NCBI GenBank assembly: GCA_020073665.1
Contig: JAIQEU010000007.1
Location: 129,001 to 193,000 of the forward strand
DNA length: 64,000 bases
Origin: Terriglobia bacterium
GTDB lineage: Bacteria; Acidobacteriota; Terriglobia; Terriglobales; Acidobacteriaceae
Direction: 5' to 3'
Positions 1-64,000 of this stretch are shown here, piece by piece (position 1 is the stretch's first letter; every line of letters begins with the position of its first letter). The notes under the pieces were generated by a model, which ran no database searches, was not told the origin of the DNA, and saw only the letters and a program-made list of their open reading frames with translations. A program made the position numbers and the translations under genes.

Positions 1-1892
1 ACAGCGGCTTGGAAGTGTGCCAGCGGATCAAGGAAAACCGCGAGACCTCGCGCATTCCGGTGTTGCTCACCGTAGGCAAACTGGAGCCTTTCAAACCCGA
101 AGAAGCCCGCCGGGTTCGCGCCGACGCTTACATCGTCAAACCCTTTGAGGCCAGTGAACTCCTGACCGCGCTTACCAAGCTCGAAGACAAGATCGTTCCC
201 CAACCGGAACCCTACAAGCCCGGCCGCTTCGCCAAAGCAATCGCCTCGGTTGAGGGCAAAGGGGAAGACTTCGGTGACCGCGAAACCGGATGGAAAGAAC
301 GGCTGATCATTCCGCCGCCGGTACACAAACTGCACGAAGAACTGCCGCCGGAAGCGCCTGCGGTGGCGACTGCCACCTTCCGCGAACTGGCCCGCCCGGA
401 AGACTTCAAGCCGGCGGAAGTGAAAACTGAATTTGAGCGCCCCATCCCGGCGGGGTTGCCGGCAGACATTACCCCCGAAGAAATCGCGGCGATCACGGCC
501 GCGGCAGCAGCGTTCAGCGGCAAACCAGCGCCGGCTGCTCCCGCGCCCGACGCGCCGGTCGCAGCGCTGGAAGAAATGGCGGTAACGCCAGAAGCAATAT
601 CTCCGGCAACGACGCAAGCGGAAACTACGGTGATGCCGGAAGCGGTGGATGCTGCGGCGGTCGTGGCAGACGAGAACGCCGCCGAGCCTGCTCCTGCGAC
701 CTTCGCCTCCGTGGCACCGATGGAGGCTTCGCCCGCCGAGAGTGCTCCAGCCGAGAGCGTCCCCGAGCCTGCTCCTGCATCCGAGGAGACCGCACCGATT
801 CCCGCTCCCGAAGTTGCGGCAAGTGAACCTGCTCCCACCGAAGAAAAGTCCGCCGCGCCCGCAGAAACAGAATCACAGCCCAACGCCGCGGTCGAGCCGA
901 TCGCGGAACCCGCAGTAGCCGCCGACAGGTCTACGCATCACGATGCCGAAGTCCTGGCGGCCGTGGCCTCCCTGGGAGCACCCACGAACGGAGACGGGCG
1001 TGACTCTGCTGGACCGGACGGCGACCTGACCAACGAAACTCCGGCCAGAGTTGCCGCCGCCGTGGCGGAATTGGCCGCAGTCGGCACATTCGCCTCCGGA
1101 CCCCGGTGGATCGCAGAGCCAATTCCTCTGGCGGAAGAGGAATCCACTCTCATTCTGGAACGCGAGATGGAAAAGTCCTACGCCGCCTTCGCAGCCGCCG
1201 ATGCGGCCCGGACCGCTTTCGCCGCAGCCAGCCTGGAAGTCGCTGCGGCCGCGTCGATCGCAGAGCTTCCCGCGATCGCGCCGGCCGAGTCCGCTGCGCC
1301 AGGCACAGAACCATCCCGCGACGTTCCTGCGGACCCGAGTTCAGAACCAGCAGTTGCCATTTCCGAACCAGTCCCGACGCCGGAACCGATTCCGGCGGAG
1401 GCAGTTGCAACCGCCTCGGAATCTTCGCCCGCGGAAGTGAGCGCGCCCGTCGCGTCGATCGCTGACAGCGCCCCGCCTCCTGCACCGGCAGAAGCAGCCT
1501 ACGCGGCCGCGGCCTCAGCCAGTTCCTCAGCCGGCGAATCAACCACCCTGGAACCTGTCTCGCCGGCCGCAGACTCCGACGATCGCCAGCGCGAAGCCGA
1601 GCTCGCCGCCGCCTGGGCCAATTGGCACCAGATTCGCGACTCGATTATGGGGTCGCAGATCGCGGTGCAGATCGCTGACGCCGAAGCCGGATTCAACGTG
1701 CAGAAGCCAGAGCCAGCCCCGCCGGCTGAGCCCGAAGCCAGACCCGAAGTGGAATCGCAAGCCGCTGCCACACCCGACGAGCCCTCACCGGACGTCTCCA
1801 GCATCGTCGACAACATGCTCGCCGAACTCAAGCCCAAGCTGATGGAAGAACTCGCCAGGAAACTGGGCAACGAAAAGAAGAAAAAGAAGTAG
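1..1892 (+). CDS. Response regulator receiver protein with long Ala/Pro/Glu-rich tail (5' partial)
   Basis: The gene is cut by the window start; the open frame runs from base 3. The first 55 or so residues are the C-terminal half of a CheY-like receiver domain: a segment matching the beta4 strand (PVLLTVGK) and then DAYIVKPF, whose lysine is the conserved beta5 Lys of receivers. The remaining 560 residues are low-complexity Ala/Pro/Glu/Ser sequence with PAPE/PAPA-like motifs, probably disordered. It ends in a short predicted helix (IVDNMLAELKPKLMEELARK) and a poly-Lys tail. The receiver implies phosphorylation control by a histidine kinase. No DNA-binding or enzymatic output domain is visible, so the output is probably protein-protein interaction through the C-terminal helix. 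This is inference; I do not recognise a named gene. Confidence 0.85.
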   Translation, partial: SGLEVCQRIKENRETSRIPVLLTVGKLEPFKPEEARRVRADAYIVKPFEASELLTALTKLEDKIVPQPEPYKPGRFAKAIASVEGKGEDFGDRETGWKERLIIPPPVHKLHEELPPEAPAVATATFRELARPEDFKPAEVKTEFERPIPAGLPADITPEEIAAITAAAAAFSGKPAPAAPAPDAPVAALEEMAVTPEAISPATTQAETTVMPEAVDAAAVVADENAAEPAPATFASVAPMEASPAESAPAESVPEPAPASEETAPIPAPEVAASEPAPTEEKSAAPAETESQPNAAVEPIAEPAVAADRSTHHDAEVLAAVASLGAPTNGDGRDSAGPDGDLTNETPARVAAAVAELAAVGTFASGPRWIAEPIPLAEEESTLILEREMEKSYAAFAAADAARTAFAAASLEVAAAASIAELPAIAPAESAAPGTEPSRDVPADPSSEPAVAISEPVPTPEPIPAEAVATASESSPAEVSAPVASIADSAPPPAPAEAAYAAAASASSSAGESTTLEPVSPAADSDDRQREAELAAAWANWHQIRDSIMGSQIAVQIADAEAGFNVQKPEPAPPAEPEARPEVESQAAATPDEPSPDVSSIVDNMLAELKPKLMEELARKLGNEKKKKK

Positions 1893-1952
1893 GCTCACCC
1901 CGCGCTCTCCGGCCTAAGTCTCCAGTTCGTACGGACTGCTAACTGGGGACGC

Positions 1953-2221
1953 TGGCGGGTGGCCCAGACATTCCGTCCTCGAGAACATAAAGTGCCGAAC
2001 CTTGGGGGTGCCCCACTCATTCGCGCACTTTGCGAATGAGTGGGTCTTCTCGCCATCTGATGAATTGGTGGTTGCAGTCAAGCTCGAAGTCTGGCACTTA
2101 CTCTACGGGGATGACCCAAGAACTGCTCCGGCTGAGGAGTTTGGAGTGGTGAGAGTCGCCCACTCATTCGCAAAGTGCGCGAATGAGTGGGGCACCCCGA
2201 ACTTGTATGGGCCACCCGCCA
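1953..2221. repeat. Pair of inverted 40-bp repeats with flanking 14-bp arms
   Basis: Bases 2005-2044 are the exact reverse complement of 2159-2198 (40 of 40). A second matching pair lies outside them: 1953-1966 against 2208-2221 (14 of 14). The outer-to-inner distance is longer on the left, so one copy has gained or lost about 28 bp. Each 40-mer is itself nearly palindromic (cactcattcgc ... gcgaatgagtg), so each can fold alone or the two can pair over a spacer of about 114 bp. This looks like two head-to-head copies of a dispersed REP-like or MITE-like repeat that is often mis-annotated as small proteins in acidobacterial genomes. No gene is supported in 1893-2261. Confidence 0.85.
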
Positions 2222-2261
2222 AATTCCCGAAGCTCTGGCCAAACAAACGGACTTCCAACGT

Positions 2262-2402
2262 CGGCATTCTAGAGCACGCTCGTCATGGGACGAATCCAGC
2301 CAACCGGCATGGCTCACCCCCGAGTTGTTCTCGCAGAAAATTCAGCTGCTACTCTCGAATGTTGCGACATCTGTCATTCGATCAAGCATAGGAGTATCCC
2401 GC
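2262..2402 (+). pseudogene. Fossil of a casposase C-terminal HTH domain
   Basis: Translated in the frame that runs on into the HEPN gene, this stretch matches the C-terminal domain of the casposase at 9270-10817. 32 of 47 residues are identical to casposase residues 434-480, including shared strings QPAWLT, FSQ and IGVSR. The match stops at the Arg that ends IGVSR; the downstream part (YAGKVRQG...HPRHW in the intact protein) is missing, and nothing upstream resembles Cas1. It is therefore a detached fragment of a related but not identical casposase gene. It could alternatively be a recruited DNA-binding leader of the following ORF, but no start codon or ribosome-binding site supports that. 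Confidence 0.65.
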
Positions 2403-2465
2403 GTCACGGATTTAGTTGCTTCACAAGGGTTATACTGCGGCGAATCGCAGTGCCAAAATCCTGTG

Positions 2466-3821
2466 ATGTCAGTCGATCTACACCCCGACGCCTGCAAGCG
2501 CTTTGACGAAGTGGCGACCGAGATTCTGCGCCAAGTGCAAACTAGGCACCCTAAGTCGTCTTCAAAAGCAACATACATACCTGACATTCAACCCAAGGCA
2601 CAGATTAAGCAAGGCGATATCATAGGCCCGATTACGAACACAACCTCTATTGTGGACGGAAGAGGCGTCGAGGTCGGTCGATTCATCGAACGGGACGGGT
2701 ACAGAGTCGGACTTGAGGGCAGCGCTTTCGAACAGCTCAAAAAACTTGCTTCACGTTTGCAAGAGTGTTCTGTGCTGCGAGATGTGATTAGTGAAACATT
2801 CAGTCTGGACGCCGTATTTGAATGGCTTATCGGTCGCCACCAAGGTGGGGATTCAACAGAGTTGTCAAAGTGTTTTCTTGAGAAAGTTAACTCTGCACTG
2901 ATAGATGCAACAATCTGGATTCCCCTTTATCGTGTCCATTTGCAGTCTGATATCACTCTTGGACAAGTGACATTCAAGACCATCACAAGGGAGTTTATAG
3001 ATAAGTGGCAAGCGGCTGCAATGTCGAAATCCCCAGATCACAGAAACTCTCTCCAGCAATTCTTTGACCAGGAGCGTGCAAGACTTCAGGGTGCGTGCGC
3101 CGCAGTGGTGACAATTGCTGGTGCCGAAAAAGCGCGCGCCGTTGAGATTGCGCGAGAAAAAGCACTGACAGCAACATCGTTGCTTCGCTTTTTGTCCATG
3201 GCAAACCGTTCTCCTCGGCTGCAGTCCTTCTGCACGCTTTTGGGTCGGGAGGCGGTTTACATAAATTCAGAGTTGATCTTCGTGGGACAAGGGAACATAC
3301 CTCAATACGTCAGATCAGCAGAATATTCCAAGCAGACAGCGTGGATAATCGACAACAACTACATTTCACAGATGCGTGAGGTTATCCGTTCCTTATCAAC
3401 ACTGGCTACCCAGGAGAACCAAACTCCATTCAAGAAAACGCTGCTTGATGCCCTACTCCTCTATTCGCGGAATAGTGTTGCAAGCGATCCCGCAGATAAG
3501 CTGGTCTACGTTATGGTGGCGCTTGAATCAGTTTTTCTGCGCAACGAAAACGAGCCCATCCAGAAGTCAGTAGCAGAACGAATGGCTTTTGTCGTCGGGG
3601 ATTCCCAGGCAAAACGAAAGGCAATTGCATCCAATTTTGCGCAGACGTATAGCCTACGATCATCTTTTGTCCATCACGGCAATTCCATAGCCGACTTAGA
3701 TGTTCTTGAAGAGTTTTTGGTGAATGCGTGGTCGTGCTTCATTGGTGTGCTTGGGACGATTGAACGCTATCGCACAAAGGAAGAGCTCATCAACGCGCTC
3801 GAAGATCGCAAGTTTGCGTAA
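2466..3821 (+). CDS. Apea-like HEPN domain protein, candidate defence RNase
   Basis: 451 residues from the ATG at 2466. The open frame extends back to 2187, but that part is repeat and casposase fossil, so the later ATG is preferred; a TATACT box lies at 2430-2435. The C-terminal third resembles HEPN domains of the Apea-like type: a helix ADKLVYVMVALESVF, then an R-x4-H motif (Arg398, His403 in RSSFVHH) that is the RNase signature of the superfamily. The N-terminal half is not recognised. HEPN proteins of this type commonly sit in defence islands and cleave RNA. The gene is more AT-rich than its chromosomal neighbours and lies just left of the casposon, between a casposase fossil and a degenerate casposon end, so it is probably cargo of an older element. 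Confidence 0.65.
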   Translation: MSVDLHPDACKRFDEVATEILRQVQTRHPKSSSKATYIPDIQPKAQIKQGDIIGPITNTTSIVDGRGVEVGRFIERDGYRVGLEGSAFEQLKKLASRLQECSVLRDVISETFSLDAVFEWLIGRHQGGDSTELSKCFLEKVNSALIDATIWIPLYRVHLQSDITLGQVTFKTITREFIDKWQAAAMSKSPDHRNSLQQFFDQERARLQGACAAVVTIAGAEKARAVEIAREKALTATSLLRFLSMANRSPRLQSFCTLLGREAVYINSELIFVGQGNIPQYVRSAEYSKQTAWIIDNNYISQMREVIRSLSTLATQENQTPFKKTLLDALLLYSRNSVASDPADKLVYVMVALESVFLRNENEPIQKSVAERMAFVVGDSQAKRKAIASNFAQTYSLRSSFVHHGNSIADLDVLEEFLVNAWSCFIGVLGTIERYRTKEELINALEDRKFA

Positions 3822-3844
3822 ACAACCCCGCAACTCGCGAGCGT

Positions 3845-3952
3845 GCCCCGGCCTGGCCTACTAGCGCACGAATTCCGGCTAAACCCCAAACCTTGGCTGG
3901 CAGTCTAATTGGATGGAGGTGTGGCAGTTTTGCCGTCCTCTCCTTCCACCCC
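3845..3952 (+). repeat. Degenerate casposon right end abutting the target site
   Basis: This stretch has the same order of signals as the right end of the intact element. A subterminal motif at 3845-3867 (ccccggcctggcctact core) resembles 18561-18578. Then ttttgccgtc at 3928-3937 sits exactly 15 bp before the 14-bp target copy, the same spacing as ttttgccgtc at 18684-18693. Between that decamer and the target only 4 of 15 bases agree, so the end is diverged, not a recent copy. It is read as the right terminus of an older sister element that used the same target. The region 3822-4282 around it carries no convincing gene. Confidence 0.55.
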
Positions 3953-3966
3953 GTCCGCTGTTTGAC
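3953..3966 (+). repeat. Left target-site duplication, 14 bp
   Basis: gtccgctgtttgac, identical to 18709-18722 in direct orientation. It lies immediately outside the left terminal inverted repeat. Fourteen to fifteen bp is the duplication length reported for casposons and made by casposases in vitro. Confidence 0.93.
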
Positions 3967-4004
3967 GGGTATGTGTACAGCGACGGCAAAATGCTCCCTC
4001 CCCT
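3967..4004 (+). repeat. Left terminal inverted repeat, 38 bp
   Basis: Begins gggtatgtgtacagcgacgg and is the exact reverse complement of 18671-18708, with no mismatch in 38 positions. Identity stops inward at base 4005 except for scattered matches. This is the expected substrate of the casposase. Confidence 0.95.
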
Positions 4005-4020
4005 GGGCCGGACCCGCCCG

Positions 4021-4042
4021 CGAGTAGCCAGGCCGGGGCGCG
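4021..4042 (-). repeat. Left subterminal motif
   Basis: Read on the minus strand this gives cgccccggcctggctact, which closely resembles 3845-3867 (degenerate neighbouring end) and, less exactly, 18561-18578 (right end). At each end it lies inside the terminal repeat with the same orientation toward the terminus, at distances of roughly 55-150 bp. It could be a secondary binding site for the casposase or an element HTH protein; this is inference from position and repetition only. Confidence 0.5.
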
Positions 4043-4282
4043 CGCGCTAGTGAGCGGCGCGGAGCGGCGAGCGCCACAGCTTTGTGGCGTTTACTTAGCA
4101 ATCCACCCGTATGCTGGATGCTTGGGACCCCGTGGGGGATAGGGACCCACGAGGCTACAAACGAAGGGATTACCAACGTCCCGCGTGTGTTCGTTATTTG
4201 TAAAGGCTCCGAGGTTCAAGCACAGAGCTCTAGGAACGTAAGTATAATCGCTAGTTCGCTCTCACAAAGAAAAGAGGTGGAA

Positions 4283-5668
4283 ATGGCAACGGGTGAAGCT
4301 GAAACGATTGCCAAATTGCTTGAGGCTCTTACCGGTCAGCGTGCGCCGCTTTCCCAAGGGCTAGATCGAATTTCAAGTTTCCCTAAGACGGGTCTCGGCT
4401 ACAGCCAATTAAATGAACTCCTGCTGCTATTCGGATACGATCGAGTTACTCGCACATTCTTTCAGTTCCTCGCTGACGGGACGCTCGACTACAAACCGGG
4501 TTGCGCGATTCGATCAATCCAGGAATTTGAAACGGGAGTGGAGCGGGCTCGTCAACTGTCCCTCCTGTTCTTTGGAAACGTTAAGTTTGGTTTCAAGAAG
4601 TTCGCTCGCGATGCGGACGAATTGCGTTTTTACCACGCTTCGACTCAGCCAGTTAACGAAGAGATGCTCAAAAACCGACATGACGCTATTCATCCGGTGG
4701 ACCCGATTCCGTTGAATGAGACCTATTACCTTGGCTATGTGATTCAGAAGGAACTCAACGACAAGCTTGAGAAAAACCCACATGACGAGGTTGCGTTGGC
4801 TGCAAGAAAGGTGTTGGAGAGAGTTCGCGACAAGGGGATTCGCAATCAGCATGCCTACCTTGTTTCCGATCATCTGGACGTGTATGTGGCAACGTCAATG
4901 CGACGTAGGCATGAGTACGTTGAGGTTGCCCAGTTCGCCAACCAACTCTTCAACCATGACCTGATTAAAGACTTGAAGCTTCGCTGGTTCGACCCAACCC
5001 AAGCATACTGCGCGGATCGCATCGATAAGGGTTTGGCAGAGGCACTTATGCTGAAGCGAGCAAAGTGCACTCTTTATTTAGCGCAAGAATCCGATACGCT
5101 AGGCAAGGATTCTGAACTCGCATCCACGTTGGCCCAGGGAAAGCCTGTCATTGCTTACGTACCTTCGCCCACAGAATACGAAATTGTGGGTTCCGTTAAG
5201 AGTCTTTCGGCGCTTTACAGTCAGTCCGAATCGTCTGTCATCCTCGAACGACTTCAAGCTCTCTCCCCGAATCTCGCGTGGGAGAATCCCCAACTACGGC
5301 AATGGCTCGATGCGCCAGAAAAAGTGGACAGCAAGAGAGCCTTGGAACTGCTTGTGAAGACAGCCCAAGGACACTACGCGAGGCGAGCGGAAACACTAAG
5401 GGAAAGCCACCCTTTGGGAATTCAGGTGAATCTTGACACCGGCGTCGCAAATGGAGTCTTAGTGGTAAGGACATTAGAGGACTGCGCGAAGTTGATACAC
5501 AGAATTGTCACAACAACTCTACAGTTCAGCATCGAAAGGAAATCTATTGGGGATGTCGAGTACCACCTCCTTCGAGAGACGGTCTCAAACTCGATCTTCC
5601 GTGTCATGACCGGCGATGCTATGCTAACGAATAGTTTTTGGAATTTTTACCTGGAACCTTCAGACTAG
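4283..5668 (+). CDS. TIR/nucleoside-deoxyribosyltransferase-like protein, candidate effector
   Basis: 461 residues from the ATG at 4283, which has an AGAGGTGG ribosome-binding site; the open frame reaches back to 4082 but the early part overlaps the element terminus. The central part has the layout of the TIR/nucleoside 2-deoxyribosyltransferase fold: a first strand VYVATSM (about residues 200-206), a segment on a base-binding-like loop (WFDPTQAY), a strand CTLYLAQ, then a Glu (about residue 278, in DSELASTLAQGKPVIAY) at the position of the catalytic Glu of the family. The N-terminal 190 residues are not recognised. Such domains act as NADases or nucleotide-processing effectors in anti-phage systems; that role is inferred. 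It is the first cargo gene inside the left end, followed 10 bp later by a small ORF. It has no close named relative I can give. Confidence 0.6.
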   Translation: MATGEAETIAKLLEALTGQRAPLSQGLDRISSFPKTGLGYSQLNELLLLFGYDRVTRTFFQFLADGTLDYKPGCAIRSIQEFETGVERARQLSLLFFGNVKFGFKKFARDADELRFYHASTQPVNEEMLKNRHDAIHPVDPIPLNETYYLGYVIQKELNDKLEKNPHDEVALAARKVLERVRDKGIRNQHAYLVSDHLDVYVATSMRRRHEYVEVAQFANQLFNHDLIKDLKLRWFDPTQAYCADRIDKGLAEALMLKRAKCTLYLAQESDTLGKDSELASTLAQGKPVIAYVPSPTEYEIVGSVKSLSALYSQSESSVILERLQALSPNLAWENPQLRQWLDAPEKVDSKRALELLVKTAQGHYARRAETLRESHPLGIQVNLDTGVANGVLVVRTLEDCAKLIHRIVTTTLQFSIERKSIGDVEYHLLRETVSNSIFRVMTGDAMLTNSFWNFYLEPSD

Positions 5669-5678
5669 AGGCGCAAAT

Positions 5679-5855
5679 ATGAGCGAGAAACCGAAAAATC
5701 GGGTCAGTCCCTATGATCTTTGTGCGATGCATCGCAGCGCGTCTGGCGCCGAACTGAAGGCTCCATCTGTAATGCGACAGCCGTACACGCTCTCGTCTTC
5801 GCAGCGATTGAACAAATCGACAGTTGTGTTGCTCCGTACCAAGAAGTCCGCCTGA
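5679..5855 (+). CDS. Small hypothetical protein downstream of the TIR-like gene
   Basis: 58 residues, starting 10 bp after the stop of the TIR-like gene with a GAGGCG-like ribosome-binding sequence. It contains no recognised motif and is moderately basic. Tight spacing suggests cotranscription; the alternative is that it is a chance ORF at the edge of a GC-rich noncoding region. Confidence 0.35.
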   Translation: MSEKPKNRVSPYDLCAMHRSASGAELKAPSVMRQPYTLSSSQRLNKSTVVLLRTKKSA

Positions 5856-6242
5856 TCCGAGCAGAGAGGCGCGATCCCCGCGCACGCTGGCAAACACAAG
5901 CGCGCTCCTACGCGCGCGTGGGCCCCCGCCCTGCATCCTGTCTCGTTCCGGACCGGCCCAGGGGGAAGGCTTCCGGGGCATCCCTGTGTACTTAACAGTT
6001 AACGTGAGTGCGCCAAGCTAAGCGGGGCGCGAGGGAGGCGGGCCGAGGGCGGGCGGTATCGAAAAGGGTCACAAACACGCACTACTTGGTGGGCAACTTG
6101 TCGACGGCGTAATCTCATTTTTGGCGGGACGAATCGGAACAGGTTCTGACTGAAAAGCCAAGGCATCAATCTTGTTGTAGGCCAGCGTCTCGACGGTCAC
6201 TTCCAATATCAATGTTTCCCTGATAGAAATCAGACTCCAAGG
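5856..6242. other. GC-rich noncoding segment with terminus-like words
   Basis: No convincing gene. The stretch 5870-6060 is much richer in GC than the flanking cargo genes and contains ccggcccaggggg (5962-5974) followed by ctgtgtac (5985-5992). This echoes the left end read inward-out, where ccggcccagggg is followed by ctgtacac. Further on, gcggggcgcgag (6022-6033) echoes the subterminal motif. It may be the scar of an earlier insertion or end; the matches are short. The 3' part is AT-balanced and probably holds the promoter of the type IIG gene. Confidence 0.4.
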
Positions 6243-9140
6243 ATGGCTCTGCAACGCAATCGCGAAGAGGTCGTCAACACCCAACTGGCCATTCTCATTT
6301 CCAGTCTGGGAGTAACGGCTGATGCCGAAACCATTCACGTTCATGGTCAACATCGCCCGGACGTTCTGTTTCAACTTCGCGGCTTACGTGTTGTGCTTGA
6401 AGGGAAATTCGCGGACCATCCGAATGCGGAGCAAGTCGTCCTCGAGGATGCCCGCAGGCGGGTCCGCAGTGGTATTGCCCACATAGCCGCAGCGGTCGTC
6501 TATCCTGCCGCCCTTCGCAATACCCGCACCACCAAGATGCTTGAGGCTCTTCACAATACAGAACTCAAGTACCGGATAGTCGCTGAGACGCACGAAACCG
6601 AAGATTGGTTTGAAGGGAGGCCCGCTTCGCTGATGGATGCTCTCCGGCATTCGCAGGAAGCGCTTACGAAAGACGACATCGTTGAACAGACCGCGACATC
6701 CTTGTCTTTGCGGTTGGAAGGTGTCGCAAGACTGTGGATGGGGCAAAAAGGTGCGTGCGACCGATTGTCGGAAATCCTTGGGCTGACGCCTCCCAGGGGT
6801 GAAAAGCCGGAAAAGGCGGAAGATCGCCGGGAAACCGCAGCCAAGGTTTCCGCGCTTGTCTTAGCCAACGCTTTCATTTTTCAGGAACAACTTGCACAGA
6901 CGGATGGACGCGTCACATCCTTACGCAAACTCGATAAGTTTAAGGATCTTGTAGGGTCTACTGCCAAGCATTGGAATTGGATTTGGGAGAACATCAACTA
7001 TGTCCCGATTTTCCAGCTTGGCGAGAGAGTATTGAATGAGCTGCCAGCGAGCGGGAACTCCGAAATCGCAACGCGGGCGCTTCTGACGGAAGCGATTGAC
7101 ATTTGTTCGAAGCAAGCGGCCCTTCGGCATGACCTGATGGGCCGTATCTATCACTGGCTTCTGCACCACGCCAAATATCTCGGCACCTACTACACATCGG
7201 TTTCGGCTGCCACTCTGCTTTTGAAACTGACTATCGCAGCGAAATGGAAACAGGATTTTAGCAATCCCGCTGAGCTTGCGAATTTCAAAGTCGCTGATCT
7301 CGCCTGTGGCACCGGAACCCTTTTGATGGCAACAGCTCAAGCAATCTCCGACGCTTATATCACGGTTCGAGCAGAGCGAAATCTCTCGCTCGACACCAAG
7401 GACATGTCTACGTTGCATCGTGCCCTCATGGAGAATGTGCTGCACGGGTACGACGTTCTTCCGTCAGCAGTCCACTTAACTGCCTCAACCCTCGCGATGC
7501 TTGCACCGGACGTGGCCTTCGTGCGAATGGGATTATTTGTTATGCCGCTCGGAATGGACCATGGCATTGCCAAACTAGGCAGTTTGGATTTCCTGACAAG
7601 CGATTCGGTTAAGACCCAGATGGCGCTCGATTACTCTCACATCGAATCCATCCGCACCGGAGCAGGCTTTTCGCAGGCAACCACAGCGGAACTGCCCAAG
7701 CTGGACCTGTGTGTGATGAACCCGCCCTTTGTTCGGAGTGTAGGCGGCAACCTATTGTTTGGATCACTGCCGGACGAGCGGGGCGGACTTCAAGCAGAAT
7801 TGAAACGGCGTGTGGGACAAATCGGGGCGAGCGCGACCGCCGGATTAGGCAGTGTATTTGTCGCGTTAGCCGACCGATGGCTGAAAACTGGAGGACGCCT
7901 TGCCTTCGTACTTCCCGCTGCGGTTGCCTCCGGTGAGGCATGGGCAGAGACACGACAACTGATTTCGGACCGTTATCACCTGGAAACAGTGGTATCGAGT
8001 CATGATGCAGAGCGCCAGAATTTCTCGGAGAACACAGACATATCTGAGGTTTTATTCATTGCGAGAAAGCGTGAGGAGGAGGCCCCTCCCGGACGGACGG
8101 TCTATATCAACCTGTGCCGAAATCCCCGTTCAATCCACGAAGCAATTGACCTCGCGAACCGAATCGTCCAAGTGCATAAGCCTGTGACCGTTGAAGGGGA
8201 GGGTATCTCCGCGATCAGTGGTCCGAGTGGCAGACTTGGTGAGATGGTTTCGCTCCCGCCAGCAAGCGGAGAACAAAACTGGTGTGGTGCACTCTTCGCC
8301 CAGACTGAGCTATTGCGCATCTACCGGACACTTGAGGAAAAAGCGCTTCGCATCCCTGGCAAAGGGCAAATTGTAGAACTCTCTCTATGCAGGTTGGATT
8401 CTCTCGGCGCCCTTGGTCCAGATCGCAAGCGTATCAGCGAGGGATTCAAGGTGACGAGGGATGATTGGACTCCATATCCTGGCTTCTGGGGGAATGACTC
8501 GGCCCGAGATGTCACGATTCGGCAAAAGCCAAATGTCCAACTCGCTGCGTGGCTGGAATCGCCTCGGGGCCCAAATTACGGAGCACATTTGTGGGAAAGA
8601 GCAGGGCGCATACTGCTGGTTGAACGCCTTCGTCTAAACACGCACCGAGTTATCGCAATTGGTTTTGACGAGGAAGTACTTGCGAATGTGTGGTGGGCTT
8701 TTAAACCAGACGGACTCAACGCTGAGCAACAGAAGGCATTGCTTCTTTGGCTCAATAGTTCGTTGTCAATTCTGCTCTGCTTCGGTCGCCGGGTCGTCAC
8801 TCAAGGAGCTTGGACGCAGCTGAAGCAACCCGCGTGGCAGTCGATGCCGGTTCTGGATGTGCGTGCGCTTTCGTCCAAGAAACTGAAGGAGCTGGCGGCC
8901 ATCTACGACCATTTCTCAGTTGAAGACCTGAAAGCTCTCTCGCAACTCAAAACTGATGTTGTCCGTTTCGAGATCGACCTCGCGGTCCGCACAGCGCTAG
9001 GCATACCTGAACTGACGTTCGTTCGTGACTTACTGGATCGAGAACCGGGAATGACGGCTGTAGGTATCGCGACGCGAAACAATATTCCCGATGATGCCCC
9101 TGAAGATGAAGAGGAGGCCGAGGAGGCAGAACTATTTTGA
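6243..9140 (+). CDS. Type IIG restriction-modification enzyme (nuclease-adenine methyltransferase fusion)
   Basis: 965 residues. The N-terminus has a PD-(D/E)xK-type nuclease signature: Pro39-Asp40 followed by Glu53-Gly-Lys55 (RPDV...VVLEGKF). The centre is an N6-adenine methyltransferase: motif I DLACGTGT at residues 352-359 for S-adenosylmethionine binding and motif IV NPPF at 493-496 for catalysis. The C-terminal 300 residues are probably the target recognition domain. A single polypeptide that both cuts and methylates is the type IIG plan, and the length fits (about 900-1100). It would protect the host and the element from foreign DNA and may stabilise the element by post-segregational killing; both are inference. 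AAGG precedes the ATG. It is convergent with the casposase gene, 129 bp away. Confidence 0.85.
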   Translation: MALQRNREEVVNTQLAILISSLGVTADAETIHVHGQHRPDVLFQLRGLRVVLEGKFADHPNAEQVVLEDARRRVRSGIAHIAAAVVYPAALRNTRTTKMLEALHNTELKYRIVAETHETEDWFEGRPASLMDALRHSQEALTKDDIVEQTATSLSLRLEGVARLWMGQKGACDRLSEILGLTPPRGEKPEKAEDRRETAAKVSALVLANAFIFQEQLAQTDGRVTSLRKLDKFKDLVGSTAKHWNWIWENINYVPIFQLGERVLNELPASGNSEIATRALLTEAIDICSKQAALRHDLMGRIYHWLLHHAKYLGTYYTSVSAATLLLKLTIAAKWKQDFSNPAELANFKVADLACGTGTLLMATAQAISDAYITVRAERNLSLDTKDMSTLHRALMENVLHGYDVLPSAVHLTASTLAMLAPDVAFVRMGLFVMPLGMDHGIAKLGSLDFLTSDSVKTQMALDYSHIESIRTGAGFSQATTAELPKLDLCVMNPPFVRSVGGNLLFGSLPDERGGLQAELKRRVGQIGASATAGLGSVFVALADRWLKTGGRLAFVLPAAVASGEAWAETRQLISDRYHLETVVSSHDAERQNFSENTDISEVLFIARKREEEAPPGRTVYINLCRNPRSIHEAIDLANRIVQVHKPVTVEGEGISAISGPSGRLGEMVSLPPASGEQNWCGALFAQTELLRIYRTLEEKALRIPGKGQIVELSLCRLDSLGALGPDRKRISEGFKVTRDDWTPYPGFWGNDSARDVTIRQKPNVQLAAWLESPRGPNYGAHLWERAGRILLVERLRLNTHRVIAIGFDEEVLANVWWAFKPDGLNAEQQKALLLWLNSSLSILLCFGRRVVTQGAWTQLKQPAWQSMPVLDVRALSSKKLKELAAIYDHFSVEDLKALSQLKTDVVRFEIDLAVRTALGIPELTFVRDLLDREPGMTAVGIATRNNIPDDAPEDEEEAEEAELF

Positions 9141-9237
9141 ATTTTTCGCAAACTGGTATTTGTTGGATATTGCCATTGCTGGAAAAGACTACTTCCGCGC
9201 GGACAGAAAGCCTTACTGGTGGTGCTAGAAGTCGTAC

Positions 9238-9267
9238 AAAAATATACCGCGTGCTGTGGTTGCACGC
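9238..9267 (-). terminator. Probable intrinsic terminator of the casposase gene
   Basis: Read on the minus strand just past the casposase stop: stem gcgtgc, seven-base loop, gcacgc, then a U-rich run (ggtatattttt). The stem is only 6 bp, so strength is uncertain. Confidence 0.45.
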
Positions 9268-9269
9268 TG

Positions 9270-10817
9270 TTAAGAGTCAGTTGCTCGCCCGCCCTCCGAA
9301 ACGCCAACCAGTTTCGCCAGCGCCAGCCAATGCCTCGGATGCGGGCGGTAGCCTTGACGGACCTTGCCCGCGTACCAACGTGAGACACCAATCAGTGATC
9401 GAATAGCAGATGTTGGAAGGTTCGCGAGCAGCGGCTGGATTTGTTGCGAGAACACTTCGCTCGTAAGCCAAGCTGGTTGTCTCGAAGCGTCCCATGCCGA
9501 GCAGGCCTGGGCATGCCGTTGCCGCGAGGCTACATGTTTGGCACGAGCTCCCGTGCTTCGTGCAGCCACTCGGCCGAGGCTCGCGGCACTAATCAAGCGT
9601 TCCTTTGCTCCGCCAATGGCACAATCAGCGCAATTAGTGCGTCCGTTTCGGATAGTTTTCCCGCATCCGCGACAGACATTCTCTCTGCGTGGTGGTGAAA
9701 CTGGTGAAGGCAACGGCGACCCGCCTTTTGCCGCGCGTTTGTGGCGCTGAGTTAGGCGGGTAGGTAGTGCAGCACCGCTTGGTTTGCGCCTTCCCGACCA
9801 AAGTGTCCAGGCAATCCATTCAGCCATCGGTGCGACCGCGCGGCCCCAAGTTGGCGCTGTTACAGAAAGCTTGATTGCGAGCTGAGCCATGAGGCGGCAA
9901 TTCCCGTCTCGTCGCTCTAAAAACCATTCTCGCTTCAGGGGTTCACGCGTGATCCAATCGAGCAAAAACGCGTCCACCTGGGGCCGCACAGCCTCCATGA
10001 GATCACAAGCAAGGCTATCGCGAGCCGGGGCGTCTACGTGGAGAACTCCAATGCCAGGATCAAGGCCTAGAGCGGCAGCGGCTAACCGGGATTCACTTTC
10101 CAAGACTGCGTAAAGATAGTTGAGTATGGCATTCGGCGGGTTAACCGCTAGGCGAGGCGAGCCGGTTAAGGGCGATACGCGAGCGCCAAAAGAACGCCAG
10201 TGATCCGGCACGCGGGCCTCGTCCTTCCTTGGAAAAGTGATGGGCAATGTGCGCCATGCAGCCCAGTAAGCGCCAGCCGCCTTTGATTCAATTTGGCGAA
10301 TGGATTCGGGCGAGTCACTCATCTCCAATGCCGCCCGGCAGCGAGAAATTGCGTCGGCGGCTTGAGTTGCAAGCAATTTGTAGCGCGCAACCCGCTCCTG
10401 CCCCGCAAGCTTCCTGTCGATCAGTTCCCGAGCGATCAGGATGGCGGCTCCCGAGTGATGTGCCAGAGCCTGCGCGCGTCGAAGCCGGGCGTCGGACGGG
10501 TAAACCGGACCAGTGGTCAAGACTACGGCCCCGTCGCGCTGCAGCATGACGAAAGACGCCTTTTGGTCCGCCAGCCAGCGGAGAGCCTCCAGGGTAACGA
10601 GGCCGTCACTGCCGATCATGACCAGCCTCTTTAGGCCATGATTTACGCGTGGCAGTCGGATTGTCCGCCGCTCGTCGGCGATCCCATCGTGCAACAGGAG
10701 ATGGCCCGCGTGCATTTGGACGCGAATGCCATAACCAGCGAGGGTGAGGACGCCGTGCCGGGGTACCAGTGAATTGTGAGTTTGGGGAAGTTGGTATAGT
10801 TTTTTGGTAGCTGCCAT
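9270..10817 (-). CDS. Casposase: Cas1-family integrase with zinc ribbon and HTH
   Basis: 515 residues. Residues 1-340 are a complete Cas1: GLVTLEALRWLADQ beta-rich N-terminus, then the all-helical catalytic lobe. The metal-binding residues are present: Glu177 (IRQIESKAA), His260 (GVLHVD), Asp272 and Glu275 (CDLMEAVRP). Residues 382-399 form a CxxC-x10-CxxC zinc ribbon, and residues 435-500 a helix-turn-helix-like domain ending in HPRHW. A C-terminal HTH is typical of casposases and absent from ordinary CRISPR Cas1. Cas1 integrases join 3' ends to target DNA and make staggered duplications; here the expected substrates are the 38-bp ends. There is no cas2 or CRISPR nearby. The start has GGAGGA upstream. 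The gene is divergent from the replication module across about 150 bp. A host-domesticated Cas1-solo would be the alternative. Confidence 0.93.
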   Translation of the reverse strand: MAATKKLYQLPQTHNSLVPRHGVLTLAGYGIRVQMHAGHLLLHDGIADERRTIRLPRVNHGLKRLVMIGSDGLVTLEALRWLADQKASFVMLQRDGAVVLTTGPVYPSDARLRRAQALAHHSGAAILIARELIDRKLAGQERVARYKLLATQAADAISRCRAALEMSDSPESIRQIESKAAGAYWAAWRTLPITFPRKDEARVPDHWRSFGARVSPLTGSPRLAVNPPNAILNYLYAVLESESRLAAAALGLDPGIGVLHVDAPARDSLACDLMEAVRPQVDAFLLDWITREPLKREWFLERRDGNCRLMAQLAIKLSVTAPTWGRAVAPMAEWIAWTLWSGRRKPSGAALPTRLTQRHKRAAKGGSPLPSPVSPPRRENVCRGCGKTIRNGRTNCADCAIGGAKERLISAASLGRVAARSTGARAKHVASRQRHAQACSAWDASRQPAWLTSEVFSQQIQPLLANLPTSAIRSLIGVSRWYAGKVRQGYRPHPRHWLALAKLVGVSEGGRATDS

Positions 10818-10971
10818 TGGAGCATTCCTCCGATGGTGGTCAGGGCTTGTCGGCTGCTAGTAACAGACGGCAGGCCCGCTTGATACCGCTATCTCATTGT
10901 ACATCAACTAGATAGAAGATTCACGTGTAGAGTTTTGGTCCGACCATGTGTACTGTGGCCTAGGTAACAGA

Positions 10972-11757
10972 ATGAATCGCGCACATCTCCCCTACCGACA
11001 AGAATTCATATACACACAGGACCCCTTGCCGCATTCTGTCGCTTGGTTTAAATGGGAATTCCTCCGTCGAAATCCCGGCTATGGGCGTGACTACAAGAAA
11101 TTCAAAGTCAAGTTCGGGGAATGGTTCAGACAAAGAGGTTATTGGTACGACTACGATCGCCGACAAGATGAGTGGAGCGGGGTGGACGAAGACTATTTTT
11201 ACGATGAGATAGCACCTGAGATAGCCCGCCTTTGCCGAAAGTGGCAGATTGGGAATCTATTCCCTCCTAGCTGGCAATTCAGCAGGAAAAACGGAACCCG
11301 GAAGGTCGGCTCCCGGGAGCTTGGCCCGCCTACGGGGATCGCTCCCGAGTTGAATTGGGACGTCACCTACATGCAGCAACTACTTGAGATGGGGTTTACT
11401 GGTACAGCCGATTCGGCATTTCGGTATCGCAATATGCTGAGGGTGGAATTTGATTTGGACCGACCACTGAAGGATCTGGTGGAATACTCACGGTACGTCT
11501 TGATCCGGGCAATCGAAAACTACAAAAAAGAAGAGATGCAGGACCTAGGCTTCAAAACTCCGAAGAGCCGCCGTCGGTTAGAGGATTACGAGACGCACCT
11601 GAAGATTTGGGATCTCCGCAAAAAGAAAAAGACTGTGACGCAGATCGCCGAAATTGTTTTTCCTAATGAAATCCGAGACAGTGCGCTGCAGAAAGTTCGC
11701 GACCACCTCCGAGCAACCCAGAAACTGATCTCAGGCGGTTACGCAGAAATAAGGTGA
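10972..11757 (+). CDS. Regulator-like protein with predicted C-terminal HTH
   Basis: 261 residues from ATG 10972; a GTG at 10948 is also in frame. The N-terminal segment (AWFKWEFLRRNPGYGRDYKKF) resembles the transcriptional-regulator-like domain of DUF6499 proteins found on plasmids and integrative elements. The C-terminal 70 residues (about 190-261) are basic and contain TVTQIAEIVFP and a helix-rich end, suggestive of an HTH. It is transcribed divergently from the casposase, a classical position for a regulator of the integrase promoter, and leads the replication module. The function is inferred from context; I do not recognise a named family with certainty. Confidence 0.6.
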   Translation: MNRAHLPYRQEFIYTQDPLPHSVAWFKWEFLRRNPGYGRDYKKFKVKFGEWFRQRGYWYDYDRRQDEWSGVDEDYFYDEIAPEIARLCRKWQIGNLFPPSWQFSRKNGTRKVGSRELGPPTGIAPELNWDVTYMQQLLEMGFTGTADSAFRYRNMLRVEFDLDRPLKDLVEYSRYVLIRAIENYKKEEMQDLGFKTPKSRRRLEDYETHLKIWDLRKKKKTVTQIAEIVFPNEIRDSALQKVRDHLRATQKLISGGYAEIR

Positions 11758-11826
11758 CTCCCTTATATCTTCTAGATTCTTTTTGGGCCCCATGGAATTC
11801 TGTGGATGGTCCTGAAAGGTCTATAG

Positions 11827-12312
11827 ATGGTCGCCCGTCGCAATTCAAGCCAATCCAGGCTCTCCGAGCGCAGCTTCGCTGCCCGTGATCGTGCGTTGCA
11901 CGCTCTGGCTGATATGCGGCATGGTGCTTCCCCGTCCGAAGCAGCGCGCGACAATGGCGTAACCCTACGAACGATCAAGAAGTACGTCAACGCGGCGCTC
12001 GTACAAGATCGTCCGGGCGGACGACTACGGGCAACAAAGGCCGACCGCCTTGTTCGCTACGTGCAAATACCAGGTCCGATCGGTCCTGTTGAAATAAAAG
12101 TTCGCGGTTCGAAGCAGGCGACTGACGCCGCAAAATATAATGCAGCAGTCAGCAGGTTTCTAAGTGGCGATCTTAACGCCTTAGCTCCGTGGCATGGAAA
12201 GAAGATCGGTGGCGTCGACGTTATAACATCGGGAATTTTCCTTAAAAAGCTCGCCCAAAAGGAAGTTCTTCCGCATTCTCTCTACCGCGCCCTCTCCGGC
12301 GGTATAGCATGA
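11827..12312 (+). CDS. HTH protein of the replication module
   Basis: 161 residues. Residues about 33-53 (ASPSEAARDNGVTLRTIKKYV) form a clear helix-turn-helix of the resolvase/MarR-like linear type. The N-terminus is basic; the C-terminal half is not recognised. The stop codon overlaps the next start by 4 bp (ATGA), so it is translationally coupled to the HNH-like protein and the polymerase. Casposons regularly carry an HTH protein next to PolB. A role in binding ends, controlling copy number or repressing the operon is possible but unproven. Confidence 0.7.
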   Translation: MVARRNSSQSRLSERSFAARDRALHALADMRHGASPSEAARDNGVTLRTIKKYVNAALVQDRPGGRLRATKADRLVRYVQIPGPIGPVEIKVRGSKQATDAAKYNAAVSRFLSGDLNALAPWHGKKIGGVDVITSGIFLKKLAQKEVLPHSLYRALSGGIA

Positions 12313-12605
12313 GCGCCCCTCCCCAGTGCAAGAAGTGTACACGCCGATGCTGCGCTATTTGTGGATCAACCAAGGACGTCGAGGAACACCATCTGGGGGG
12401 ACGTAACCATGCTGCGTACTTCACAATTCCCCTCTGCCGCGTCCATCACGAGGCGGTCACCATCCTCATTGCACGGGCACGAGTAAGCATGCAGCCGACC
12501 AGTGATACAGCCGAACGTGCGAGGCTTGCGCGGCAGGCAGTATATGTTTTTCTCTGGTTTCTTGATGATGCAGTCACAGCTAATCCCAGGAGTAAAAAAG
12601 CATGA
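12309..12605 (+). CDS. Small HNH-like zinc protein
   Basis: 98 residues with CKKC and CAIC pairs near the N-terminus, then EEHHLGG and LCRVHHEAV. This is the Cys/His spacing of a compact HNH (beta-beta-alpha metal) nuclease: HH in the first strand and C..HH at the end. The middle Asn of a canonical HNH is replaced or displaced (GGRNHAAYF). Four-bp overlaps link it to both neighbours. An HNH nuclease is a recurrent component of casposons, where it may nick DNA during excision or repair; that role is inferred. Confidence 0.65.
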   Translation: MSAPPQCKKCTRRCCAICGSTKDVEEHHLGGRNHAAYFTIPLCRVHHEAVTILIARARVSMQPTSDTAERARLARQAVYVFLWFLDDAVTANPRSKKA

Positions 12606-12805
12606 CAAAACGAGTAAGAGTCGAGCACATCTTAATTGAAAAAGTCGAACTAGACTATGCCCGAACATTGTGCGGAAGAATCATCTATTACCCGGGAGCT
12701 ACCTTTGGCACCTACCCTAATTTGGATTACTTCAGGCACAATCATCCAGATTGCCAGGACTGTCTGCGGAAACACTTTCCCCCCGAACATAGGAGCCAAC
12801 GGTGA
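12602..12805 (+). CDS. Small Cys/His-containing protein, coupled to PolB
   Basis: 67 residues. The start (ATGA) and stop (GTGA) both overlap neighbours by 4 bp. The C-terminal part has HNHPDCQDC and an upstream Cys (TLCGRI), which could bind a metal. There is no recognised family. Strict translational coupling to the polymerase argues that it is real and functionally linked to replication, for example as an accessory or priming factor; this is speculation from position. Confidence 0.6.
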   Translation: MTKRVRVEHILIEKVELDYARTLCGRIIYYPGATFGTYPNLDYFRHNHPDCQDCLRKHFPPEHRSQR

Positions 12806-15720
12806 CGAGCGAAAAGCACGACATTTTTCTGCGGGCTCTTGCGGTTGCGCCCGACAAGAAGAAGCGCAAAGGTAGCACAGCTGCAGGAGATGATCCCAAG
12901 TGGCCAGAGATCGCGCTTGTATTTGACACTGAAACCCGCACCACAGCGGATCAGTCCCTGACCTTCGGCGTGTATCGGCTGTGCAAGCTAGTGGATGACA
13001 ATTACCTAGTCACAGAAGAGGGAATTTTCTGTGCTGACGATCTGCCCGCAAAAGATCGCAAGGCGCTGGACAATTACATGGGTAGCGCAGTTTCCGATGT
13101 GGCATCCTTTCCGCCACGATTCCCGCTATACTCCCGCTCCGAGTTCATGAAACGAGTGTTCTGGCCAGCGATAAAGTACCAGGGAGCGCTGGTAGTGGGG
13201 TTCAACCTGCCGTTCGACTTGGCGCGCCTCGCGCTCGATTGGACTAGAGGCGACAAAGACGAATGGTCGCTGACGATGTCGCAGTATCCAGACGGAACAG
13301 AAAATCGGAATTATCCCCGCGTAACAATTCAACCAATCGACAGCAAGAAGGCGTTCATCAAGCTGGTGCCGCCATGGAAGCCAGCGGAATGGAAAGACAA
13401 AGGCATGGCGCATTTCCTCGATCTGCGGACCCTCGCATGGGCGCTATACAACCAATCGTTTTCGCTCAGGACACTCTGCGAAGAACTGAAAACCGAACAT
13501 AAGAAACTGGACCATGAGCCAACCGGGAAGGTGACTCCTGAAGAAATCGACTATGCCCGGCAGGACGGGCGCTGTACCGTGGACGCACTCAACGAGTTAA
13601 AACGGGAATTCGACCAGCACCCCATCGGCCTCAAACCCTACAACGCATACTCCCCCGCATCGGTGGCCAAATCCTACCTGGATCAAATGGGAATCATCCC
13701 GCCAGAGGGGAAGTTCGATGTCCCCGATGAAATACTCGGCATTGCCATGCAGGGCTATTACGGCGGCCGCTCTGAAACCCGCATACGCGGCTCAGAGGTG
13801 CCCGTCGTGCCTGTGGATTTTACCAGCGAATATCCAAGCTGCTGCGCTCTCTTGGGCCTGTTCGATGTCCTGACAGCCGAGAGCGTGAGCTTTGACGATG
13901 ATACCGAGAATGTGCGTAGATTCCTGAACCGCACCACTCTTGATGGCTGCTTTGAGCCTGCGGTGTGGGAGTGCTACCGTTTCTTTGCCCTCGTGAAGCC
14001 CGATGACGACATCCTGCCCGTGCGCGCCGTGTACAACCAGGTCACCCAGAACATCGGTAACAACTATCTCACGTCCGACACGCCGCTGTGGTTTGCTGGC
14101 CCCGACCTGATTGCATCCGTGATCCGAACTGGCAGGGTACCACACATCCTCCGGGCTATCCGCATGGTACCGCACGGCAAGCAAGCCGGAATGCGGAGTG
14201 TAAACCTTCGAGGCATGGTTGAGATTGATCCGTACCAGGATGATCTATTCTGCAGAGTAATCGAACAACGTAAACTGCACAAAGCAGACGAAGCGCTTTA
14301 CTACTGGCTCAAGATCTTTGCGAATTCCATCTATGGCTTCTTCGTTGAACTGAATCCCGAAATAGAGAATGGCAATGTAGCGGTCAAAGTGTTCTCGGGA
14401 GAGAAGACTTTTACCGATAATTCGGATGTGATCGAGAAACCAGGAGCGTGGTTCTTTCCGCCCTTAGCTTCCCTTATTACGTCTGGCGGTCGCCTACTGC
14501 TCGCCATGACAGAAGCGTGTGTAGAGGAAAAGAAAGGAACATATCTTTTTTGCGACACGGATTCGCTCGCAATCGTAGCCTCTAAAAAGGGCGGACCGCT
14601 TCATATCCCAGGCAGCAAAGGTGTCCTGATTCTCTCGTGGGCCCAAGTGCAGGCCATCGTCCATAAATTTGCTGCGTTGAATCCCTATGATCGCAGGATT
14701 GTGAAAGGTTCAATCCTGAATCTCGTGGACGCGAACTACGCTGACTCAGACCCAAAAAACCCGCAGCGCCAGTTGTACGGGTACAGCATCGCAGCGAAGC
14801 GCTATACCCTGTACGTAAGGATAGGCCAGAACGACATCAAGATCATTGATCCGAAGGCGCACGGCATCGGCTTCCTGTATCCGCCCAAGGATTCCCCGAA
14901 GGACTGGGAAGAAGCTGTGCCGCAGTGGATTTACGAAATGTGGGACCACATCGTACGGGGCGCACTAAAGCTAAAGCGCAAGAAACCGTCCTGGCTCAAT
15001 CTCCCTCAAATGATGCGCCTGACCATCACTACGTACAATGTTTTGGAAATGCTTGGGGAATGGAAAATCGCTCGCCCGTACAATTTTCTTCTTTTGCCGA
15101 TGGTTGATCCAACCTTTGGCTATGCGTTTTACAGGCGTGCAAATGAAAAAGTCCTGCTCATAACCGAATTCTCATCCAAGCAGGACCGCTGGTTTGACAT
15201 GAAATGCGTAAACATTCATAGCGGCAAGAAGTACAAAATGGTGGATTGCACAAAAGAGACAAATCCTCCGTACAACGTGGTGTTTCCATCACAATTCGCG
15301 CGCCTCTTGATCGAGTACCAGGAGCATCCCGAAGCCAAGAGCCTCGCGCCCGACGGTAGCCCATGCGAGGCAGGCACGCGCGGACTACTACAGCGTGCGC
15401 ACGTCACAGCCGGGGAGTTTCGCTACGTGGGCAAGGAAACAGATCGCAAGTGGGAAGAGGGTGACGACATCTCCGTTTTGGAGTTCAAGACTACCGAGTA
15501 CGGTAGATCGAAAAAAGTACTTGCAAGCGAGGAAGTCAAGAACGGTATCAAGAAAATTGGCATCAACAAATGCGCTCGCGAGAGTGGATTTGATCGCAAG
15601 AATTTCGTTAGAAAAGTAGTTCGAGATATTCCCGTGAAACGTAAGTCGTACGATGAATTTGTGCGCTGGCTTCACGCCTACAAATCACACGCCAGTGCCG
15701 GGGAAGGGATTCTGAAATGA
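12802..15720 (+). CDS. Family-B DNA polymerase of the casposon
   Basis: 972 residues from a GTG start overlapping the previous gene. The 3'-5' exonuclease has Exo I DxE (Asp42, Glu44 in VFDTET), Exo II NxxFD (Asn135-Asp139) and Exo III YxxxD (Tyr251-Asp255). Polymerase motifs: A DFTSEYPS at 339-346, B KIFANSIYG at 504-512, C CDTDS at 584-588, and a thumb KRY at 666-668. Motif A has Glu where the usual DxxSLYP has Leu, an oddity of the subfamily. The last 250 residues are not standard; the end (INKCARESGFDRKNF region) looks HTH-like. Family-B polymerases are rare in bacterial chromosomes outside polB and phages; with Cas1 and terminal repeats this is the self-synthesis module. Whether it is protein- or RNA-primed cannot be told here. 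Confidence 0.92.
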   Translation: MTSEKHDIFLRALAVAPDKKKRKGSTAAGDDPKWPEIALVFDTETRTTADQSLTFGVYRLCKLVDDNYLVTEEGIFCADDLPAKDRKALDNYMGSAVSDVASFPPRFPLYSRSEFMKRVFWPAIKYQGALVVGFNLPFDLARLALDWTRGDKDEWSLTMSQYPDGTENRNYPRVTIQPIDSKKAFIKLVPPWKPAEWKDKGMAHFLDLRTLAWALYNQSFSLRTLCEELKTEHKKLDHEPTGKVTPEEIDYARQDGRCTVDALNELKREFDQHPIGLKPYNAYSPASVAKSYLDQMGIIPPEGKFDVPDEILGIAMQGYYGGRSETRIRGSEVPVVPVDFTSEYPSCCALLGLFDVLTAESVSFDDDTENVRRFLNRTTLDGCFEPAVWECYRFFALVKPDDDILPVRAVYNQVTQNIGNNYLTSDTPLWFAGPDLIASVIRTGRVPHILRAIRMVPHGKQAGMRSVNLRGMVEIDPYQDDLFCRVIEQRKLHKADEALYYWLKIFANSIYGFFVELNPEIENGNVAVKVFSGEKTFTDNSDVIEKPGAWFFPPLASLITSGGRLLLAMTEACVEEKKGTYLFCDTDSLAIVASKKGGPLHIPGSKGVLILSWAQVQAIVHKFAALNPYDRRIVKGSILNLVDANYADSDPKNPQRQLYGYSIAAKRYTLYVRIGQNDIKIIDPKAHGIGFLYPPKDSPKDWEEAVPQWIYEMWDHIVRGALKLKRKKPSWLNLPQMMRLTITTYNVLEMLGEWKIARPYNFLLLPMVDPTFGYAFYRRANEKVLLITEFSSKQDRWFDMKCVNIHSGKKYKMVDCTKETNPPYNVVFPSQFARLLIEYQEHPEAKSLAPDGSPCEAGTRGLLQRAHVTAGEFRYVGKETDRKWEEGDDISVLEFKTTEYGRSKKVLASEEVKNGIKKIGINKCARESGFDRKNFVRKVVRDIPVKRKSYDEFVRWLHAYKSHASAGEGILK

Positions 15721-16655
15721 TCTATTTAGTTCAAAGATTGATTCTGAATCAGTACGCGTGGACGAAACCGTCGCCTGGACGGATTGGGGCCGCCGGAGAA
15801 GGCGACTATGTCAAAGAGAACGGCTTCGGCCATGAAGATTGGAATTTCAATTACGAGCTTGCGATCGCCGACCATATCTTTGGGTACGCCTATTACGAAC
15901 CAATCTCTGACAAAAAAGCAGAACTCTTTCAATTTGTCTTCGCCACCTACCAGTCCTCAAGGTGGTATTTGGCAGGATTTTACCTGGACACAACTTTTGC
16001 TCCCGACGGCCCTCCCCCTGACAGCAGAGTTCTAAAGGAGAAGGCGCGCCATCTCTTGGAGCTGAAAGCACTGAACAGTCTCGGAAAACCGTGGTCGAGC
16101 CTGACAGAAGCTGAAATTATTCGTAAATTGGAGAAAGAAGCACGTTGGCTCCGTTGGAAGGTTCGTGTTAAGAACGCAATTCGCCTTCCGGTGCCCATTG
16201 AAATTCCTCATCGCATCTATAACACGAGGAACTATCATCTCACCAGACCTCAGGGAATCAGTCGCTCCACGTTCGATGCATTGCGGCAGCTTTCAAATAA
16301 AACTGTTCTTCCCGAAGACGATGATGAGGCCGCGTTTCCCGAAGGACGCGAGCTGTTCCTGAAGCACCGGGCGCGAGAGAGGAATCCTGCCGTCGTTCGA
16401 CACGCCAAAACCCTTTTTTTGCGAAGACACGGGAGATTCTTCTGCCAGGCTTGTGGTTTTGACTTTGAAAGAGTCTACGGCGAATTGGGCCGTGGGGTCA
16501 TCGAGGCTCACCACACAACCCCCGTTAGTGAGTTGTCTAGTGGTGCAAAGACCAAGGTGAGTGACATAGCGCTGATCTGTCCGAACTGCCATCGAATGGT
16601 GCACCGAAAAAGGCCATGGCTGACGATCAATCAATTGCAAACCATTTTGAAGTGA
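15717..16655 (+). CDS. HNH endonuclease coupled to the casposon polymerase
   Basis: 312 residues; the ATGA start overlaps the PolB stop. The C-terminal 75 residues are a canonical McrA-like HNH: CQAC (about 243-246), EAHHTTPVSEL, DIALICPNCHRMVH. The catalytic His pair, the CxxC zinc sites and the final His are all present. The N-terminal 230 residues are not recognised and may bind DNA. Last gene of the five-gene replication operon. HNH nucleases near PolB are a repeated feature of casposons; possible jobs are donor-strand processing, target bias or restriction of modified DNA. Confidence 0.85.
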   Translation: MIYLVQRLILNQYAWTKPSPGRIGAAGEGDYVKENGFGHEDWNFNYELAIADHIFGYAYYEPISDKKAELFQFVFATYQSSRWYLAGFYLDTTFAPDGPPPDSRVLKEKARHLLELKALNSLGKPWSSLTEAEIIRKLEKEARWLRWKVRVKNAIRLPVPIEIPHRIYNTRNYHLTRPQGISRSTFDALRQLSNKTVLPEDDDEAAFPEGRELFLKHRARERNPAVVRHAKTLFLRRHGRFFCQACGFDFERVYGELGRGVIEAHHTTPVSELSSGAKTKVSDIALICPNCHRMVHRKRPWLTINQLQTILK

Positions 16656-17052
16656 AAAGGCGCAAAACTATCCCGCCCTTGTCCGCGACGGACGGCGGAC
16701 TCCAGTCGTTTTTGTTCATCATGTGCTCACACCAGGTGCAGAACGGTGATGACTCCAACTCCTCTGGTTGGAAGAACAAACAGAGATGAAGGACTAGTTT
16801 TAAAAAGTTCGTTCTCGATACGAAAACAACCCAAAAGAGAGTGGACCGAAGACAAGACACCGTTTGTCCACATTCCTTTGGTGACATTAGGGCAGGCGGC
16901 CATGTAGATTCAGGCGCGCCGCACGCCCCGTGCTTTAAACCGATCCGCCGTGCTGGGGCGGACTCAAGCAGCCGTCAACCCCAGTTCAAAGGAATCTTGC
17001 TCTTTTCCTTTAAATAGGATGTAATTATAGGCAACAGGAACCTAATGTCAGT
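16656..17052. other. Intergenic gap inside the element
   Basis: No convincing gene. A weak stem (gtccgc 16681-16686 with gcggac 16695-16700, then tccagtcgttttt) may end the polymerase operon. AT-rich tttaaatagg and ttatagg at about 17010-17035 could be the promoter of the RHH gene. I saw no tRNA or CRISPR-like repeat. Confidence 0.4.
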
Positions 17053-17271
17053 ATGCGCCGCAAGAATCCAGTTCGTACCGAGAGAGCACAGCTTTCCCTC
17101 TCCGACACGACGAACAGCGTCCTTGAACAGTTGGCCCAGATCGGAATTCTAGGCAAGACGAAGGCAGAGATTGCTACTCGCATCGTGACGGACTGGATTT
17201 GGCAAAACGAGGACCGGCTACTACGACAAGGAATCACACTTCGTCGAAATCGTAACAAGGGGAAAAGATGA
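17053..17271 (+). CDS. Ribbon-helix-helix-like small DNA-binding protein
   Basis: 72 residues. A basic N-terminus precedes QLSLSDTTNSVLEQLAQIGILGKTKAEIATRIVTDWI: a strand, then two helices separated by a Gly/Lys turn, the layout of CopG/Arc repressors. Such proteins regulate transposon, plasmid or toxin-antitoxin genes. The stop overlaps a 25-codon ORF by 4 bp. Specific operator sites are not identifiable. Confidence 0.6.
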   Translation: MRRKNPVRTERAQLSLSDTTNSVLEQLAQIGILGKTKAEIATRIVTDWIWQNEDRLLRQGITLRRNRNKGKR

Positions 17272-17345
17272 TGTTTGCAGGTGTAGGAAAACTTGGAATT
17301 AAGGCTAGTTTTCCAAATCCGGTGGAAATCTTTGCGTGGACGTGA
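17268..17345 (+). CDS. Micro-ORF overlapping the RHH gene
   Basis: 25 codons beginning at the ATGA overlap with the RHH stop. There is no motif. Coupling is the only evidence; it may be a chance ORF or a small partner peptide. Confidence 0.25.
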   Translation: MMFAGVGKLGIKASFPNPVEIFAWT

Positions 17346-17399
17346 ACGATTCCGAGATGTTAAAAGAAAAACCTCGCTAGGACGGGTTTAATTGGGGAG

Positions 17400-17582
17400 A
17401 TGATGATGGCCGAGAACAAGCAGACAACACTGAGCCCAGCTGAATGGAAATCCAATAGTGATTATCTAATGGAGCTTAGCAAGCGGGTGGAGAAGGCGAC
17501 GTCCTCCCAGCAGCAGATGTCGGCACAGCATGGGAATGGTACTGAGCCCCAAAACCCACCGCAGGACTTAAAAAGCAATTGA
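17400..17582 (+). CDS. Small hydrophilic hypothetical protein
   Basis: 60 residues starting MMMAENKQ with a GGGGAG ribosome-binding site. It is polar, with Gln/Ser/Asn-rich composition and a disordered C-terminus. There is no recognised domain. It sits between the RHH protein and the HAD phosphatase on the same strand. The good ribosome-binding site supports expression. Confidence 0.45.
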   Translation: MMMAENKQTTLSPAEWKSNSDYLMELSKRVEKATSSQQQMSAQHGNGTEPQNPPQDLKSN

Positions 17583-17642
17583 CTTGACTCACTTGCCAAA
17601 TGTCACCTAGACTGCCGCCACTTTCCCATAGTGGGTCGGCAC

Positions 17643-18539
17643 ATGAGCGAAGTCACTGTCACCGAAATTATTGCCCTCGTTTTCGACTTGGACGATACAT
17701 TAATGCTGGATTCTACCAGCAAGTTTTTGCAAGCCCACTCGATCAAACCTGAAGATTTCTGGCCCCGGTCCTACGAGCTCCTCAAGCAGGGCTACGATCA
17801 GCCAAGTGCCTACCTCAAACTATTGCTGGATAATGTAGGCGAAAGCAAACCTCTCGGAAGACTAACCAATGCTGGGTTGAGAGGTTTTGGAGAAACCCTC
17901 GACGGAGATTTCTTTCCAGGGCTCCCACAGTTTTTCGATGATGTGCGAAACCAGGTTGCGAATCGATTCAAGAATATTGACGTAGAGTTCTACATCATCT
18001 CTGGCGGTCTACAGGCGATCATGGAGGGCAACAAAATCGTAAAGAAGTATTTCAGTGCTGCTTACGGCTGTCAACTTGGAGAAGATCCGGACACAAAAAT
18101 CGTAAATCACATCAAACGTAGCATTACCTTTACCGAAAAAACGCGCTACCTTTTTGAGATTAACAAAGGAATTAAACAGAGGGATTCGGAAATCAATCCA
18201 TTTCTCGTAAACAAGGATGTTAAGCAGGAGAACCGACGAATCCCTTTTAAAAACATTGTGTTCATCGGTGATGGACTGACCGATATCCCATGTTTTTCAA
18301 CCGTTAAGCAACTTGGGGGACAGGCTTTCGGGGTTTTTGATCCAACAAATCCTGAAAAAACAAGGCGAGCGTTATTGGAATTTCTGGTACCGAAGCGAGT
18401 AATGGGGATGTACAGGCCACGCTATGGGGATGGCGACGAACTTGGCGCGTTGCTCCGCATGTGGGTATTTAACCGCGCCGCTGAGATCCAAATCGAACGC
18501 GATATATCCAGGAAAGCAACATCGAACTCCTCGTTGTAA
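17643..18539 (+). CDS. HAD-superfamily phosphatase, cargo
   Basis: 298 residues from ATG 17643 (an in-frame GTG at 17631 is possible). HAD motif I is DLDDT (nucleophile Asp near residue 16), motif II is SGG in FYIISGG, and motif III-IV is FIGDGLTDIPCF with the metal-binding Asp pair. A helical cap lies between motifs I and II, as in the phosphoserine phosphatase-like C1 class. It is AT-rich compared with flanking chromosomal genes and sits directly inside the right terminus, so it is probably cargo. The substrate is unknown; HAD phosphatases in defence islands could act on nucleotides or signals, but nothing here shows that. Confidence 0.8.
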   Translation: MSEVTVTEIIALVFDLDDTLMLDSTSKFLQAHSIKPEDFWPRSYELLKQGYDQPSAYLKLLLDNVGESKPLGRLTNAGLRGFGETLDGDFFPGLPQFFDDVRNQVANRFKNIDVEFYIISGGLQAIMEGNKIVKKYFSAAYGCQLGEDPDTKIVNHIKRSITFTEKTRYLFEINKGIKQRDSEINPFLVNKDVKQENRRIPFKNIVFIGDGLTDIPCFSTVKQLGGQAFGVFDPTNPEKTRRALLEFLVPKRVMGMYRPRYGDGDELGALLRMWVFNRAAEIQIERDISRKATSNSSL

Positions 18540-18560
18540 CCAACCTTCGCTTCCTCGCCC

Positions 18561-18578
18561 CGCCCCGGCTACTGCGCC
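18561..18578 (+). repeat. Right subterminal motif
   Basis: cgccccggctactgcgcc resembles the motifs at 4021-4042 (minus strand) and 3845-3867 and is oriented the same way toward the terminus. It lies 93-110 bp inside the right terminal repeat. It is shorter than the others by a missing ctgg block. Confidence 0.45.
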
Positions 18579-18670
18579 CTGCGCCCGCCAGACCCCGCTC
18601 ACGACCCACTAGCGTCGCGCCTTAGGCCCTTCTCCCGTACGAGCAGCTAGTCCCTCGGAGCCCGAAAGGC

Positions 18671-18708
18671 AGGGGAGGGAGCATTTTGCCGTCGCTGTAC
18701 ACATACCC
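18671..18708 (-). repeat. Right terminal inverted repeat, 38 bp
   Basis: Exact reverse complement of 3967-4004; it ends ctgtacacataccc at the right boundary of the element, next to the duplicated target. Confidence 0.95.
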
Positions 18709-18722
18709 GTCCGCTGTTTGAC
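18709..18722 (+). repeat. Right target-site duplication, 14 bp
   Basis: gtccgctgtttgac, identical to 3953-3966. The reconstructed empty site would read cacccc-gtccgctgtttgac-cggctttt. Confidence 0.93.
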
Positions 18723-18816
18723 CGGCTTTTCTACCCGCCTGTAATATCAAAGTTTCACCGCATTCAGCACTTGGCAACAGGCAATCAGTCCTGAGGTGCA
18801 GTGTCGCTTTGGCTAG

Positions 18817-18837
18817 TTGCTAATTGCTAATTGCTAA
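18817..18837 (+). repeat. Three tandem ttgctaa heptamers upstream of valS
   Basis: Three perfect copies in a row, ending 11 bp before the valS ATG. They belong to the family of word repeats scattered in intergenic DNA here and create a false TTG start for valS at 18831. Confidence 0.75.
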
Positions 18838-18848
18838 GAGCTGATTTC

Positions 18849-21695
18849 ATGCCCCACGAACTCCCCAAATCGTACGAGCCGGGCGCGATTGAAGCGCGCT
18901 GGGCCGAGTACTGGGTCAAAGAAAAACTGTTTTCCGTCAAGACTCCGCCGCCCGGCGAGACAGGTCGGGTGTTCACGTTGCTTTTGCCTCCGCCCAACGT
19001 CACTGGACGCCTGCACATGGGGCACATGCTGGAACAGACGCAGATGGACATCATTGTGCGCTGGTTCCGCATGCGGGGATTTCTGACGCTCTGGCTGCCG
19101 GGTACGGATCACGCCGGCATCGCGACGCAGATCATGGTGGACCGCCAGTTGCGCAGCGAGGGCAAGTCCCGCCTGGCCCTGGGACGCGAGAAATTCGTCG
19201 AGCGGGTGTGGGAATGGAAGCGGCATTACGGCGGCGCGATCCTCGACCAGATGAAGCGGCTGGGCGCGTCGGTGGACTGGGACCGTGAGTACTTCACCAT
19301 GGACGAGAACCTTTCGCGCGCGGTGCGCGAGGTGTTTGTCCGTCTCTATGAAGAAGGGTTGATTTATCGCGGCAAGTACATTGTGAACTGGTGTGCCGAC
19401 TGCGGCACTGCGATCTCCGACCTCGAGGTCAAGCATGAAGACGTTGCCGGCAAGCTGTATGAGATTCGCTATCCGGTTGTCGGAACCAGGCCCGGCAGCG
19501 AGGAATTCATAACCGTTGCGACTACGCGTCCGGAAACCATGCTGGGCGATACGGCGGTAGCGGTAAATGCAGCCGACGAACGCTACACCCACCTGCATGG
19601 GAAAAAGGTTCTGTTGCCGCTGATGAATCGCGAGATTCCGATCATCACCGACGAACTGGCGCAGCCCGAGTTTGGCACCGGCGCGGTCAAGGTCACCCCG
19701 GCGCACGATGCGAATGATTTCGAGGCCGGCCGGCGGCACAACCTGCCGCAGATCGAAGTAATAGACGAGCATAACGTGATGAACGCGAACGCCGGCGCCT
19801 ACGCGGGGCTCGACCGCTTCGCGGCGCGCGCGCGCGTGCTCAAGGATCTGGCCGAGCAAGGGTTCCTGATCGCCACCAAGGACTACACCATCGCGCTGGG
19901 TAAGTGCGACCGCTCGGGCACGATTGTCGAGCCGCGTCTCTCCACTCAGTGGTTCGTCAAGATTAAGCCCCTGGCAGAAAAGGCAGCGGCTGCGGTCAAG
20001 AGCGGCGAAATCACCATCGTTCCCGACAACCACCGGGTGGTGTATCTGAACTGGATGGAGAACATCCACGACTGGTGCGTCTCACGGCAGTTGTGGTGGG
20101 GACACCGCATCCCGGCTTGGTATTGCGGAGCGTGCAAGGAGATGGTGGTAACGCGTGAAGCTCCGGCAAAATGCTCGGCATGCGGTGGCACCCAATTCGA
20201 ACAGGACACGGACGTGCTCGACACCTGGTTCTCGTCTGGGCTGCTGCCGTTTACCACCCTGGGCTGGCCGGAAAAGACTCGTGATCTGGAAGTGTTCTAT
20301 CCGAACACGCTGATGATTACCGGCTTCGACATTCTGTTCTTCTGGCTGGCGCGCATGATCATGTTCGGCTGCCACTTCATGGAAGGACATCAGCAGGATG
20401 CGGCGATTAAGCGGGATAGCGGATTTCAAGAAAAGCAGGATGACGCGGTTCCGTTTCGCAATGTTTACATTCACGCCTTGGTGCGCGACGTCGACCGGCA
20501 GAAGATGTCGAAGACCAAGGGCAACGTGATCGACCCGCTGGAGATCATCGAGAAATACGGGACGGACGCAACGCGGTTCACTCTCGCGGCAATGTCGTCG
20601 CCGGGGACTGATATTGCGTTCAATCCCAGCCGTACCGAGGGTTATCGCGCCTTCGCCAACAAAATCTGGAACGCCGCCCGGTTTATGTTCATGAACATGG
20701 ACCAACTCGAGAAAGCTGGGACTTGGTCACTTGAGGAGTTCAAACGAAAACCCACCAACGAAAAGCCTGGGATTCCGGAGTTCAGCTTCGATGCCGTTGA
20801 GGATCGCTGGATAATCTCGCGCTTTAATGTGGCTGCTGCAAATGTGCACCTTGCACTAGCAGATTACCGATTCGACGATGCTGCTAATCGAATATACGAA
20901 TTCTTCTGGGGGGACTTTTGTGACTGGTATATCGAGCTGTTGAAACCGAGGCTGTTATCTTCGAATAGCGCAGAAGCTCGGGTCGCCTGCAATAACCTCG
21001 TTAGCTTGTTTGAAGCTGCCCTGCGTTTGTTGCACCCGGTCATGCCCTTTATTACGGAGGAGATATGGCAAGCGATCTATGACGGCAAGCCCCCAACACG
21101 ATCAATCGCATTGGCACCGTATCCTGTCAGTGGATTCTTCGACCAGGTTGATCCGGCAGTGCTCAGCGACTTGGAAATGCTGCATCGCCTCATTTACAAG
21201 GCACAGGAAGATGAGCCTTCACTGGTGCAGATGGCGATCCTGCAAGACCTGATCGTGAGCGTGCGCAACCTGCGTGCCGAACTGAAGGTGGAACAAAAGC
21301 AGCGCGTGCCGATCCAGGTATTCACCGCCGAACCCGCTGTACGGACGCTGCTCGAGCAGAACCGTGGCGCGGTCGAGAAACTGGCCAGCGTCGAGAGCAT
21401 GGCATTCGTCGAGACGTCGCTGGCCAAGCTGGCGGCGGTCCGGCACACCGCACGTTTCGATGTCCACGTAGAATATGAAAAACAGGTGGACGTGGCCGCC
21501 GAGCGCGAGCGCCTGAAGAAAGAGCTGGAGCGCATCGAGAAAGAAATTGCCAACGGCCACCGCCAACTGGGCAACGAACAATTTGTGTCCAAAGCCCCGC
21601 CCGCAGTGGTGGAAGGATTGCGCAAGAAGGTGAACGAACTGGGAATTCTGCGGGAGAAGACGAAGAGTAAATTGGATGAACTCGGTAGCCAGTAG
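18849..21695 (+). CDS. valS: Valyl-tRNA synthetase
   Basis: 948 residues from ATG 18849. Class I synthetase charging tRNA-Val in the cytoplasm. The HIGH signature is HMGH (56-59) in PPPNVTGRLHMGH, followed by an editing domain (about 180-400, TTRPETMLGD and HDANDFEAG). The KMSKS loop is KMSKTKGN starting near residue 552. An anticodon-binding domain and a C-terminal coiled coil (AAERERLKKELERIEKEI) follow, as expected for ValRS. Length is normal. The open frame extends to a TTG at 18831 in repeat DNA, which is rejected. The casposon sits about 125 bp upstream and may have separated valS from its original promoter. Confidence 0.97.
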   Translation: MPHELPKSYEPGAIEARWAEYWVKEKLFSVKTPPPGETGRVFTLLLPPPNVTGRLHMGHMLEQTQMDIIVRWFRMRGFLTLWLPGTDHAGIATQIMVDRQLRSEGKSRLALGREKFVERVWEWKRHYGGAILDQMKRLGASVDWDREYFTMDENLSRAVREVFVRLYEEGLIYRGKYIVNWCADCGTAISDLEVKHEDVAGKLYEIRYPVVGTRPGSEEFITVATTRPETMLGDTAVAVNAADERYTHLHGKKVLLPLMNREIPIITDELAQPEFGTGAVKVTPAHDANDFEAGRRHNLPQIEVIDEHNVMNANAGAYAGLDRFAARARVLKDLAEQGFLIATKDYTIALGKCDRSGTIVEPRLSTQWFVKIKPLAEKAAAAVKSGEITIVPDNHRVVYLNWMENIHDWCVSRQLWWGHRIPAWYCGACKEMVVTREAPAKCSACGGTQFEQDTDVLDTWFSSGLLPFTTLGWPEKTRDLEVFYPNTLMITGFDILFFWLARMIMFGCHFMEGHQQDAAIKRDSGFQEKQDDAVPFRNVYIHALVRDVDRQKMSKTKGNVIDPLEIIEKYGTDATRFTLAAMSSPGTDIAFNPSRTEGYRAFANKIWNAARFMFMNMDQLEKAGTWSLEEFKRKPTNEKPGIPEFSFDAVEDRWIISRFNVAAANVHLALADYRFDDAANRIYEFFWGDFCDWYIELLKPRLLSSNSAEARVACNNLVSLFEAALRLLHPVMPFITEEIWQAIYDGKPPTRSIALAPYPVSGFFDQVDPAVLSDLEMLHRLIYKAQEDEPSLVQMAILQDLIVSVRNLRAELKVEQKQRVPIQVFTAEPAVRTLLEQNRGAVEKLASVESMAFVETSLAKLAAVRHTARFDVHVEYEKQVDVAAERERLKKELERIEKEIANGHRQLGNEQFVSKAPPAVVEGLRKKVNELGILREKTKSKLDELGSQ

Positions 21696-21775
21696 CTGGT
21701 ACCTGGGAGCTTGGAAAGCCCATGGCTCCGATCTCAGCTACCAGCTACCAACTACCAGCTACTGATCTTTTCTTT

Positions 21776-22654
21776 ATGGACTGGAACAGCCGCCGCATCA
21801 CCGCCATCATCGAGAACGCGTTGCTCGAAGACCGGGCCACGCGTGATGCCACCAGCTACGCCTGCATCGAGCCCAACCAGCGCGCCACCGCGACCGTCAT
21901 TGCCAAACAGGATTGCATCCTGGCCGGCGTGGGCTGTGTGCCGCGCATCCTGGAAGCCTATGCGACCCTGGACGGCGCGGTGGTCTCGCATTACGAAGTC
22001 ACCAGCCATCCCGAGATTTTCGACGGGGTGCGGCTCCACCCGGGCCAGGCGGTGGCGGTGATTCGCCACAACGCCCGCGTCATCCTCTCCTGCGAGCGCG
22101 TGATCCTGAATTTCCTGCAGCGACTGAGCGGCATCGCAACCCTCACGCGCCAGTTCGTGGACGCGGTCTCCGGCACCAAGGCGCGGGTTCTCGATACGCG
22201 CAAGACGATTCCCGGCCTGCGCGTGCTCGACAAGTACGCCGTCCGCTGCGGCGGAGGGCAGAACCACCGCCTCGATCTCTCCGACGGCATTCTGATCAAG
22301 AACAACCACATCGCACTGGCCGGAGGAATCGTCTCCGTGCTCGACCGCGCCCATCGCAACCGGCGCGGTTCACAGCCCATCGAGATCGAAGTCCGCAACC
22401 TCGCCGAGTTGGAAGAAGCGTTAGACCACGGCGCGGAAGCCATACTGCTCGACAACATGTCGGTCGGGGACGTGAACAAGGCAGTAGAACGCTGCTCTCG
22501 CCTGGATCGCCGGCTGCCGCTGGAATGCTCCGGCGGCATCGTCCTCGAGAACATTCGCAGCTACGCCGAAACCGGCGTGGATTTCATTTCCGTCGGCGCG
22601 CTGACGCATTCGGCGAAGGCTGTAGACATGAGCCTGCGCGTGGTGCCGGCTTAG
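21776..22654 (+). CDS. nadC: Nicotinate-nucleotide pyrophosphorylase (quinolinate phosphoribosyltransferase)
   Basis: 292 residues from ATG 21776. It converts quinolinate and PRPP to nicotinate mononucleotide in de novo NAD synthesis. Family landmarks: RVLDTRKTIPGLRVLDKYAVRCGGGQNHR (written here only as the family block near residues 138-170), IKNNHI, EVEVRN-type strand EIEVRNL, LLDNM, SGGI and ISVGALTHS. Length is typical. Upstream sequence back to 21722 is open but consists of the intergenic agctaccagctacc repeat, so the later ATG is chosen. It is followed by birA and coaX, a cofactor gene cluster. Confidence 0.95.
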   Translation: MDWNSRRITAIIENALLEDRATRDATSYACIEPNQRATATVIAKQDCILAGVGCVPRILEAYATLDGAVVSHYEVTSHPEIFDGVRLHPGQAVAVIRHNARVILSCERVILNFLQRLSGIATLTRQFVDAVSGTKARVLDTRKTIPGLRVLDKYAVRCGGGQNHRLDLSDGILIKNNHIALAGGIVSVLDRAHRNRRGSQPIEIEVRNLAELEEALDHGAEAILLDNMSVGDVNKAVERCSRLDRRLPLECSGGIVLENIRSYAETGVDFISVGALTHSAKAVDMSLRVVPA

Positions 22655-22735
22655 ACCCAGTCGTCCGCCGTCCGTCGTCAGCCGGCTACGCCCATTCCTC
22701 CGCGTCAACTGTGTCCTCTATGGTAATCCCTGCTT

Positions 22736-23845
22736 TTGCAGTTGTGTTGGCTGAAGACTGACGACGGACGGCTACCCAGCTATAATTCCCGCATCAAGCG
22801 AACCACCAAAAAACGGCCAGCCCGGACTGGAGCGCCGGCATCTCTTCCCGGCATTGCGCAGAAGACCGATGTCCGTCTGGGACGCATCGTCCGCCTGCTG
22901 ATGGACAACGCTACGGTTGTGGCCAGCGGCACCAAGATCGCCGAAGAGATCGGCACCAGCCGCTCGGAAGTGTGGCGGCTGGTGCAACAGCTGCGCAGCC
23001 TGGGCGTGGAGATCGTCGGCCACCCCGCGACTGGCTACCGGCTGCAGTCGGCTCCCGATCTGCTGTTGCCGGAGATTCTCGCGCCTTTTGTGAAGGGCAC
23101 TATCTTCGGCAAGAATATTCATCACTATTACAAAATCGGTTCCACCAGCGCAGCTGCTATGGAGGCGGCCGCGGCCGGCGCGCCCGAGGGCACCGTCTTT
23201 CTGGCAGAACAGCAGACCGCCGGACGCGGACGCGGGGCTCACAGTTGGCATTCTCCGCAATCCACGGGCATTTATTGTTCCGTGGTGCTGCGGCCAGCAC
23301 TGCCGCCGTCGGAAGCACTGGTTCTCTCCTTGGCTGCCGGTCTGGCGGTGCACGCCGCGGTGCAGGAAATCGACTCCCGCGTGCAGCCCGACCTGAAATG
23401 GCCGAACGATCCGCTGCTGGATGGCAAGAAATTCTGCGGCCTCCTGACCGAAATGAACGCCGAGGCGACGCGTGTCCGCTATATCGTGCTGGGCATCGGA
23501 CTGAACGTGAACCAGACAAGTTTCCCCGCGGAACTGCAGCCGCTGGCGACCTCGCTGCGCCTGGCCACCGGCACGGAGTGGTCGCGGATGGAACTGTGCG
23601 CATCTTTGCTAAAATCGCTCGACCGCGAGTATCGCAGTCTGGTGGAGAGTGCGGGCGCGCATGATTCGATCCTACGGCGCTTCCAGGAACGTTCTTCCTG
23701 GATCCGCGGCCGGCAGGTTCGGATCGAGGAAAACGGCGGCGGCTTCGATGGCGTAACCGAAGGCCTGGATCCACGCGGCTTCCTGCAAGTTCGAACCGCG
23801 CAGGGATTACGCACGGTGCTGAGTGGGACGGTAACAGCAAGATAG
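22736..23845 (+). CDS. birA: Bifunctional biotin ligase/biotin operon repressor
   Basis: 369 codons from a TTG, but the true start is uncertain. An N-terminal winged HTH (VASGTKIAEEIGTSRSEVW, ending GYRL) is joined to the biotin protein ligase domain with the GRGRG nucleotide loop (AGRGRGAHSW), KWPND and KKFCGLL. It activates biotin to biotinyl-AMP and attaches it to carboxylase; the HTH suggests control of biotin genes. A TATAAT box at 22781-22786 lies inside the apparent 5' end, so the first 15-20 codons probably are not translated from that promoter. Downstream of the box no ATG, GTG or TTG is in frame before the HTH. Confidence 0.93.
   Translation: MQLCWLKTDDGRLPSYNSRIKRTTKKRPARTGAPASLPGIAQKTDVRLGRIVRLLMDNATVVASGTKIAEEIGTSRSEVWRLVQQLRSLGVEIVGHPATGYRLQSAPDLLLPEILAPFVKGTIFGKNIHHYYKIGSTSAAAMEAAAAGAPEGTVFLAEQQTAGRGRGAHSWHSPQSTGIYCSVVLRPALPPSEALVLSLAAGLAVHAAVQEIDSRVQPDLKWPNDPLLDGKKFCGLLTEMNAEATRVRYIVLGIGLNVNQTSFPAELQPLATSLRLATGTEWSRMELCASLLKSLDREYRSLVESAGAHDSILRRFQERSSWIRGRQVRIEENGGGFDGVTEGLDPRGFLQVRTAQGLRTVLSGTVTAR
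22781..22786 (+). promoter_or_regulatory. TATAAT -10 box near the birA start
   Basis: Perfect consensus hexamer. Transcription would start about base 22793, where the in-frame codon is ATC. No good -35 is seen. Confidence 0.45.
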
Positions 23846-23904
23846 AGCGCCCGGCGTGGGACTTGCGCTGGCAACTGATCACTGGCAACCGACAACTGAC
23901 TTTC

Positions 23905-24840
23905 ATGCTCTTAGTTCTCGATGTCGGCAACACCAACACGGTGCTCGGCGTCTTCGCCAAAGTGGCGAAGGTGCATCCTGCCCCGGACGGTCCGGCGATG
24001 ACAGACTCGCCGAAGTACGGGCTGCTGGTGGCAAACTGGCGCGTGTCCACCAACCAGACCCAGACGGTCGACGAATACGGCGTGCTGTTCCGCAACCTGT
24101 TCGCCATGGACAACCTGGAGGTCGCCGGCATCCACGGCATCGTGATTTCCTCCGTGGTACCACCGCTCGATTCCACGCTGCGCCAGGTGTGCGAGCGCTA
24201 CTTCAACATCAAGCCGCTGTTCATCGAGCCGGGCGTGAAGACCGGCATGCCGGTGCAATACGAAAACCCCGCCGAAGTGGGCGCCGACCGCATCGTCAAC
24301 GCGGTGGCGGCATTTGAGAAATATGGCGGTCCCTGCGTGGTAGTGGACTTCGGCACCGCCACCACCTTCGACTGCGTGACCGCCAAAGGCGAGTACCAGG
24401 GCGGAGTAATCTGCCCCGGCATTGGAATTTCCGCCGGCGCCTTGTTCGAGCGCACCGCGCGCCTGCCCCGCGTTGACATTCGGAAACCCGCCCGCGTGAT
24501 CGGCTCAACCACCGTGGGCAGCCTCCAGTCCGGCCTCTATTACGGATACCTGGGACTGGTGGATGGCATCCTCGAACTGCTGCTGGGCGAAATGGGGAAA
24601 GAGACGAGAGTGGTAGCCACCGGCGGCCTGGGTTCGCTGATCGGCACGGGATCGAAATACATCAAGCACGTGGATGATCTTCTTACCCTGGAAGGCCTGC
24701 GCATCATCTGGGAGCGCAACGCTGCCTCCAAGCCGTCGCGGGAAGCGGCGCCCGCCAAAGCTCAAAAGGCGGCTGCCCCAGCTGCCGAGAAGCCGTCGTC
24801 CAAACCCTGGCCCGGCAGTAAGCCGCGCTCCTCTCGCTGA
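23905..24840 (+). CDS. coaX: Type III pantothenate kinase
   Basis: 311 residues from ATG 23905. It phosphorylates pantothenate in the first step of coenzyme A synthesis. Family motifs: DVGNTNTVLGVF (phosphate-binding), PAEVGADRIVNAVAA, VVDFGTATTFD and GGVICPGIGIS. The catalytic core ends near residue 272. The remaining 40 or so residues are an Ala/Lys/Pro/Ser basic tail (KAQKAAAPAAEKPSSK) not found in the enzyme core and probably disordered. The frame opens earlier at 23863, in the ggcaaccgacaactg intergenic repeat, and that start is rejected. Confidence 0.95.
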   Translation: MLLVLDVGNTNTVLGVFAKVAKVHPAPDGPAMTDSPKYGLLVANWRVSTNQTQTVDEYGVLFRNLFAMDNLEVAGIHGIVISSVVPPLDSTLRQVCERYFNIKPLFIEPGVKTGMPVQYENPAEVGADRIVNAVAAFEKYGGPCVVVDFGTATTFDCVTAKGEYQGGVICPGIGISAGALFERTARLPRVDIRKPARVIGSTTVGSLQSGLYYGYLGLVDGILELLLGEMGKETRVVATGGLGSLIGTGSKYIKHVDDLLTLEGLRIIWERNAASKPSREAAPAKAQKAAAPAAEKPSSKPWPGSKPRSSR

Positions 24841-24846
24841 CCCGTC

Positions 24847-25557
24847 GTGGAAAATTACTTCAACTATTTCACCGAAATCGAAGAGCAATTCCAGCGCCGT
24901 CGTGGCGGAGGTCTGCTGCTATCCACCCTGGACTGGGCATTGATTGAGACCTGGAAAGACGCGGGCATTCCGCTGGAAGCTGTGCTGCGCGGGATTGACG
25001 CTGCGTTTGAGAAATTCGAGAAGCGTCCGGCGCAGCCCCGCAAGGTAAACAGCCTGGCCTACTGCGCCCAGGAAGTCCTGGCGGCAGCCGAGGAAATGAA
25101 AGAAGCCGCGGTCGGAGCCGTGCGAGGCGAAGAGCAGGGCAAGACCGATCGCGGGCTTCCGACTGTCGAGATTATCGCCTTCCTGCGGCGTAACGCGGCG
25201 CAACTGCAAGCGGCGAAACTGCCCAAAGGTAGCGGTATTTCCGGACAAGCCCTGGCACAGGAAACCGCTCAAACCCTTCTTGACCTGGCTTCCGGTCTTG
25301 AAACCCAGAAGGCTCCGCCGCGCCTGGAAGATCTGGAACGCCGGCTGACCGTGCTGGAAGAAAAATTGTTTGCCGTGTTGCTGGCCGCTACTCCAGACGA
25401 AGAGATTGTCGCCGTGCGGGCCCAGGCCGATCGCGAACTGGCGCCATATCGCCGCAAAATGCCGGCAGCACAGATTGATCAGTTGCAGAAACAATACGTT
25501 CACAAACGGCTGCTCGAGCGCTACGGCCTGCCGCGGCTGAGCTTGTTCTACATGTGA
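24847..25557 (+). CDS. Conserved hypothetical protein between coaX and a flavoprotein
   Basis: 236 residues from GTG 24847, 6 bp after coaX, with a 4-bp GTGA overlap with the next gene. It is largely helical and charged, with no signal peptide or membrane span. The N-terminus (MENYFNYFTEIEEQFQRRRGGG) is aromatic and charged; the C-terminus has RADRELAPYRRKM-like helices. I do not recognise the family. Tight coupling places it in a coaX-flavoprotein operon, suggesting a cytoplasmic housekeeping role. Confidence 0.8.
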   Translation: MENYFNYFTEIEEQFQRRRGGGLLLSTLDWALIETWKDAGIPLEAVLRGIDAAFEKFEKRPAQPRKVNSLAYCAQEVLAAAEEMKEAAVGAVRGEEQGKTDRGLPTVEIIAFLRRNAAQLQAAKLPKGSGISGQALAQETAQTLLDLASGLETQKAPPRLEDLERRLTVLEEKLFAVLLAATPDEEIVAVRAQADRELAPYRRKMPAAQIDQLQKQYVHKRLLERYGLPRLSLFYM

Positions 25558-26729
25558 GCTCGTTGACTCATAACTTCGACGCCATGATCCTCGGTGGAGG
25601 CGCCGCCGGATTGATGTGCGCCATCGAAGCCGGCAAGCGCGGCCGTCGCGTGGCTGTGCTTGAGCGCGCCGACCAACTCGGCAAAAAAATTCTCATCTCC
25701 GGCGGCGGACGCTGCAATTTCACCAACATGCACTGCCGCCCGGAGAATTCCCTCTCCGCCAATCCCCACTTCGCGAAGTCGGCTCTGGCCCGCTACACGC
25801 CTGCAGATTTCATTGCGCTGGTCGAAAAGCATCACATTCCGTATCACGAGAAGACCCTGGGCCAGCTCTTCTGCGACAACTCCGCGCGCGACATCCTGAA
25901 CCTGCTGGAAAACGAATGCCGCGCCACCGGAGTGAGCATCTTCTTGAAGAATCGAATTCGCGAAGTCACGCGGACCGATGGTTTCGTGGTCAAGACCGAA
26001 GGTGACGAGTTCCACGCTCCAGCGCTGGTAGTGGCCACCGGCGGCCTCTCCATTCCCAAAATCGGGGCCACCTCGTTCGGATACGACCTGGCTCGACAAT
26101 TTGGCTTGAAGATTCGCGAGCCCTGGCCCGGCCTGGTGCCGCTCGTTTTCGACTCTGCCGACCGCGCCCGCTATTGCGATCTCGCCGGAGTGTCCGCCGA
26201 AGTGGTGGCCTCGTGTGACGGCCAGAGCTTTCGCGAGAAAATGCTGATCACTCACCGCGGATTGAGCGGCCCCGCAATACTGCAAATCTCGTCGTACTGG
26301 AAGAAGTCCCAGCCCATCCTGATTGACCTGGCTCCGGGCCGCGAGATAACTGGGGCGTTTGGCGACCCCAAGACCCCCAGAAATTTGTCGGCCCTGAAGT
26401 CGGCACTCCAAGCATCTCTGCCCACGCGGCTTGCCACGCGCTGGCTGGATCACCATCCGCCCGCCGCCTGGACCAACGCTGCCCTGGCCCAACTGGAGCA
26501 GCAGGCCCACGCCTGGGAGATCATTCCCTCTGGCACGGAGGGTTACGAAAAGGCCGAGGTAACCGCGGGAGGCGTAGATACCGACGAACTTTCAGCCAAG
26601 ACCATGGAGAGCCGCAAAGTCCCTGGCTTGTTCTTTATCGGCGAGGTAGTGGACGTGACCGGCCATCTCGGTGGATTTAACTTTCAGTGGGCTTGGGCCT
26701 CGGGAGCCGCGGCAGGCCGCGTCCTGTAG
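25554..26729 (+). CDS. BaiN/HI0933-family NAD(P)/FAD-dependent oxidoreductase
   Basis: 391 residues from GTG 25554. An N-terminal Rossmann FAD site GGGAAGLMCAIEAG, then the family signature KKILISGGGRCNFTN, a central ATGGLSIPKIGATSFGYDLA block and a C-terminal FAD-closing segment GLFFIGEVVDVTGHLGGFNFQWAWASG. This matches the HI0933/YhiN flavoproteins, whose physiological substrate is generally not known; one member (BaiN) reduces bile-acid intermediates. The function is therefore a flavin-dependent reductase of unknown substrate. Confidence 0.9.
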   Translation: MSSLTHNFDAMILGGGAAGLMCAIEAGKRGRRVAVLERADQLGKKILISGGGRCNFTNMHCRPENSLSANPHFAKSALARYTPADFIALVEKHHIPYHEKTLGQLFCDNSARDILNLLENECRATGVSIFLKNRIREVTRTDGFVVKTEGDEFHAPALVVATGGLSIPKIGATSFGYDLARQFGLKIREPWPGLVPLVFDSADRARYCDLAGVSAEVVASCDGQSFREKMLITHRGLSGPAILQISSYWKKSQPILIDLAPGREITGAFGDPKTPRNLSALKSALQASLPTRLATRWLDHHPPAAWTNAALAQLEQQAHAWEIIPSGTEGYEKAEVTAGGVDTDELSAKTMESRKVPGLFFIGEVVDVTGHLGGFNFQWAWASGAAAGRVL

Positions 26730-26786
26730 GGGAACATGTGGCCCAGCCGGTGTGGACACGGGCGACTCGCCCGCGTCGTCGTAGCA

Positions 26787-26792
26787 TAGAAT
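26787..26792 (+). promoter_or_regulatory. -10 box (TAGAAT) spaced for a leaderless rlmD transcript
   Basis: Six bases separate this hexamer from the TTG start of rlmD, so transcription would begin at the start codon itself. There is no ribosome-binding site in front of that TTG, consistent with a leaderless message. Confidence 0.4.
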
Positions 26793-26798
26793 TATCCC

Positions 26799-28088
26799 TT
26801 GCAACTAACCATAGAGAAGCTGATCTACGGAGGCGACGGCCTGGCCCGTCTGCCTGCCGATGAGCACGGCCGTGGCAAGGCCGTGTTTGTGCCGTTTGTT
26901 CTACCGGGCGAACAGGTCACCGCGTCCGTCACCGAAGAGAAACCCGGCTTCGCCCGCGCCCGAGCCGACCAGATCTCGCAAGCCTCTCCCCAGCGCATCG
27001 CGCCGCACTGCCGCTATTTCATGCGCTGCGGCGGATGCCACTACCAGCACACCGACTACGCGCACCAGCTCGAGATCAAAGCTTCCATCCTGAAGGAAAA
27101 TCTCCGCCGCATCGCCAAGCTGGAACTGAGCCAGGATCTCAAGATTCATCCTTCGCCTCCGTGGCATTACCGCAACCGCACGCGCCTCAGAGTCCAGACC
27201 TCGCCCGAATTCGCGCTCGGATACTATCAGTTCAATTCCCACGAGTTCGTACCAATCGATCAGTGCCCGATCAGTTCTCCGCTGATCAACCGCGCGATCG
27301 CCGCCCTGACCACAAACGGCAGGAGCCAAGCCCTTGGCTCCCTACAGGCAATCCAGGAAATCGAATTCTTCGCCAGTGCCGACGACACTCAGCTTCTGGT
27401 CGAGGCCTGCGCCGCCTCCCAGACATCAGCCGAGCAGTCTGAGAAATCGGCGCATGCCCTGCAAAGCACCCTGCCCGAGGCCGTCGGAGTGGTGGTCTTC
27501 GAGCCGGCCAAGAACGAGCCCAAACCCATTGCCTGGGCTGGTTCCGGCAAGCTGACCTACCAGACCGCCCGCGCCTGTTACCGGGTCAGCGGCGGCGCCT
27601 TCTTCCAGGTCAATCGCCACTTGACCGATGAACTGGTCAACATCGTCACCGAGGGCCGCTCCGGACGCACCGCCCTCGACCTCTACGCCGGGGTCGGCCT
27701 GTTCTCCTCAGTCCTATCCCGGGAATTTGAGCGCGTGATCGCGGTGGAGTCATCACCGATTTCTCACTCCGATCTGCTGTACAATTCGCCTGAGAATGTG
27801 AAGGCTGTTGGTTCGATGTCGGAGCAGTACCTCAGAAACGTTGCTCGTAAGTTGCAGCCCGATCTGGTGGTGGTTGATCCGCCACGCAGCGGGCTGGGTG
27901 AAAACGTAGTCCATGCCCTGGTGAACTTGGGAGCGCCGCGAATCACCTACGTGTCGTGCGATCCGGCTACCCTCTCCCGAGACCTCGGCCGCCTGCTCAA
28001 GTCCGGATATCAGGTCGAGCGGGCGCACCTGGTGGATCTGTTCCCCCAGACCTACCACCTGGAAAGCGTTTTCCATTTAGTTCGTTAG
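26799..28088 (+). CDS. rlmD: 23S rRNA (uracil-5-)-methyltransferase, RlmD/RumA family
   Basis: 429 residues from TTG 26799. An N-terminal TRAM-like beta domain (IEKLIYGGDGLARL) is followed by the Fe-S cysteines CRYFMRCGGCHYQH, then the SAM-binding motif DLYAGVGLFS, VVDPPRSGL and the nucleophile loop VSCDPATLSRDL (catalytic Cys in SCDP), ending LVDLFPQTYHLE. It makes 5-methyluridine in rRNA or tRNA. Which of RlmD, RlmC or TrmA function applies cannot be settled by sequence alone; the Fe-S cluster favours RlmD/RumA. Confidence 0.9.
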   Translation: MQLTIEKLIYGGDGLARLPADEHGRGKAVFVPFVLPGEQVTASVTEEKPGFARARADQISQASPQRIAPHCRYFMRCGGCHYQHTDYAHQLEIKASILKENLRRIAKLELSQDLKIHPSPPWHYRNRTRLRVQTSPEFALGYYQFNSHEFVPIDQCPISSPLINRAIAALTTNGRSQALGSLQAIQEIEFFASADDTQLLVEACAASQTSAEQSEKSAHALQSTLPEAVGVVVFEPAKNEPKPIAWAGSGKLTYQTARACYRVSGGAFFQVNRHLTDELVNIVTEGRSGRTALDLYAGVGLFSSVLSREFERVIAVESSPISHSDLLYNSPENVKAVGSMSEQYLRNVARKLQPDLVVVDPPRSGLGENVVHALVNLGAPRITYVSCDPATLSRDLGRLLKSGYQVERAHLVDLFPQTYHLESVFHLVR

Positions 28089-28109
28089 GCCTTCCATTCC
28101 TGGGTAGCC

Positions 28110-30731
28110 TTGACTCCCGAAGCCAGTGCGATTTCTGCGCCTGCCCGGCCGCACTCAGGCGGACGCCAGCCCCTGCTGTGGGCCGCGCTGGCCTATTCCG
28201 CCGGCATCGTCGCCGGCGTCTACCTCTGGCGGCCTCCGGTGTGGTGGCTGGTAGCGGCCGCGGCCCTGGTTGCATTCACCATATTCTTTCTGCAACGGCG
28301 AGCGGGAGTGGCACGGATCCTCGGCTTGAGCGTCCTGTTTGCCGTCGGCGCTCTGATGATCGAAGTGCGTCCTCCTGCCGATCCCGGCAACTCCGCCATC
28401 CTTGCTTTCGCCGATGGCCGCGAAGTTGTAATCACCGCGCACGTGACCGGCGAAGGCAATCTCCGCGAAGCGGGTTCCGGCGGAGTGCGGCAGGTGCTGG
28501 ATGTTGAAACCGAACAGATCGCTACCCAAGGCCATGCGCAGGAAATTCATTCCGGCTTGCGCATCAGCTTCTATGCCAAAGAAACGGCAAACGAATCGCA
28601 GGATGAAACCGCCGCGGCCGCGATGCCTCTGTTTCGCTACGGAGCCCGCTTGCGGTTTCCGGCCAAACTTTCTCCGCCTCACAATTTCAGGAACCCCGGC
28701 GCCTTTGACTATCGCGGCTACCTCGCGGACAACGGAATTGCGGCTTTAGGTTCGGCCAAAGCCAGCACCGTCGAACTGTTGTCCGGCTTTAGCGGCACTC
28801 GCGCAAAACTGTGGCGCGCCCAAATCCATCGCAGCATCATCGACAAGATCCACGCTTTGTGGCCGGCCAACCAGGCCACGTTGATGGATGCCATGGTGCT
28901 GGGTGAGCACGCCTTCATCGCCCAAGCAGCCCGCGCCGATTTCCAGCGCTCCGGCACGTACCACTTGCTGGTGGTCTCCGGTATGAACGTGAGCATTCTG
29001 GCGGTTGCCACGTTCTGGTTGATGCGACGCCTGCGCCTGGGCGACGTTGTGGCCAGCGTGGTCACCGTGGCGCTTTCGGTGGGCTATGCCTTTGTCACCG
29101 AAGTGGGGCCTCCGGTATGGCGCGCCGCGCTCATGCTCACGCTTTACCTGGGCATACGCTTGCTCTATCGCGACCGGTCCGCGCTCAACACGATCGGCGG
29201 AGCAGGGCTGGGCCTGCTGCTGTTCGATCCCCGAGCCCTGTTTGGCCCCAGCTTCCAGCTGACTTTCTTGTCAGTCCTGATCATTGCGGCCATCGGGGTA
29301 CCTCTCCTGGAACGCACCCTGCAGCCGGTTCATCGCGGGTTGCGGCACCTGGACTCGCTCACCTACGACGTGACGCTCCCTCCGCGAGTGGCGCAGCTCC
29401 GGATCGACCTGCGAATGATCGCTGGACGCCTGCAGCGCTTCTTTGGAAAGCGAATTCCACTTGTGGTGTTGGGCAGGGCCAGCCGCACGCTGATTGCCGG
29501 CTGCGAGGTTCTCGCCATTTCGGCGTTGATGCAAATCGGGCTGGCGTTGCCCATGGCGTACTACTTTCACCGCGTGACCGTGGTGGGCCTGCCTGCGAAC
29601 GTGGTGGTCATACCCCTGACCGGGGTGCTGATGCCGTCTGCAGTGCTGGCCGTGGCGCTCGGTTATGTCTCGCCTTTTCTTGCCAAGGCTCCCGCGCTCA
29701 TTGCGGGTGCGGCACTCGAAGCGATTGCCGGGACGGTGCACGGCCTCGGCGGCCTGCGTGTGGCCGACGCCCGCGTGCCCACCCCCGCTGTCATCGTGAT
29801 CGTGCTGGGCGCGGCGGCCCTGCTCGTGGCGATGCTGCTCGCACGCCGCCGTCCCCTATTCGTGGCGGCGGGTTTGGCGGCGTTGATTGCCAGCGCCGCC
29901 TGGATCGCCCTGGTTCCTCCGCATCCCCAAATTCGGCCTGGAGTTTTGGAAATCACAACCATTGACGTTGGCCAGGGCGACTCCATTCTGCTGGTCTTGC
30001 CCCAGGGCCGCACCTTACTGGTAGATGCCGGCGGCTTGCCTCACTGGATGCATTCGGAGTTCGACATGGGCGAGGAAGTGGTCTCACCCTATCTGTGGTC
30101 GCGAGGTTTCGCGCGCCTGGACACGGTGGTCGTGTCCCACGCCCACGCCGATCACATGGGCGGGATGAGCGCAGTCATGGCAAATTTTCGTCCCAAGGAG
30201 TTATGGCTGGGAGTAGACACGCCCTCTCCTGACTTGGACAAACTGCTGGCGGAAGCCAAGCAACTGGGTGTCCGTGTGGTCCTGCACGAAGCCGGCGAGA
30301 CCTTGGCCGTGGGCGGCGCGACCTTCCGCATTCTCGCGCCCGCGCCTGACCCCGAGAGTCACACCTGGCGCGTGAATGACGATTGCCTGGTGATGAAAGT
30401 CTCGTACGGAAATACCTCAGCGCTATTGGAAGGCGATGCGGAACCGCAGGCCGAACGACGGATTGCGGGCGAACAGCCGCAGGCAGACTTGCTGAAAGTG
30501 GCTCACCACGGCAGCGCAGCTTCCACGATTCCGGAACTGCTGGCCGCGGTGCATCCGCGATTTGCCGCGATCAGTGTGGGCGCGCGCAATGTCTATGGGC
30601 ATCCTCGGCGGGAGACCCTGGCCCGGCTGGCACAATCCGCCGTGGTCACCTACCGCACCGACCTTGACGGCGCCGTCAGCTTCTATCTTGACGGCAACCG
30701 CGTCGCCGCTACGCCGGTGGCTCTTCGCTGA
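28110..30731 (+). CDS. comEC: DNA-uptake channel ComEC/Rec2
   Basis: 873 residues from TTG 28110. It has an N-terminal DUF4131 region with membrane spans, a central Competence domain of many transmembrane helices (VVSGMNVSILAVATFW is its hallmark), and a C-terminal metallo-beta-lactamase-fold domain with SHAHADHMGGM and HHGS. ComEC carries single-stranded DNA across the inner membrane during natural transformation, and the lactamase domain is thought to degrade the non-transported strand. All three parts are present, so the protein looks functional. It overlaps the convergent 30709-31023 gene by 23 bp. Confidence 0.95.
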   Translation: MTPEASAISAPARPHSGGRQPLLWAALAYSAGIVAGVYLWRPPVWWLVAAAALVAFTIFFLQRRAGVARILGLSVLFAVGALMIEVRPPADPGNSAILAFADGREVVITAHVTGEGNLREAGSGGVRQVLDVETEQIATQGHAQEIHSGLRISFYAKETANESQDETAAAAMPLFRYGARLRFPAKLSPPHNFRNPGAFDYRGYLADNGIAALGSAKASTVELLSGFSGTRAKLWRAQIHRSIIDKIHALWPANQATLMDAMVLGEHAFIAQAARADFQRSGTYHLLVVSGMNVSILAVATFWLMRRLRLGDVVASVVTVALSVGYAFVTEVGPPVWRAALMLTLYLGIRLLYRDRSALNTIGGAGLGLLLFDPRALFGPSFQLTFLSVLIIAAIGVPLLERTLQPVHRGLRHLDSLTYDVTLPPRVAQLRIDLRMIAGRLQRFFGKRIPLVVLGRASRTLIAGCEVLAISALMQIGLALPMAYYFHRVTVVGLPANVVVIPLTGVLMPSAVLAVALGYVSPFLAKAPALIAGAALEAIAGTVHGLGGLRVADARVPTPAVIVIVLGAAALLVAMLLARRRPLFVAAGLAALIASAAWIALVPPHPQIRPGVLEITTIDVGQGDSILLVLPQGRTLLVDAGGLPHWMHSEFDMGEEVVSPYLWSRGFARLDTVVVSHAHADHMGGMSAVMANFRPKELWLGVDTPSPDLDKLLAEAKQLGVRVVLHEAGETLAVGGATFRILAPAPDPESHTWRVNDDCLVMKVSYGNTSALLEGDAEPQAERRIAGEQPQADLLKVAHHGSAASTIPELLAAVHPRFAAISVGARNVYGHPRRETLARLAQSAVVTYRTDLDGAVSFYLDGNRVAATPVALR

Positions 30732-31023
30732 GGTCGATCTCGGCGGTTTCGTCGCCTGCGGGCGCCTGGCGATATTCATCAATCAGGCTGCGCGCGCGGT
30801 CCGCATCCTCGGCGCGCACCAGGATCACGGTGCCGCCCACCCCGGGAAGGATGTCCTGTTGCGCGTCCAGGGAGGTGACGTCGCAATCAATGTCGGCCGA
30901 CTCGAGCAGGCCACGAACTACCAGCGCCTCCGATTCCTGTTCGGTGTCGAACACCCGCACCAGTTTCTCGTTCGGATTCGGACGCTCCGGTGTTTCTTTG
31001 GGGGAACCAGCAGGGTTTGCCAT
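30709..31023 (-). CDS. DUF2007-type small protein
   Basis: 104 residues. The core (EKLVRVFDTEQESEALVVRG, then a second strand, GGTVILVRAEDADRARSLIDEY) has the ferredoxin-like pattern of DUF2007 putative signal-transducing proteins. The tail is acidic. It is convergent with comEC. Its molecular function is unknown. Confidence 0.8.
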   Translation of the reverse strand: MANPAGSPKETPERPNPNEKLVRVFDTEQESEALVVRGLLESADIDCDVTSLDAQQDILPGVGGTVILVRAEDADRARSLIDEYRQAPAGDETAEIDLSEEPPA

Positions 31024-31376
31024 TGATCCTCCGATCGGGGCCGCTTCTGGAACAGCTGGGGAACCCAGTTCCGCTGCCGCTGTAATTCTAACTCCGCCAG
31101 GCCGACTGCGGGTTGGAGTGCTACCCGGGCTGGAGGAGGGGGCTCGTTCTTCTCCCCCACCTCTGCGAATCTTCTGCGTTCTCTGCGGTTTAGGCCGTTG
31201 TTGGTCGCCAACCTGCGGTTCCTACACCTTTGTGTAGTTGCGCCCGGCCTGCCTTGCTATCACAATGAAGGCAACCGGGGGTGGGCGCAACGCCCGAGCG
31301 CGGCGGCACATCTAATTTTCATCAGGATGGCGCGGGCGCGACCGAGGTTCGGCGGCTGCATCCGACTGGGGGCACA
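31024..31376. other. Intergenic region without a supported gene
   Basis: Contains ctgcgttctctgcggttta (31174-31192), a member of the accacagaggacacag-type dispersed repeat, but no complete hairpin partner and no credible ORF. Confidence 0.5.
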
Positions 31377-31646
31377 ATGGAAAGGCCGGAGCCTGTTACA
31401 AGATCCGCATACGCGTTCGAAAAAGAAGAGGAAGCTCGCAAGATCCGCCGCCTGCAAATCGTGATCGGCATGGTCATGTCGGTAATCAGCCAGGACCCCA
31501 ACCTCACCCTGGAAGAAGCTTCCGAACTGGCCGCCGGCGCCAAGCGCGCGGCCTTGGCCATGTTCCCCGACAAGGAACTAGCCTACGACCTTCTCTACAA
31601 ACCCCGCCTGCAACGGCTGATGAACGAACGATATCGGTTGCAGTAG
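31377..31646 (+). CDS. Small conserved hypothetical protein
   Basis: 89 residues from ATG 31377; the longer frame to 31281 is low quality. A hydrophobic helix (IVIGMVMSVISQ) is followed by NLTLEEASELAAGAKRAALAMFPDKE. It looks like a small helical protein of the type common in acidobacteria. No function is assigned. Confidence 0.65.
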   Translation: MERPEPVTRSAYAFEKEEEARKIRRLQIVIGMVMSVISQDPNLTLEEASELAAGAKRAALAMFPDKELAYDLLYKPRLQRLMNERYRLQ

Positions 31647-31784
31647 GGCATTTGCGATGGTGCCCCGCTTTGCGCTTCTTGCAAATTGTGGAGCGCCAAC
31701 GTCCGCCCTCGCCTTCTAAAACTACTTGCTATCTCGGTGTTTCTGGGGTTAAATGCGCTCGCGCGACGCCTTCGGAGGACCTCT

Positions 31785-33209
31785 ATGCTCAAAGAGGTTG
31801 CCAAAGCTCTCTGGCCATTCGTGGTGGTTTCGGTCGCTCCCGCCCTCGCCGTCGCGCAAATCGCCAACTTTCAACACGTCATCGTGGTTATCCAGGAGAA
31901 TCGCAGTCCGGACAATCTGTTTCAGGGCCTGTGCGTTCCGCCGTTCGGCACCAGCAGCTCCTGCAGCGCAAAGCCAAGCGGACCGCAATACAACATTCTC
32001 ACCAGCAACTGGCTCGACAAGAACTCCCCAACGGGTTTCACCCAGCCACTCCCAATCCATCTGGGCATCGCGTACGACTTGAGCCACTCGCACAAGGCTT
32101 TCGTCAGCATGTACGACCGTGGCAAGATGGATGGAGCCGGAGGCGTTGTTTGCCTCGGCGCGTGTCCCACCACGCCCCAGTACAAGTATGTCGGCAATAA
32201 GCAGCACACCTTGGATCCCTACCTGGAGCTGGCAACCCAATACGGCTGGGCCAACTACATGTTCCAGACCAACCAGGGATCAAGTTTCCCAGCCCACCAA
32301 TTCCTTTTCGGGGGCACTTCCGCCCCCAGCACCCCTGACGATGCAGCGGGCATATTCGCGTCCGAAAACTCGACCCCGGTCGGAGCCACCGCGGGATGCA
32401 TCGCGTTAGCCACTACCAGCGTGGAATTGATAGATCCCACCGGCGAGCACCAGAGAATCTTCCCCTGCTTCGAGCATCAAACTCTGGCCGACCTGCTCGA
32501 CAACGCCGGCATCGCGTGGAAGTACTACACGCCCGGCGTGGGCCTGGACTGGACTGCGCCCAACGCCATTGAACACATCTGCCAACCGAGCGCGCCCACC
32601 GGCGGAAAATGCACCGGTCCCGATTTTGTGAACAACGTCGACCTGAAGCCGGCGGATGTGCTGACGGACATCGGAAATTGCAAGCTGGCGGCGGTGAGCT
32701 GGGTAATTCCGAGCGGAACCAATTCCGATCATGCGGCGAAACTCGTCAATATAGGCGGCCCCGCCTGGGTGGCGTCCATCGTCAATGCCGTGGGCAACAA
32801 TCCCGTGTGTCCCAACGGAGAGGTCTATTGGAACAACACCGCCATCCTCGTCACTTGGGACGATTGGGGAGGCTGGTACGACCACGAGCCGCCCACCGTT
32901 TTGCCGCAGCCCCAAGGCGACTACCAGTACGGCTTCCGCGTTCCATTTGTGTTCGTGTCGGCCTATACCCCGGCAGCGTACGTGGACAACCAACGCCACG
33001 ATTTCGGCAGCGTCCTGCGCTTTATCGAACATAACTTCGGCATCACCGAGGGTGCCCTGGCCTTCGCTGATGCACGCGCCGCTACCGATCTCACCAGTTT
33101 CTATAACCCCAACCTACTGCCTCGGCCCTTCCTGACGATCAGCGCTCCCAAAGGAGCCCAGTACTTCATCAACGACACGACTCCGCTGACTGATCCGGAT
33201 GATGACTAG
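31785..33209 (+). CDS. Secreted phosphoesterase (phospholipase C/acid phosphatase AcpA family)
   Basis: 474 residues from ATG 31785, preceded by GGAGG. The first 25 residues are a signal peptide (cleavage after ALAVAQ). The mature part begins HVIVVIQENRSPDNLFQG, the family metal and nucleophile motif, with Asn/Asp-rich catalytic loops later (LVTWDDWGGWYDHEPP and RVPFVFVSAY). It hydrolyses phosphomonoesters or phospholipids outside the cytoplasm, perhaps for phosphate or lipid scavenging. Exact substrate unknown. Confidence 0.9.
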   Translation: MLKEVAKALWPFVVVSVAPALAVAQIANFQHVIVVIQENRSPDNLFQGLCVPPFGTSSSCSAKPSGPQYNILTSNWLDKNSPTGFTQPLPIHLGIAYDLSHSHKAFVSMYDRGKMDGAGGVVCLGACPTTPQYKYVGNKQHTLDPYLELATQYGWANYMFQTNQGSSFPAHQFLFGGTSAPSTPDDAAGIFASENSTPVGATAGCIALATTSVELIDPTGEHQRIFPCFEHQTLADLLDNAGIAWKYYTPGVGLDWTAPNAIEHICQPSAPTGGKCTGPDFVNNVDLKPADVLTDIGNCKLAAVSWVIPSGTNSDHAAKLVNIGGPAWVASIVNAVGNNPVCPNGEVYWNNTAILVTWDDWGGWYDHEPPTVLPQPQGDYQYGFRVPFVFVSAYTPAAYVDNQRHDFGSVLRFIEHNFGITEGALAFADARAATDLTSFYNPNLLPRPFLTISAPKGAQYFINDTTPLTDPDDD

Positions 33210-33631
33210 GGGAGCCGGCGGGGTGCCGCTTGCTCAAATCTCAAACGCGGCGTGACCGAACTGCTGGTATCGATCAGTATGCCCGCGCGCAAGGGCAACT
33301 CGGGTTCGGTTCGGAAGCCCAGGATGGCCGCTGGCGGTTTGTTGTCGTCCAGAACAGTGATGTCCTCCAGGGTGAGGTCGCCGGCAAACTTGCCGTGACG
33401 GCCGGCCACAAATGACACGTTGACCTCATTCACCTGTTTTCTGATGGTCCATTCAGGGGCGGGAACGGGAGCATCCAAAGTCAGGGGGGGCGCGCAGCGA
33501 GCACAGTCCTGCGCCTGGGTCGAAGCGAAAATCGCCGTGAGAACGGCTGCCAGGGCAGCAGGCCACCAGAAGCATTCGCTGCCACCCTTTACTCCAGGCG
33601 CGAAGTAAGCCAGGTATGGCCCCACAGGCAC
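33206..33631 (-). pseudogene. Truncated VWFA-related acidobacterial-domain protein
   Basis: A signal-peptide-like segment (WWPAALAAVLTAIFASTQAQ) is followed by NEVNVSFVAGRHGKFAGDLT, ITVLDDNKPPAAILGF and LRAGILIDTSSSVTPRLRFEQ. That is the start of a von Willebrand A domain with the MIDAS DxSxS motif, as in the acidobacterial VWFA-related family. The frame then ends within eight residues (AAPRRLP), so most of the VWA domain, about 150 residues or more, is missing. No rest of the gene is seen before the phosphoesterase stop at 33209, so it looks like a deletion remnant. The start codon is a guess (GTG 33631). Confidence 0.7.
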
Positions 33632-33754
33632 CCCATCGATAAACGAAGCCCGGCACGCAGGGGTGTATCCCTTTCCCCCTTTGAATAGCCTACCCCTCGC
33701 CGGTTTGACCCCACCCCCACCCCGCGCTAGACTCCCTACCCAGTGGGGTGTTCC

Positions 33755-35359
33755 ATGCGGCGTTCCATCTTTGCTCTCCTGATCGCTTTGCTTTTCGCCT
33801 GCTCGGCCGTCGCCGACGACGAGCACCATCACGAAGACCTCTCTCCCGAGCAGTTAGGTACCGTCCACTTCCCGGTTTCCTGTGCAGCCTCCGTCCAAAA
33901 GCCGTTTGAACGCGGGGTCGCGCTGCTGCACTCGTTTTGGTACGAAGAAGCGGAGAAGCAGTTCCAGCAGATTTCGAAAGACGACCCCACTTGCGCGATG
34001 GCCCGTTGGGGCGTAGCCATGAGCCTGTGGCATCAGCTGTGGGACACTCCTAAGGAAGACACGCTCGCCAAGGGTCTGGCCGAGGTAAAGCAGGCCAAGT
34101 CGCTCCACCCCAAGACCGCTCGCGAAGGCGACTACATCGCCGCCACGGAAGCGTTTTACAAGTCCGGCAAGCGCGACCACCAAGCCCGGGCGAATGCCTA
34201 CGCCCAGGCCATGGAGCGGATGTACACGCACTATCCCGAGGATCGGGAAGCAGCGGCATTCTTCGCGCTGTCCCTGCTGGCTTCCGCCCCTGACCACGAC
34301 ACCACGTTTGCCAACCGCAAGCGCGCGGCTGCGGTGCTGGAGCCATTGTTCAGCGCCGAACCCAATCATCCCGGCGTGGCCCACTACCTGATCCACAGCT
34401 ATGACAAACCCCAGCTGGCCCAGCTGGGACTGCCGGCCGCCCGGCGCTACGCGCAGATCGCGCCGGCCGCGCCCCACGCCCTGCACATGCCGTCCCATAT
34501 CTTCGCCCGCCTCGGTCTGTGGCAGGAGGATATCGGCTCCAACCTTGCCTCCATTGCCGCCACTCGCAAGACCGCCGCCATGCACATGGGCGGGGAAGCT
34601 CATCAGTTCCACGCCATGGACTTTCTGGACTATGCCTATCTACAAATCGGGCAGGAAGCGGAAGCGCAGAAGCTGGTAGACGAAATCCGAGCCATGCCGC
34701 CGCAGGCCGATATGTATGGCATGGGTGATCCCCGGCCGTGGGCGTTGGCACTGTTCTCGGCCAGAAACGTCATCGAGCTGCATCAATGGCAGGAGGCGGC
34801 GGCTCTGTCTCCAGTCCCGGGTGCACGTCCCGGGACGGATGCTCTGACCTACTGGGCCCGGGCCATTGGCGCCGCCCGCAGCGGAAAGCTGGACCAGGCG
34901 AGCCAGGACCTTGAGCACCTGCGTTCCCTTCACCAGACGCTGGTCTCGCAAAACAAGACCGATGTCGCCTATGACGTCGAGCAGGAACGGAAGGAAGCCC
35001 AGGCATGGCTGGACGTTGCCCAGGGCAAAGGCGATTCGGCTGTCGAGGCCCTGCGTGCCATCGCGGAGAAGGAGGAAGCCGAAGGCGCCGAGACCGGAGC
35101 ATTTCCGGCGCGGGAAATGCTCGCCGACATGCTGCTCGAAATGAAGCGTCCGGAGCAGGCGCTGGCGGAATATCGCACCGACCTGAAGTTCAATCCCAAC
35201 CGCTTCGATGCCCTGTACGGCGCGGCCCACGCCGCCGAGGTGGCGGGCAAATCCAGCGAAGCCGGCGCCTACTATGCCCAGCTGGTGAAGAGTTGTGACG
35301 GTTCGACTTCAGACCGGCCCGAACTAGAGCATGCAAGAGCCCTGCTGGCGAAGAAGTGA
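33755..35359 (+). CDS. Secreted tetratricopeptide-repeat protein
   Basis: 534 residues from ATG 33755. A signal peptide (MRRSIFALLIALLFACSAVA) is followed by a His/Asp/Glu-rich mature start (DDEHHHEDL). Several degenerate TPR units follow: an N-terminal block (FERGVALLHSFWYEEAEKQF), a middle block with HMPSHIFARLGLWQEDI and a C-terminal block (RPEQALAEYRTDLKFNPNRFDALYG). Periplasmic or outer-membrane-associated scaffold by inference. Its partners are unknown. Confidence 0.85.
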   Translation: MRRSIFALLIALLFACSAVADDEHHHEDLSPEQLGTVHFPVSCAASVQKPFERGVALLHSFWYEEAEKQFQQISKDDPTCAMARWGVAMSLWHQLWDTPKEDTLAKGLAEVKQAKSLHPKTAREGDYIAATEAFYKSGKRDHQARANAYAQAMERMYTHYPEDREAAAFFALSLLASAPDHDTTFANRKRAAAVLEPLFSAEPNHPGVAHYLIHSYDKPQLAQLGLPAARRYAQIAPAAPHALHMPSHIFARLGLWQEDIGSNLASIAATRKTAAMHMGGEAHQFHAMDFLDYAYLQIGQEAEAQKLVDEIRAMPPQADMYGMGDPRPWALALFSARNVIELHQWQEAAALSPVPGARPGTDALTYWARAIGAARSGKLDQASQDLEHLRSLHQTLVSQNKTDVAYDVEQERKEAQAWLDVAQGKGDSAVEALRAIAEKEEAEGAETGAFPAREMLADMLLEMKRPEQALAEYRTDLKFNPNRFDALYGAAHAAEVAGKSSEAGAYYAQLVKSCDGSTSDRPELEHARALLAKK

Positions 35360-35362
35360 TCT

Positions 35363-35424
35363 TAACCACAGAGGACACAGAGGCATTGATGCGGCCTTAG
35401 TTTCCGCTGTGTCCTCTGCGGTTA
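35363..35424. terminator. Bidirectional hairpin between convergent genes
   Basis: taaccacagaggacacag (35363-35380) pairs with ctgtgtcctctgcggtta (35407-35424), 17 of 18 bases, over a 26-base loop, with A/T runs flanking (ttatttttc on the right). It separates the convergent TPR and DUF3108 genes. It belongs to the dispersed accacagaggacacag family. Confidence 0.65.
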
Positions 35425-36237
35425 TTTTTCGATTCTCTGCAGCCGAAACAGCAGCGTCCCCCATCCCAGCTTGGAGCGCATCTGCACTGGCGTGTGGTTG
35501 GGATCATTGGTGAACCAGACCCAGACTGAGCCTTTCCCCTGCAGCGGACCGGAAACCGGTTCTGCCTTCACCCGCACGGTCTGAAAGGTTCCAGCGGGTA
35601 CCTTGACTTGTTCGGGGGCTTCCACGCTGGCCATCACTTCCGTGGTCTTGCCTCCATCGTTGATAGGAAAGGTGTAGGTATTCCCCGGCTGCAGCGGCAA
35701 CGACGCCAGGTAATAAAAGCCGCTGATCACGTCAGTGACGCAACCGGGAATATCGTTCTCCACCTGCTTGCTCTCGCCGGTTTTCAGGTTCTTGTCTTTG
35801 AGGATGCTCTTGCGCCGCGGGTAATCGAAGCGCACCTCGGTGTCATGCCGGCGCTGTCCTTCTTCGGTGTGCTTTGTCACCTGCAGCGAGCAGAAGGACT
35901 TGGCACCAAAAGACGCCTCGAAGCGGTCATGCACTTTGAAAAGTACGCTCACCACGCCCGCGGAATCGCCGTACGCGCTTACATGCTGGTCCGCGCCCGC
36001 TGATTCCAGCTTCACTGTGGCACTGCCGGCGTTGAACAGGTGCCACTCGACCCCAAAGACGTAACTCTGCCCATCTGGAAACCGGTAACCCGGGGGCGGA
36101 GGCACGATCTGCGCACTGGGCGCTGCGCTCACCGAACTGCCGGCGGACGCCGGAGGAGTGGCCTGTCCCTGCCCGAAAAGGCCAGGCAGCGTCGCCAGCC
36201 ACAAGACCGCCAAGCCCGAATTCTGAAGAAGGCGCAT
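35422..36237 (-). CDS. DUF3108 secreted protein
   Basis: 271 residues from the internal ATG at 36237 (MRLLQNSGLAVLWLATLPGLFGQG is a signal peptide; the frame opens to 36306). The mature protein starts after a Pro/Ala/Ser linker and is beta-rich: YVFGVEWHLFNAGSATVKLE, LKTGESKQVENDIPGCVTDVISGFYYLASLPLQPG and VWFTNDPNHTPVQM are DUF3108 features. DUF3108 proteins are periplasmic or outer-membrane proteins of unknown role. Last gene of the LPS operon strand. Confidence 0.85.
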   Translation of the reverse strand: MRLLQNSGLAVLWLATLPGLFGQGQATPPASAGSSVSAAPSAQIVPPPPGYRFPDGQSYVFGVEWHLFNAGSATVKLESAGADQHVSAYGDSAGVVSVLFKVHDRFEASFGAKSFCSLQVTKHTEEGQRRHDTEVRFDYPRRKSILKDKNLKTGESKQVENDIPGCVTDVISGFYYLASLPLQPGNTYTFPINDGGKTTEVMASVEAPEQVKVPAGTFQTVRVKAEPVSGPLQGKGSVWVWFTNDPNHTPVQMRSKLGWGTLLFRLQRIEK

Positions 36238-36313
36238 TAGCTCCTTGGACGGATGACTCAAGTATTTGGTGAGACGCTGAAACCCGGAGCGCGCGCTGCT
36301 TTGCAATCCCCGG

Positions 36314-36859
36314 TTATCTGGAAATCCACATCAACTTGGCCGCCAGCGCCGCCATGATAGCGACCGCGCCCACCGTGGCATTGTACTCGCGGTGCTTGCG
36401 ATACAAGTCCCAGGAAAATGTCCCTCTAGCCTCGCGAAAAGCACTAAGCCGCGGCCAAAATCGCGGCACTGCGCGTTCATATTCCGCAAACTGGGGGAAG
36501 TGCTCACGCAAGTACGCTTCCTCGGCGCGGATCACCGGAAGATAGATGGCAGCAAGCATTACTGCCATGACAACCACAATCCACCAGCTGCGCGCCGCTA
36601 CCGCACACCCCAGCGCCAGGATGAATGAGCCCAGGTAAAGGGGATTGCGGGTATAGGCGTAAGGTCCCGCGGTAGTGAGTTCCTCGTTTTTCTGCACGTG
36701 CCCGGAGGCCAAGCCGCGCACCACCAACCCTGGGACCATCAAGGCTGCACCCAGCATCATCGAGCGGACGCTGGGCTGCGCCAGCCACAAGTAGACGACC
36801 GCGAAGCCGAACCCGAGCGGCACGCGGATGCGTCGCGCGATGGCGGACCAGCTAGCCAC
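36314..36859 (-). CDS. Isoprenylcysteine/phospholipid methyltransferase-like membrane protein
   Basis: 181 residues with four or five membrane spans. The motif TAGPYAYTRNPLYLGSF followed by EEAYLREHFPQFAEYERAVPRFWP is the SAM-binding signature of the ICMT/PEMT-like family. It overlaps the upstream heptosyltransferase by 8 bp. It probably methylates a membrane lipid or small molecule; the substrate is not shown. Confidence 0.85.
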   Translation of the reverse strand: MASWSAIARRIRVPLGFGFAVVYLWLAQPSVRSMMLGAALMVPGLVVRGLASGHVQKNEELTTAGPYAYTRNPLYLGSFILALGCAVAARSWWIVVVMAVMLAAIYLPVIRAEEAYLREHFPQFAEYERAVPRFWPRLSAFREARGTFSWDLYRKHREYNATVGAVAIMAALAAKLMWISR

Positions 36860-37934
36860 TGGAACTCCTCAGCAGTTGCCGGGCAGCCTCAACCACTGCA
36901 TCGGAACTGATCTCCAGCAAGCCTTCGTCCGGTTGCGCACGCCTGGCGTGCGTGGTTGCGCTTGAAGGACTGCGCAGAATCACGCTCTTGGTCCCGAAGG
37001 GCCCGTTGCGCGCGGGATTCGTCGGCCCAAATATCCCAACCACCGGGACCCCCAGGGCTGCGGCTAGGTGCATGGGACCAGTATCGCCGCCAATGAACAA
37101 CCGCGCGCGCCGGGTCAGCGCAATCAGCTGAGTCAGAGAGCACGCAATGCCTTCCGCCGCGCCGCCGCTGGACGCCTCTACCGCGCGTACCAAATCCTGT
37201 TCACCCGGACCGAAGTTGATAAGCGACTTCACCCCATCTTCCGCCAGCCGCTTGGCCACGTAGCCATAGCGTTCCGCCGGCCATTGCTTGGCGCCCCAGC
37301 CGGCGCCCGGATTCAGGATGGCGAACGACTCGATGTCGTGGTCTCGCAGGCGGTGCTCACTCTCCTGTTCCGCGGCAGCTTCGTGGGGAAAGTCGACTTT
37401 CGGCATCGGCAGCGAGCGCCCCGCGATGGCCTCCGCCAGCGAGAAATTCTGCTCCACAATGTGCGTGCCGCGCGCCAGCACTTGCCGCGTGTAAAACATG
37501 CTGGCGGCATTTTCGCGGGGCTGGGCCACGCCGTACACCACCGACGCTCCCGACCAGCGCGCCACCAGCGCCGAGCGCACCGCGCCCTGGAAATCGACCG
37601 CCATCTGGTACCGGGGGGCACGCAATTCACTGAGGCCGGCTGCAACCTGTTCCCAGGTCTGGTTCGACATCAGCGAGGAGCGCCACCGCGCCGTATTCAC
37701 CGTATGGATCTTGTCCACCAGCGGCCGCTGCGGCGAACGCGGCCCCGATCGCGGCGTGCGCAACGTACACAGCAGTTCCGCCCAGCGCTCTTCAATGACC
37801 CACCCGATGATGGACTCCGGAAATGCCTGCCGCAGCGCCGTTGCAGCCGGCAAGGTATGAATGATGTCACCCATGGCGCTGAGCCGCACGATCAGCAGTC
37901 GAGGAGAGCCAGCGTTGGCGGGTGGCGTCCTCAC
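36852..37934 (-). CDS. waaC: Lipopolysaccharide heptosyltransferase I-like
   Basis: 360 residues. Glycosyltransferase family 9: N-terminal [28 protein letters not shown] and the C-terminal nucleotide-sugar site [28 protein letters not shown]. It adds heptose to the Kdo of LPS, using the ADP-heptose made through the adjacent rfaE1/rfaE2. It overlaps rfaE2 by 4 bp. The specificity (I or II) is assigned by resemblance only. Confidence 0.85.
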
Positions 37935-38422
37935 TTGCGCGATGGCCCCAGCCGGGAACGGATAATCTCGCTGGCCGAATGGTCCTTGGGATCACCGACG
38001 ATTTTCACCTGCCCACCGTATTCGAGCACCACCTCGCGCTCGGGCACGCTCTCCGCGGTGTAGTCCGTGCCCTTCGCCTGCACCTCGGGCTTGATTTCGC
38101 GGATCAGCGCGCGCACGTCCCGCTCCGGAAAAATCACCACCGCGTCCACGTCTGCGAGCGCCGCCAGGATTTCCGCCCGTTCGGCATCCGGCATGATGGG
38201 ACGGCCTTCTCCCTTCAGCGCGCGCACCGATTCATCCGCATTAATCGCCACCACCAACCGCCCGCCCAGTTGCTTGGCTGCATGCAGGTAGCGCACATGG
38301 CCCACGTGCAGCAAGTCAAAGCATCCGTTGGCGAGCGTCACCGTCTCGCCGGCATGGCGCCAATCCGCCACCCGCTGCCGCAGTTGATCGCGATTCAGGA
38401 TTTTGTTGTCAGCTGTGCTCAA
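37931..38422 (-). CDS. rfaE2: D-glycero-beta-D-manno-heptose 1-phosphate adenylyltransferase
   Basis: 163 residues from a TTG at 38422 whose TTGA overlaps the rfaE1 stop; the longer frame to 38755 is a shadow of rfaE1. The nucleotidyltransferase motif [15 protein letters not shown] contains the HxGH site. It attaches AMP to heptose 1-phosphate. In enterobacteria this domain is fused to the kinase (HldE); here the two are separate, coupled genes. Confidence 0.93.
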
Positions 38423-39453
38423 TGAGGTCTTGTCGCAGGCGGAGCTTTTTCCAGCGCGTGCAGCAACTCCTGCTGCGACACCGTGGCCGTGCCCCGCTTC
38501 ATGACCACGATCCCGCCGGCATAGTTGGCCAGTTGGGCGGCCTCCTCGGTGCTGGCGCCCGCCGCCATGGCCGCGGTGAAGGTCGCGATCACCGTATCGC
38601 CCGCGCCGGTCACGTCGGCCACTTCGTCCGACCCGAATATCGGGATGTCCACCGGCTTGTGCTGTCCGGCGAAGGCTACCATACCATCGCGTCCCCGGGT
38701 GATGACCAGCGACTGCAACTTCATTTGTGCCATGACCTGCGCGCCGGCCGCACACAGGCGCGCCCAGTCATGCCCGATGCGCATCCCCATGGCCTCCTCG
38801 ACCTCCGGCTCGTTCGGGGTCGCCGCCGTCACTCCCGAATAATCCAACATGCGGTGACGCGAATCCAGCACCACGGGGACCTGGTCCAGCCGCCCTCTTT
38901 GACGGATCGCCTCCAGGATGCCGGGCGTCGCCGCGCCGTAACCGTAGTCGGAAACCAGCAACGCGTCGGAAACCCGCGCATACTCTCGCGCCGCCAGCAC
39001 CAGTTCGCGTTTCAAATGACGGTTGGGTTCAGCCTCGGGCTCGCGGTCCACGCGCACCACTTGCTGCCGCGCGGTGTGCGCCATGCCGGCAAGAATGCGC
39101 GTCTTGGTGACGGTAGTGTAGCTCTTGTCTTTCAGCACACCGCTGACCGGAATTCGCTTGTGCCGGAAGCCCTTGAGCAGCAGGCGGCCGGGCTCGTCGT
39201 CGCCCACCACACCCACCGGCAACACGTTGACTCCCAGGTCCGCGAGATTGTTGATGGCGTTGGCGCCTCCGCCCGGAACCACGGTGCGGTCGCGATGCTT
39301 CAGAATCAGCACCGGCGCCTCCCGCGACACCCGGGAAATCTCGCCGAACACAAATTCGTCCGCCACCAGGTCGCCCACCACGGTAATCGTGATCTTGGGA
39401 AACGACTCGATGATCTTTTTCAGCCGCTCGGTTTCTTTGGGATGCTTGCTCAT
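38419..39453 (-). CDS. rfaE1: D-glycero-beta-D-manno-heptose-7-phosphate kinase
   Basis: 344 residues, PfkB/ribokinase family. Landmarks: [24 protein letters not shown] and the anion-hole/catalytic loop [16 protein letters not shown] with its base Asp. It phosphorylates heptose 7-phosphate at C1. It is 19 bp from lpxK and is followed by coupled rfaE2. Confidence 0.93.
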
Positions 39454-39472
39454 TCTTCTGGTAGCAATTTTC

Positions 39473-40417
39473 TCACGCCCGGCGCCTTCGCTCCGCGCTG
39501 ACCCGCAGCATGGTATCCACAGCGTTAGCCGCGTCCACCAGGTCCATCTTCACCGGAACCACCGCGGTCGGCTGCAGGGCGGATAGATATCCGCCCAGGT
39601 TGATGGCATCTTTTTCGGTAGTCACGAAACCGCCCGCCTCGCTGCGCTGGCGCAAATTCAGCAAGTCGCGGACATCCTGCTCGCTGTAAGCGTGGTGGTC
39701 CCGAAACAAAGCTTCCGCCACCGGCTCAATACCGGCCGTCCGCAACTGCATCAGGAAATTCTGCGGACGCGCGATGCCGCAGAACACTACCGGACGCTCC
39801 GGCACGTTGTTGGGCAGGATACCGCGGCGCACCCGCCACACCAGCTTACCGTCCAGATGAAATAGTTCCGGCGACGCACCGCTGGTAAGCACCACCGCGT
39901 CCGCGCGGGCGAGCGACTTGGTCGGCTCCCGCAGTCGCCCGGCCGGAAGCAAGCGGTCGCGAGCATCGTCGGGTGTGACCAGCACGATGTCGAAATCGCG
40001 GGCCAGGGCGCGGTGTTGGAAGCCATCGTCCAGCAAGTGCAATTGCGTGCCGAATTTCTCCTCTGCGAACAGGCCGGCCTGGTAACGGTCCTCGCCCACC
40101 ACCACGGCGACGCCCAGACGTCTGGCCATGAGCAACGGCTCGTCGCCGAACTCGCGGGAGGAGCCACCCGGGTCCACCAGCGCCACTCCGCGAGTGGTGC
40201 GGCCGTAACCGCGAGACAGAATGTCGAACGTGATCGCGCGCGCCTTTAGTAGCTCGCCCAACAAAAGCACGAACGGCGTCTTGCCGGAGCCGCCTACCGA
40301 CAGGTTGCCAATGCTGATCACCAGCCCTTGCAGCCTCTGCGCCCGCAACACGCCGCGATCGTAAAGCGCATTGCGCGCTCTCACACCCAGCCCGAATAGA
40401 GATGCCAGCGGGTTCAT
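39473..40417 (-). CDS. lpxK: Tetraacyldisaccharide 4'-kinase
   Basis: 314 residues. It phosphorylates the lipid A disaccharide at the inner membrane. Walker-like GNLSVGGSGKTPFV near residue 40, SRGYGR, and the LDDGFQH motif are all LpxK hallmarks; a C-terminal DHHAYSEQD and VTTEKDA follow. It overlaps waaA by 4 bp. Confidence 0.95.
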   Translation of the reverse strand: MNPLASLFGLGVRARNALYDRGVLRAQRLQGLVISIGNLSVGGSGKTPFVLLLGELLKARAITFDILSRGYGRTTRGVALVDPGGSSREFGDEPLLMARRLGVAVVVGEDRYQAGLFAEEKFGTQLHLLDDGFQHRALARDFDIVLVTPDDARDRLLPAGRLREPTKSLARADAVVLTSGASPELFHLDGKLVWRVRRGILPNNVPERPVVFCGIARPQNFLMQLRTAGIEPVAEALFRDHHAYSEQDVRDLLNLRQRSEAGGFVTTEKDAINLGGYLSALQPTAVVPVKMDLVDAANAVDTMLRVSAERRRRA

Positions 40418-41685
40418 TTGGGGGCCTGCAATTTCTCCAGCGCCGCCACGGTCCTGGCCGTCGCGCCGGCCTGCGTCCGCAGAGTTTCCGCTGCCCGGCG
40501 CCCCAGTGCGCTGCGTTCCGCGTCATTCGAAAGCAACTCCATCAGCACCAGCGGAAACTCCGCCGGACCCACCACCCGCACCGCGTCCCGGCCCTGAAAC
40601 AAGCTCACGATGTCGCGAAAATTCTCCGTGTGATTTCCTACCAGGATAGCGACCCCGTGCTGCGCCGGTTCGATGATATTGTGGCCGCCGCGCGGCACCA
40701 GGCTTCCTCCCACGAAAGCGACGTCGGCCAGGGCATAAAGCCAGGCCAGTTCGCCAATGGTATCCACCAGCAAAACTCCGCCGCCCAACGGCTCACCGCT
40801 CCACAACGAACGCCGCCAGAACTGGATGCCGAGCTGTTCCAAGGCTTGGGCCACTTGGACAAAGCGTTCCGGGTGACGCGGCGCCAGTATCAGCAGCGCG
40901 CGCGGATAGCTGGCGAGCACATTTTCGAATGCCCGCAGCAACAACGGCTCTTCATCATCCACCGTGCTGCCGCACACGATCACCGGTCCAGCCCCAGCCC
41001 CTTCGATGGCGGTGCGAAGGCTGGCCACTATCGGCGGCGCCGTGGGCAAGGGAACATCAAACTTCAGGTTTCCGCTTACTTGGACGCGCTCCGGTACCGC
41101 GCCGATCTCCACCAACCGGCTGCGGTCGGTTTCGGTCTGGGCCAGAAAAAGATCCACGTGCTCGAGTGCCCTGGCCAGAAGCCGGCGCAGGCGGCGATAT
41201 CCCGGCCACGACCGGTCCGAGATGCGCGCGTTTACCACCGCAATGCGCGCGCCCTTGCCGGCGGCAAGCCGCAGAAAGTTCGGCCAGAACTCGGTTTCCG
41301 CGATCACCACCAGGCTGGGATGAAGCGCATCGAGATAAGGCCGTATCGCAAACGCAAAATCCAGGGGAAAGTAGAAAACGCTGTCATCGCCAAAGCGCTT
41401 CCGCGCCAGCCGCTGGCCGGTGTCCGTGGTAGTGGAAACCACCACGCGATGCTGCGGATAACGCCGCCGCAGCTCCCCGACCACGCCGCTGACGGCCAGC
41501 ACTTCGCCCACCGAGACCGCATGCACCCAGATAGCGGGCCGCGATTCCTTCAAGTAGCCCGGCACTTTCCCCAGCCGCTGCCGCAGCCCTGCGCGATACT
41601 TGCCATGGCGCATCATCTGGATCAGCCAGTAGGGCAGGCTCAGCAGCAGCCCGACCGCCAGCAGCGCGCTGTAGACAAAAGCCAT
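40414..41685 (-). CDS. waaA: 3-deoxy-D-manno-octulosonic acid transferase
   Basis: 423 residues. An N-terminal membrane segment, then IWVHAVSVGEVLA, the GT30 signature with the catalytic Glu, ETEFWPNFLR, NARISDRSW and a C-terminal VGGSLVPRGGHNIIEPAQHG. It adds Kdo to lipid A. First gene of the LPS operon (waaA-lpxK-rfaE1-rfaE2-waaC-ICMT-like); all but one junction overlap, so one transcript is likely. Confidence 0.96.
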   Translation of the reverse strand: MAFVYSALLAVGLLLSLPYWLIQMMRHGKYRAGLRQRLGKVPGYLKESRPAIWVHAVSVGEVLAVSGVVGELRRRYPQHRVVVSTTTDTGQRLARKRFGDDSVFYFPLDFAFAIRPYLDALHPSLVVIAETEFWPNFLRLAAGKGARIAVVNARISDRSWPGYRRLRRLLARALEHVDLFLAQTETDRSRLVEIGAVPERVQVSGNLKFDVPLPTAPPIVASLRTAIEGAGAGPVIVCGSTVDDEEPLLLRAFENVLASYPRALLILAPRHPERFVQVAQALEQLGIQFWRRSLWSGEPLGGGVLLVDTIGELAWLYALADVAFVGGSLVPRGGHNIIEPAQHGVAILVGNHTENFRDIVSLFQGRDAVRVVGPAEFPLVLMELLSNDAERSALGRRAAETLRTQAGATARTVAALEKLQAPK

Positions 41686-41749
41686 GGGGGAAAGGACATT
41701 CTAACTGCCATCCCCCCTCTATGCGGCACCGTTCCAGCCGGATGCATCC

Positions 41750-41755
41750 TATAAT
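41750..41755 (+). promoter_or_regulatory. TATAAT -10 box upstream of 41763
   Basis: Consensus hexamer ending 7 bases before the ATG at 41763, which suggests a leaderless or near-leaderless transcript. Confidence 0.5.
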
Positions 41756-41762
41756 CATGACC

Positions 41763-42431
41763 ATGCTTCGCAGGATGCGGAATTCCTTCGCTTTGAGAAT
41801 GCTGTGGGTGGCGGTTTCGGTTGCGCTGCTGTCGCTGGTATGCCTCGCCGGTAAGGACTTCGTGATGCCGGCAGCGCAGCCCGCCAAGACCTATCCCGCT
41901 CGTGACGAGCATCCCACCGAGTCGGTGACCGTGGCTGTCGACCCATACGACATGGCCGACAAGGCCAGCATCTTTTCCATCCACTACAACGAACTGGTTT
42001 TTCTGCCAATTTTTGTGGTCATCACCAACGATGGCGACCAACCCGTCGCGCTCGCCGACATGAAGGCTCAGATGGTGACCGTGGACCGCACCAAGATTTC
42101 GCCCGCCACTGTGGATGACATCTACCGCAGAATCTCGCATCCCTCGGCCACGGGCCGCACCTCGCCACTGCCTTTCCCCAGCAAGAAGGTGAAAGGCACA
42201 GTCAGTTCCCAGCAGCAGGATGAAATGCAGCGGGCGCAATTCGCCGCTCGCGCCGTCGAGCCTCACTCCACCCAGTCCGGCTTCCTGTTCTTTGATGTAA
42301 CGGGAATCTCGACTCCTCTAGCCGGCGCCCATTTCTACCTCACCGGGGTGCGCGACGCCAAGGGAAACGAGTTGATGTACTTTGAGATTCCGATGGAGAA
42401 GTACCTGAGTGCGCCCCCCGCCGCTCACTAA
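41763..42431 (+). CDS. Membrane-anchored hypothetical protein
   Basis: 222 residues from ATG 41763, chosen because the -10 box at 41750 would start transcription there; ATGs at 41721, 41742 and 41757 also lie in frame. A single N-terminal hydrophobic segment (MLWVAVSVALLSLVCLAG) with positive residues before it acts as anchor or signal. The remainder is beta-rich (VFLPIFVVITNDGDQPVALADMKAQ), like an immunoglobulin-type periplasmic domain. No known family. Confidence 0.75.
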   Translation: MLRRMRNSFALRMLWVAVSVALLSLVCLAGKDFVMPAAQPAKTYPARDEHPTESVTVAVDPYDMADKASIFSIHYNELVFLPIFVVITNDGDQPVALADMKAQMVTVDRTKISPATVDDIYRRISHPSATGRTSPLPFPSKKVKGTVSSQQQDEMQRAQFAARAVEPHSTQSGFLFFDVTGISTPLAGAHFYLTGVRDAKGNELMYFEIPMEKYLSAPPAAH

Positions 42432-42618
42432 CCCAGGATCTCGACCGGACCGCTCAAGGCGTCCCAAAACGGTCGTGCCCAGATTTGGGAATTGCCACCG
42501 CAAGAACTCTGCGCCGAAATGTCGGCATTTCTTTACCTGATCCCCTTACTTGTGAGCCCATTAGTACATCCGACAGTCTCCCGCCGGAAAGGTTAGGTGT
42601 CTTTTTTGGAGGTGTCTG

Positions 42619-44076
42619 ATGTTCTCCCAGAGAAAGAACTCATACTTGTTTTCAAACCTCGCGGTTGCTTGCCTGATGCTAGTGGGGTTGCTGCTGCTTA
42701 CTCCCGCCTGTAGCGGCGGCGGTGGGGTGAGCGGTACGCCACAGCAGCCCTCTCCGACCGCCGTGCAGATCAAGATGGGCGATGCTCCCGCGGATCGGCT
42801 CATCGGGCTTGAAATGAACCTCACCGCTGCCCACTTCAAAGATAGCAAGGGCAACCAGGTCAATGTGCTGCCGGCAACACGCCGCCTGGAATTTCTTCAC
42901 GTGGCGGGCACCCTCGAGCCGGTGGCGCTGCTGCAAGTTCCCCAAGGAACCTATACGGAAGCTACTCTCGAGGGCGGCAACATCCACGTCAGCTATGTCA
43001 GCACACTCAGCGCCTTCCCGTGGATGGGCATGAGTGAGGTTACGAGTCCGGGCAGCAGCAGCATCGTTGTTCCCATCTCGCCACCGCTGACCGTTCGCGA
43101 CCAACCCATCATTGTGAGTGTTGACTTTGATGTGGCCAGCTTCATCAGCTTCGATCCGGTGAGTGACCTGCCGATCCTTAACAATCCCAAGTTCACCTTC
43201 TCCACGTCCCCCATCCTAGCTTCGGGAGAGCCGAAGCCGGAACAAGGAGGACTCGAGGACATGCTGGGCATGGCGACCACCGTCTCGGGCTCGTCCTTCA
43301 CCATGAAACTGGGACAAAACGGAACCCTAATAACTCTTGCAACCGATAACAACACGATCTTCAGCAACGTCAGTCTCGCCACTCTGCCGAACATGATCGT
43401 AAAGGTCAGCGGCTTGACCCAAGCCGACGGTTCTCTGCTGGCACAGCAAGTCGAGGGTCTTGAGAACCAGTACGGCGCGGAGACTGAAGGCATCATCTAT
43501 TTCAACTGGAGCGAAACTCCTACCACCTGGTTCTGGCTTTCGCCGCAAGACGGAAATGGAACTGGCTTCGAATTGACCCCAACCACTGCCCTGGGACAGG
43601 TGGTCAACGTAAATGTCGGCACCGGAACCAGTTATGCCGTGAACACGGACGGGATGGACATGACGGGGGCCAACTTTCCCTTCGACGCCAACGTCGATCC
43701 GACCACGATGCGCTTCGGCCAGCGGGTGCGGGTGGAAAGCAGCACCGGCATGATCCCCGATCCCGGCAAAACTGCCGGCCTTATAACCGCACAGAAAGTG
43801 ACGTTGGAAAAACAATCCGTGAGCGGGACCGTGGCCAAATACACGACATCAGGCGGAAGGTCGTTCTTCGTGCTGCAGTTGCCCTCGGATTCCTACCTGA
43901 CCATCCTGAACCGCGTTCAGTCCCCATCGGCCCCTTACATCAACGTATGGCAGCAGGCTGGAACCGATCTTCACGGTCTCACTAGCATAGGGAACGGCGA
44001 CACGGTCCACGTGCGTGGGCTGCTGTTCTCATCCAGCGGTAGTTTTGTCATGGTGGCGCAGAGAATCTGGAAGTAA
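42619..44076 (+). CDS. Lipoprotein with DUF4382 and DUF5666-like repeats
   Basis: 485 residues. A signal peptide with lipobox LTPAC (Cys about 31) makes it a lipoprotein. Residues about 45-190 match a DUF4382-type domain (VQIKMGDAPADRLIGLEMNL); the rest has DUF5666-like beta units (GTVAKYTTSGGRSFFVLQL, MRFGQRVRVESS). Probably an outer-membrane or surface-exposed carbohydrate-binding-like protein; function unknown. Terminator at 44097. Confidence 0.85.
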   Translation: MFSQRKNSYLFSNLAVACLMLVGLLLLTPACSGGGGVSGTPQQPSPTAVQIKMGDAPADRLIGLEMNLTAAHFKDSKGNQVNVLPATRRLEFLHVAGTLEPVALLQVPQGTYTEATLEGGNIHVSYVSTLSAFPWMGMSEVTSPGSSSIVVPISPPLTVRDQPIIVSVDFDVASFISFDPVSDLPILNNPKFTFSTSPILASGEPKPEQGGLEDMLGMATTVSGSSFTMKLGQNGTLITLATDNNTIFSNVSLATLPNMIVKVSGLTQADGSLLAQQVEGLENQYGAETEGIIYFNWSETPTTWFWLSPQDGNGTGFELTPTTALGQVVNVNVGTGTSYAVNTDGMDMTGANFPFDANVDPTTMRFGQRVRVESSTGMIPDPGKTAGLITAQKVTLEKQSVSGTVAKYTTSGGRSFFVLQLPSDSYLTILNRVQSPSAPYINVWQQAGTDLHGLTSIGNGDTVHVRGLLFSSSGSFVMVAQRIWK

Positions 44077-44096
44077 CGGGTCAAATGCCACGTTCA

Positions 44097-44129
44097 CCGG
44101 CTGCTGATGGAAAGAGGCAGCCGGTTTTT
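44097..44129 (+). terminator. Intrinsic terminator of the DUF4382 lipoprotein gene
   Basis: Stem ccggctgc (44097-44104) with gcagccgg (44117-44124), then ttttt. Confidence 0.85.
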
Positions 44130-44192
44130 CCTGGACTTTGCAACCTTGCGTGGGAATGAGTTAGCGCGCCCATCAAGGGCCGGCCGCTTCGG

Positions 44193-44219
44193 AAAAAAAG
44201 CCCCGGATTTCGCCGGGGC
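44193..44219 (-). terminator. Intrinsic terminator of the secreted protein gene
   Basis: On the minus strand: ccccgg, six-base loop, ccgggg, then a run of seven T. It follows the stop of the gene at 44248-45825. Confidence 0.85.
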
Positions 44220-44247
44220 GGTTCAAAGGGAAGTTAGCTTTTGCACC

Positions 44248-45825
44248 TTACTGGCAGTTGGTGAACTTGAACGAAGCTAGCCGCGTCCTGAAGTTGAAGC
44301 TGCTGTTGGTGCTGTAGTACTCCTGCGAGTACCAGAAGGTGCAGTCATCGGCAGGGTCGATGGCCATGCTGCTGTAGTCGCCCCAACGATGCTGGCTGTT
44401 GGTCTGCACTCCGGCGCCGGCAATGATAACGCTGGCCGACTCCATCGTGCCCAGCGGATCCGTGGGAATGCGGCCTACGTATTCGATACTGGGTTTCGCC
44501 GTCTTGCCCGACTTGCTGTAGCCCAGGGCGATGTCCCCAACCTTGTCCATGCCGATGCTGCCCATCCACTGCGCCAGGGCGCTGGTGCCGCCGCCCACCG
44601 TGCCGGACTGGAATATGGCTGGAGAGGCGCCCGGGCTACGGACCTCATACCAGCGCACGGCCGAGGCCGCTTTGCCACTTCCCGAGGCCTTGATCGAGTG
44701 CGAAGCCACCAGGGCTTCGTGGTCGCCGAAGTTGCGATACGCCAGCCGGAACATCAGCCGGTCGCCGAGAGCGTCCAACAGTTCGCCCGGACGCGGCTGC
44801 GGAATGCAGTCGCCGGTGCTGGCACATGCATCGCTGTAGGATGCCACCGTGAGCTGTGTAGGACCGGTAAAGGTCGAGTTGGTCGGCACCGTGAAGTCCA
44901 CGTGGAACTTGTACAGGTTGATCTTCGTGGACGTGGCCAGGTCCATCTGGTAGTTAGGAGATCCGCTCGGGGGCGCGGTGGCGCCGTCGAGATCGGAGGG
45001 CAGCAGCGCGAAGTCGCTGGTGTTGCGCTGGAAGCAGATCGAGGTGGCGGAATTGCCCAGCAGCATGTTGGTCCGGTTCAGGGCGCAGGTTTCCGCTCCA
45101 CTAAACAATCCGCCGTTGGGGAAGCTGTCCGTGGTCACGTAGTATGCGTCCGGCCAGACTCCCACCTTGGGGTAGTCCGGCAGAACTGAGCCGTACGAGA
45201 ACGAGTAGAGGTGGTAGGTCCCGGTCGCATCGGAACTGGTAGAAACCGCCGTGCACAGGTTGTTCTGCGAGAAGCTGTTGTTGAATGCGATCATGCTGAT
45301 GACCCAGCGCGCCGCGGCTTTGTCGTAGTTCACGACCGGGTCGCTCAGGTTGCCGGTCGCGCACTGTCCACCTAGAGGGGAATACAGCGTCTGGATATTG
45401 GTCGGCCCAAAGACCAGCGCGCCGGTGCTCTTGTTGTAGACCGCGTAGGCCACATTGACCGTTTCCACCACCTGCGTCGCGCCTACGGAAGCGTTGGTGT
45501 CGGGAGGAACAAAACCGCCGCCTTGGGCATCGGTAATGCCGTCGAAATTGAGCAAGTTGGTAGTGCCAACCTCGGGAAGAATCACAGTCTGCGCCACGCT
45601 GTCGGGCGCGTTGCTGAGGTGCGGCCGGGGAGCCCGGTCATGTTCGGGCATCACCTTGCTCAAGTTGTGCCACGGGACCGGCGCCATGTCGCGAAACGGC
45701 ACCGTGGTAGTGACGTGTTTTGCCTGGGTAACAATCGGGTTACTTTGCACTCTCTGCGCCTGGACAGCGAGGCTAGCAGCCGCCACCGTCAGCATCGCCA
45801 GGAAGGGAACAGAAAACTTCTTCAT
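44248..45825 (-). CDS. Large secreted hypothetical protein
   Basis: 525 residues from ATG 45825 with a strong GGAGGT site. A signal peptide (MKKFSVPFLAMLTVAAASLAVQA) is followed by a region with NFDGITDAQGGGFVPPDTNASVGATQVVE and VAYAVYNKSTGALVFGP, then repeated beta-rich sequence with MGSIGMDKVGDIALGYSKSG and WGDYSSMAIDPADDCTFWY. This looks like a beta-propeller-type secreted protein found in acidobacteria and some other soil bacteria. No catalytic motif is seen; a binding or adhesive role is possible. Confidence 0.85.
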   Translation of the reverse strand: MKKFSVPFLAMLTVAAASLAVQAQRVQSNPIVTQAKHVTTTVPFRDMAPVPWHNLSKVMPEHDRAPRPHLSNAPDSVAQTVILPEVGTTNLLNFDGITDAQGGGFVPPDTNASVGATQVVETVNVAYAVYNKSTGALVFGPTNIQTLYSPLGGQCATGNLSDPVVNYDKAAARWVISMIAFNNSFSQNNLCTAVSTSSDATGTYHLYSFSYGSVLPDYPKVGVWPDAYYVTTDSFPNGGLFSGAETCALNRTNMLLGNSATSICFQRNTSDFALLPSDLDGATAPPSGSPNYQMDLATSTKINLYKFHVDFTVPTNSTFTGPTQLTVASYSDACASTGDCIPQPRPGELLDALGDRLMFRLAYRNFGDHEALVASHSIKASGSGKAASAVRWYEVRSPGASPAIFQSGTVGGGTSALAQWMGSIGMDKVGDIALGYSKSGKTAKPSIEYVGRIPTDPLGTMESASVIIAGAGVQTNSQHRWGDYSSMAIDPADDCTFWYSQEYYSTNSSFNFRTRLASFKFTNCQ

Positions 45826-46117
45826 CGGATTGACCTCCAAAATGTGTCGCTCTTGGGTTTGATTTCGACTTTGCAGCCCCGCCCCACGAGTGGCCTGGCA
45901 GTGAATTGCGGCTACTTCTGACCCGGTGCTGCCGTTCTGGCTCCCACGTCGAAAGGGAGCAGACTAACAGGCGCGATGTGTGATTGTAGCTGTGCCAAAA
46001 AAAATTTCAACGAAAACTTGTTGCCTGTTCCGAATTCCGAACAAGCGGGCACTGGAGCGATAACCGTGCAAAATCTTTCACTTCCGGCATCCCACCTCGG
46101 ACGCTGAGACGCCGGTC

Positions 46118-46123
46118 TATAAT
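46118..46123 (+). promoter_or_regulatory. TATAAT -10 box upstream of gatB
   Basis: The hexamer ends 8 bases before the gatB ATG; there is no ribosome-binding site between them, so the transcript would be leaderless or nearly so. Confidence 0.5.
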
Positions 46124-46131
46124 CGCAATTC

Positions 46132-47610
<1,479 letters not shown>

Positions 47611-47744
47611 AAAGGTCAGTGGTCGGCATCACCGAGAGCATCGATTACCTACCCACCCGCAAAGCGGCGAAAGAATGCAGCCCACCGCGCAAGGCACCCT
47701 GCAGACTTTCCCACACCCCTCCATGCTAAGCTCATCGGCTCCAC

Positions 47745-48590
47745 ATGCCCGCGACCGTCCAGTTCGTGCCCACAGCCTTCAGCCTGATCGCGGTCTTCTG
47801 CTGGGGCACCAGCGACTTTCTGGGCGGATACGCCTCCAAGCGCTCGGACTCGTTCCTGGTCACGCTGCTGTCGCACGTGGGCGGTTTCGTGCTGATGATC
47901 ACGCTGGTGCTGGCAAGTCACGCCGTCCTGCCCTCGCGCACCAGCCAGCTCTGGGCCGTCGCCGCCGGCGCTCTCGGCGGCATTGGTTTGGCCTTGTTCT
48001 ATCGCGCACTGGCCAGCGGCCGGATGGGCCTGGCCGCCCCGGTCGCGGCAGTACTGGGCGCCGCCATTCCCACAACCTTCGGCATCGTCGTAGAAGGATT
48101 CCCCGGGGCAATGCCGGTTGCAGGATTTGTTCTTGCTGGCCTGGGCATATGGCTGATCTCCCGGCCCGACAGCCGCACGGGCAGCGAAGGCCTGGGCCTG
48201 GCCTTCCTCGCGGGGCTGGGCTTTGCCGGTTTCTTTCTCTGCATCAATCAGACCGGTGTCGCCTCCGCGGTATGGTCCGCCGCCATCTCCCGCTTCGCCT
48301 CGCTGGTCCTGGTAGGCTTCATCGTGCTGGTTCGCGGCGGTGTGCCGAGAGTCCGCCGCATGGACGCAATCCTCGGAATCTTTGCCGGCTTCCTCGACTC
48401 CACCGGCACACTGGTATTCATCCGCGCCGACCAGACCGGCAGACTGGACGCCGCCGTAGTGCTGACCTCGCTCTACCCCGCCGTGACCGTCCTGCTCGCC
48501 CGCTTCCTCCTCAAAGAGCACTTTACCCGGTGGAAGGCGGTAGGCATCGCTGCGGCGCTGCTGGCCGTGCCGCTGATTGCGTTGCGGTAA
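47745..48590 (+). CDS. EamA/DMT-superfamily transporter
   Basis: 281 residues, about ten membrane spans in two EamA repeats. [15 protein letters not shown] in the first helix and [18 protein letters not shown] near the end are typical of drug/metabolite transporters. The substrate is unknown. The ABC ATPase downstream starts about 90 bp later. Confidence 0.88.
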
Positions 48591-48682
48591 GATCAGCCAC
48601 GGATCCCACGGATACTTTCATTGGGTTTGTCTTGCTCGGTACTCGGTACTCGCAACTGAAGCACTCTGCTAACATCGGCCTC

Positions 48683-49474
48683 GTGCCCCTGCTCGAAATC
48701 CGCAATCTGACCAAGACCTTCCCCCTCGGCGAATCCATTTTCGGGGGAGACGCCCGGGGCGAAGTGCGCGCCGTGGACGACGTCTCGCTCGACATTCAAG
48801 CCGGTGAAACTCTTGGCTTGGTTGGCGAATCGGGATCGGGCAAGAGCACCCTGGGTCGCCTGGTGCTGCGGCTGATCGAGCCGACCGCGGGCAGTATTCG
48901 ATTTAACGGCCGCGATCTGCTTTCCGCCCGCACCGGTGAGATGCGCGGCTTGCGTCGCGACATGCAGATCATCTTTCAGGATCCCTTCGGCTCGCTCGAT
49001 CCCCGCATGCGGGTGGAAGAAATCGTCAGCGAGCCGCTGATCATCCACGAACGCATGAATCTGTCCGCCCGCCGCATGCGTGTGGCGGAACTGCTGCGCG
49101 CCGTCGGCCTCGACGAATCCGCCCGGCAGCGCTTTCCCCATGAGTTCAGCGGAGGGCAGCGACAACGCATCGGCATCGCCCGCGCTCTGGCGCTGCGGCC
49201 GAAGTTCATCGTGGCCGATGAACCGGTTTCCGCCCTCGACGTCAGCGTAGGCGCACAGATCGTAAACCTCATGGCCCGGTTGCAACTCGAGTTCGGCCTG
49301 ACGTACCTGTTCATCTCGCATTCCATGCCGGTGGTGCGCTACTTGGCCACTCGAATTGCCGTCATGTATCGCGGGAAAATAGTGGAAGTCGGCCCCACCG
49401 AGCAAATGACGGCAGCGCCCGCACATGCCTACACTCGCAGCTTGCTGGAAGCCACGCCGGAAATGACGACGTAG
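48683..49474 (+). CDS. Oligopeptide/dipeptide ABC transporter ATP-binding protein (orphan)
   Basis: 263 residues from GTG 48683; the much longer open frame upstream is a shadow of the DMT gene. Walker [10 protein letters not shown], signature [15 protein letters not shown], Walker [13 protein letters not shown] and the H-loop SHSMPVV are intact. The C-terminal [24 protein letters not shown] is the DppF/OppF hallmark. No permease, binding protein or DppD-type partner is adjacent, so it must work with components encoded elsewhere. Confidence 0.9.
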
Positions 49475-49588
49475 GGCCAAGACGCAGATTTTCGGGGGTC
49501 CGAACAACTCTCTCCCAGACCTATCCGCGAAATCCGTGGCTGCTCTTTCTTTGTTACAATCCGGCCGTCACAGTCTCAAAGGAGGCCC

Positions 49589-50341
49589 ATGTCCTCTGCC
49601 ACCGTTCCTCCCGTTCCCGAAGCCGCTCCGCTTTCCGAGCCTGCGCGCATCGTCAACACCTTCATCGCTCCCAGCAAGACCTTCACCGACCTGCGCCGCA
49701 GCGCGGCCTGGTGGGGGCCGTTTCTGCTCATGGTCGTGTTCTCGATCGGGTTCGTTTACGTGGCGGGCCAGAAAGTCGGCTTTCGCAAGGCCATGGAAAA
49801 CCAGATGCAGGCGCAGCCCAAACAGCAGGAACGCCTGGAACAGTTGCCCGCCGCCCAACGCGAGGAGCAACTGGAAAAGGGGGCAAAGATCACCGAGTAT
49901 ATTGCTTACGCGTTCCCGGTAATTCAGTTGGTCATCCTGCTGATCATCACCGCCGTCCTGTTTGGAAGCTTTAAGTTTGGCGCTAGTGCCAACGTTTCGT
50001 TCAAGGTCTGTTTCGCCATCGTGATGTATGCCGGCTTGCCCGGACTGCTCCGCGTTTCGCTGGCAGTGCTGTCATTGCTGGCAGGTTCTAGCCCGGACTC
50101 GTTCACTTTCCAGAATCCAGTTGCCACCAACCCTGGCTACTTCCTGAACCCAGCCGATTCGCCGTTTCTCTACAGCCTGGCCTCCTCACTCGATATCTTC
50201 CTGATCTGGACGCTGGTGCTCACCGCCATCGGCTTTACCTGCGTGAGCAAGGTTAAGCGTGGCACGGCGATGGCCATTGTTTTCGGATGGTGGCTGATTT
50301 TTACGCTGGCGGCCTCCGGCATGGGCGCGTTGTTCTCGTAG
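49589..50341 (+). CDS. YIP1-family membrane protein
   Basis: 250 residues with an AAAGGAGG site. A soluble N-terminus (RIVNTFIAPSKTFTDLRR is a Yip1 opening) is followed by about five membrane spans, a charged loop between the first two and a conserved DSPFLYSLASSLDIFLIWT helix. Function unknown. Confidence 0.85.
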   Translation: MSSATVPPVPEAAPLSEPARIVNTFIAPSKTFTDLRRSAAWWGPFLLMVVFSIGFVYVAGQKVGFRKAMENQMQAQPKQQERLEQLPAAQREEQLEKGAKITEYIAYAFPVIQLVILLIITAVLFGSFKFGASANVSFKVCFAIVMYAGLPGLLRVSLAVLSLLAGSSPDSFTFQNPVATNPGYFLNPADSPFLYSLASSLDIFLIWTLVLTAIGFTCVSKVKRGTAMAIVFGWWLIFTLAASGMGALFS

Positions 50342-50428
50342 CGAACCGTTCCGCGTGGCCACTGTCACCCTGTGACAAAGGTCACAGACCGGCCACAACC
50401 CGATAATCCGCAGGTCTCGGAGGGCTTC

Positions 50429-51727
50429 ATGCGTCTGCGATCGCTGTCTGTCCTTCTGCTGCTGTTTTCATCCTCCGTTCTGCTCTTTGCCCAGTCCGCC
50501 GCCACCGCCGCGCAGTGTATTGACTGCCACAGCAAAGTCACGCCCAACATCGTCTCCGACTGGAAACTGAGCAAGCACAGCCAGATGGAAGTCACCTGCA
50601 TTTCTTGTCACGGGGACCAGCACACCTCCGCCGATGACGTGGCCAAAGTGCAGATGCCGACGCCCGACACCTGCGCCACCTGCCATCAAACCCAGGTCGA
50701 GCAGTACAAGAAAGGCAAACATTCCAAGGCGTGGGCGGCCATGCTGGCCATGCCGACCATCCACTGGCAGCCCATGGCGATGATCGAAGGCGAGAAGGGC
50801 TGCGGCGGTTGCCACAAGATCGGGCTGAAGTCTCCGCAGGAGACCGCGGAGCAGCATCGTCTGGAAATCGACTACGGCGGCGCCGCCTGCGATTCCTGCC
50901 ACACCCGCCACACTTTTTCTGTGGAAGAAGCCAAACAGCCCCAGGCCTGCGAAAGCTGTCACATGGGATTCGACCATCCGCAGTGGGAAATGTATTCCTC
51001 GTCGAAGCATGGCGTGCGCAGCAGTTTGAAGCAACTGAAAGTACTGCCGGCTGACGCCGCCGCTCCCACTTGCCAGACCTGCCATATGCAGGATGGCAAC
51101 CATGAAGTGCGTACCTCGTGGGGCTTTCTCGCCGTAAGCCTCCCGCTGCCCGAGGACAAGCAGTGGGCCGCCGACCGCGCCACCGTCCTCCAGGCCTTGG
51201 GCGTGCTCGATCCCGACGGCAAGCCGACCGCGCTGGTGGAGACAGTGAAAGCTGCCGACCTCGCCCGCCTCACTCAGGAAGACTGGGACCGCGAGCGCGA
51301 CAAGATGATCAAGACCTGCAACCAGTGCCACTCGGTGAATTTCGCCAAACAGCAACTGCACCTGGGCGATGACATGATCCGCAACGCCGATCACCTGATG
51401 GCCGAAGCGATTCGCGTGGTTGCCGGCCTGTACAAGGACGGCGTGCTGCCCAAACCCAAGAATTACACTTATGCCTTCCCCAACCTGCTCACCATCCACG
51501 ATGCCCCAACCGTGATTGAGCAGAAACTGTTCGTCATGTACCTGGAGCACCGCATGCGCACTTTCCAGGGCACCTTCCATGCCAGCAATGATTACGCGCT
51601 GTGGTATGGCTGGAGCGAAATGGTGCGCGACCTGACCGAAATCAAGGAACTGGCCGCCGACATGCGCCGCAACCATCCGGGTCCAGGCATGAAGCCCGCG
51701 ATCAAGACCATGGGAGCGAAGAAATAA
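50429..51727 (+). CDS. Eight-haem cytochrome c, hydroxylamine oxidoreductase-like
   Basis: 432 residues from ATG 50429. A signal peptide (LSVLLLLFSSSVLLFAQ) is followed by eight CxxCH haem motifs: CIDCH, CISCH, CATCH, CGGCH, CDSCH, CESCH, CQTCH and CNQCH. Eight haems, periplasmic location and the C-terminal helical region (MYLEHRMRTFQGTFHASNDYALWYGWSEM) match octahaem cytochromes of the HAO group, which act on hydroxylamine, hydrazine or nitrite. Whether it oxidises or reduces is unknown: most relatives outside nitrifiers are thought to be reductases. No partner quinone dehydrogenase is adjacent. Confidence 0.88.
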   Translation: MRLRSLSVLLLLFSSSVLLFAQSAATAAQCIDCHSKVTPNIVSDWKLSKHSQMEVTCISCHGDQHTSADDVAKVQMPTPDTCATCHQTQVEQYKKGKHSKAWAAMLAMPTIHWQPMAMIEGEKGCGGCHKIGLKSPQETAEQHRLEIDYGGAACDSCHTRHTFSVEEAKQPQACESCHMGFDHPQWEMYSSSKHGVRSSLKQLKVLPADAAAPTCQTCHMQDGNHEVRTSWGFLAVSLPLPEDKQWAADRATVLQALGVLDPDGKPTALVETVKAADLARLTQEDWDRERDKMIKTCNQCHSVNFAKQQLHLGDDMIRNADHLMAEAIRVVAGLYKDGVLPKPKNYTYAFPNLLTIHDAPTVIEQKLFVMYLEHRMRTFQGTFHASNDYALWYGWSEMVRDLTEIKELAADMRRNHPGPGMKPAIKTMGAKK

Positions 51728-51914
51728 TCAACTCGGCCATTTCAGTCGTTGGTCGTTGGCCTAAGCCACTGCATCTCGGCGATGCGCGCCGGATTGTATT
51801 GGCCAACGACTAGCGACCAATGACGTCTCTGACAGTCGGCAATTGGAAAATTGCAAATCCTGCCGTGTCTCCCCGCCCGACTTGGTTTATCCTTGGGGCG
51901 ATTCCGGAGGCCTT

Positions 51915-52442
51915 ATGAATCGTGCCCTCGTCGTTCTCTCGCTGTTTGCAAGTTTCACCGCCGGCGCCTTTGCCCAGACCAAGAACCCGGTCACCACGGT
52001 GCTGCGCGAGATCATGCCTCGCCAGCAGAAGAACCTGATTGCCGCCGTGGAGGAGATGCCCGCCGACAAGTACTCTTTCAAGCCTACCCCGTCGCAGATG
52101 AGCTTCGGACACCTGGTGGAGCACATGGTGGGGTCGAACTTCGAACTCTGCGCCAAGGTCGGCGACATCCCCGCGCCCAAAAGCTCCGCGGCCAAAGAGA
52201 GCGACGGCAAGGACAAACTGGTCGCTGCCTTGAAAGCCTCGTTCGACTTCTGCAACACGGCTGCGGCCAAGGCGGATGACTCCAAACTCGGGGACACGGT
52301 CGAACTGTACGGCGGACGCCAGGGTCCACGCGCGTTCGTGTACTTCGCCCTCACCAACGACTGGGCCGACCACTACAGCGCCGCCGCCATGTACCTGCGC
52401 CTGAACGGCCTGCTGCCGCCGACTGCACAGCCGAAGAAGTAA
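51915..52442 (+). CDS. Secreted DinB-like protein
   Basis: 175 residues from ATG 51915 with a GGAGG site. A signal peptide (MNRALVVLSLFASFTAGAFA) is followed by a DinB four-helix bundle: SFKPTPSQMSFGHLVEHMVGSNF and FALTNDWADHYSAAAMYLRLNGLLPP, with His residues that can bind the metal. Related cytoplasmic proteins include thiol transferases. Export is unusual for DinB but common among acidobacteria. Confidence 0.85.
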   Translation: MNRALVVLSLFASFTAGAFAQTKNPVTTVLREIMPRQQKNLIAAVEEMPADKYSFKPTPSQMSFGHLVEHMVGSNFELCAKVGDIPAPKSSAAKESDGKDKLVAALKASFDFCNTAAAKADDSKLGDTVELYGGRQGPRAFVYFALTNDWADHYSAAAMYLRLNGLLPPTAQPKK

Positions 52443-52477
52443 AGCCGGGCACCGCACCCGAGGGTAGGCCCGCGGAA

Positions 52478-53197
52478 TTGAAAGCAGTGTCCAAGCTACG
52501 GTGGGCAGGAGTGATTTTGTTCGCGCTGTGCCCGCTGGGTGCCGCCGCCGGAAACTCCGCGCCCTCACCCTTGGCAATCCACGCCGCAATTCCGGTGCTG
52601 TGTACCGATGTTCACCTCGCGGCCCGCACGCGGGTCCGCGGCACTGCGGTGATTGTGGGCGCGAACGGCGTCATCCTGACCGCGGCGCATGTCATCGTCG
52701 AATCCCCTCCCACCTGCACACTTACGGTGCTGGTACCGAACGAGGAATGGAGTAAGGCGACCGGTTTCCGTGCCTTCTTCGTCGAGCACTGCGCCGCTGA
52801 CAAGACTGTCGACCTCGCCGTCTGTTCGCTGAGACCGGTAGAGCCTCGTCCGGCGTGGACTGGTCTTCCCGTCGCCAGTCTAAAGCGTCAATTCCCCACA
52901 GCGGACTTGGACATCACCATTGCCGGCTTCTCCGGTTGGGGCCTGTTCCCGGTCGCCCGCCGGGGCCAGGTGAAAGGCCATACGCTATACCGGCGGCAAG
53001 ACGGAGTCTACTGTGACTTCTCTACCGACGTGGTCGCCTTCGAAGGCATGAGCGGCAGCCCGGTCGTGACCAGCCAAGGAGAATTGATCGGACTGATCAC
53101 CACTGCCGGCACCAGAAGATTCTCCGGCACGTCATTCGGCATCAGCGTAGAGCGCACTAGCGGGTTCTTGCAGGCGCATGGACTGCCGTTGCCGTGA
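52478..53197 (+). CDS. Secreted trypsin-like serine protease
   Basis: 239 residues from TTG 52478. A signal peptide (WAGVILFALCPLGAAAG) is followed by a chymotrypsin-fold protease with all three catalytic residues: His in ILTAAHVI, Asp in DKTVDLAVC, Ser in EGMSGSPVV. There is no PDZ domain, so it is not a full DegP. Periplasmic proteolysis is likely; substrate unknown. Confidence 0.88.
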   Translation: MKAVSKLRWAGVILFALCPLGAAAGNSAPSPLAIHAAIPVLCTDVHLAARTRVRGTAVIVGANGVILTAAHVIVESPPTCTLTVLVPNEEWSKATGFRAFFVEHCAADKTVDLAVCSLRPVEPRPAWTGLPVASLKRQFPTADLDITIAGFSGWGLFPVARRGQVKGHTLYRRQDGVYCDFSTDVVAFEGMSGSPVVTSQGELIGLITTAGTRRFSGTSFGISVERTSGFLQAHGLPLP

Positions 53198-53445
53198 TAC
53201 ACCGGACCGCTGACTTGGGACCTCGGACCTCGGCCTCTTGTTTTCATAAACTTATCTCCAAGTTATTGAAAACGACGAAACCCACTTGGGAATTTCCGCC
53301 GAATGCGGTTGCCTTCATCGCCCAGAATGCCTCTAGAACGCGGAGAATTGCCCTGTGCGCGCAGTTTGAGGTAGGAGACGGGCAAAACCTCGTTCCCAGG
53401 CCAACGACCGCTTAAATCGTCTGGCATGGGTAAATTATCTTATAG

Positions 53446-54486
53446 CTAATCAAGCCCGGATTGTTCGATCTGCACCAGCTCGCCCGCTCCCGCACTTGCC
53501 GGTGCAGGTCCGGGAAGCTGGGGGGCGCGCCAGGAATCCAGAATGGATACCTGGTGCACGCAGGAAACGGTGCAGTGTGGGGCGCAGGATTTTTCGGTGA
53601 GATATTCGCGGCGAATGTCAGCCACGGTGTACTTCTCCAACGGGACCCCGGGATAGCCGCGCTGCTGCGAGCAGTAGTGCACCAGCCCGTCTTCGCAGAT
53701 GTAGAGATAGCGGGCCCCGGCGCGGCAGCGCCACTGGTTGGGCCGGCCCTGGGCAATGTTGTCCTGGAAGGAGTTGATACGAGTGAAGCTGCGCTTCTCC
53801 ATCCCCTTCATCTCGTGGTAGACGCGCCGTTCTTCGTCGCCCAGGGGCTGCAGCTGTCCATCGCCGTCGTGAATAATGCCCACCGTCGAACTGAAGCCCA
53901 ACTCCAAAGCGCGTTTCCCGATGGTAAGCGCGTCCTGCGGGTTCGAGACACCGCCACCTACCACCGAGTTGATGTTCACGTGAAAGTCGGCGTGCTCGGC
54001 GAGCAGCTGCAGCTTCTTGTCGAGAACCTTCAGGCTCTTCTTCGAGACCTCGTCCGGGGTGACGTTATCAATCGAAATCTGCAGCCACTCCAGGCCGGCG
54101 CGGCCCAAACGCTGGATGCGCTCTGCGGTCAGCAGGTAGCCGTTGGTGATGAGTCCCGCGACCATGCCGTTCTTGCGAATGCGGCGAATGATCTGGTCCA
54201 GTTCGGGATGCAGCAGCGGTTCCCCGCCACTGATGGTGACCACAGACGTGCCCAGTTCGCCCAACTTGTCCACCCGCCGGAACATGGTCTCAGTGGGCAC
54301 CGGCTTCGAAAAATCGTCGTACTCGTTGCAATACTCGCAGGCCAGGTTGCAGCGCCGGATGGGGATGATGTGCGCCAGCAGCGGGTGCTCGGTCGAGACC
54401 AGGGCGCGGAAAATCTTGCGCGCGCCGCGAAGATCGCGGTGCGCCTGTTTTAAGCGACGGCGCAGGCTGCCAGGGCTGGACGACAT
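53446..54486 (-). CDS. Radical SAM/SPASM-like protein
   Basis: 346 residues. The Fe-S motif CNLACEYC (CxxxCxxC) follows IIPIRR, then [20 protein letters not shown] and a C-terminal Cys-rich region ([33 protein letters not shown]) that could hold an auxiliary cluster. Such enzymes modify peptides, lipids or nucleotides. No precursor peptide or hopanoid cluster is adjacent, so the substrate is unknown. Confidence 0.88.
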
Positions 54487-54618
54487 GGGAACTTATATCC
54501 GACTATTTAAGCACACCAAGCAGGTAAGTGCATCATTTTCAACAGCGTTCTGCGAGATTCGCGGGGCGAATGGCAAGGAATGAGCTCCAGGCCTCGGGCT
54601 GTTGTTCAGCCGCTGAGC

Positions 54619-55092
54619 CTAAAGACGGTGGCCTTTTTCCTCGATCAGCTTGCGCCAGGCTTCGTCATCTCCTAACAACTGGTGCCCAGCTTCTTGTAAG
54701 GCGCCTGCCGCCATGCCCCAAAATTCCTCTTGGACCAGAACGTAGTCGGTGTCGTAGGTGGAGATGGCAAAGATGGGCACTCCGCTTTGGGCAAGCGGGT
54801 CGATGAAGGCAGCAAGTATTCCAACTTGCGAAAAGGCAAACGGGCCTTGGAGCTTGAGGCAAATCCAGTGGGATTCGGAATTCACGTTCAGCGGAAGATT
54901 GTCCGCGGAGCAGACAATGGATAGCTCGTCTGAAGTTCGGGTCACCGAGGTAAAAACTCCGGCCAGCGCCCAATCGGGGATGGGGGCGTCGGCGGGAAGC
55001 TTGACGACGGCGAATGGACCGTTAAGCCATTCGAATTTGAGTTCAATCCGTTTGCGGGGCCGGTCGTCGTCGTCGTGATTGATCACAGGCAT
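54619..55092 (-). CDS. ACT-domain protein (CASTOR-like fold)
   Basis: 157 residues. Two ACT-like units: ELKFEWLNGPFAVVKL...LAGVFTSVTRT and WICLKLQGPFAFSQVGILAAFIDPLAQSGVPIFAISTYDTDYVLV. The second closely matches the DUF/ACT family of small amino-acid-binding proteins. There is no catalytic domain; it probably senses an amino acid. Confidence 0.8.
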   Translation of the reverse strand: MPVINHDDDDRPRKRIELKFEWLNGPFAVVKLPADAPIPDWALAGVFTSVTRTSDELSIVCSADNLPLNVNSESHWICLKLQGPFAFSQVGILAAFIDPLAQSGVPIFAISTYDTDYVLVQEEFWGMAAGALQEAGHQLLGDDEAWRKLIEEKGHRL

Positions 55093-55220
55093 TGTTGGTT
55101 TCCCTGTCCAGCCTTTTCTCTAATGTCTTCTCCGTGACTCCGTGACTCCGTGGTGGATGTTTTCTTCCCTCGCTTCGCTCGCTGCCCGGGCGAGTCGCCC
55201 GGCCCACACTGGCCCACGTC

Positions 55221-55910
55221 TTACCCTACGGCTTTGCGTAGCGCGGCCCTGGCCAGCAGACGGGTTGAATCGAGTGTCGGCAGCGGCGATGTGTCCGGCG
55301 TAACCAGCAGCGGGATCTCGGTGCAGCCCAGCACTACCGCGTCACAGCCTTCGTCGGCCAGGGATCGAATGACTTCCCGGAAATACGCGAGCGAGCGTGG
55401 CGTGAACTGCGCGTTCACCAGTTCGTCGAAGATGATCTGATTGATCTTGTCGCGCTCCATCGGCCCGGGAATGCGATATTCCAGCCCGGCCGCCTTCAGC
55501 TTCTCCGGGTAGACCGGCCCTTCCATCAGGTAGCGCGTGCCCAGCACGCCCAGGCGCTTGTAGTGGTCCCGTTTGGCTTCGGCGGCGACCTCTTGCGCGA
55601 TATGCAGCCATGGGCGCGGCGAGCGGTGCTCCACCAGGTCGAACGCCTGATGGATGGTGTTGTCGGGACAGAGTAGGAAATCGGCGCCGGCGCGGGCCAG
55701 CTTCTCCGCCGAAGACAGCATCAGCTCGGCAACACCTGCCCAGTCGTTCGCGTTGATGCACTTCATGTATTCCGCGAGCGCGTGGGTGTGCATGGAGACT
55801 TCCGGATGGTCGTGCCTACCCATGATCACCGTGCCTTCCAGGCAGATGGTGCGATAGCAGAGGGCGGCGCCCTCGGCGCTGCAGGCGACAATTCCGATGT
55901 GTTGGGGCAT
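55221..55910 (-). CDS. Aspartate/glutamate racemase family protein
   Basis: 229 residues from ATG 55910 (the longer frame to 55943 runs into intergenic repeat). MPQHIGIVACSAEGAALCY at the start and VVLGCTEIPLL near the end are family motifs; the second catalytic Cys (GCTEI) is present. In the first motif the position just before NTIH, usually Cys (CNTxH), is Asp here (LLCPDNTIH), with Cys two residues earlier. A racemase with one canonical Cys may prefer one direction or have a different substrate. A D-amino-acid role is inferred. Confidence 0.85.
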   Translation of the reverse strand: MPQHIGIVACSAEGAALCYRTICLEGTVIMGRHDHPEVSMHTHALAEYMKCINANDWAGVAELMLSSAEKLARAGADFLLCPDNTIHQAFDLVEHRSPRPWLHIAQEVAAEAKRDHYKRLGVLGTRYLMEGPVYPEKLKAAGLEYRIPGPMERDKINQIIFDELVNAQFTPRSLAYFREVIRSLADEGCDAVVLGCTEIPLLVTPDTSPLPTLDSTRLLARAALRKAVG

Positions 55911-56010
55911 AAAATCAGTCGTCAGTCTTCCGTCGTCAGCCAAACCGGTGTTGCCACCGGCTGATGGGACGACAAAGTATAATTCTTAGACTCTTTAACC
56001 GGGAGGACCG

Positions 56011-56388
56011 ATGCGCGAAGTCATTGCCACAAAAGATGGTCCGCAGGCGATTGGGCCTTATTCCCAAGCGATCCGGGCAAACGGTTTTATTTTCGTCTCC
56101 GGGCAGGTGGCGATTGATCCCTCGAACCAGCAGGTAATCAGCGGCGATGTGGCCGCCCAGACCGAGCGGGTGATGAAGAACCTCTCCGGCATCCTCAACG
56201 CTGCGGGCAGCGGGCTGGAAAAGGTCGTCCGCTCGACCGTGTTCCTCAAGAACATGGGCGACTTCGGCGCCATGAACGAAGTTTACGGGCGATACTTTAC
56301 CGCTGCGCCTCCGGCCCGGTCCACGGTGGAAGTGGCGCGTCTGCCGAAAGACGTGCTGGTAGAAATTGACGTGATCGCGCTGGCGTAG
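56011..56388 (+). CDS. ridA: RidA-family enamine/imine deaminase
   Basis: 125 residues with a GGGAGG site. GPYSQAI near the start, the Arg-containing SGQVAIDP, VVRSTVFLKNMGDF and PARSTVEVARLP with the key Arg (near residue 105) are all present. It hydrolyses reactive 2-aminoacrylate-type intermediates. A TATAAT box lies at 55978-55983. Confidence 0.95.
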   Translation: MREVIATKDGPQAIGPYSQAIRANGFIFVSGQVAIDPSNQQVISGDVAAQTERVMKNLSGILNAAGSGLEKVVRSTVFLKNMGDFGAMNEVYGRYFTAAPPARSTVEVARLPKDVLVEIDVIALA

Positions 56389-56445
56389 GCAAGGTGGGTT
56401 GGTTTTGAAATCTACAATCTGAAATCACACTTTACAGGAGAGTTC

Positions 56446-56904
56446 ATGAGAACAAGTCTGGCAGTACTGGCAGTGATCTTCTTGGCTGCGATGGTCAGTT
56501 TCGCGCAGGAAAAAGCTACACCTCGTCCGACCAGCGCCAGCGGGCCCACCAAGGTGACCGGCAAACCAACCACCCAGGCCGACGGGCTGCAATACTGGGA
56601 CATCAAGGTGGGCACCGGCAAGACCGCCCAGAAGGGCGACACCGTGACCGTAAACTACACCGGCTGGCTGACCGATGGAACGAAATTTGACAGCTCGGTC
56701 GGCAAAGCCCCCTTCACGGTGGAGAACCTAGGCAACGCGCCGGTCATCAAGGGATGGAACGAAGGCATCGTGGGAATGAAAGTCGGGGGCAAGCGCCAGC
56801 TGCGCATTCCCGGGGATCTCGCTTACGGGACTCGTGGCTATCCTGGCCTGATCCCGCCCAACGCCACCCTGATCTTTGATGTGGAATTGCTGGGTATAAA
56901 GTAA
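56446..56904 (+). CDS. FKBP-type peptidyl-prolyl isomerase, exported
   Basis: 152 residues. A signal peptide ([17 protein letters not shown]) is followed by an FKBP domain: [47 protein letters not shown] and [15 protein letters not shown]. Folding helper in the periplasm. Confidence 0.93.
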
Positions 56905-56912
56905 CGAAAATG

Positions 56913-56991
56913 AAAACCGCAGGGGACGCTGCGGACGCAGAGGAATTTGAAGACAAGAATCCCTCTGGTACCCGGCGTCTCCTGCGGTTTT
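56913..56991. terminator. Long bidirectional hairpin between FKBP and rpmB
   Basis: aaaaccgcaggggacgc (56913-56929) pairs with gcgtctcctgcggtttt (56975-56991), 16 of 17, flanked by A- and T-rich runs. It lies between convergent genes. Confidence 0.7.
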
Positions 56992-56998
56992 GGTTTAT

Positions 56999-57187
56999 TT
57001 ACGCTTTTACGACTTTGCCGCTGCGCAGGCAGGAAGTGCAGACGCGGATGCGCTTGTTGGCGCCATTGACCTTGGCGTGGACCGGGCGCAGGTTGACGTT
57101 CCAGCGCCGCTTGCTCACGTTGTGGGCGTGGCTGATGTGGTTTCCGAATTGCGGCCCCTTGCCGCAGATATCACAAACTTGTGCCAT
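56999..57187 (-). CDS. rpmB: 50S ribosomal protein L28
   Basis: 62 residues. It has CDICGKGPQFGNHISHAHNV and a second CTSCLRSGKV, i.e. the zinc-binding form with two CxxC pairs. Length is normal. A C+ L28 often has a zinc-independent paralogue elsewhere. Confidence 0.96.
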   Translation of the reverse strand: MAQVCDICGKGPQFGNHISHAHNVSKRRWNVNLRPVHAKVNGANKRIRVCTSCLRSGKVVKA

Positions 57188-57286
57188 GGACTACTCCAGA
57201 TAGATTCAGATCTTGACCGGCAAAACATAGATTTTACCGGATTTGGGCGGTTTCGCCAAGTCCACGGCTACCCAGCCGCACTATGC

Positions 57287-57292
57287 GATACT
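57287..57292 (+). promoter_or_regulatory. Extended -10 (TGcGATACT) for the DUF971 gene
   Basis: GATACT with an upstream TG; six bases separate it from the ATG at 57299, which fits a leaderless transcript. There is no ribosome-binding site. Confidence 0.4.
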
Positions 57293-57298
57293 GAATTC

Positions 57299-57676
57299 AT
57301 GGCACCGTCGGCGGACCCCAAGTCGGTGAAAGTCAACCTCACCACCGGCAAGGGGGTGGACATTGAGTGGAAAGACGGGCACCAGTCCCACTATGGCTTC
57401 CCGTTCCTGCGGGATGCCTGTCCGTGCGCGCTATGCGACGAAGAGCGTAGCAAGACGAGCCGCAAGCCGGGTGATCCGCCGAAGCTAGCTCCCGGCGCCC
57501 TGCCCATGTTCAAACCCGCCGCCCTGCCGACGCTGGCCGATGCGGTGGGCAAGTACGCCATCCGCTTTCACTGGAACGACGGGCACGAGCTGGGAATCTA
57601 TTCCTGGCAGTTTCTGCGGGAAGTGTGCCCGTGCGAAGAGTGCAAGGCGGCGCGGGCAGCGGCGAAGGCAGGATAG
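57299..57676 (+). CDS. DUF971 protein
   Basis: 125 residues from ATG 57299. VDIEWKDGHQSHYGFPFLRDACPCALC and AIRFHWNDGHELGIYSWQFLREVCPCEEC are the DUF971 core, the same fold as the N-terminal domain of gamma-butyrobetaine hydroxylase; each CPCxxC may bind a metal. Often associated with Fe-S assembly or carrier (Mrp/ApbC) genes, but not here. Function unknown. Confidence 0.85.
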   Translation: MAPSADPKSVKVNLTTGKGVDIEWKDGHQSHYGFPFLRDACPCALCDEERSKTSRKPGDPPKLAPGALPMFKPAALPTLADAVGKYAIRFHWNDGHELGIYSWQFLREVCPCEECKAARAAAKAG

Positions 57677-57802
57677 CCAGACACACAACATCCTTCACTG
57701 TCTGTCTATCCAATTTCAAAACCTGTCCCAATCTGCGGAACCTATCCTCCCCATTTTGCGTACGTCTACCAGTGTGCACTCATGACATGAGGAGCCGGAA
57801 AG

Positions 57803-58909
57803 ATGATGAGGAGAACAAAGGTTGTGACCTGCTGTTGCGTGACGCTGGCGTGGTTGGTGGCGATTTCTTGCTTCGCCCAGAACACCATCCCCAAGACTTA
57901 CGAGAAGGTGAAGGTCGCGGAGGGGGTTTATGCTTTCATCGCCGAGGAGCCGAAGACCGAAATCGTCAGCGGAAACTCGGTGGCGGTGATCGGCGATGAC
58001 GGAGTCTTGGTGGTCGACACCATGCACTTCCCGTCGTTGACCCGCCGCATGATCGCCGACATCAAGCAGCTCACCGACAAGCCGGTGCGCTACGTGGTGA
58101 ACACGCACTGGCATCCCGACCATCTAATGGGGAATGGAGAATACAAGCAGGCCTTCCCCGATGTGGTCATCCTGAGCACGCCTTCCACGCGCGAGCAGAT
58201 GGAGAGCCAGGTCCCCACGACCTATATCCGGGACACCATCGCTCAAATTCCCGCCTACGTGAAAATCCTGCAGGAGCACCTGGATACCGGCAAAAAGAAG
58301 GACGGCAGCCCGCTGCGTCCCGTCGACCTTCAGCACTATCAGGATCTGATCGAGGAATCCAAGTTTTTTCTGCCCGAGTTGCAGCAGGCCAAATACACTC
58401 CTCCGAACCAGACGTTTGATCAGAGCATTACCGTTTATCTGGGCAAGCGACAGGTCAACGTGATGTTTCTGGGACGTGGCAACACTGCTGGCGATGCTGT
58501 TATCTATGTGCCCGACGCCAAGACGCTGATGACTGGAGACCTGGTGGTCTCGCCCACGCCTTACGCCTTTGGATCGTTTCTGACCGAGTGGGTCGAAACC
58601 CTGAAGAAGCTCGAAGCGCTTGGGGCGACGACGATTGTCCCCGGGCACGGCGATGTTCAGCATGACACGAGCTACATTGAGGAACTCATCAGCCTTCTGC
58701 AATCAACCACGTCGCAGGTACAGCAGGCGTTTGCTCAGGGGCTGAGCCTCGACGACACACGCAAGAAAGTCGATCTCAGCAGCTTCCGCAGGCAGATGGC
58801 GGGCGACAGCGACAAGTGGAATGAGGTGTTTCACACGGCATACGAAGTGCCGGCGGTGGAGCGGGCCTACCGTGAGGCGAAAGAGGGCAAGCTGAACGAC
58901 GAGAACTGA
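57803..58909 (+). CDS. Secreted MBL-fold metallo-hydrolase
   Basis: 368 residues. A signal peptide (VTCCCVTLAWLVAISCFAQ; a lipobox is unlikely) is followed by the HxHxDH zinc motif NTHWHPDHLMGNGEY, then GNTAGDAVIY and GHGDVQH. It resembles the class B subfamily of cyclase/hydrolase-like MBL proteins found in soil bacteria. Substrate unknown; not assignable as a carbapenemase without testing. Confidence 0.88.
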   Translation: MMRRTKVVTCCCVTLAWLVAISCFAQNTIPKTYEKVKVAEGVYAFIAEEPKTEIVSGNSVAVIGDDGVLVVDTMHFPSLTRRMIADIKQLTDKPVRYVVNTHWHPDHLMGNGEYKQAFPDVVILSTPSTREQMESQVPTTYIRDTIAQIPAYVKILQEHLDTGKKKDGSPLRPVDLQHYQDLIEESKFFLPELQQAKYTPPNQTFDQSITVYLGKRQVNVMFLGRGNTAGDAVIYVPDAKTLMTGDLVVSPTPYAFGSFLTEWVETLKKLEALGATTIVPGHGDVQHDTSYIEELISLLQSTTSQVQQAFAQGLSLDDTRKKVDLSSFRRQMAGDSDKWNEVFHTAYEVPAVERAYREAKEGKLNDEN

Positions 58910-58988
58910 CGCATCTTTGGGCAGCTTCCATTCGCAAATCCTCAATCCCTTGTAAAATTGAGGCAGCGAACCCGGAGCTTTCCCGCTT

Positions 58989-61538
58989 TTGTCTTTTCTC
59001 GACCAACTCAATCCGCAGCAGCGCGAGGCTGTCGAAACTACCGACGGCCCGGTGCTCATTCTGGCCGGGGCCGGGAGCGGGAAGACGCGCGTCATCACCT
59101 ACCGCATCGCCCACCTGATCGAAAACCTGGGCGCCATGCCGGAATCCATCCTGGCCATGACCTTCACCAACAAGGCCGCGGCGGAGATGGGTGAGCGCGT
59201 GGAGAAGCTGGTGGGTGGGCTTTCCATCGCCAAGCCGGTCATCTCGACTTTTCATTCTTTCTGCGTGCGCATGCTGCGGCGGGACATCGAGGCCTTGAGG
59301 ATTCTTTCCACCGTGCCGGGCTCGCCGCCCATCGGACACACCAAGCAGTTTGTCATCTACGACGAAAGCGACCAGCAGCAACTGGTGAAGTCGGTGATGA
59401 AGCGGCTGGGGATCGACGACAAACAAGTCACCCCGCGCTCGGTGCTGGCGCATATTTCCTGGGCCAAGAACCACATGCTCAATCCGCAGGAAGTTTATTT
59501 GAAGTCGGACGATCCCAAGACCGAGCGGGTGGCGCAAATCTACGAGGAGTATCGCAAGGAGCTGCGCAAGGCGAATGCGCTCGATTTCGACGACCTGCTG
59601 CTGGAAGCGGTGCGACTGCTGAAGGCGGCGTCGGAGGTGCGCGACTATTACAACCGGCGGTTTCATTACATTCTGGTGGATGAGTATCAGGACACCAACC
59701 GTCCGCAGTACGAACTGATGCGCCTGTTGGCCGGGACACGGCACAACGTCTGCGCGGTGGGCGATGAAGACCAATCGATTTACTCGTGGCGCGGGGCCGA
59801 TATCCGCAACATCCTGGAGTTTGAACAGGATTTTCCCGAAGCGAAGATTGTCCGCCTGGAACAGAATTACCGCTCGACCCAGAACATCCTGCAGGCGGCG
59901 TCGGCGGTAGTAGCCAACAACGTCCGGCGCAAGGGCAAGAACCTGTGGACGTCGCGGCAGGGCGGAACGCGGATCGGGTACTACGAGGCGCCTGACGGCG
60001 AGAACGAAGCGCTGTTCGCGGCCGATTACATTTCCAAGTACCTGCGCAAGGTGGCGGGTGAGGGCGAAAATGCCCGCGCGGCGGTGCTCTACCGCACCAA
60101 CTCGCAGTCGCGCCTGTTTGAAGAAGCCATGCGCCGTTATCAGTTGAAGTATCACGTAGTCGGCGGATTCTCGTTCTACGAACGGGCCGAAATCAAGGAC
60201 CTGATTTCGTACTTGAAGGTCATCCATAACCCCGACGATTCGATTTCGCTGCTGCGCGTGATTAATACGCCGACGCGCGGGATTGGCAAGACTACTCTCG
60301 AGACGCTGGAGCAAGTGGCATTGGAAACCGGAGTCTCGCTCTGGGGAGCGGTTGAGCAGGTGATCCAGCGGCAACTGCTACCGCCGCGGGCGTTGGCGGC
60401 TTTGAAGGGATTCCGCGACCTGATTGATGATGCCCGGGCCATGTTAGCGGGGACTTACGTCGAACGAATGCAGCGGACGTCGCAGTTGGACGAATCGGTG
60501 CCAGATGAGACCCTGGAAGACGAGCAGATTGCCTTCGATCCCGCGGCATTCAACAGTGGCGCCGGTGTCACGCCGGCAACTGGGGAATCGGAAGACACCG
60601 CGTTTCGCACTCCGGGCGGGCCCGCCAATACCGCCGAAATCCTCAAGTTCCTGATTGATCGCACGGGGTATATCAAGCAATTGGAGGAAGAAGATACGCC
60701 GGAGGCTTACTCCCGGGTCGAGAACCTGCGCGAGCTGGTCAATGCGGCCATGGATTCCCGCGATCGCGGCGAGACGCTCGACCAGTTTCTCGATCACGCG
60801 GCGCTGGTCAGCGACGCCGACGCTTACGATGAGCGCGCCCAGATCACGCTGATGACCCTGCACGCCGCCAAGGGCCTGGAGTTTCCCCTGGTATTTCTGT
60901 GCGGGCTGGAAGAGGGGCTGTTTCCGCACTCGCGGACGTTTCTGCAGCCCGACGACATCGAAGAAGAGCGGCGGTTGTGCTATGTGGGCATGACCCGGGC
61001 GATGGATTCGCTGGTGCTGACGCGGGCGGTGTACCGTCGGCGGTACGGAACCGACCTGCCGGAAGCCAGCGTGCCTTCGCGATTTTTGGAGGAAGTGCCG
61101 GGGGCTTTGATTGAAGACATCGGCACGCCTCGGCGGGCTCGAGCCTCTGCACGGGCGGGGGCGCCCGCGCCACACCAGCAGCACGCGGAGACCCACTACG
61201 CCTACGAAGATGAAGACCAGAGTGCCAGCTGGGTGGCCCCGGCCACGCAACGCCCGGCCGGAAAGTCGTACTCGGGAAAGACCTACAACTCTATCGACAA
61301 TATTGCGGAGTTTTTCGCCTCGCGGGGCAAGAAGTTCAGCCTCCCGAAGCTGCCGGTCGAGGAAGTGAAAGGCAAGAAGGGGTTCCGACCGGGGCAGAAG
61401 GTGCGGCATCCCAAGTACGGGGAAGGGACCGTCTACCAGCGCGAGGGAGATGGGGAAGATGCCAAGATTACGGTACAATTCCCTCGCTACGGCTTGAAGA
61501 AGCTGGTAGAAAAGTACGCGCAGCTGGAGAGGGCGTAG
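58989..61538 (+). CDS. pcrA: UvrD/PcrA superfamily 1A DNA helicase
   Basis: 849 residues from TTG 58989. Q motif LNPQQREAV, Walker A AGAGSGKT (about 28-35), FTNKAAAEM, Walker B VDEYQDTN, GDEDQSIYSWRGAD, VLYRTNSQSR, TLHAAKGLEF, YVGMTRA. The C-terminal basic HPKYGEGTV...FPRYG domain is the RNA-polymerase-binding tail of PcrA. Functions in nucleotide excision repair, replication fork rescue and removal of RecA. Confidence 0.95.
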   Translation: MSFLDQLNPQQREAVETTDGPVLILAGAGSGKTRVITYRIAHLIENLGAMPESILAMTFTNKAAAEMGERVEKLVGGLSIAKPVISTFHSFCVRMLRRDIEALRILSTVPGSPPIGHTKQFVIYDESDQQQLVKSVMKRLGIDDKQVTPRSVLAHISWAKNHMLNPQEVYLKSDDPKTERVAQIYEEYRKELRKANALDFDDLLLEAVRLLKAASEVRDYYNRRFHYILVDEYQDTNRPQYELMRLLAGTRHNVCAVGDEDQSIYSWRGADIRNILEFEQDFPEAKIVRLEQNYRSTQNILQAASAVVANNVRRKGKNLWTSRQGGTRIGYYEAPDGENEALFAADYISKYLRKVAGEGENARAAVLYRTNSQSRLFEEAMRRYQLKYHVVGGFSFYERAEIKDLISYLKVIHNPDDSISLLRVINTPTRGIGKTTLETLEQVALETGVSLWGAVEQVIQRQLLPPRALAALKGFRDLIDDARAMLAGTYVERMQRTSQLDESVPDETLEDEQIAFDPAAFNSGAGVTPATGESEDTAFRTPGGPANTAEILKFLIDRTGYIKQLEEEDTPEAYSRVENLRELVNAAMDSRDRGETLDQFLDHAALVSDADAYDERAQITLMTLHAAKGLEFPLVFLCGLEEGLFPHSRTFLQPDDIEEERRLCYVGMTRAMDSLVLTRAVYRRRYGTDLPEASVPSRFLEEVPGALIEDIGTPRRARASARAGAPAPHQQHAETHYAYEDEDQSASWVAPATQRPAGKSYSGKTYNSIDNIAEFFASRGKKFSLPKLPVEEVKGKKGFRPGQKVRHPKYGEGTVYQREGDGEDAKITVQFPRYGLKKLVEKYAQLERA

Positions 61539-61691
61539 AAACAGCTGCTAGCTTCCAGCTCTTAGCTCTTAGCCTTTGGCTAACAAGGACTAGCCACGGC
61601 GTAAGAGTGAAGCCCACGGCCTGAGTCGTGGGTTAGGGAAACGGCCGCCGGCATCGCGGCTAAATTATCGACAAAGGAAAATACGGAACTC

Positions 61692-61853
61692 ATGGCAGAT
61701 ACAAGCAAACTGAGCAAAGAAGATCGCAAGAAAGCAAAGCGCGCGGTGCGCAAAAAGAAAAAAGCGGAAAAGCCGCTCGGTAAACGAACTGTGCCCCGTG
61801 GCTCGGCCAAGCGCAAAGTGAAGAAGATGGTGCGCGGCCAGTCCAAGCGGTAG
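61692..61853 (+). CDS. Small highly basic protein
   Basis: 53 residues, about two fifths of them Lys or Arg, no Cys. Tight repetition of KK and KR suggests nucleic-acid or ribosome binding. Start ATG 61692, with AAAGGA 12 bp upstream. It is in the gap between pcrA and the permease; a shadow frame on the other strand is rejected. Homology cannot be checked. Confidence 0.5.
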   Translation: MADTSKLSKEDRKKAKRAVRKKKKAEKPLGKRTVPRGSAKRKVKKMVRGQSKR

Positions 61854-61915
61854 TTGTCGGTTGTCAGCGGCGCGGGCCTCGGCCCGCGCCAGTCCATTTT
61901 TAAAAGAAGGCGCCA

Positions 61916-63490
61916 TTGGCACAACCACCAACTAGCCAACCCGCAGCTGGGACCCAGTCGGGCAGCCAGCTTTTGTGCTGTAAATCCATCGACAAACTGA
62001 TTTCCAACGCCGACGAGCCCGGGCACCGGCTGCAGAAAACGCTCGGCCCGTGGTCGCTGACGGCGCTGGGCATCGGCGCAATCATTGGGTCGGGAATCTT
62101 TGTGCTGACCGGCACGGCGGCGGCGGGCGAGCATTTCGAGGCGCCTTCCATCCTGCACGCCCAGGTGCTCGATCTGATCGGCAACTTCCTGCGTACCGGA
62201 AGCACGGCTGGGGCATTGATGCATGGGCGTCCGGCAGCGGGGCCCTCGATTGCGATTTCGTTTCTGCTGGTGGCGGTGGCCTGCAGCTTTGCCGGATTGT
62301 GCTACGCGGAGCTGGCCTCGATGATCCCCATCGCGGGCAGCGCCTATACCTACTCGTACGCCACCCTGGGCGAAATCTTCGCCTGGATTATCGGCTGGGA
62401 CCTGATCCTGGAATATGTAGTCAGCAACGTGGCCGTGGCCGTGGGCTTCAGCGGATACACCAAGGCACAACTGGGGGCGTTCGGGATCAACTTGCCGGGA
62501 AAATGGGCAAGCCCGGTATTCGCTTCTGGGCACTGGACCGGGGCCTATTTCAACGTTCCGGGATTTCTGATCGTCTTCATCCTCACGTTGTTGCTGGTCC
62601 GCGGGGTGCGTGAATCGGCGGAAGCCAACAACATCATGGTCATGATCAAGATTGGCGCGATCCTGACCTTCCTGGTGGTGGGCGGCATGCTGGTGAACAA
62701 GGCGAACTGGACGCCGTTCGCGCCTTCCGGATTTGCCGGAATCGTGACCGGCGGCGCCATCGTGTTCTTCACCTACATCGGATTCGATTCGGTTTCGACT
62801 GCGGCCGAGGAATGTAAAACTCCACAACGCGATTTGCCCTTCGGCATCATCGCGTCGTTGGTGGTGTGCACGATACTTTACGTGGGCGTGGCCGTGGTGC
62901 TGCTGGGCATGATGAAGTACACGACTTTCGTCTCCGGTGAGGCGGCCGAGGCCCCGGTGGCCTACGCATTGAAGCAACTGGGAGCGCATCCGTTCTTCCG
63001 TTCGGTGATCGTTGTCGGCGCGCTGACCGGCATGATCTCGTCGCTGCTGGTGTTCCAGTACGGTCAGGCGCGAATCTGGTATGCGATGTCGCGGGATGGG
63101 TTATTGCCCAAGCTGTTCTCGGCAGTCCATCCCAAGTTCAAAACGCCGCACTGGTCCACGTGGATTGCATGTTTCGCAGTCGGCATTCCGGCGGGCATGG
63201 TGGACATCGGCGATGCTGCCGACCTCTCGAATATCGGCACGCTGTTCGCGTTCGCGCTGGTTTCCATGGGAGTAATTATTCTGCGCCGCAAGCAGCCCGA
63301 CCGGCCGCGCGTGTTCAAAGTCCCATTTGTGCCGTGGTTCCCTCTGATCTCGGTGATTTTGTGCGGAGGGCTGATGACCGGACTGACGGTGATCACCTGG
63401 ATCCGGTTCGTGGTGTGGCTTGGGATCGGCCTCTGCATCTACATTTTCTACAGCCGGCACCATAGTGAGTTCGCCAAAGGGAACCGGTAG
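61916..63490 (+). CDS. APC-superfamily amino acid permease
   Basis: 524 residues from TTG 61916 with AAGAAGG upstream. Twelve or so membrane helices; the first carries GIGAIIGSGIFVLTG, the family substrate-binding loop. SMIPIAGSAYTYSYATLGEIFAWIIGWDLILEY and FFTYIGFDSVSTAAEEC follow, as in cationic amino acid transporters. Proton- or Na-coupled uptake is likely; amino acid not determined. Confidence 0.93.
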   Translation: MAQPPTSQPAAGTQSGSQLLCCKSIDKLISNADEPGHRLQKTLGPWSLTALGIGAIIGSGIFVLTGTAAAGEHFEAPSILHAQVLDLIGNFLRTGSTAGALMHGRPAAGPSIAISFLLVAVACSFAGLCYAELASMIPIAGSAYTYSYATLGEIFAWIIGWDLILEYVVSNVAVAVGFSGYTKAQLGAFGINLPGKWASPVFASGHWTGAYFNVPGFLIVFILTLLLVRGVRESAEANNIMVMIKIGAILTFLVVGGMLVNKANWTPFAPSGFAGIVTGGAIVFFTYIGFDSVSTAAEECKTPQRDLPFGIIASLVVCTILYVGVAVVLLGMMKYTTFVSGEAAEAPVAYALKQLGAHPFFRSVIVVGALTGMISSLLVFQYGQARIWYAMSRDGLLPKLFSAVHPKFKTPHWSTWIACFAVGIPAGMVDIGDAADLSNIGTLFAFALVSMGVIILRRKQPDRPRVFKVPFVPWFPLISVILCGGLMTGLTVITWIRFVVWLGIGLCIYIFYSRHHSEFAKGNR

Positions 63491-63591
63491 TCGCGGAATG
63501 CGACTTCAGATTGCTGATTTTAGATTTCAGATTGATCAGGCTAATCTTTGCCGTGCTTGAATCTGCAATCTAAAATCGTAAATCTGAAATC

Positions 63592-64000
63592 ATGAGCACT
63601 GCAGCCAGCCCCGTCGTTAAGCCACTGATCCTTTCCCTGCCCAAGGCCGAGTTGCACCTGCACCTTGAGGGCTCGGTCGATCCTTCGACGCTGCTGGAAT
63701 TGAGGCAACGCCATGGCCGCAGCGGCACGCTGGCAGAAGTTGAACAGCTGTACCAGTACAAAGATTTCACCGGGTTCATGCTGGCATTCAAGGCCGTCAC
63801 CGAAGACCTCACGACTCCCGAAGACTACGAGGTCATCACTTACCGGCTGATGGAGAAGCTGAAAGCAGAAAACATTCTGCACGCTGAGGTGTACGTCTCG
63901 GTGGGCGTGTGCCTATGGCGCAAGCAGGATTTCCACGCGATTTTCGCAGGGCTGGAGCGGGGGAGAGAGCGGGGTTCGCGTGATTTTGGAGTATCTCTGC
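63592..64000 (+). CDS. Adenosine deaminase, 5' part (cut by window end)
   Basis: 136 codons present. LPKAELHLHLEGSVDPSTLLEL contains the metal-binding HLHLEG motif of adenosine deaminases; the frame reaches the window edge open. Converts adenosine to inosine; subgroup (add versus adenine deaminase-like) cannot be told from this part. Confidence 0.9.
   Translation, partial: MSTAASPVVKPLILSLPKAELHLHLEGSVDPSTLLELRQRHGRSGTLAEVEQLYQYKDFTGFMLAFKAVTEDLTTPEDYEVITYRLMEKLKAENILHAEVYVSVGVCLWRKQDFHAIFAGLERGRERGSRDFGVSL

What the first reader, a model, noticed from the sequence alone, without database searches (positions are those of the whole stretch)
9270..10817. Casposase with zinc ribbon plus HTH and no cas2 or CRISPR
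Glu177, His260, Asp272 and Glu275 match Cas1 metal-binding positions; a CxxC-x10-CxxC ribbon and an HTH follow. The fusion is not part of CRISPR Cas1 and gives a ready way to read the terminal repeats. Many bacterial Cas1 proteins annotated as CRISPR may belong to this class.
Basis: partly seen in the sequence, partly recalled or inferred. Interest (0 to 1): 0.8.

Follow-up and report, generated by a model that had tools for sequence, protein, structure and literature searches.

The report
Casposon inserted at a housekeeping promoter
The Cas1-like gene belongs to a complete mobile element (a casposon) of soil Acidobacteria that appears to insert exactly at the -35 box of host promoters and leaves those promoters intact, building tandem arrays that resemble what is proposed for the origin of CRISPR arrays.

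Summary
In detail: ORF 9270-10817(-) is a 515-aa Cas1 homologue with E177/H260/D272/E275, a CxxC-x10-CxxC ribbon and an HTH; the genome has no Cas2 match. Its architecture (Cas1, zinc-binding, HTH) is already in print for the bacterial casposon AceAut-C1. The gene lies in a complete 14,742-bp casposon (3967-18708) with perfect 39-nt terminal repeats, a 14-bp target duplication, a PolB with all motifs, and defence-like cargo. Relatives occur in 46 of 398 family genomes (own included). I delimited 32 elements. In 22 of 32 a sigma70-like promoter (TTG-box, 16-18 nt, TAnnnT) abuts exactly one end, the duplicated 14 bp ending in the -35 box. Target genes include valS, thrS, tRNA-Gln, tRNA-Ala and rplU. 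Three relatives have empty tRNA-Gln sites; one joins the flanks across a single target copy. Twelve of the 22 have another casposon end on the far side: tandem arrays. Casposon identity is firm; promoter targeting is strongly supported statistically, with 5 of 32 elements not fitting; what reads the promoter (tail, Cas1 or RNA polymerase) is inference. New variant of a known kind.

The parts
3967..18708 (.). complete casposon, 14,742 bp
   Evidence: 39-nt perfect terminal inverted repeats and exact 14-bp direct repeats
3967..4005 (+). left terminal inverted repeat (GGGTATGTGTACAGCGACGGCAAAATGC...)
   Evidence: 100% complementary to 18670-18708 (pair I2, which adds three bases of the duplication on each side)
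18670..18708 (-). right terminal inverted repeat
3953..3966 (+). target-site duplication, distal copy GTCCGCTGTTTGAC
18709..18722 (+). target-site duplication, promoter-side copy, ends in TTGAC of the -35 box
18718..18747 (+). sigma70-like promoter TTGACC-18-TAATAT upstream of valS
   Evidence: only promoter-like site found in 18600-18860; the motif also stands upstream of valS in relatives without an element end
18849..21695 (+). valS, valine--tRNA ligase (flanking host gene)
   Evidence: NCBIfam TIGR00422/NF004349
9270..10817 (-). casposase: Cas1 domain (aa 60-311), zinc ribbon, HTH
9621..9674 (-). CxxC-x10-CxxC ribbon (C382-C399)
   Evidence: Cys invariant in the 21-row alignment
9306..9461 (-). 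C-terminal HTH (aa 453-504, PHPRHW motif)
12802..15720 (+). family B DNA polymerase, 972 aa, exonuclease and polymerase motifs intact
   Evidence: motifs conserved; PF03175 in 6 of 11 aligned PolBs, best 2.5e-8, while the window copy alone reaches only PF00136 at 0.066; PolB fold
15717..16655 (+). HNH endonuclease; no homologue of this one found in the related loci
   Evidence: PF01844 2.5e-8; none at 1e-10 in 48 loci
11827..12312 (+). HTH-like protein (Pfam matches below cut-off), conserved beside polB in many relatives
12309..12605 (+). small protein, weak RecA_dep_nuc match (below cut-off), conserved beside polB in some relatives
10948..11757 (+). RovC/Trans_reg-like DNA-binding protein (below cut-off), rare in relatives
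6243..9140 (+). cargo: N6 DNA methyltransferase, weak type II/IIG and MAD2 matches (defence-like)
17631..18539 (+). cargo: HAD-like protein, PADLOC candidate defence PDC-S34
   Evidence: 1.3e-55
4082..5668 (+). cargo of unknown function (84% identical homologue in the G424C53 casposon)
   Evidence: no Pfam or PADLOC match; homologue
3923..3952 (-). terminal-repeat end of an older, decayed neighbouring element abutting the distal target copy
   Evidence: leave-one-out repeat profile score 11.7, 99.9% null threshold 2.1; its other end not found
2223..2405 (+). remnant of a casposase tail (57% identity to residues 421-481)

Best explanation
The gene encodes the integrase (casposase) of a casposon that was inserted at the promoter of valS. 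Shown by sequence: the element boundaries, the 14-bp duplication, the promoter motif at the junction, the same arrangement in many relatives, and empty sites at another target. Inferred, by analogy with the M. mazei and A. boonei casposases: the casposase joins the CCC-3' ends of the excised element to both strands of a 14-bp target, and PolB replicates or repairs the element. Target choice is two-part: a motif at the target border (GTCAA = -35 box) and a second motif ~19-25 nt into the flank (-10 box). Because the duplicated 14 bp carry the -35 box, the promoter is rebuilt at each insertion, the host gene stays expressed, and the site can be used again, giving tandem arrays. The ribbon-HTH tail is the most likely reader of one of these DNA elements (inference; not tested).
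For: 32 elements with exact 14-bp duplications were delimited; 31 of 32 begin GGG and end CCC; no hit in shuffled sequence in the scan. 22 of 32 have a promoter (TTGnn, 16-18 nt, TAnnnT) on exactly one side and none on both. At 15 unique target loci, TTGAC ends the target in 10 (null 0.00185 per site, p=1.4e-24), and TAnnnT at spacer 17 or 18 occurs in 10 of 15; 8 of 10 TTGAC loci against 92 of 2333 background (p=2.5e-10) or 51 of 325 intergenic, targets included (p=1.2e-5). Repeat ends found by pattern searches: of 18 not used to find the rule, 8 abut a promoter in register, 5 abut a target copy as expected for a far or mid-array end, 5 do not fit. Empty tRNA-Gln site in G549: its upstream sequence matches the far flanks of G094 and G163 (98 and 99 of 114 identical) right up to a single target copy. 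valS promoter motifs with no element end beside them exist in 7 of 16 loci. M. mazei needs CGCA at the target border and flank bp 12-17 (PMC6977970).
Against: 5 of 32 elements have neither a promoter nor another element at either end: two in G631 have no TTGAC, one (G485, TTGTC) lies in an outer-membrane-protein ORF, and two (G541, G088) have TTGAC but no TAnnnT at the right spacing. At two relatives' valS sites the element end sits 1 or 3 nt out of register, and at two more it looks like an end but scores below threshold. The base next to the 14-bp copies also matches in 18 (before) and 15 (after) of 32, more than a quarter, so some duplications could be counted longer; many neighbours are themselves CCC/GGG ends. 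Promoters are inferred from sequence; no transcript data. No activity was tested. A tandem array would look the same whichever target copy was reused, so promoter-proximal insertion is not proven.
Confidence: 0.87

Rival explanations
1. The integrase reads only the TTGAC border motif; the -10 boxes appear because insertions elsewhere were lost by selection.
For: TTGAC is the strongest signal in the column statistics; insertions upstream of a promoter should be harmless.
Against: Among intergenic TTGAC sites only 51 of 325 have TAnnnT at 16-18 nt, against 8 of 10 targets. TAnnnT occurs at spacer 17 or 18 in 10 of 15 loci and once each at spacers 3, 22 and 26. One locus has TTGCG and one TTGAG, yet both keep the -10 box.
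Confidence: 0.12
2. RNA polymerase or sigma70 bound at the promoter recruits the casposase, rather than direct DNA reading by the casposase.
For: Target = promoter anatomy; variable -10 sequence and 17/18 spacing are what sigma tolerates (general knowledge).
Against: M. mazei and A. boonei casposases find a two-part DNA site with no partner in vitro (PMC6977970, PMC6614799).
Confidence: 0.3
3. A CRISPR-adaptation Cas1 that lost its array, or a host-domesticated Cas1.
For: Profile hits to Cas1 models (PF01867 and TIGR00287 above their cut-offs; subtype models below theirs); best PDB sequence match is 4n06, A. fulgidus Cas1.
Against: Terminal repeats, duplication, PolB, variable insertion sites and empty sites; no Cas2 in the genome; separate clade.
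Confidence: 0.02
4. A decayed element: the window copy is no longer mobile.
For: Neighbouring remnants and a second casposase split over two frames in the genome; many relatives are truncated.
Against: Perfect terminal repeats and target copies, uninterrupted casposase and PolB in the window copy.
Confidence: 0.2

Closest known systems
Family 3 (bacterial) casposons, in particular AceAut-C1 (Krupovic et al. 2014, PMC4046053: sections 5, 7, 9 and passages read)
   Same: bacterial host; Cas1 with zinc-binding domain and HTH fused at the C-terminus; PolB; HNH and HTH genes; family 3 said to be intergenic (PMC6614799 passage)
Methanosarcina mazei casposon/casposase (6opm; PMC6977970 passages; tandem arrays per PMC9939771 and PMC10359463 passages)
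   Same: 14-bp duplication, two-part target (border motif plus a flank motif), CCC-3' element ends, C-terminal HTH, tandem arrays, gene left intact
   Different: target is the 3' end of tRNA-Leu, not a promoter; the word zinc does not occur in the main text of PMC6977970
Aciduliprofundum boonei casposon (PMC6614799 passages)
   Same: 14-15 bp duplication, leader motif required
   Different: target adjoins the tRNA-Pro gene; leader motif TCAAATC, critical positions -14 to -9
CRISPR Cas1-Cas2 integration at the leader-repeat junction (general knowledge)
   Same: homologous enzyme; fixed flank plus duplicated repeat gives an array
   Different: no Cas2, no crRNA array; here the promoter reads away from the array
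Tn7 (as discussed in PMC4046053); yeast Ty1/Ty3 near tRNA promoters (recalled)
   Same: safe-site, gene-sparing insertion near housekeeping genes
   Different: unrelated enzymes; not at sigma70 promoters

Membership tests
Casposon superfamily | cas1 without cas2 or CRISPR array | tested here: met
   Cas2 0 hits in own genome (control rings in 7 of 14 genomes); no CRISPR-like repeats in the window (the rest of the genome was not scanned for arrays); the only other PF01867 match in the genome is a second casposase-like copy
Casposon superfamily | Cas1 catalytic residues conserved | tested here: met
Casposon superfamily | family B DNA polymerase in the element | tested here: met
   single-sequence and 3-row PDB searches found nothing
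Casposon superfamily | terminal inverted repeats | tested here: met
   39 nt, 100%
Casposon superfamily | target-site duplication (median 15 in the 2014 set; 14 in M. mazei) | tested here: met
   14 bp exact in the window and in 32 of 32 delimited elements; the later scans searched for 14
Casposon superfamily | Cas1 groups with known casposases rather than CRISPR Cas1 | tested here: inconclusive
   apart from 28 other Cas1 rows, with the M. mazei casposase on its side (96/84), but A. fulgidus Cas1 4n06 is on that side too, the M. mazei branch is long and the root is a midpoint
Casposon superfamily | integration activity | not testable with these tools
   needs purified protein; the empty site in a relative shows past mobility of this family
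Family 3 casposons | bacterial host, and the C-terminal ZBD+HTH of AceAut-C1 (not universal in family 3) | tested here: met
   Acidobacteria; AceAut-C1 description from PMC4046053
Family 3 casposons | same Cas1 clade as AceAut-C1, NitAL212-C1, StrAlb-C1, HenMar-C1 | not tested
   those sequences were not obtained
CRISPR-Cas adaptation module | linked cas2 and array | tested here: not met

The most novel reading that the evidence does not exclude
This clade of casposases has made the bacterial sigma70 promoter its target: the tail and Cas1 domain together read the -35 and -10 boxes (or the polymerase on them), so that essential-gene promoters act as permanent 'leaders' from which tandem arrays of 14-bp repeats and defence-carrying elements grow. 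It would be a living, bacterial version of the leader-repeat-array logic proposed for the birth of CRISPR.
Probability: 0.4. Interest if true: 0.9.

Novelty: new variant of a known kind. Interest (0 to 1): 0.76.

Why it matters
Casposon targets named in the papers I read are tRNA 3' ends, an elongation-factor gene and unspecified intergenic sites. A clade whose target is a promoter, with the -35 box inside the duplicated segment, gives a precise and testable rule for site choice by a Cas1 homologue. It explains why insertion is harmless and repeatable, and supplies natural leader-repeat-element arrays in bacteria for testing how a casposon site could have become a CRISPR leader. It also shows casposons as carriers of restriction-modification and candidate defence genes in soil Acidobacteria.

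Tried and rejected
CRISPR-adaptation Cas1: rejected (no Cas2; no array in the window; element boundaries). TIR of 42 nt as first reported: rejected, because three bases at each end belong to the 14-bp duplication. Insertion linked to tRNA genes only: rejected; 8 of 29 flanks have a tRNA within 4 kb, 7 of them ~100 bp downstream, but valS, thrS, rplU, a kinase and a radical SAM gene also occur. Promoter-proximal polarity of array growth: the window fits (intact element next to valS, decayed end beyond), but arrays would look alike either way, so not claimed. Left end of the older element in the window contig: not found. Extension to other phyla: Solirubrobacterales L213 and Chloroflexi L214 and L217 have no detectable pair of ends. 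Plasmids: 15 records match, none over 80% of the query; the 12 listed are annotated as CRISPR Cas1. Viral contigs: one weak hit. PolB by single-sequence or 3-row PDB search: no hit; resolved by relatives, motifs and fold. Foldseek on the whole casposase shows only Cas1 folds in the 50 rows listed of 403, so the tail's nearest fold was not determined.

Counts and dropped rows: one search lists 76 match rows; only a part was fetched. The region set (comb2) is the window plus 44 other loci, one of them from the own genome (C49); all 45 have a cas1 match. 28 elements came from the scan and one (G084C10), which that scan missed; these 29 lie in 27 of the 45 loci, the other 18 gave no pair of ends (short contigs or decay, not sorted further). 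Three more came from G463 (two) and L195. Four mid-array elements were left out of the 15 unique loci. Of the 18 'new' ends, one (G306 valS) had been seen, the two G369 ends share one promoter sequence, several are valS again, and the four G463 ends belong to the two G463 elements later counted in the 32. L213 and L214 entered the tree twice. Site occupancy was first judged by eye and then scored, which lowered it: tRNA-Gln 7 of 11 occupied, 1 unclear (G155), 3 empty; valS 5 of 16 in register, 2 shifted by 1 or 3 nt, 2 below threshold, 7 without.

Full report
Observation. The ORF at 9270-10817(-) is real and as described: 515 aa, Cas_Cas1 4.7e-38 over residues 60-311. The catalytic residues and the four ribbon cysteines are conserved in the 21-row alignment and the 28-row alignment (the latter includes Solirubrobacterales L213 and a partial Chloroflexi row). 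AlphaFold2 (28 sequences; mean pLDDT 76, pTM 0.58) gives a Cas1 fold, a ribbon, two long helices and a four-helix HTH. Foldseek ranks A. fulgidus Cas1 and the M. mazei casposase 6opm at the top. By sequence profile the same two lead (4.5e-29 and 1.6e-28), and 6opm is matched from profile position 24, including an N-terminal 'GYGI...RGHL..DG' region.

The element. The symmetrical boundaries are 3967-18708, with GGGTATG... at both ends and the same 14 bp, GTCCGCTGTTTGAC, outside each end. Inside are a PolB with exonuclease and polymerase motifs, recognised as DNA_pol_B_2 in 6 of 11 aligned copies (best 2.5e-8; the window copy itself only weakly) and by fold, an HNH nuclease (not found in the relatives), HTH-like proteins, and cargo: an N6 methyltransferase and a PDC-S34 HAD protein. 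Other elements carry a type III methyltransferase with a weaker type III restriction match, Vsr plus a C5-type methyltransferase, or a methyltransferase with a protein matching type II restriction models (10 proteins scanned; four had no match). The genome has no Cas2; its only other Cas1 match is a second casposase-like copy split over two frames, with a partial PolB match nearby.

Distribution and kinship. Matches at E<=1e-25 occur in 46 of 398 genomes of the same family, own included. In a phylum sample, 8 of 396 genomes match the alignment at E<=1e-50, 7 of them of that family. Of 54 named loci, most are Acidobacteria (Acidobacteriaceae, Terriglobia and others), among them Edaphobacter strains; one is Solirubrobacterales, two Chloroflexi, one an uncultured bacterium, and five are distant Cas1 at 29-33% identity in other groups. 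In the tree the casposase-like rows form one 100/100 clade apart from 28 other Cas1 rows; the M. mazei casposase and A. fulgidus Cas1 fall on the same side with long branches, so the deep placement is unsure.

Targets. A scan for paired ends in 45 loci found 28 elements, all with zero mismatches in the 14-bp copies although two were allowed, and none in mononucleotide-shuffled controls. With G084C10, two elements in G463 and L195 there are 32; lengths 1.8-17.2 kb, and 31 of 32 have GGG...CCC ends. Oriented the same way, the 14-bp copies mostly end in TTGAC, followed outside by 17-18 nt and TAnnnT: a sigma70-like promoter. TTGAC is exact at 10 of 15 unique loci (p=1.4e-24). TAnnnT at spacer 17 or 18 occurs at 10 of 15, and at the other offsets from 2 to 39 three times in all. 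The comparison holds against intergenic TTGAC sites (8 of 10 against 51 of 325). The promoter scan tool independently finds one site in 18600-18860: TTGACC-18-TAATAT at 18718-18747. Downstream genes: valS at 6 of 29 flanks, tRNA-Gln at 6 and tRNA-Ala at 1, thrS, rplU, a Ser/Thr kinase, a radical SAM gene, a GAF protein and an FG-GAP protein. G485 lies in an outer-membrane-protein ORF and does not fit.

Tests on ends not used to find the rule. L195 fits (TTGACG-17-TAGCCT). A pattern for one end type in 200 family genomes gave 21 matches against 3 for the reversed control. With one new hit, 18 ends were not used before: 8 abut a promoter in register, 5 abut a target copy as expected for a far or mid-array end, 5 do not fit; they are not all independent loci (see Tried and rejected). 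A junction pattern in 17 loci gave 5 matches against a mean of 0.7 in block shuffles; three of the five (L195 again, and two in L210) look genuine.

Empty sites. The tRNA-Gln promoter motif was found in 11 of 62 genomes of the genus of G233 (Edaphobacter, judged from matching contig lengths). Scored with the repeat profile, 7 have an element end at the expected place, 1 is unclear and 3 have none. In G549, one of the three, the upstream sequence aligns to the far flanks of the G094 and G163 elements (98 and 99 of 114 identical) up to a single target copy. Of 30 valS loci, 16 show the TTGACC motif by my pattern; 5 score as element ends in register, 2 when shifted by 1 or 3 nt, 2 look like ends but score below threshold, and 7 have none. 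So the promoter precedes the element and is not part of it.

Arrays. Of the 22 elements with a promoter at one end, 12 have the end of another element at the other, scored by a leave-one-out repeat profile; five more elements have an element end on at least one side and no promoter. In G320C12 and G084C27 three identical target copies separate two delimited elements, and in G601C1 three copies are also seen. The window itself shows an older end at 3923-3952 next to the far target copy, plus a casposase-tail remnant at 2223-2405. Tandem insertion is already known for M. mazei (PMC9939771, PMC10359463). What I did not find in print is promoter targeting.

How it likely works. Reported for other casposases: 14-15 bp duplication, a border motif and a flank motif 9-17 nt away, an HTH domain without which no integration was seen, and, in M. 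mazei, ends in CCC (PMC6977970, PMC6614799). Here the border motif is the -35 box and the second motif, 19-25 nt away, is the -10 box. Inferred: the tail or the Cas1 domain reads these boxes, or the polymerase presents them. The duplication rebuilds the -35 box beside the promoter, sparing the gene and leaving the site open to reuse.

Literature. Searches covered casposons, casposons with promoters and tandem insertion, casposons with Acidobacteria, bacterial casposons, and recent years, in the held open-access library only. Krupovic et al. 2016 and 2017 are not held, so a mention there cannot be excluded. Read: passages plus sections 5, 7 and 9 of PMC4046053; passages plus section 11 of PMC9939771; passages of PMC6977970, PMC6614799, PMC10359463 and PMC7305122.

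Changes on checking: occupancy counts were re-scored, the count of match rows was corrected, and confidence went from 0.88 to 0.87 because some relatives' ends are out of register.

Noticed in passing
window 2002-2044 and 2159-2201: 43-nt inverted repeat (98% complementary) around a ~200-bp unit beside the older casposon remnant; possibly a small palindromic mobile element.
   Followed up: no
L210 846(-) and 13874(+): Both sides of one casposon-bearing contig show an element end followed by a valS-type promoter; a duplication or rearrangement is possible.
   Followed up: no
G631C4 and G631C13 elements (L121-L124): Targets without TTGAC; TATACT or TACACT lies 8-9 nt from one target end instead of ~18, as if a different register of the promoter were used.
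   Followed up: partly
G463:C58 (L269 18767 to 20573 across L269/L270): 1.8-kb element in the middle of an array with the same end type as a 12.7-kb element in the same genome; likely non-autonomous.
   Followed up: partly
L026 (G265): 201-aa open frame that matches only the casposase HTH tail; remnant or stand-alone use of the domain.
   Followed up: no
window 12802-15720, PolB residues ~910-967: C-terminal helices of the PolB model look HTH-like by eye, as reported for PolB of family 2 casposons.
   Followed up: no
G000:C16:92086: Another casposon end (GTCAA target copy) elsewhere in the window's own genome; its partner end was not found in 40 kb.
   Followed up: partly
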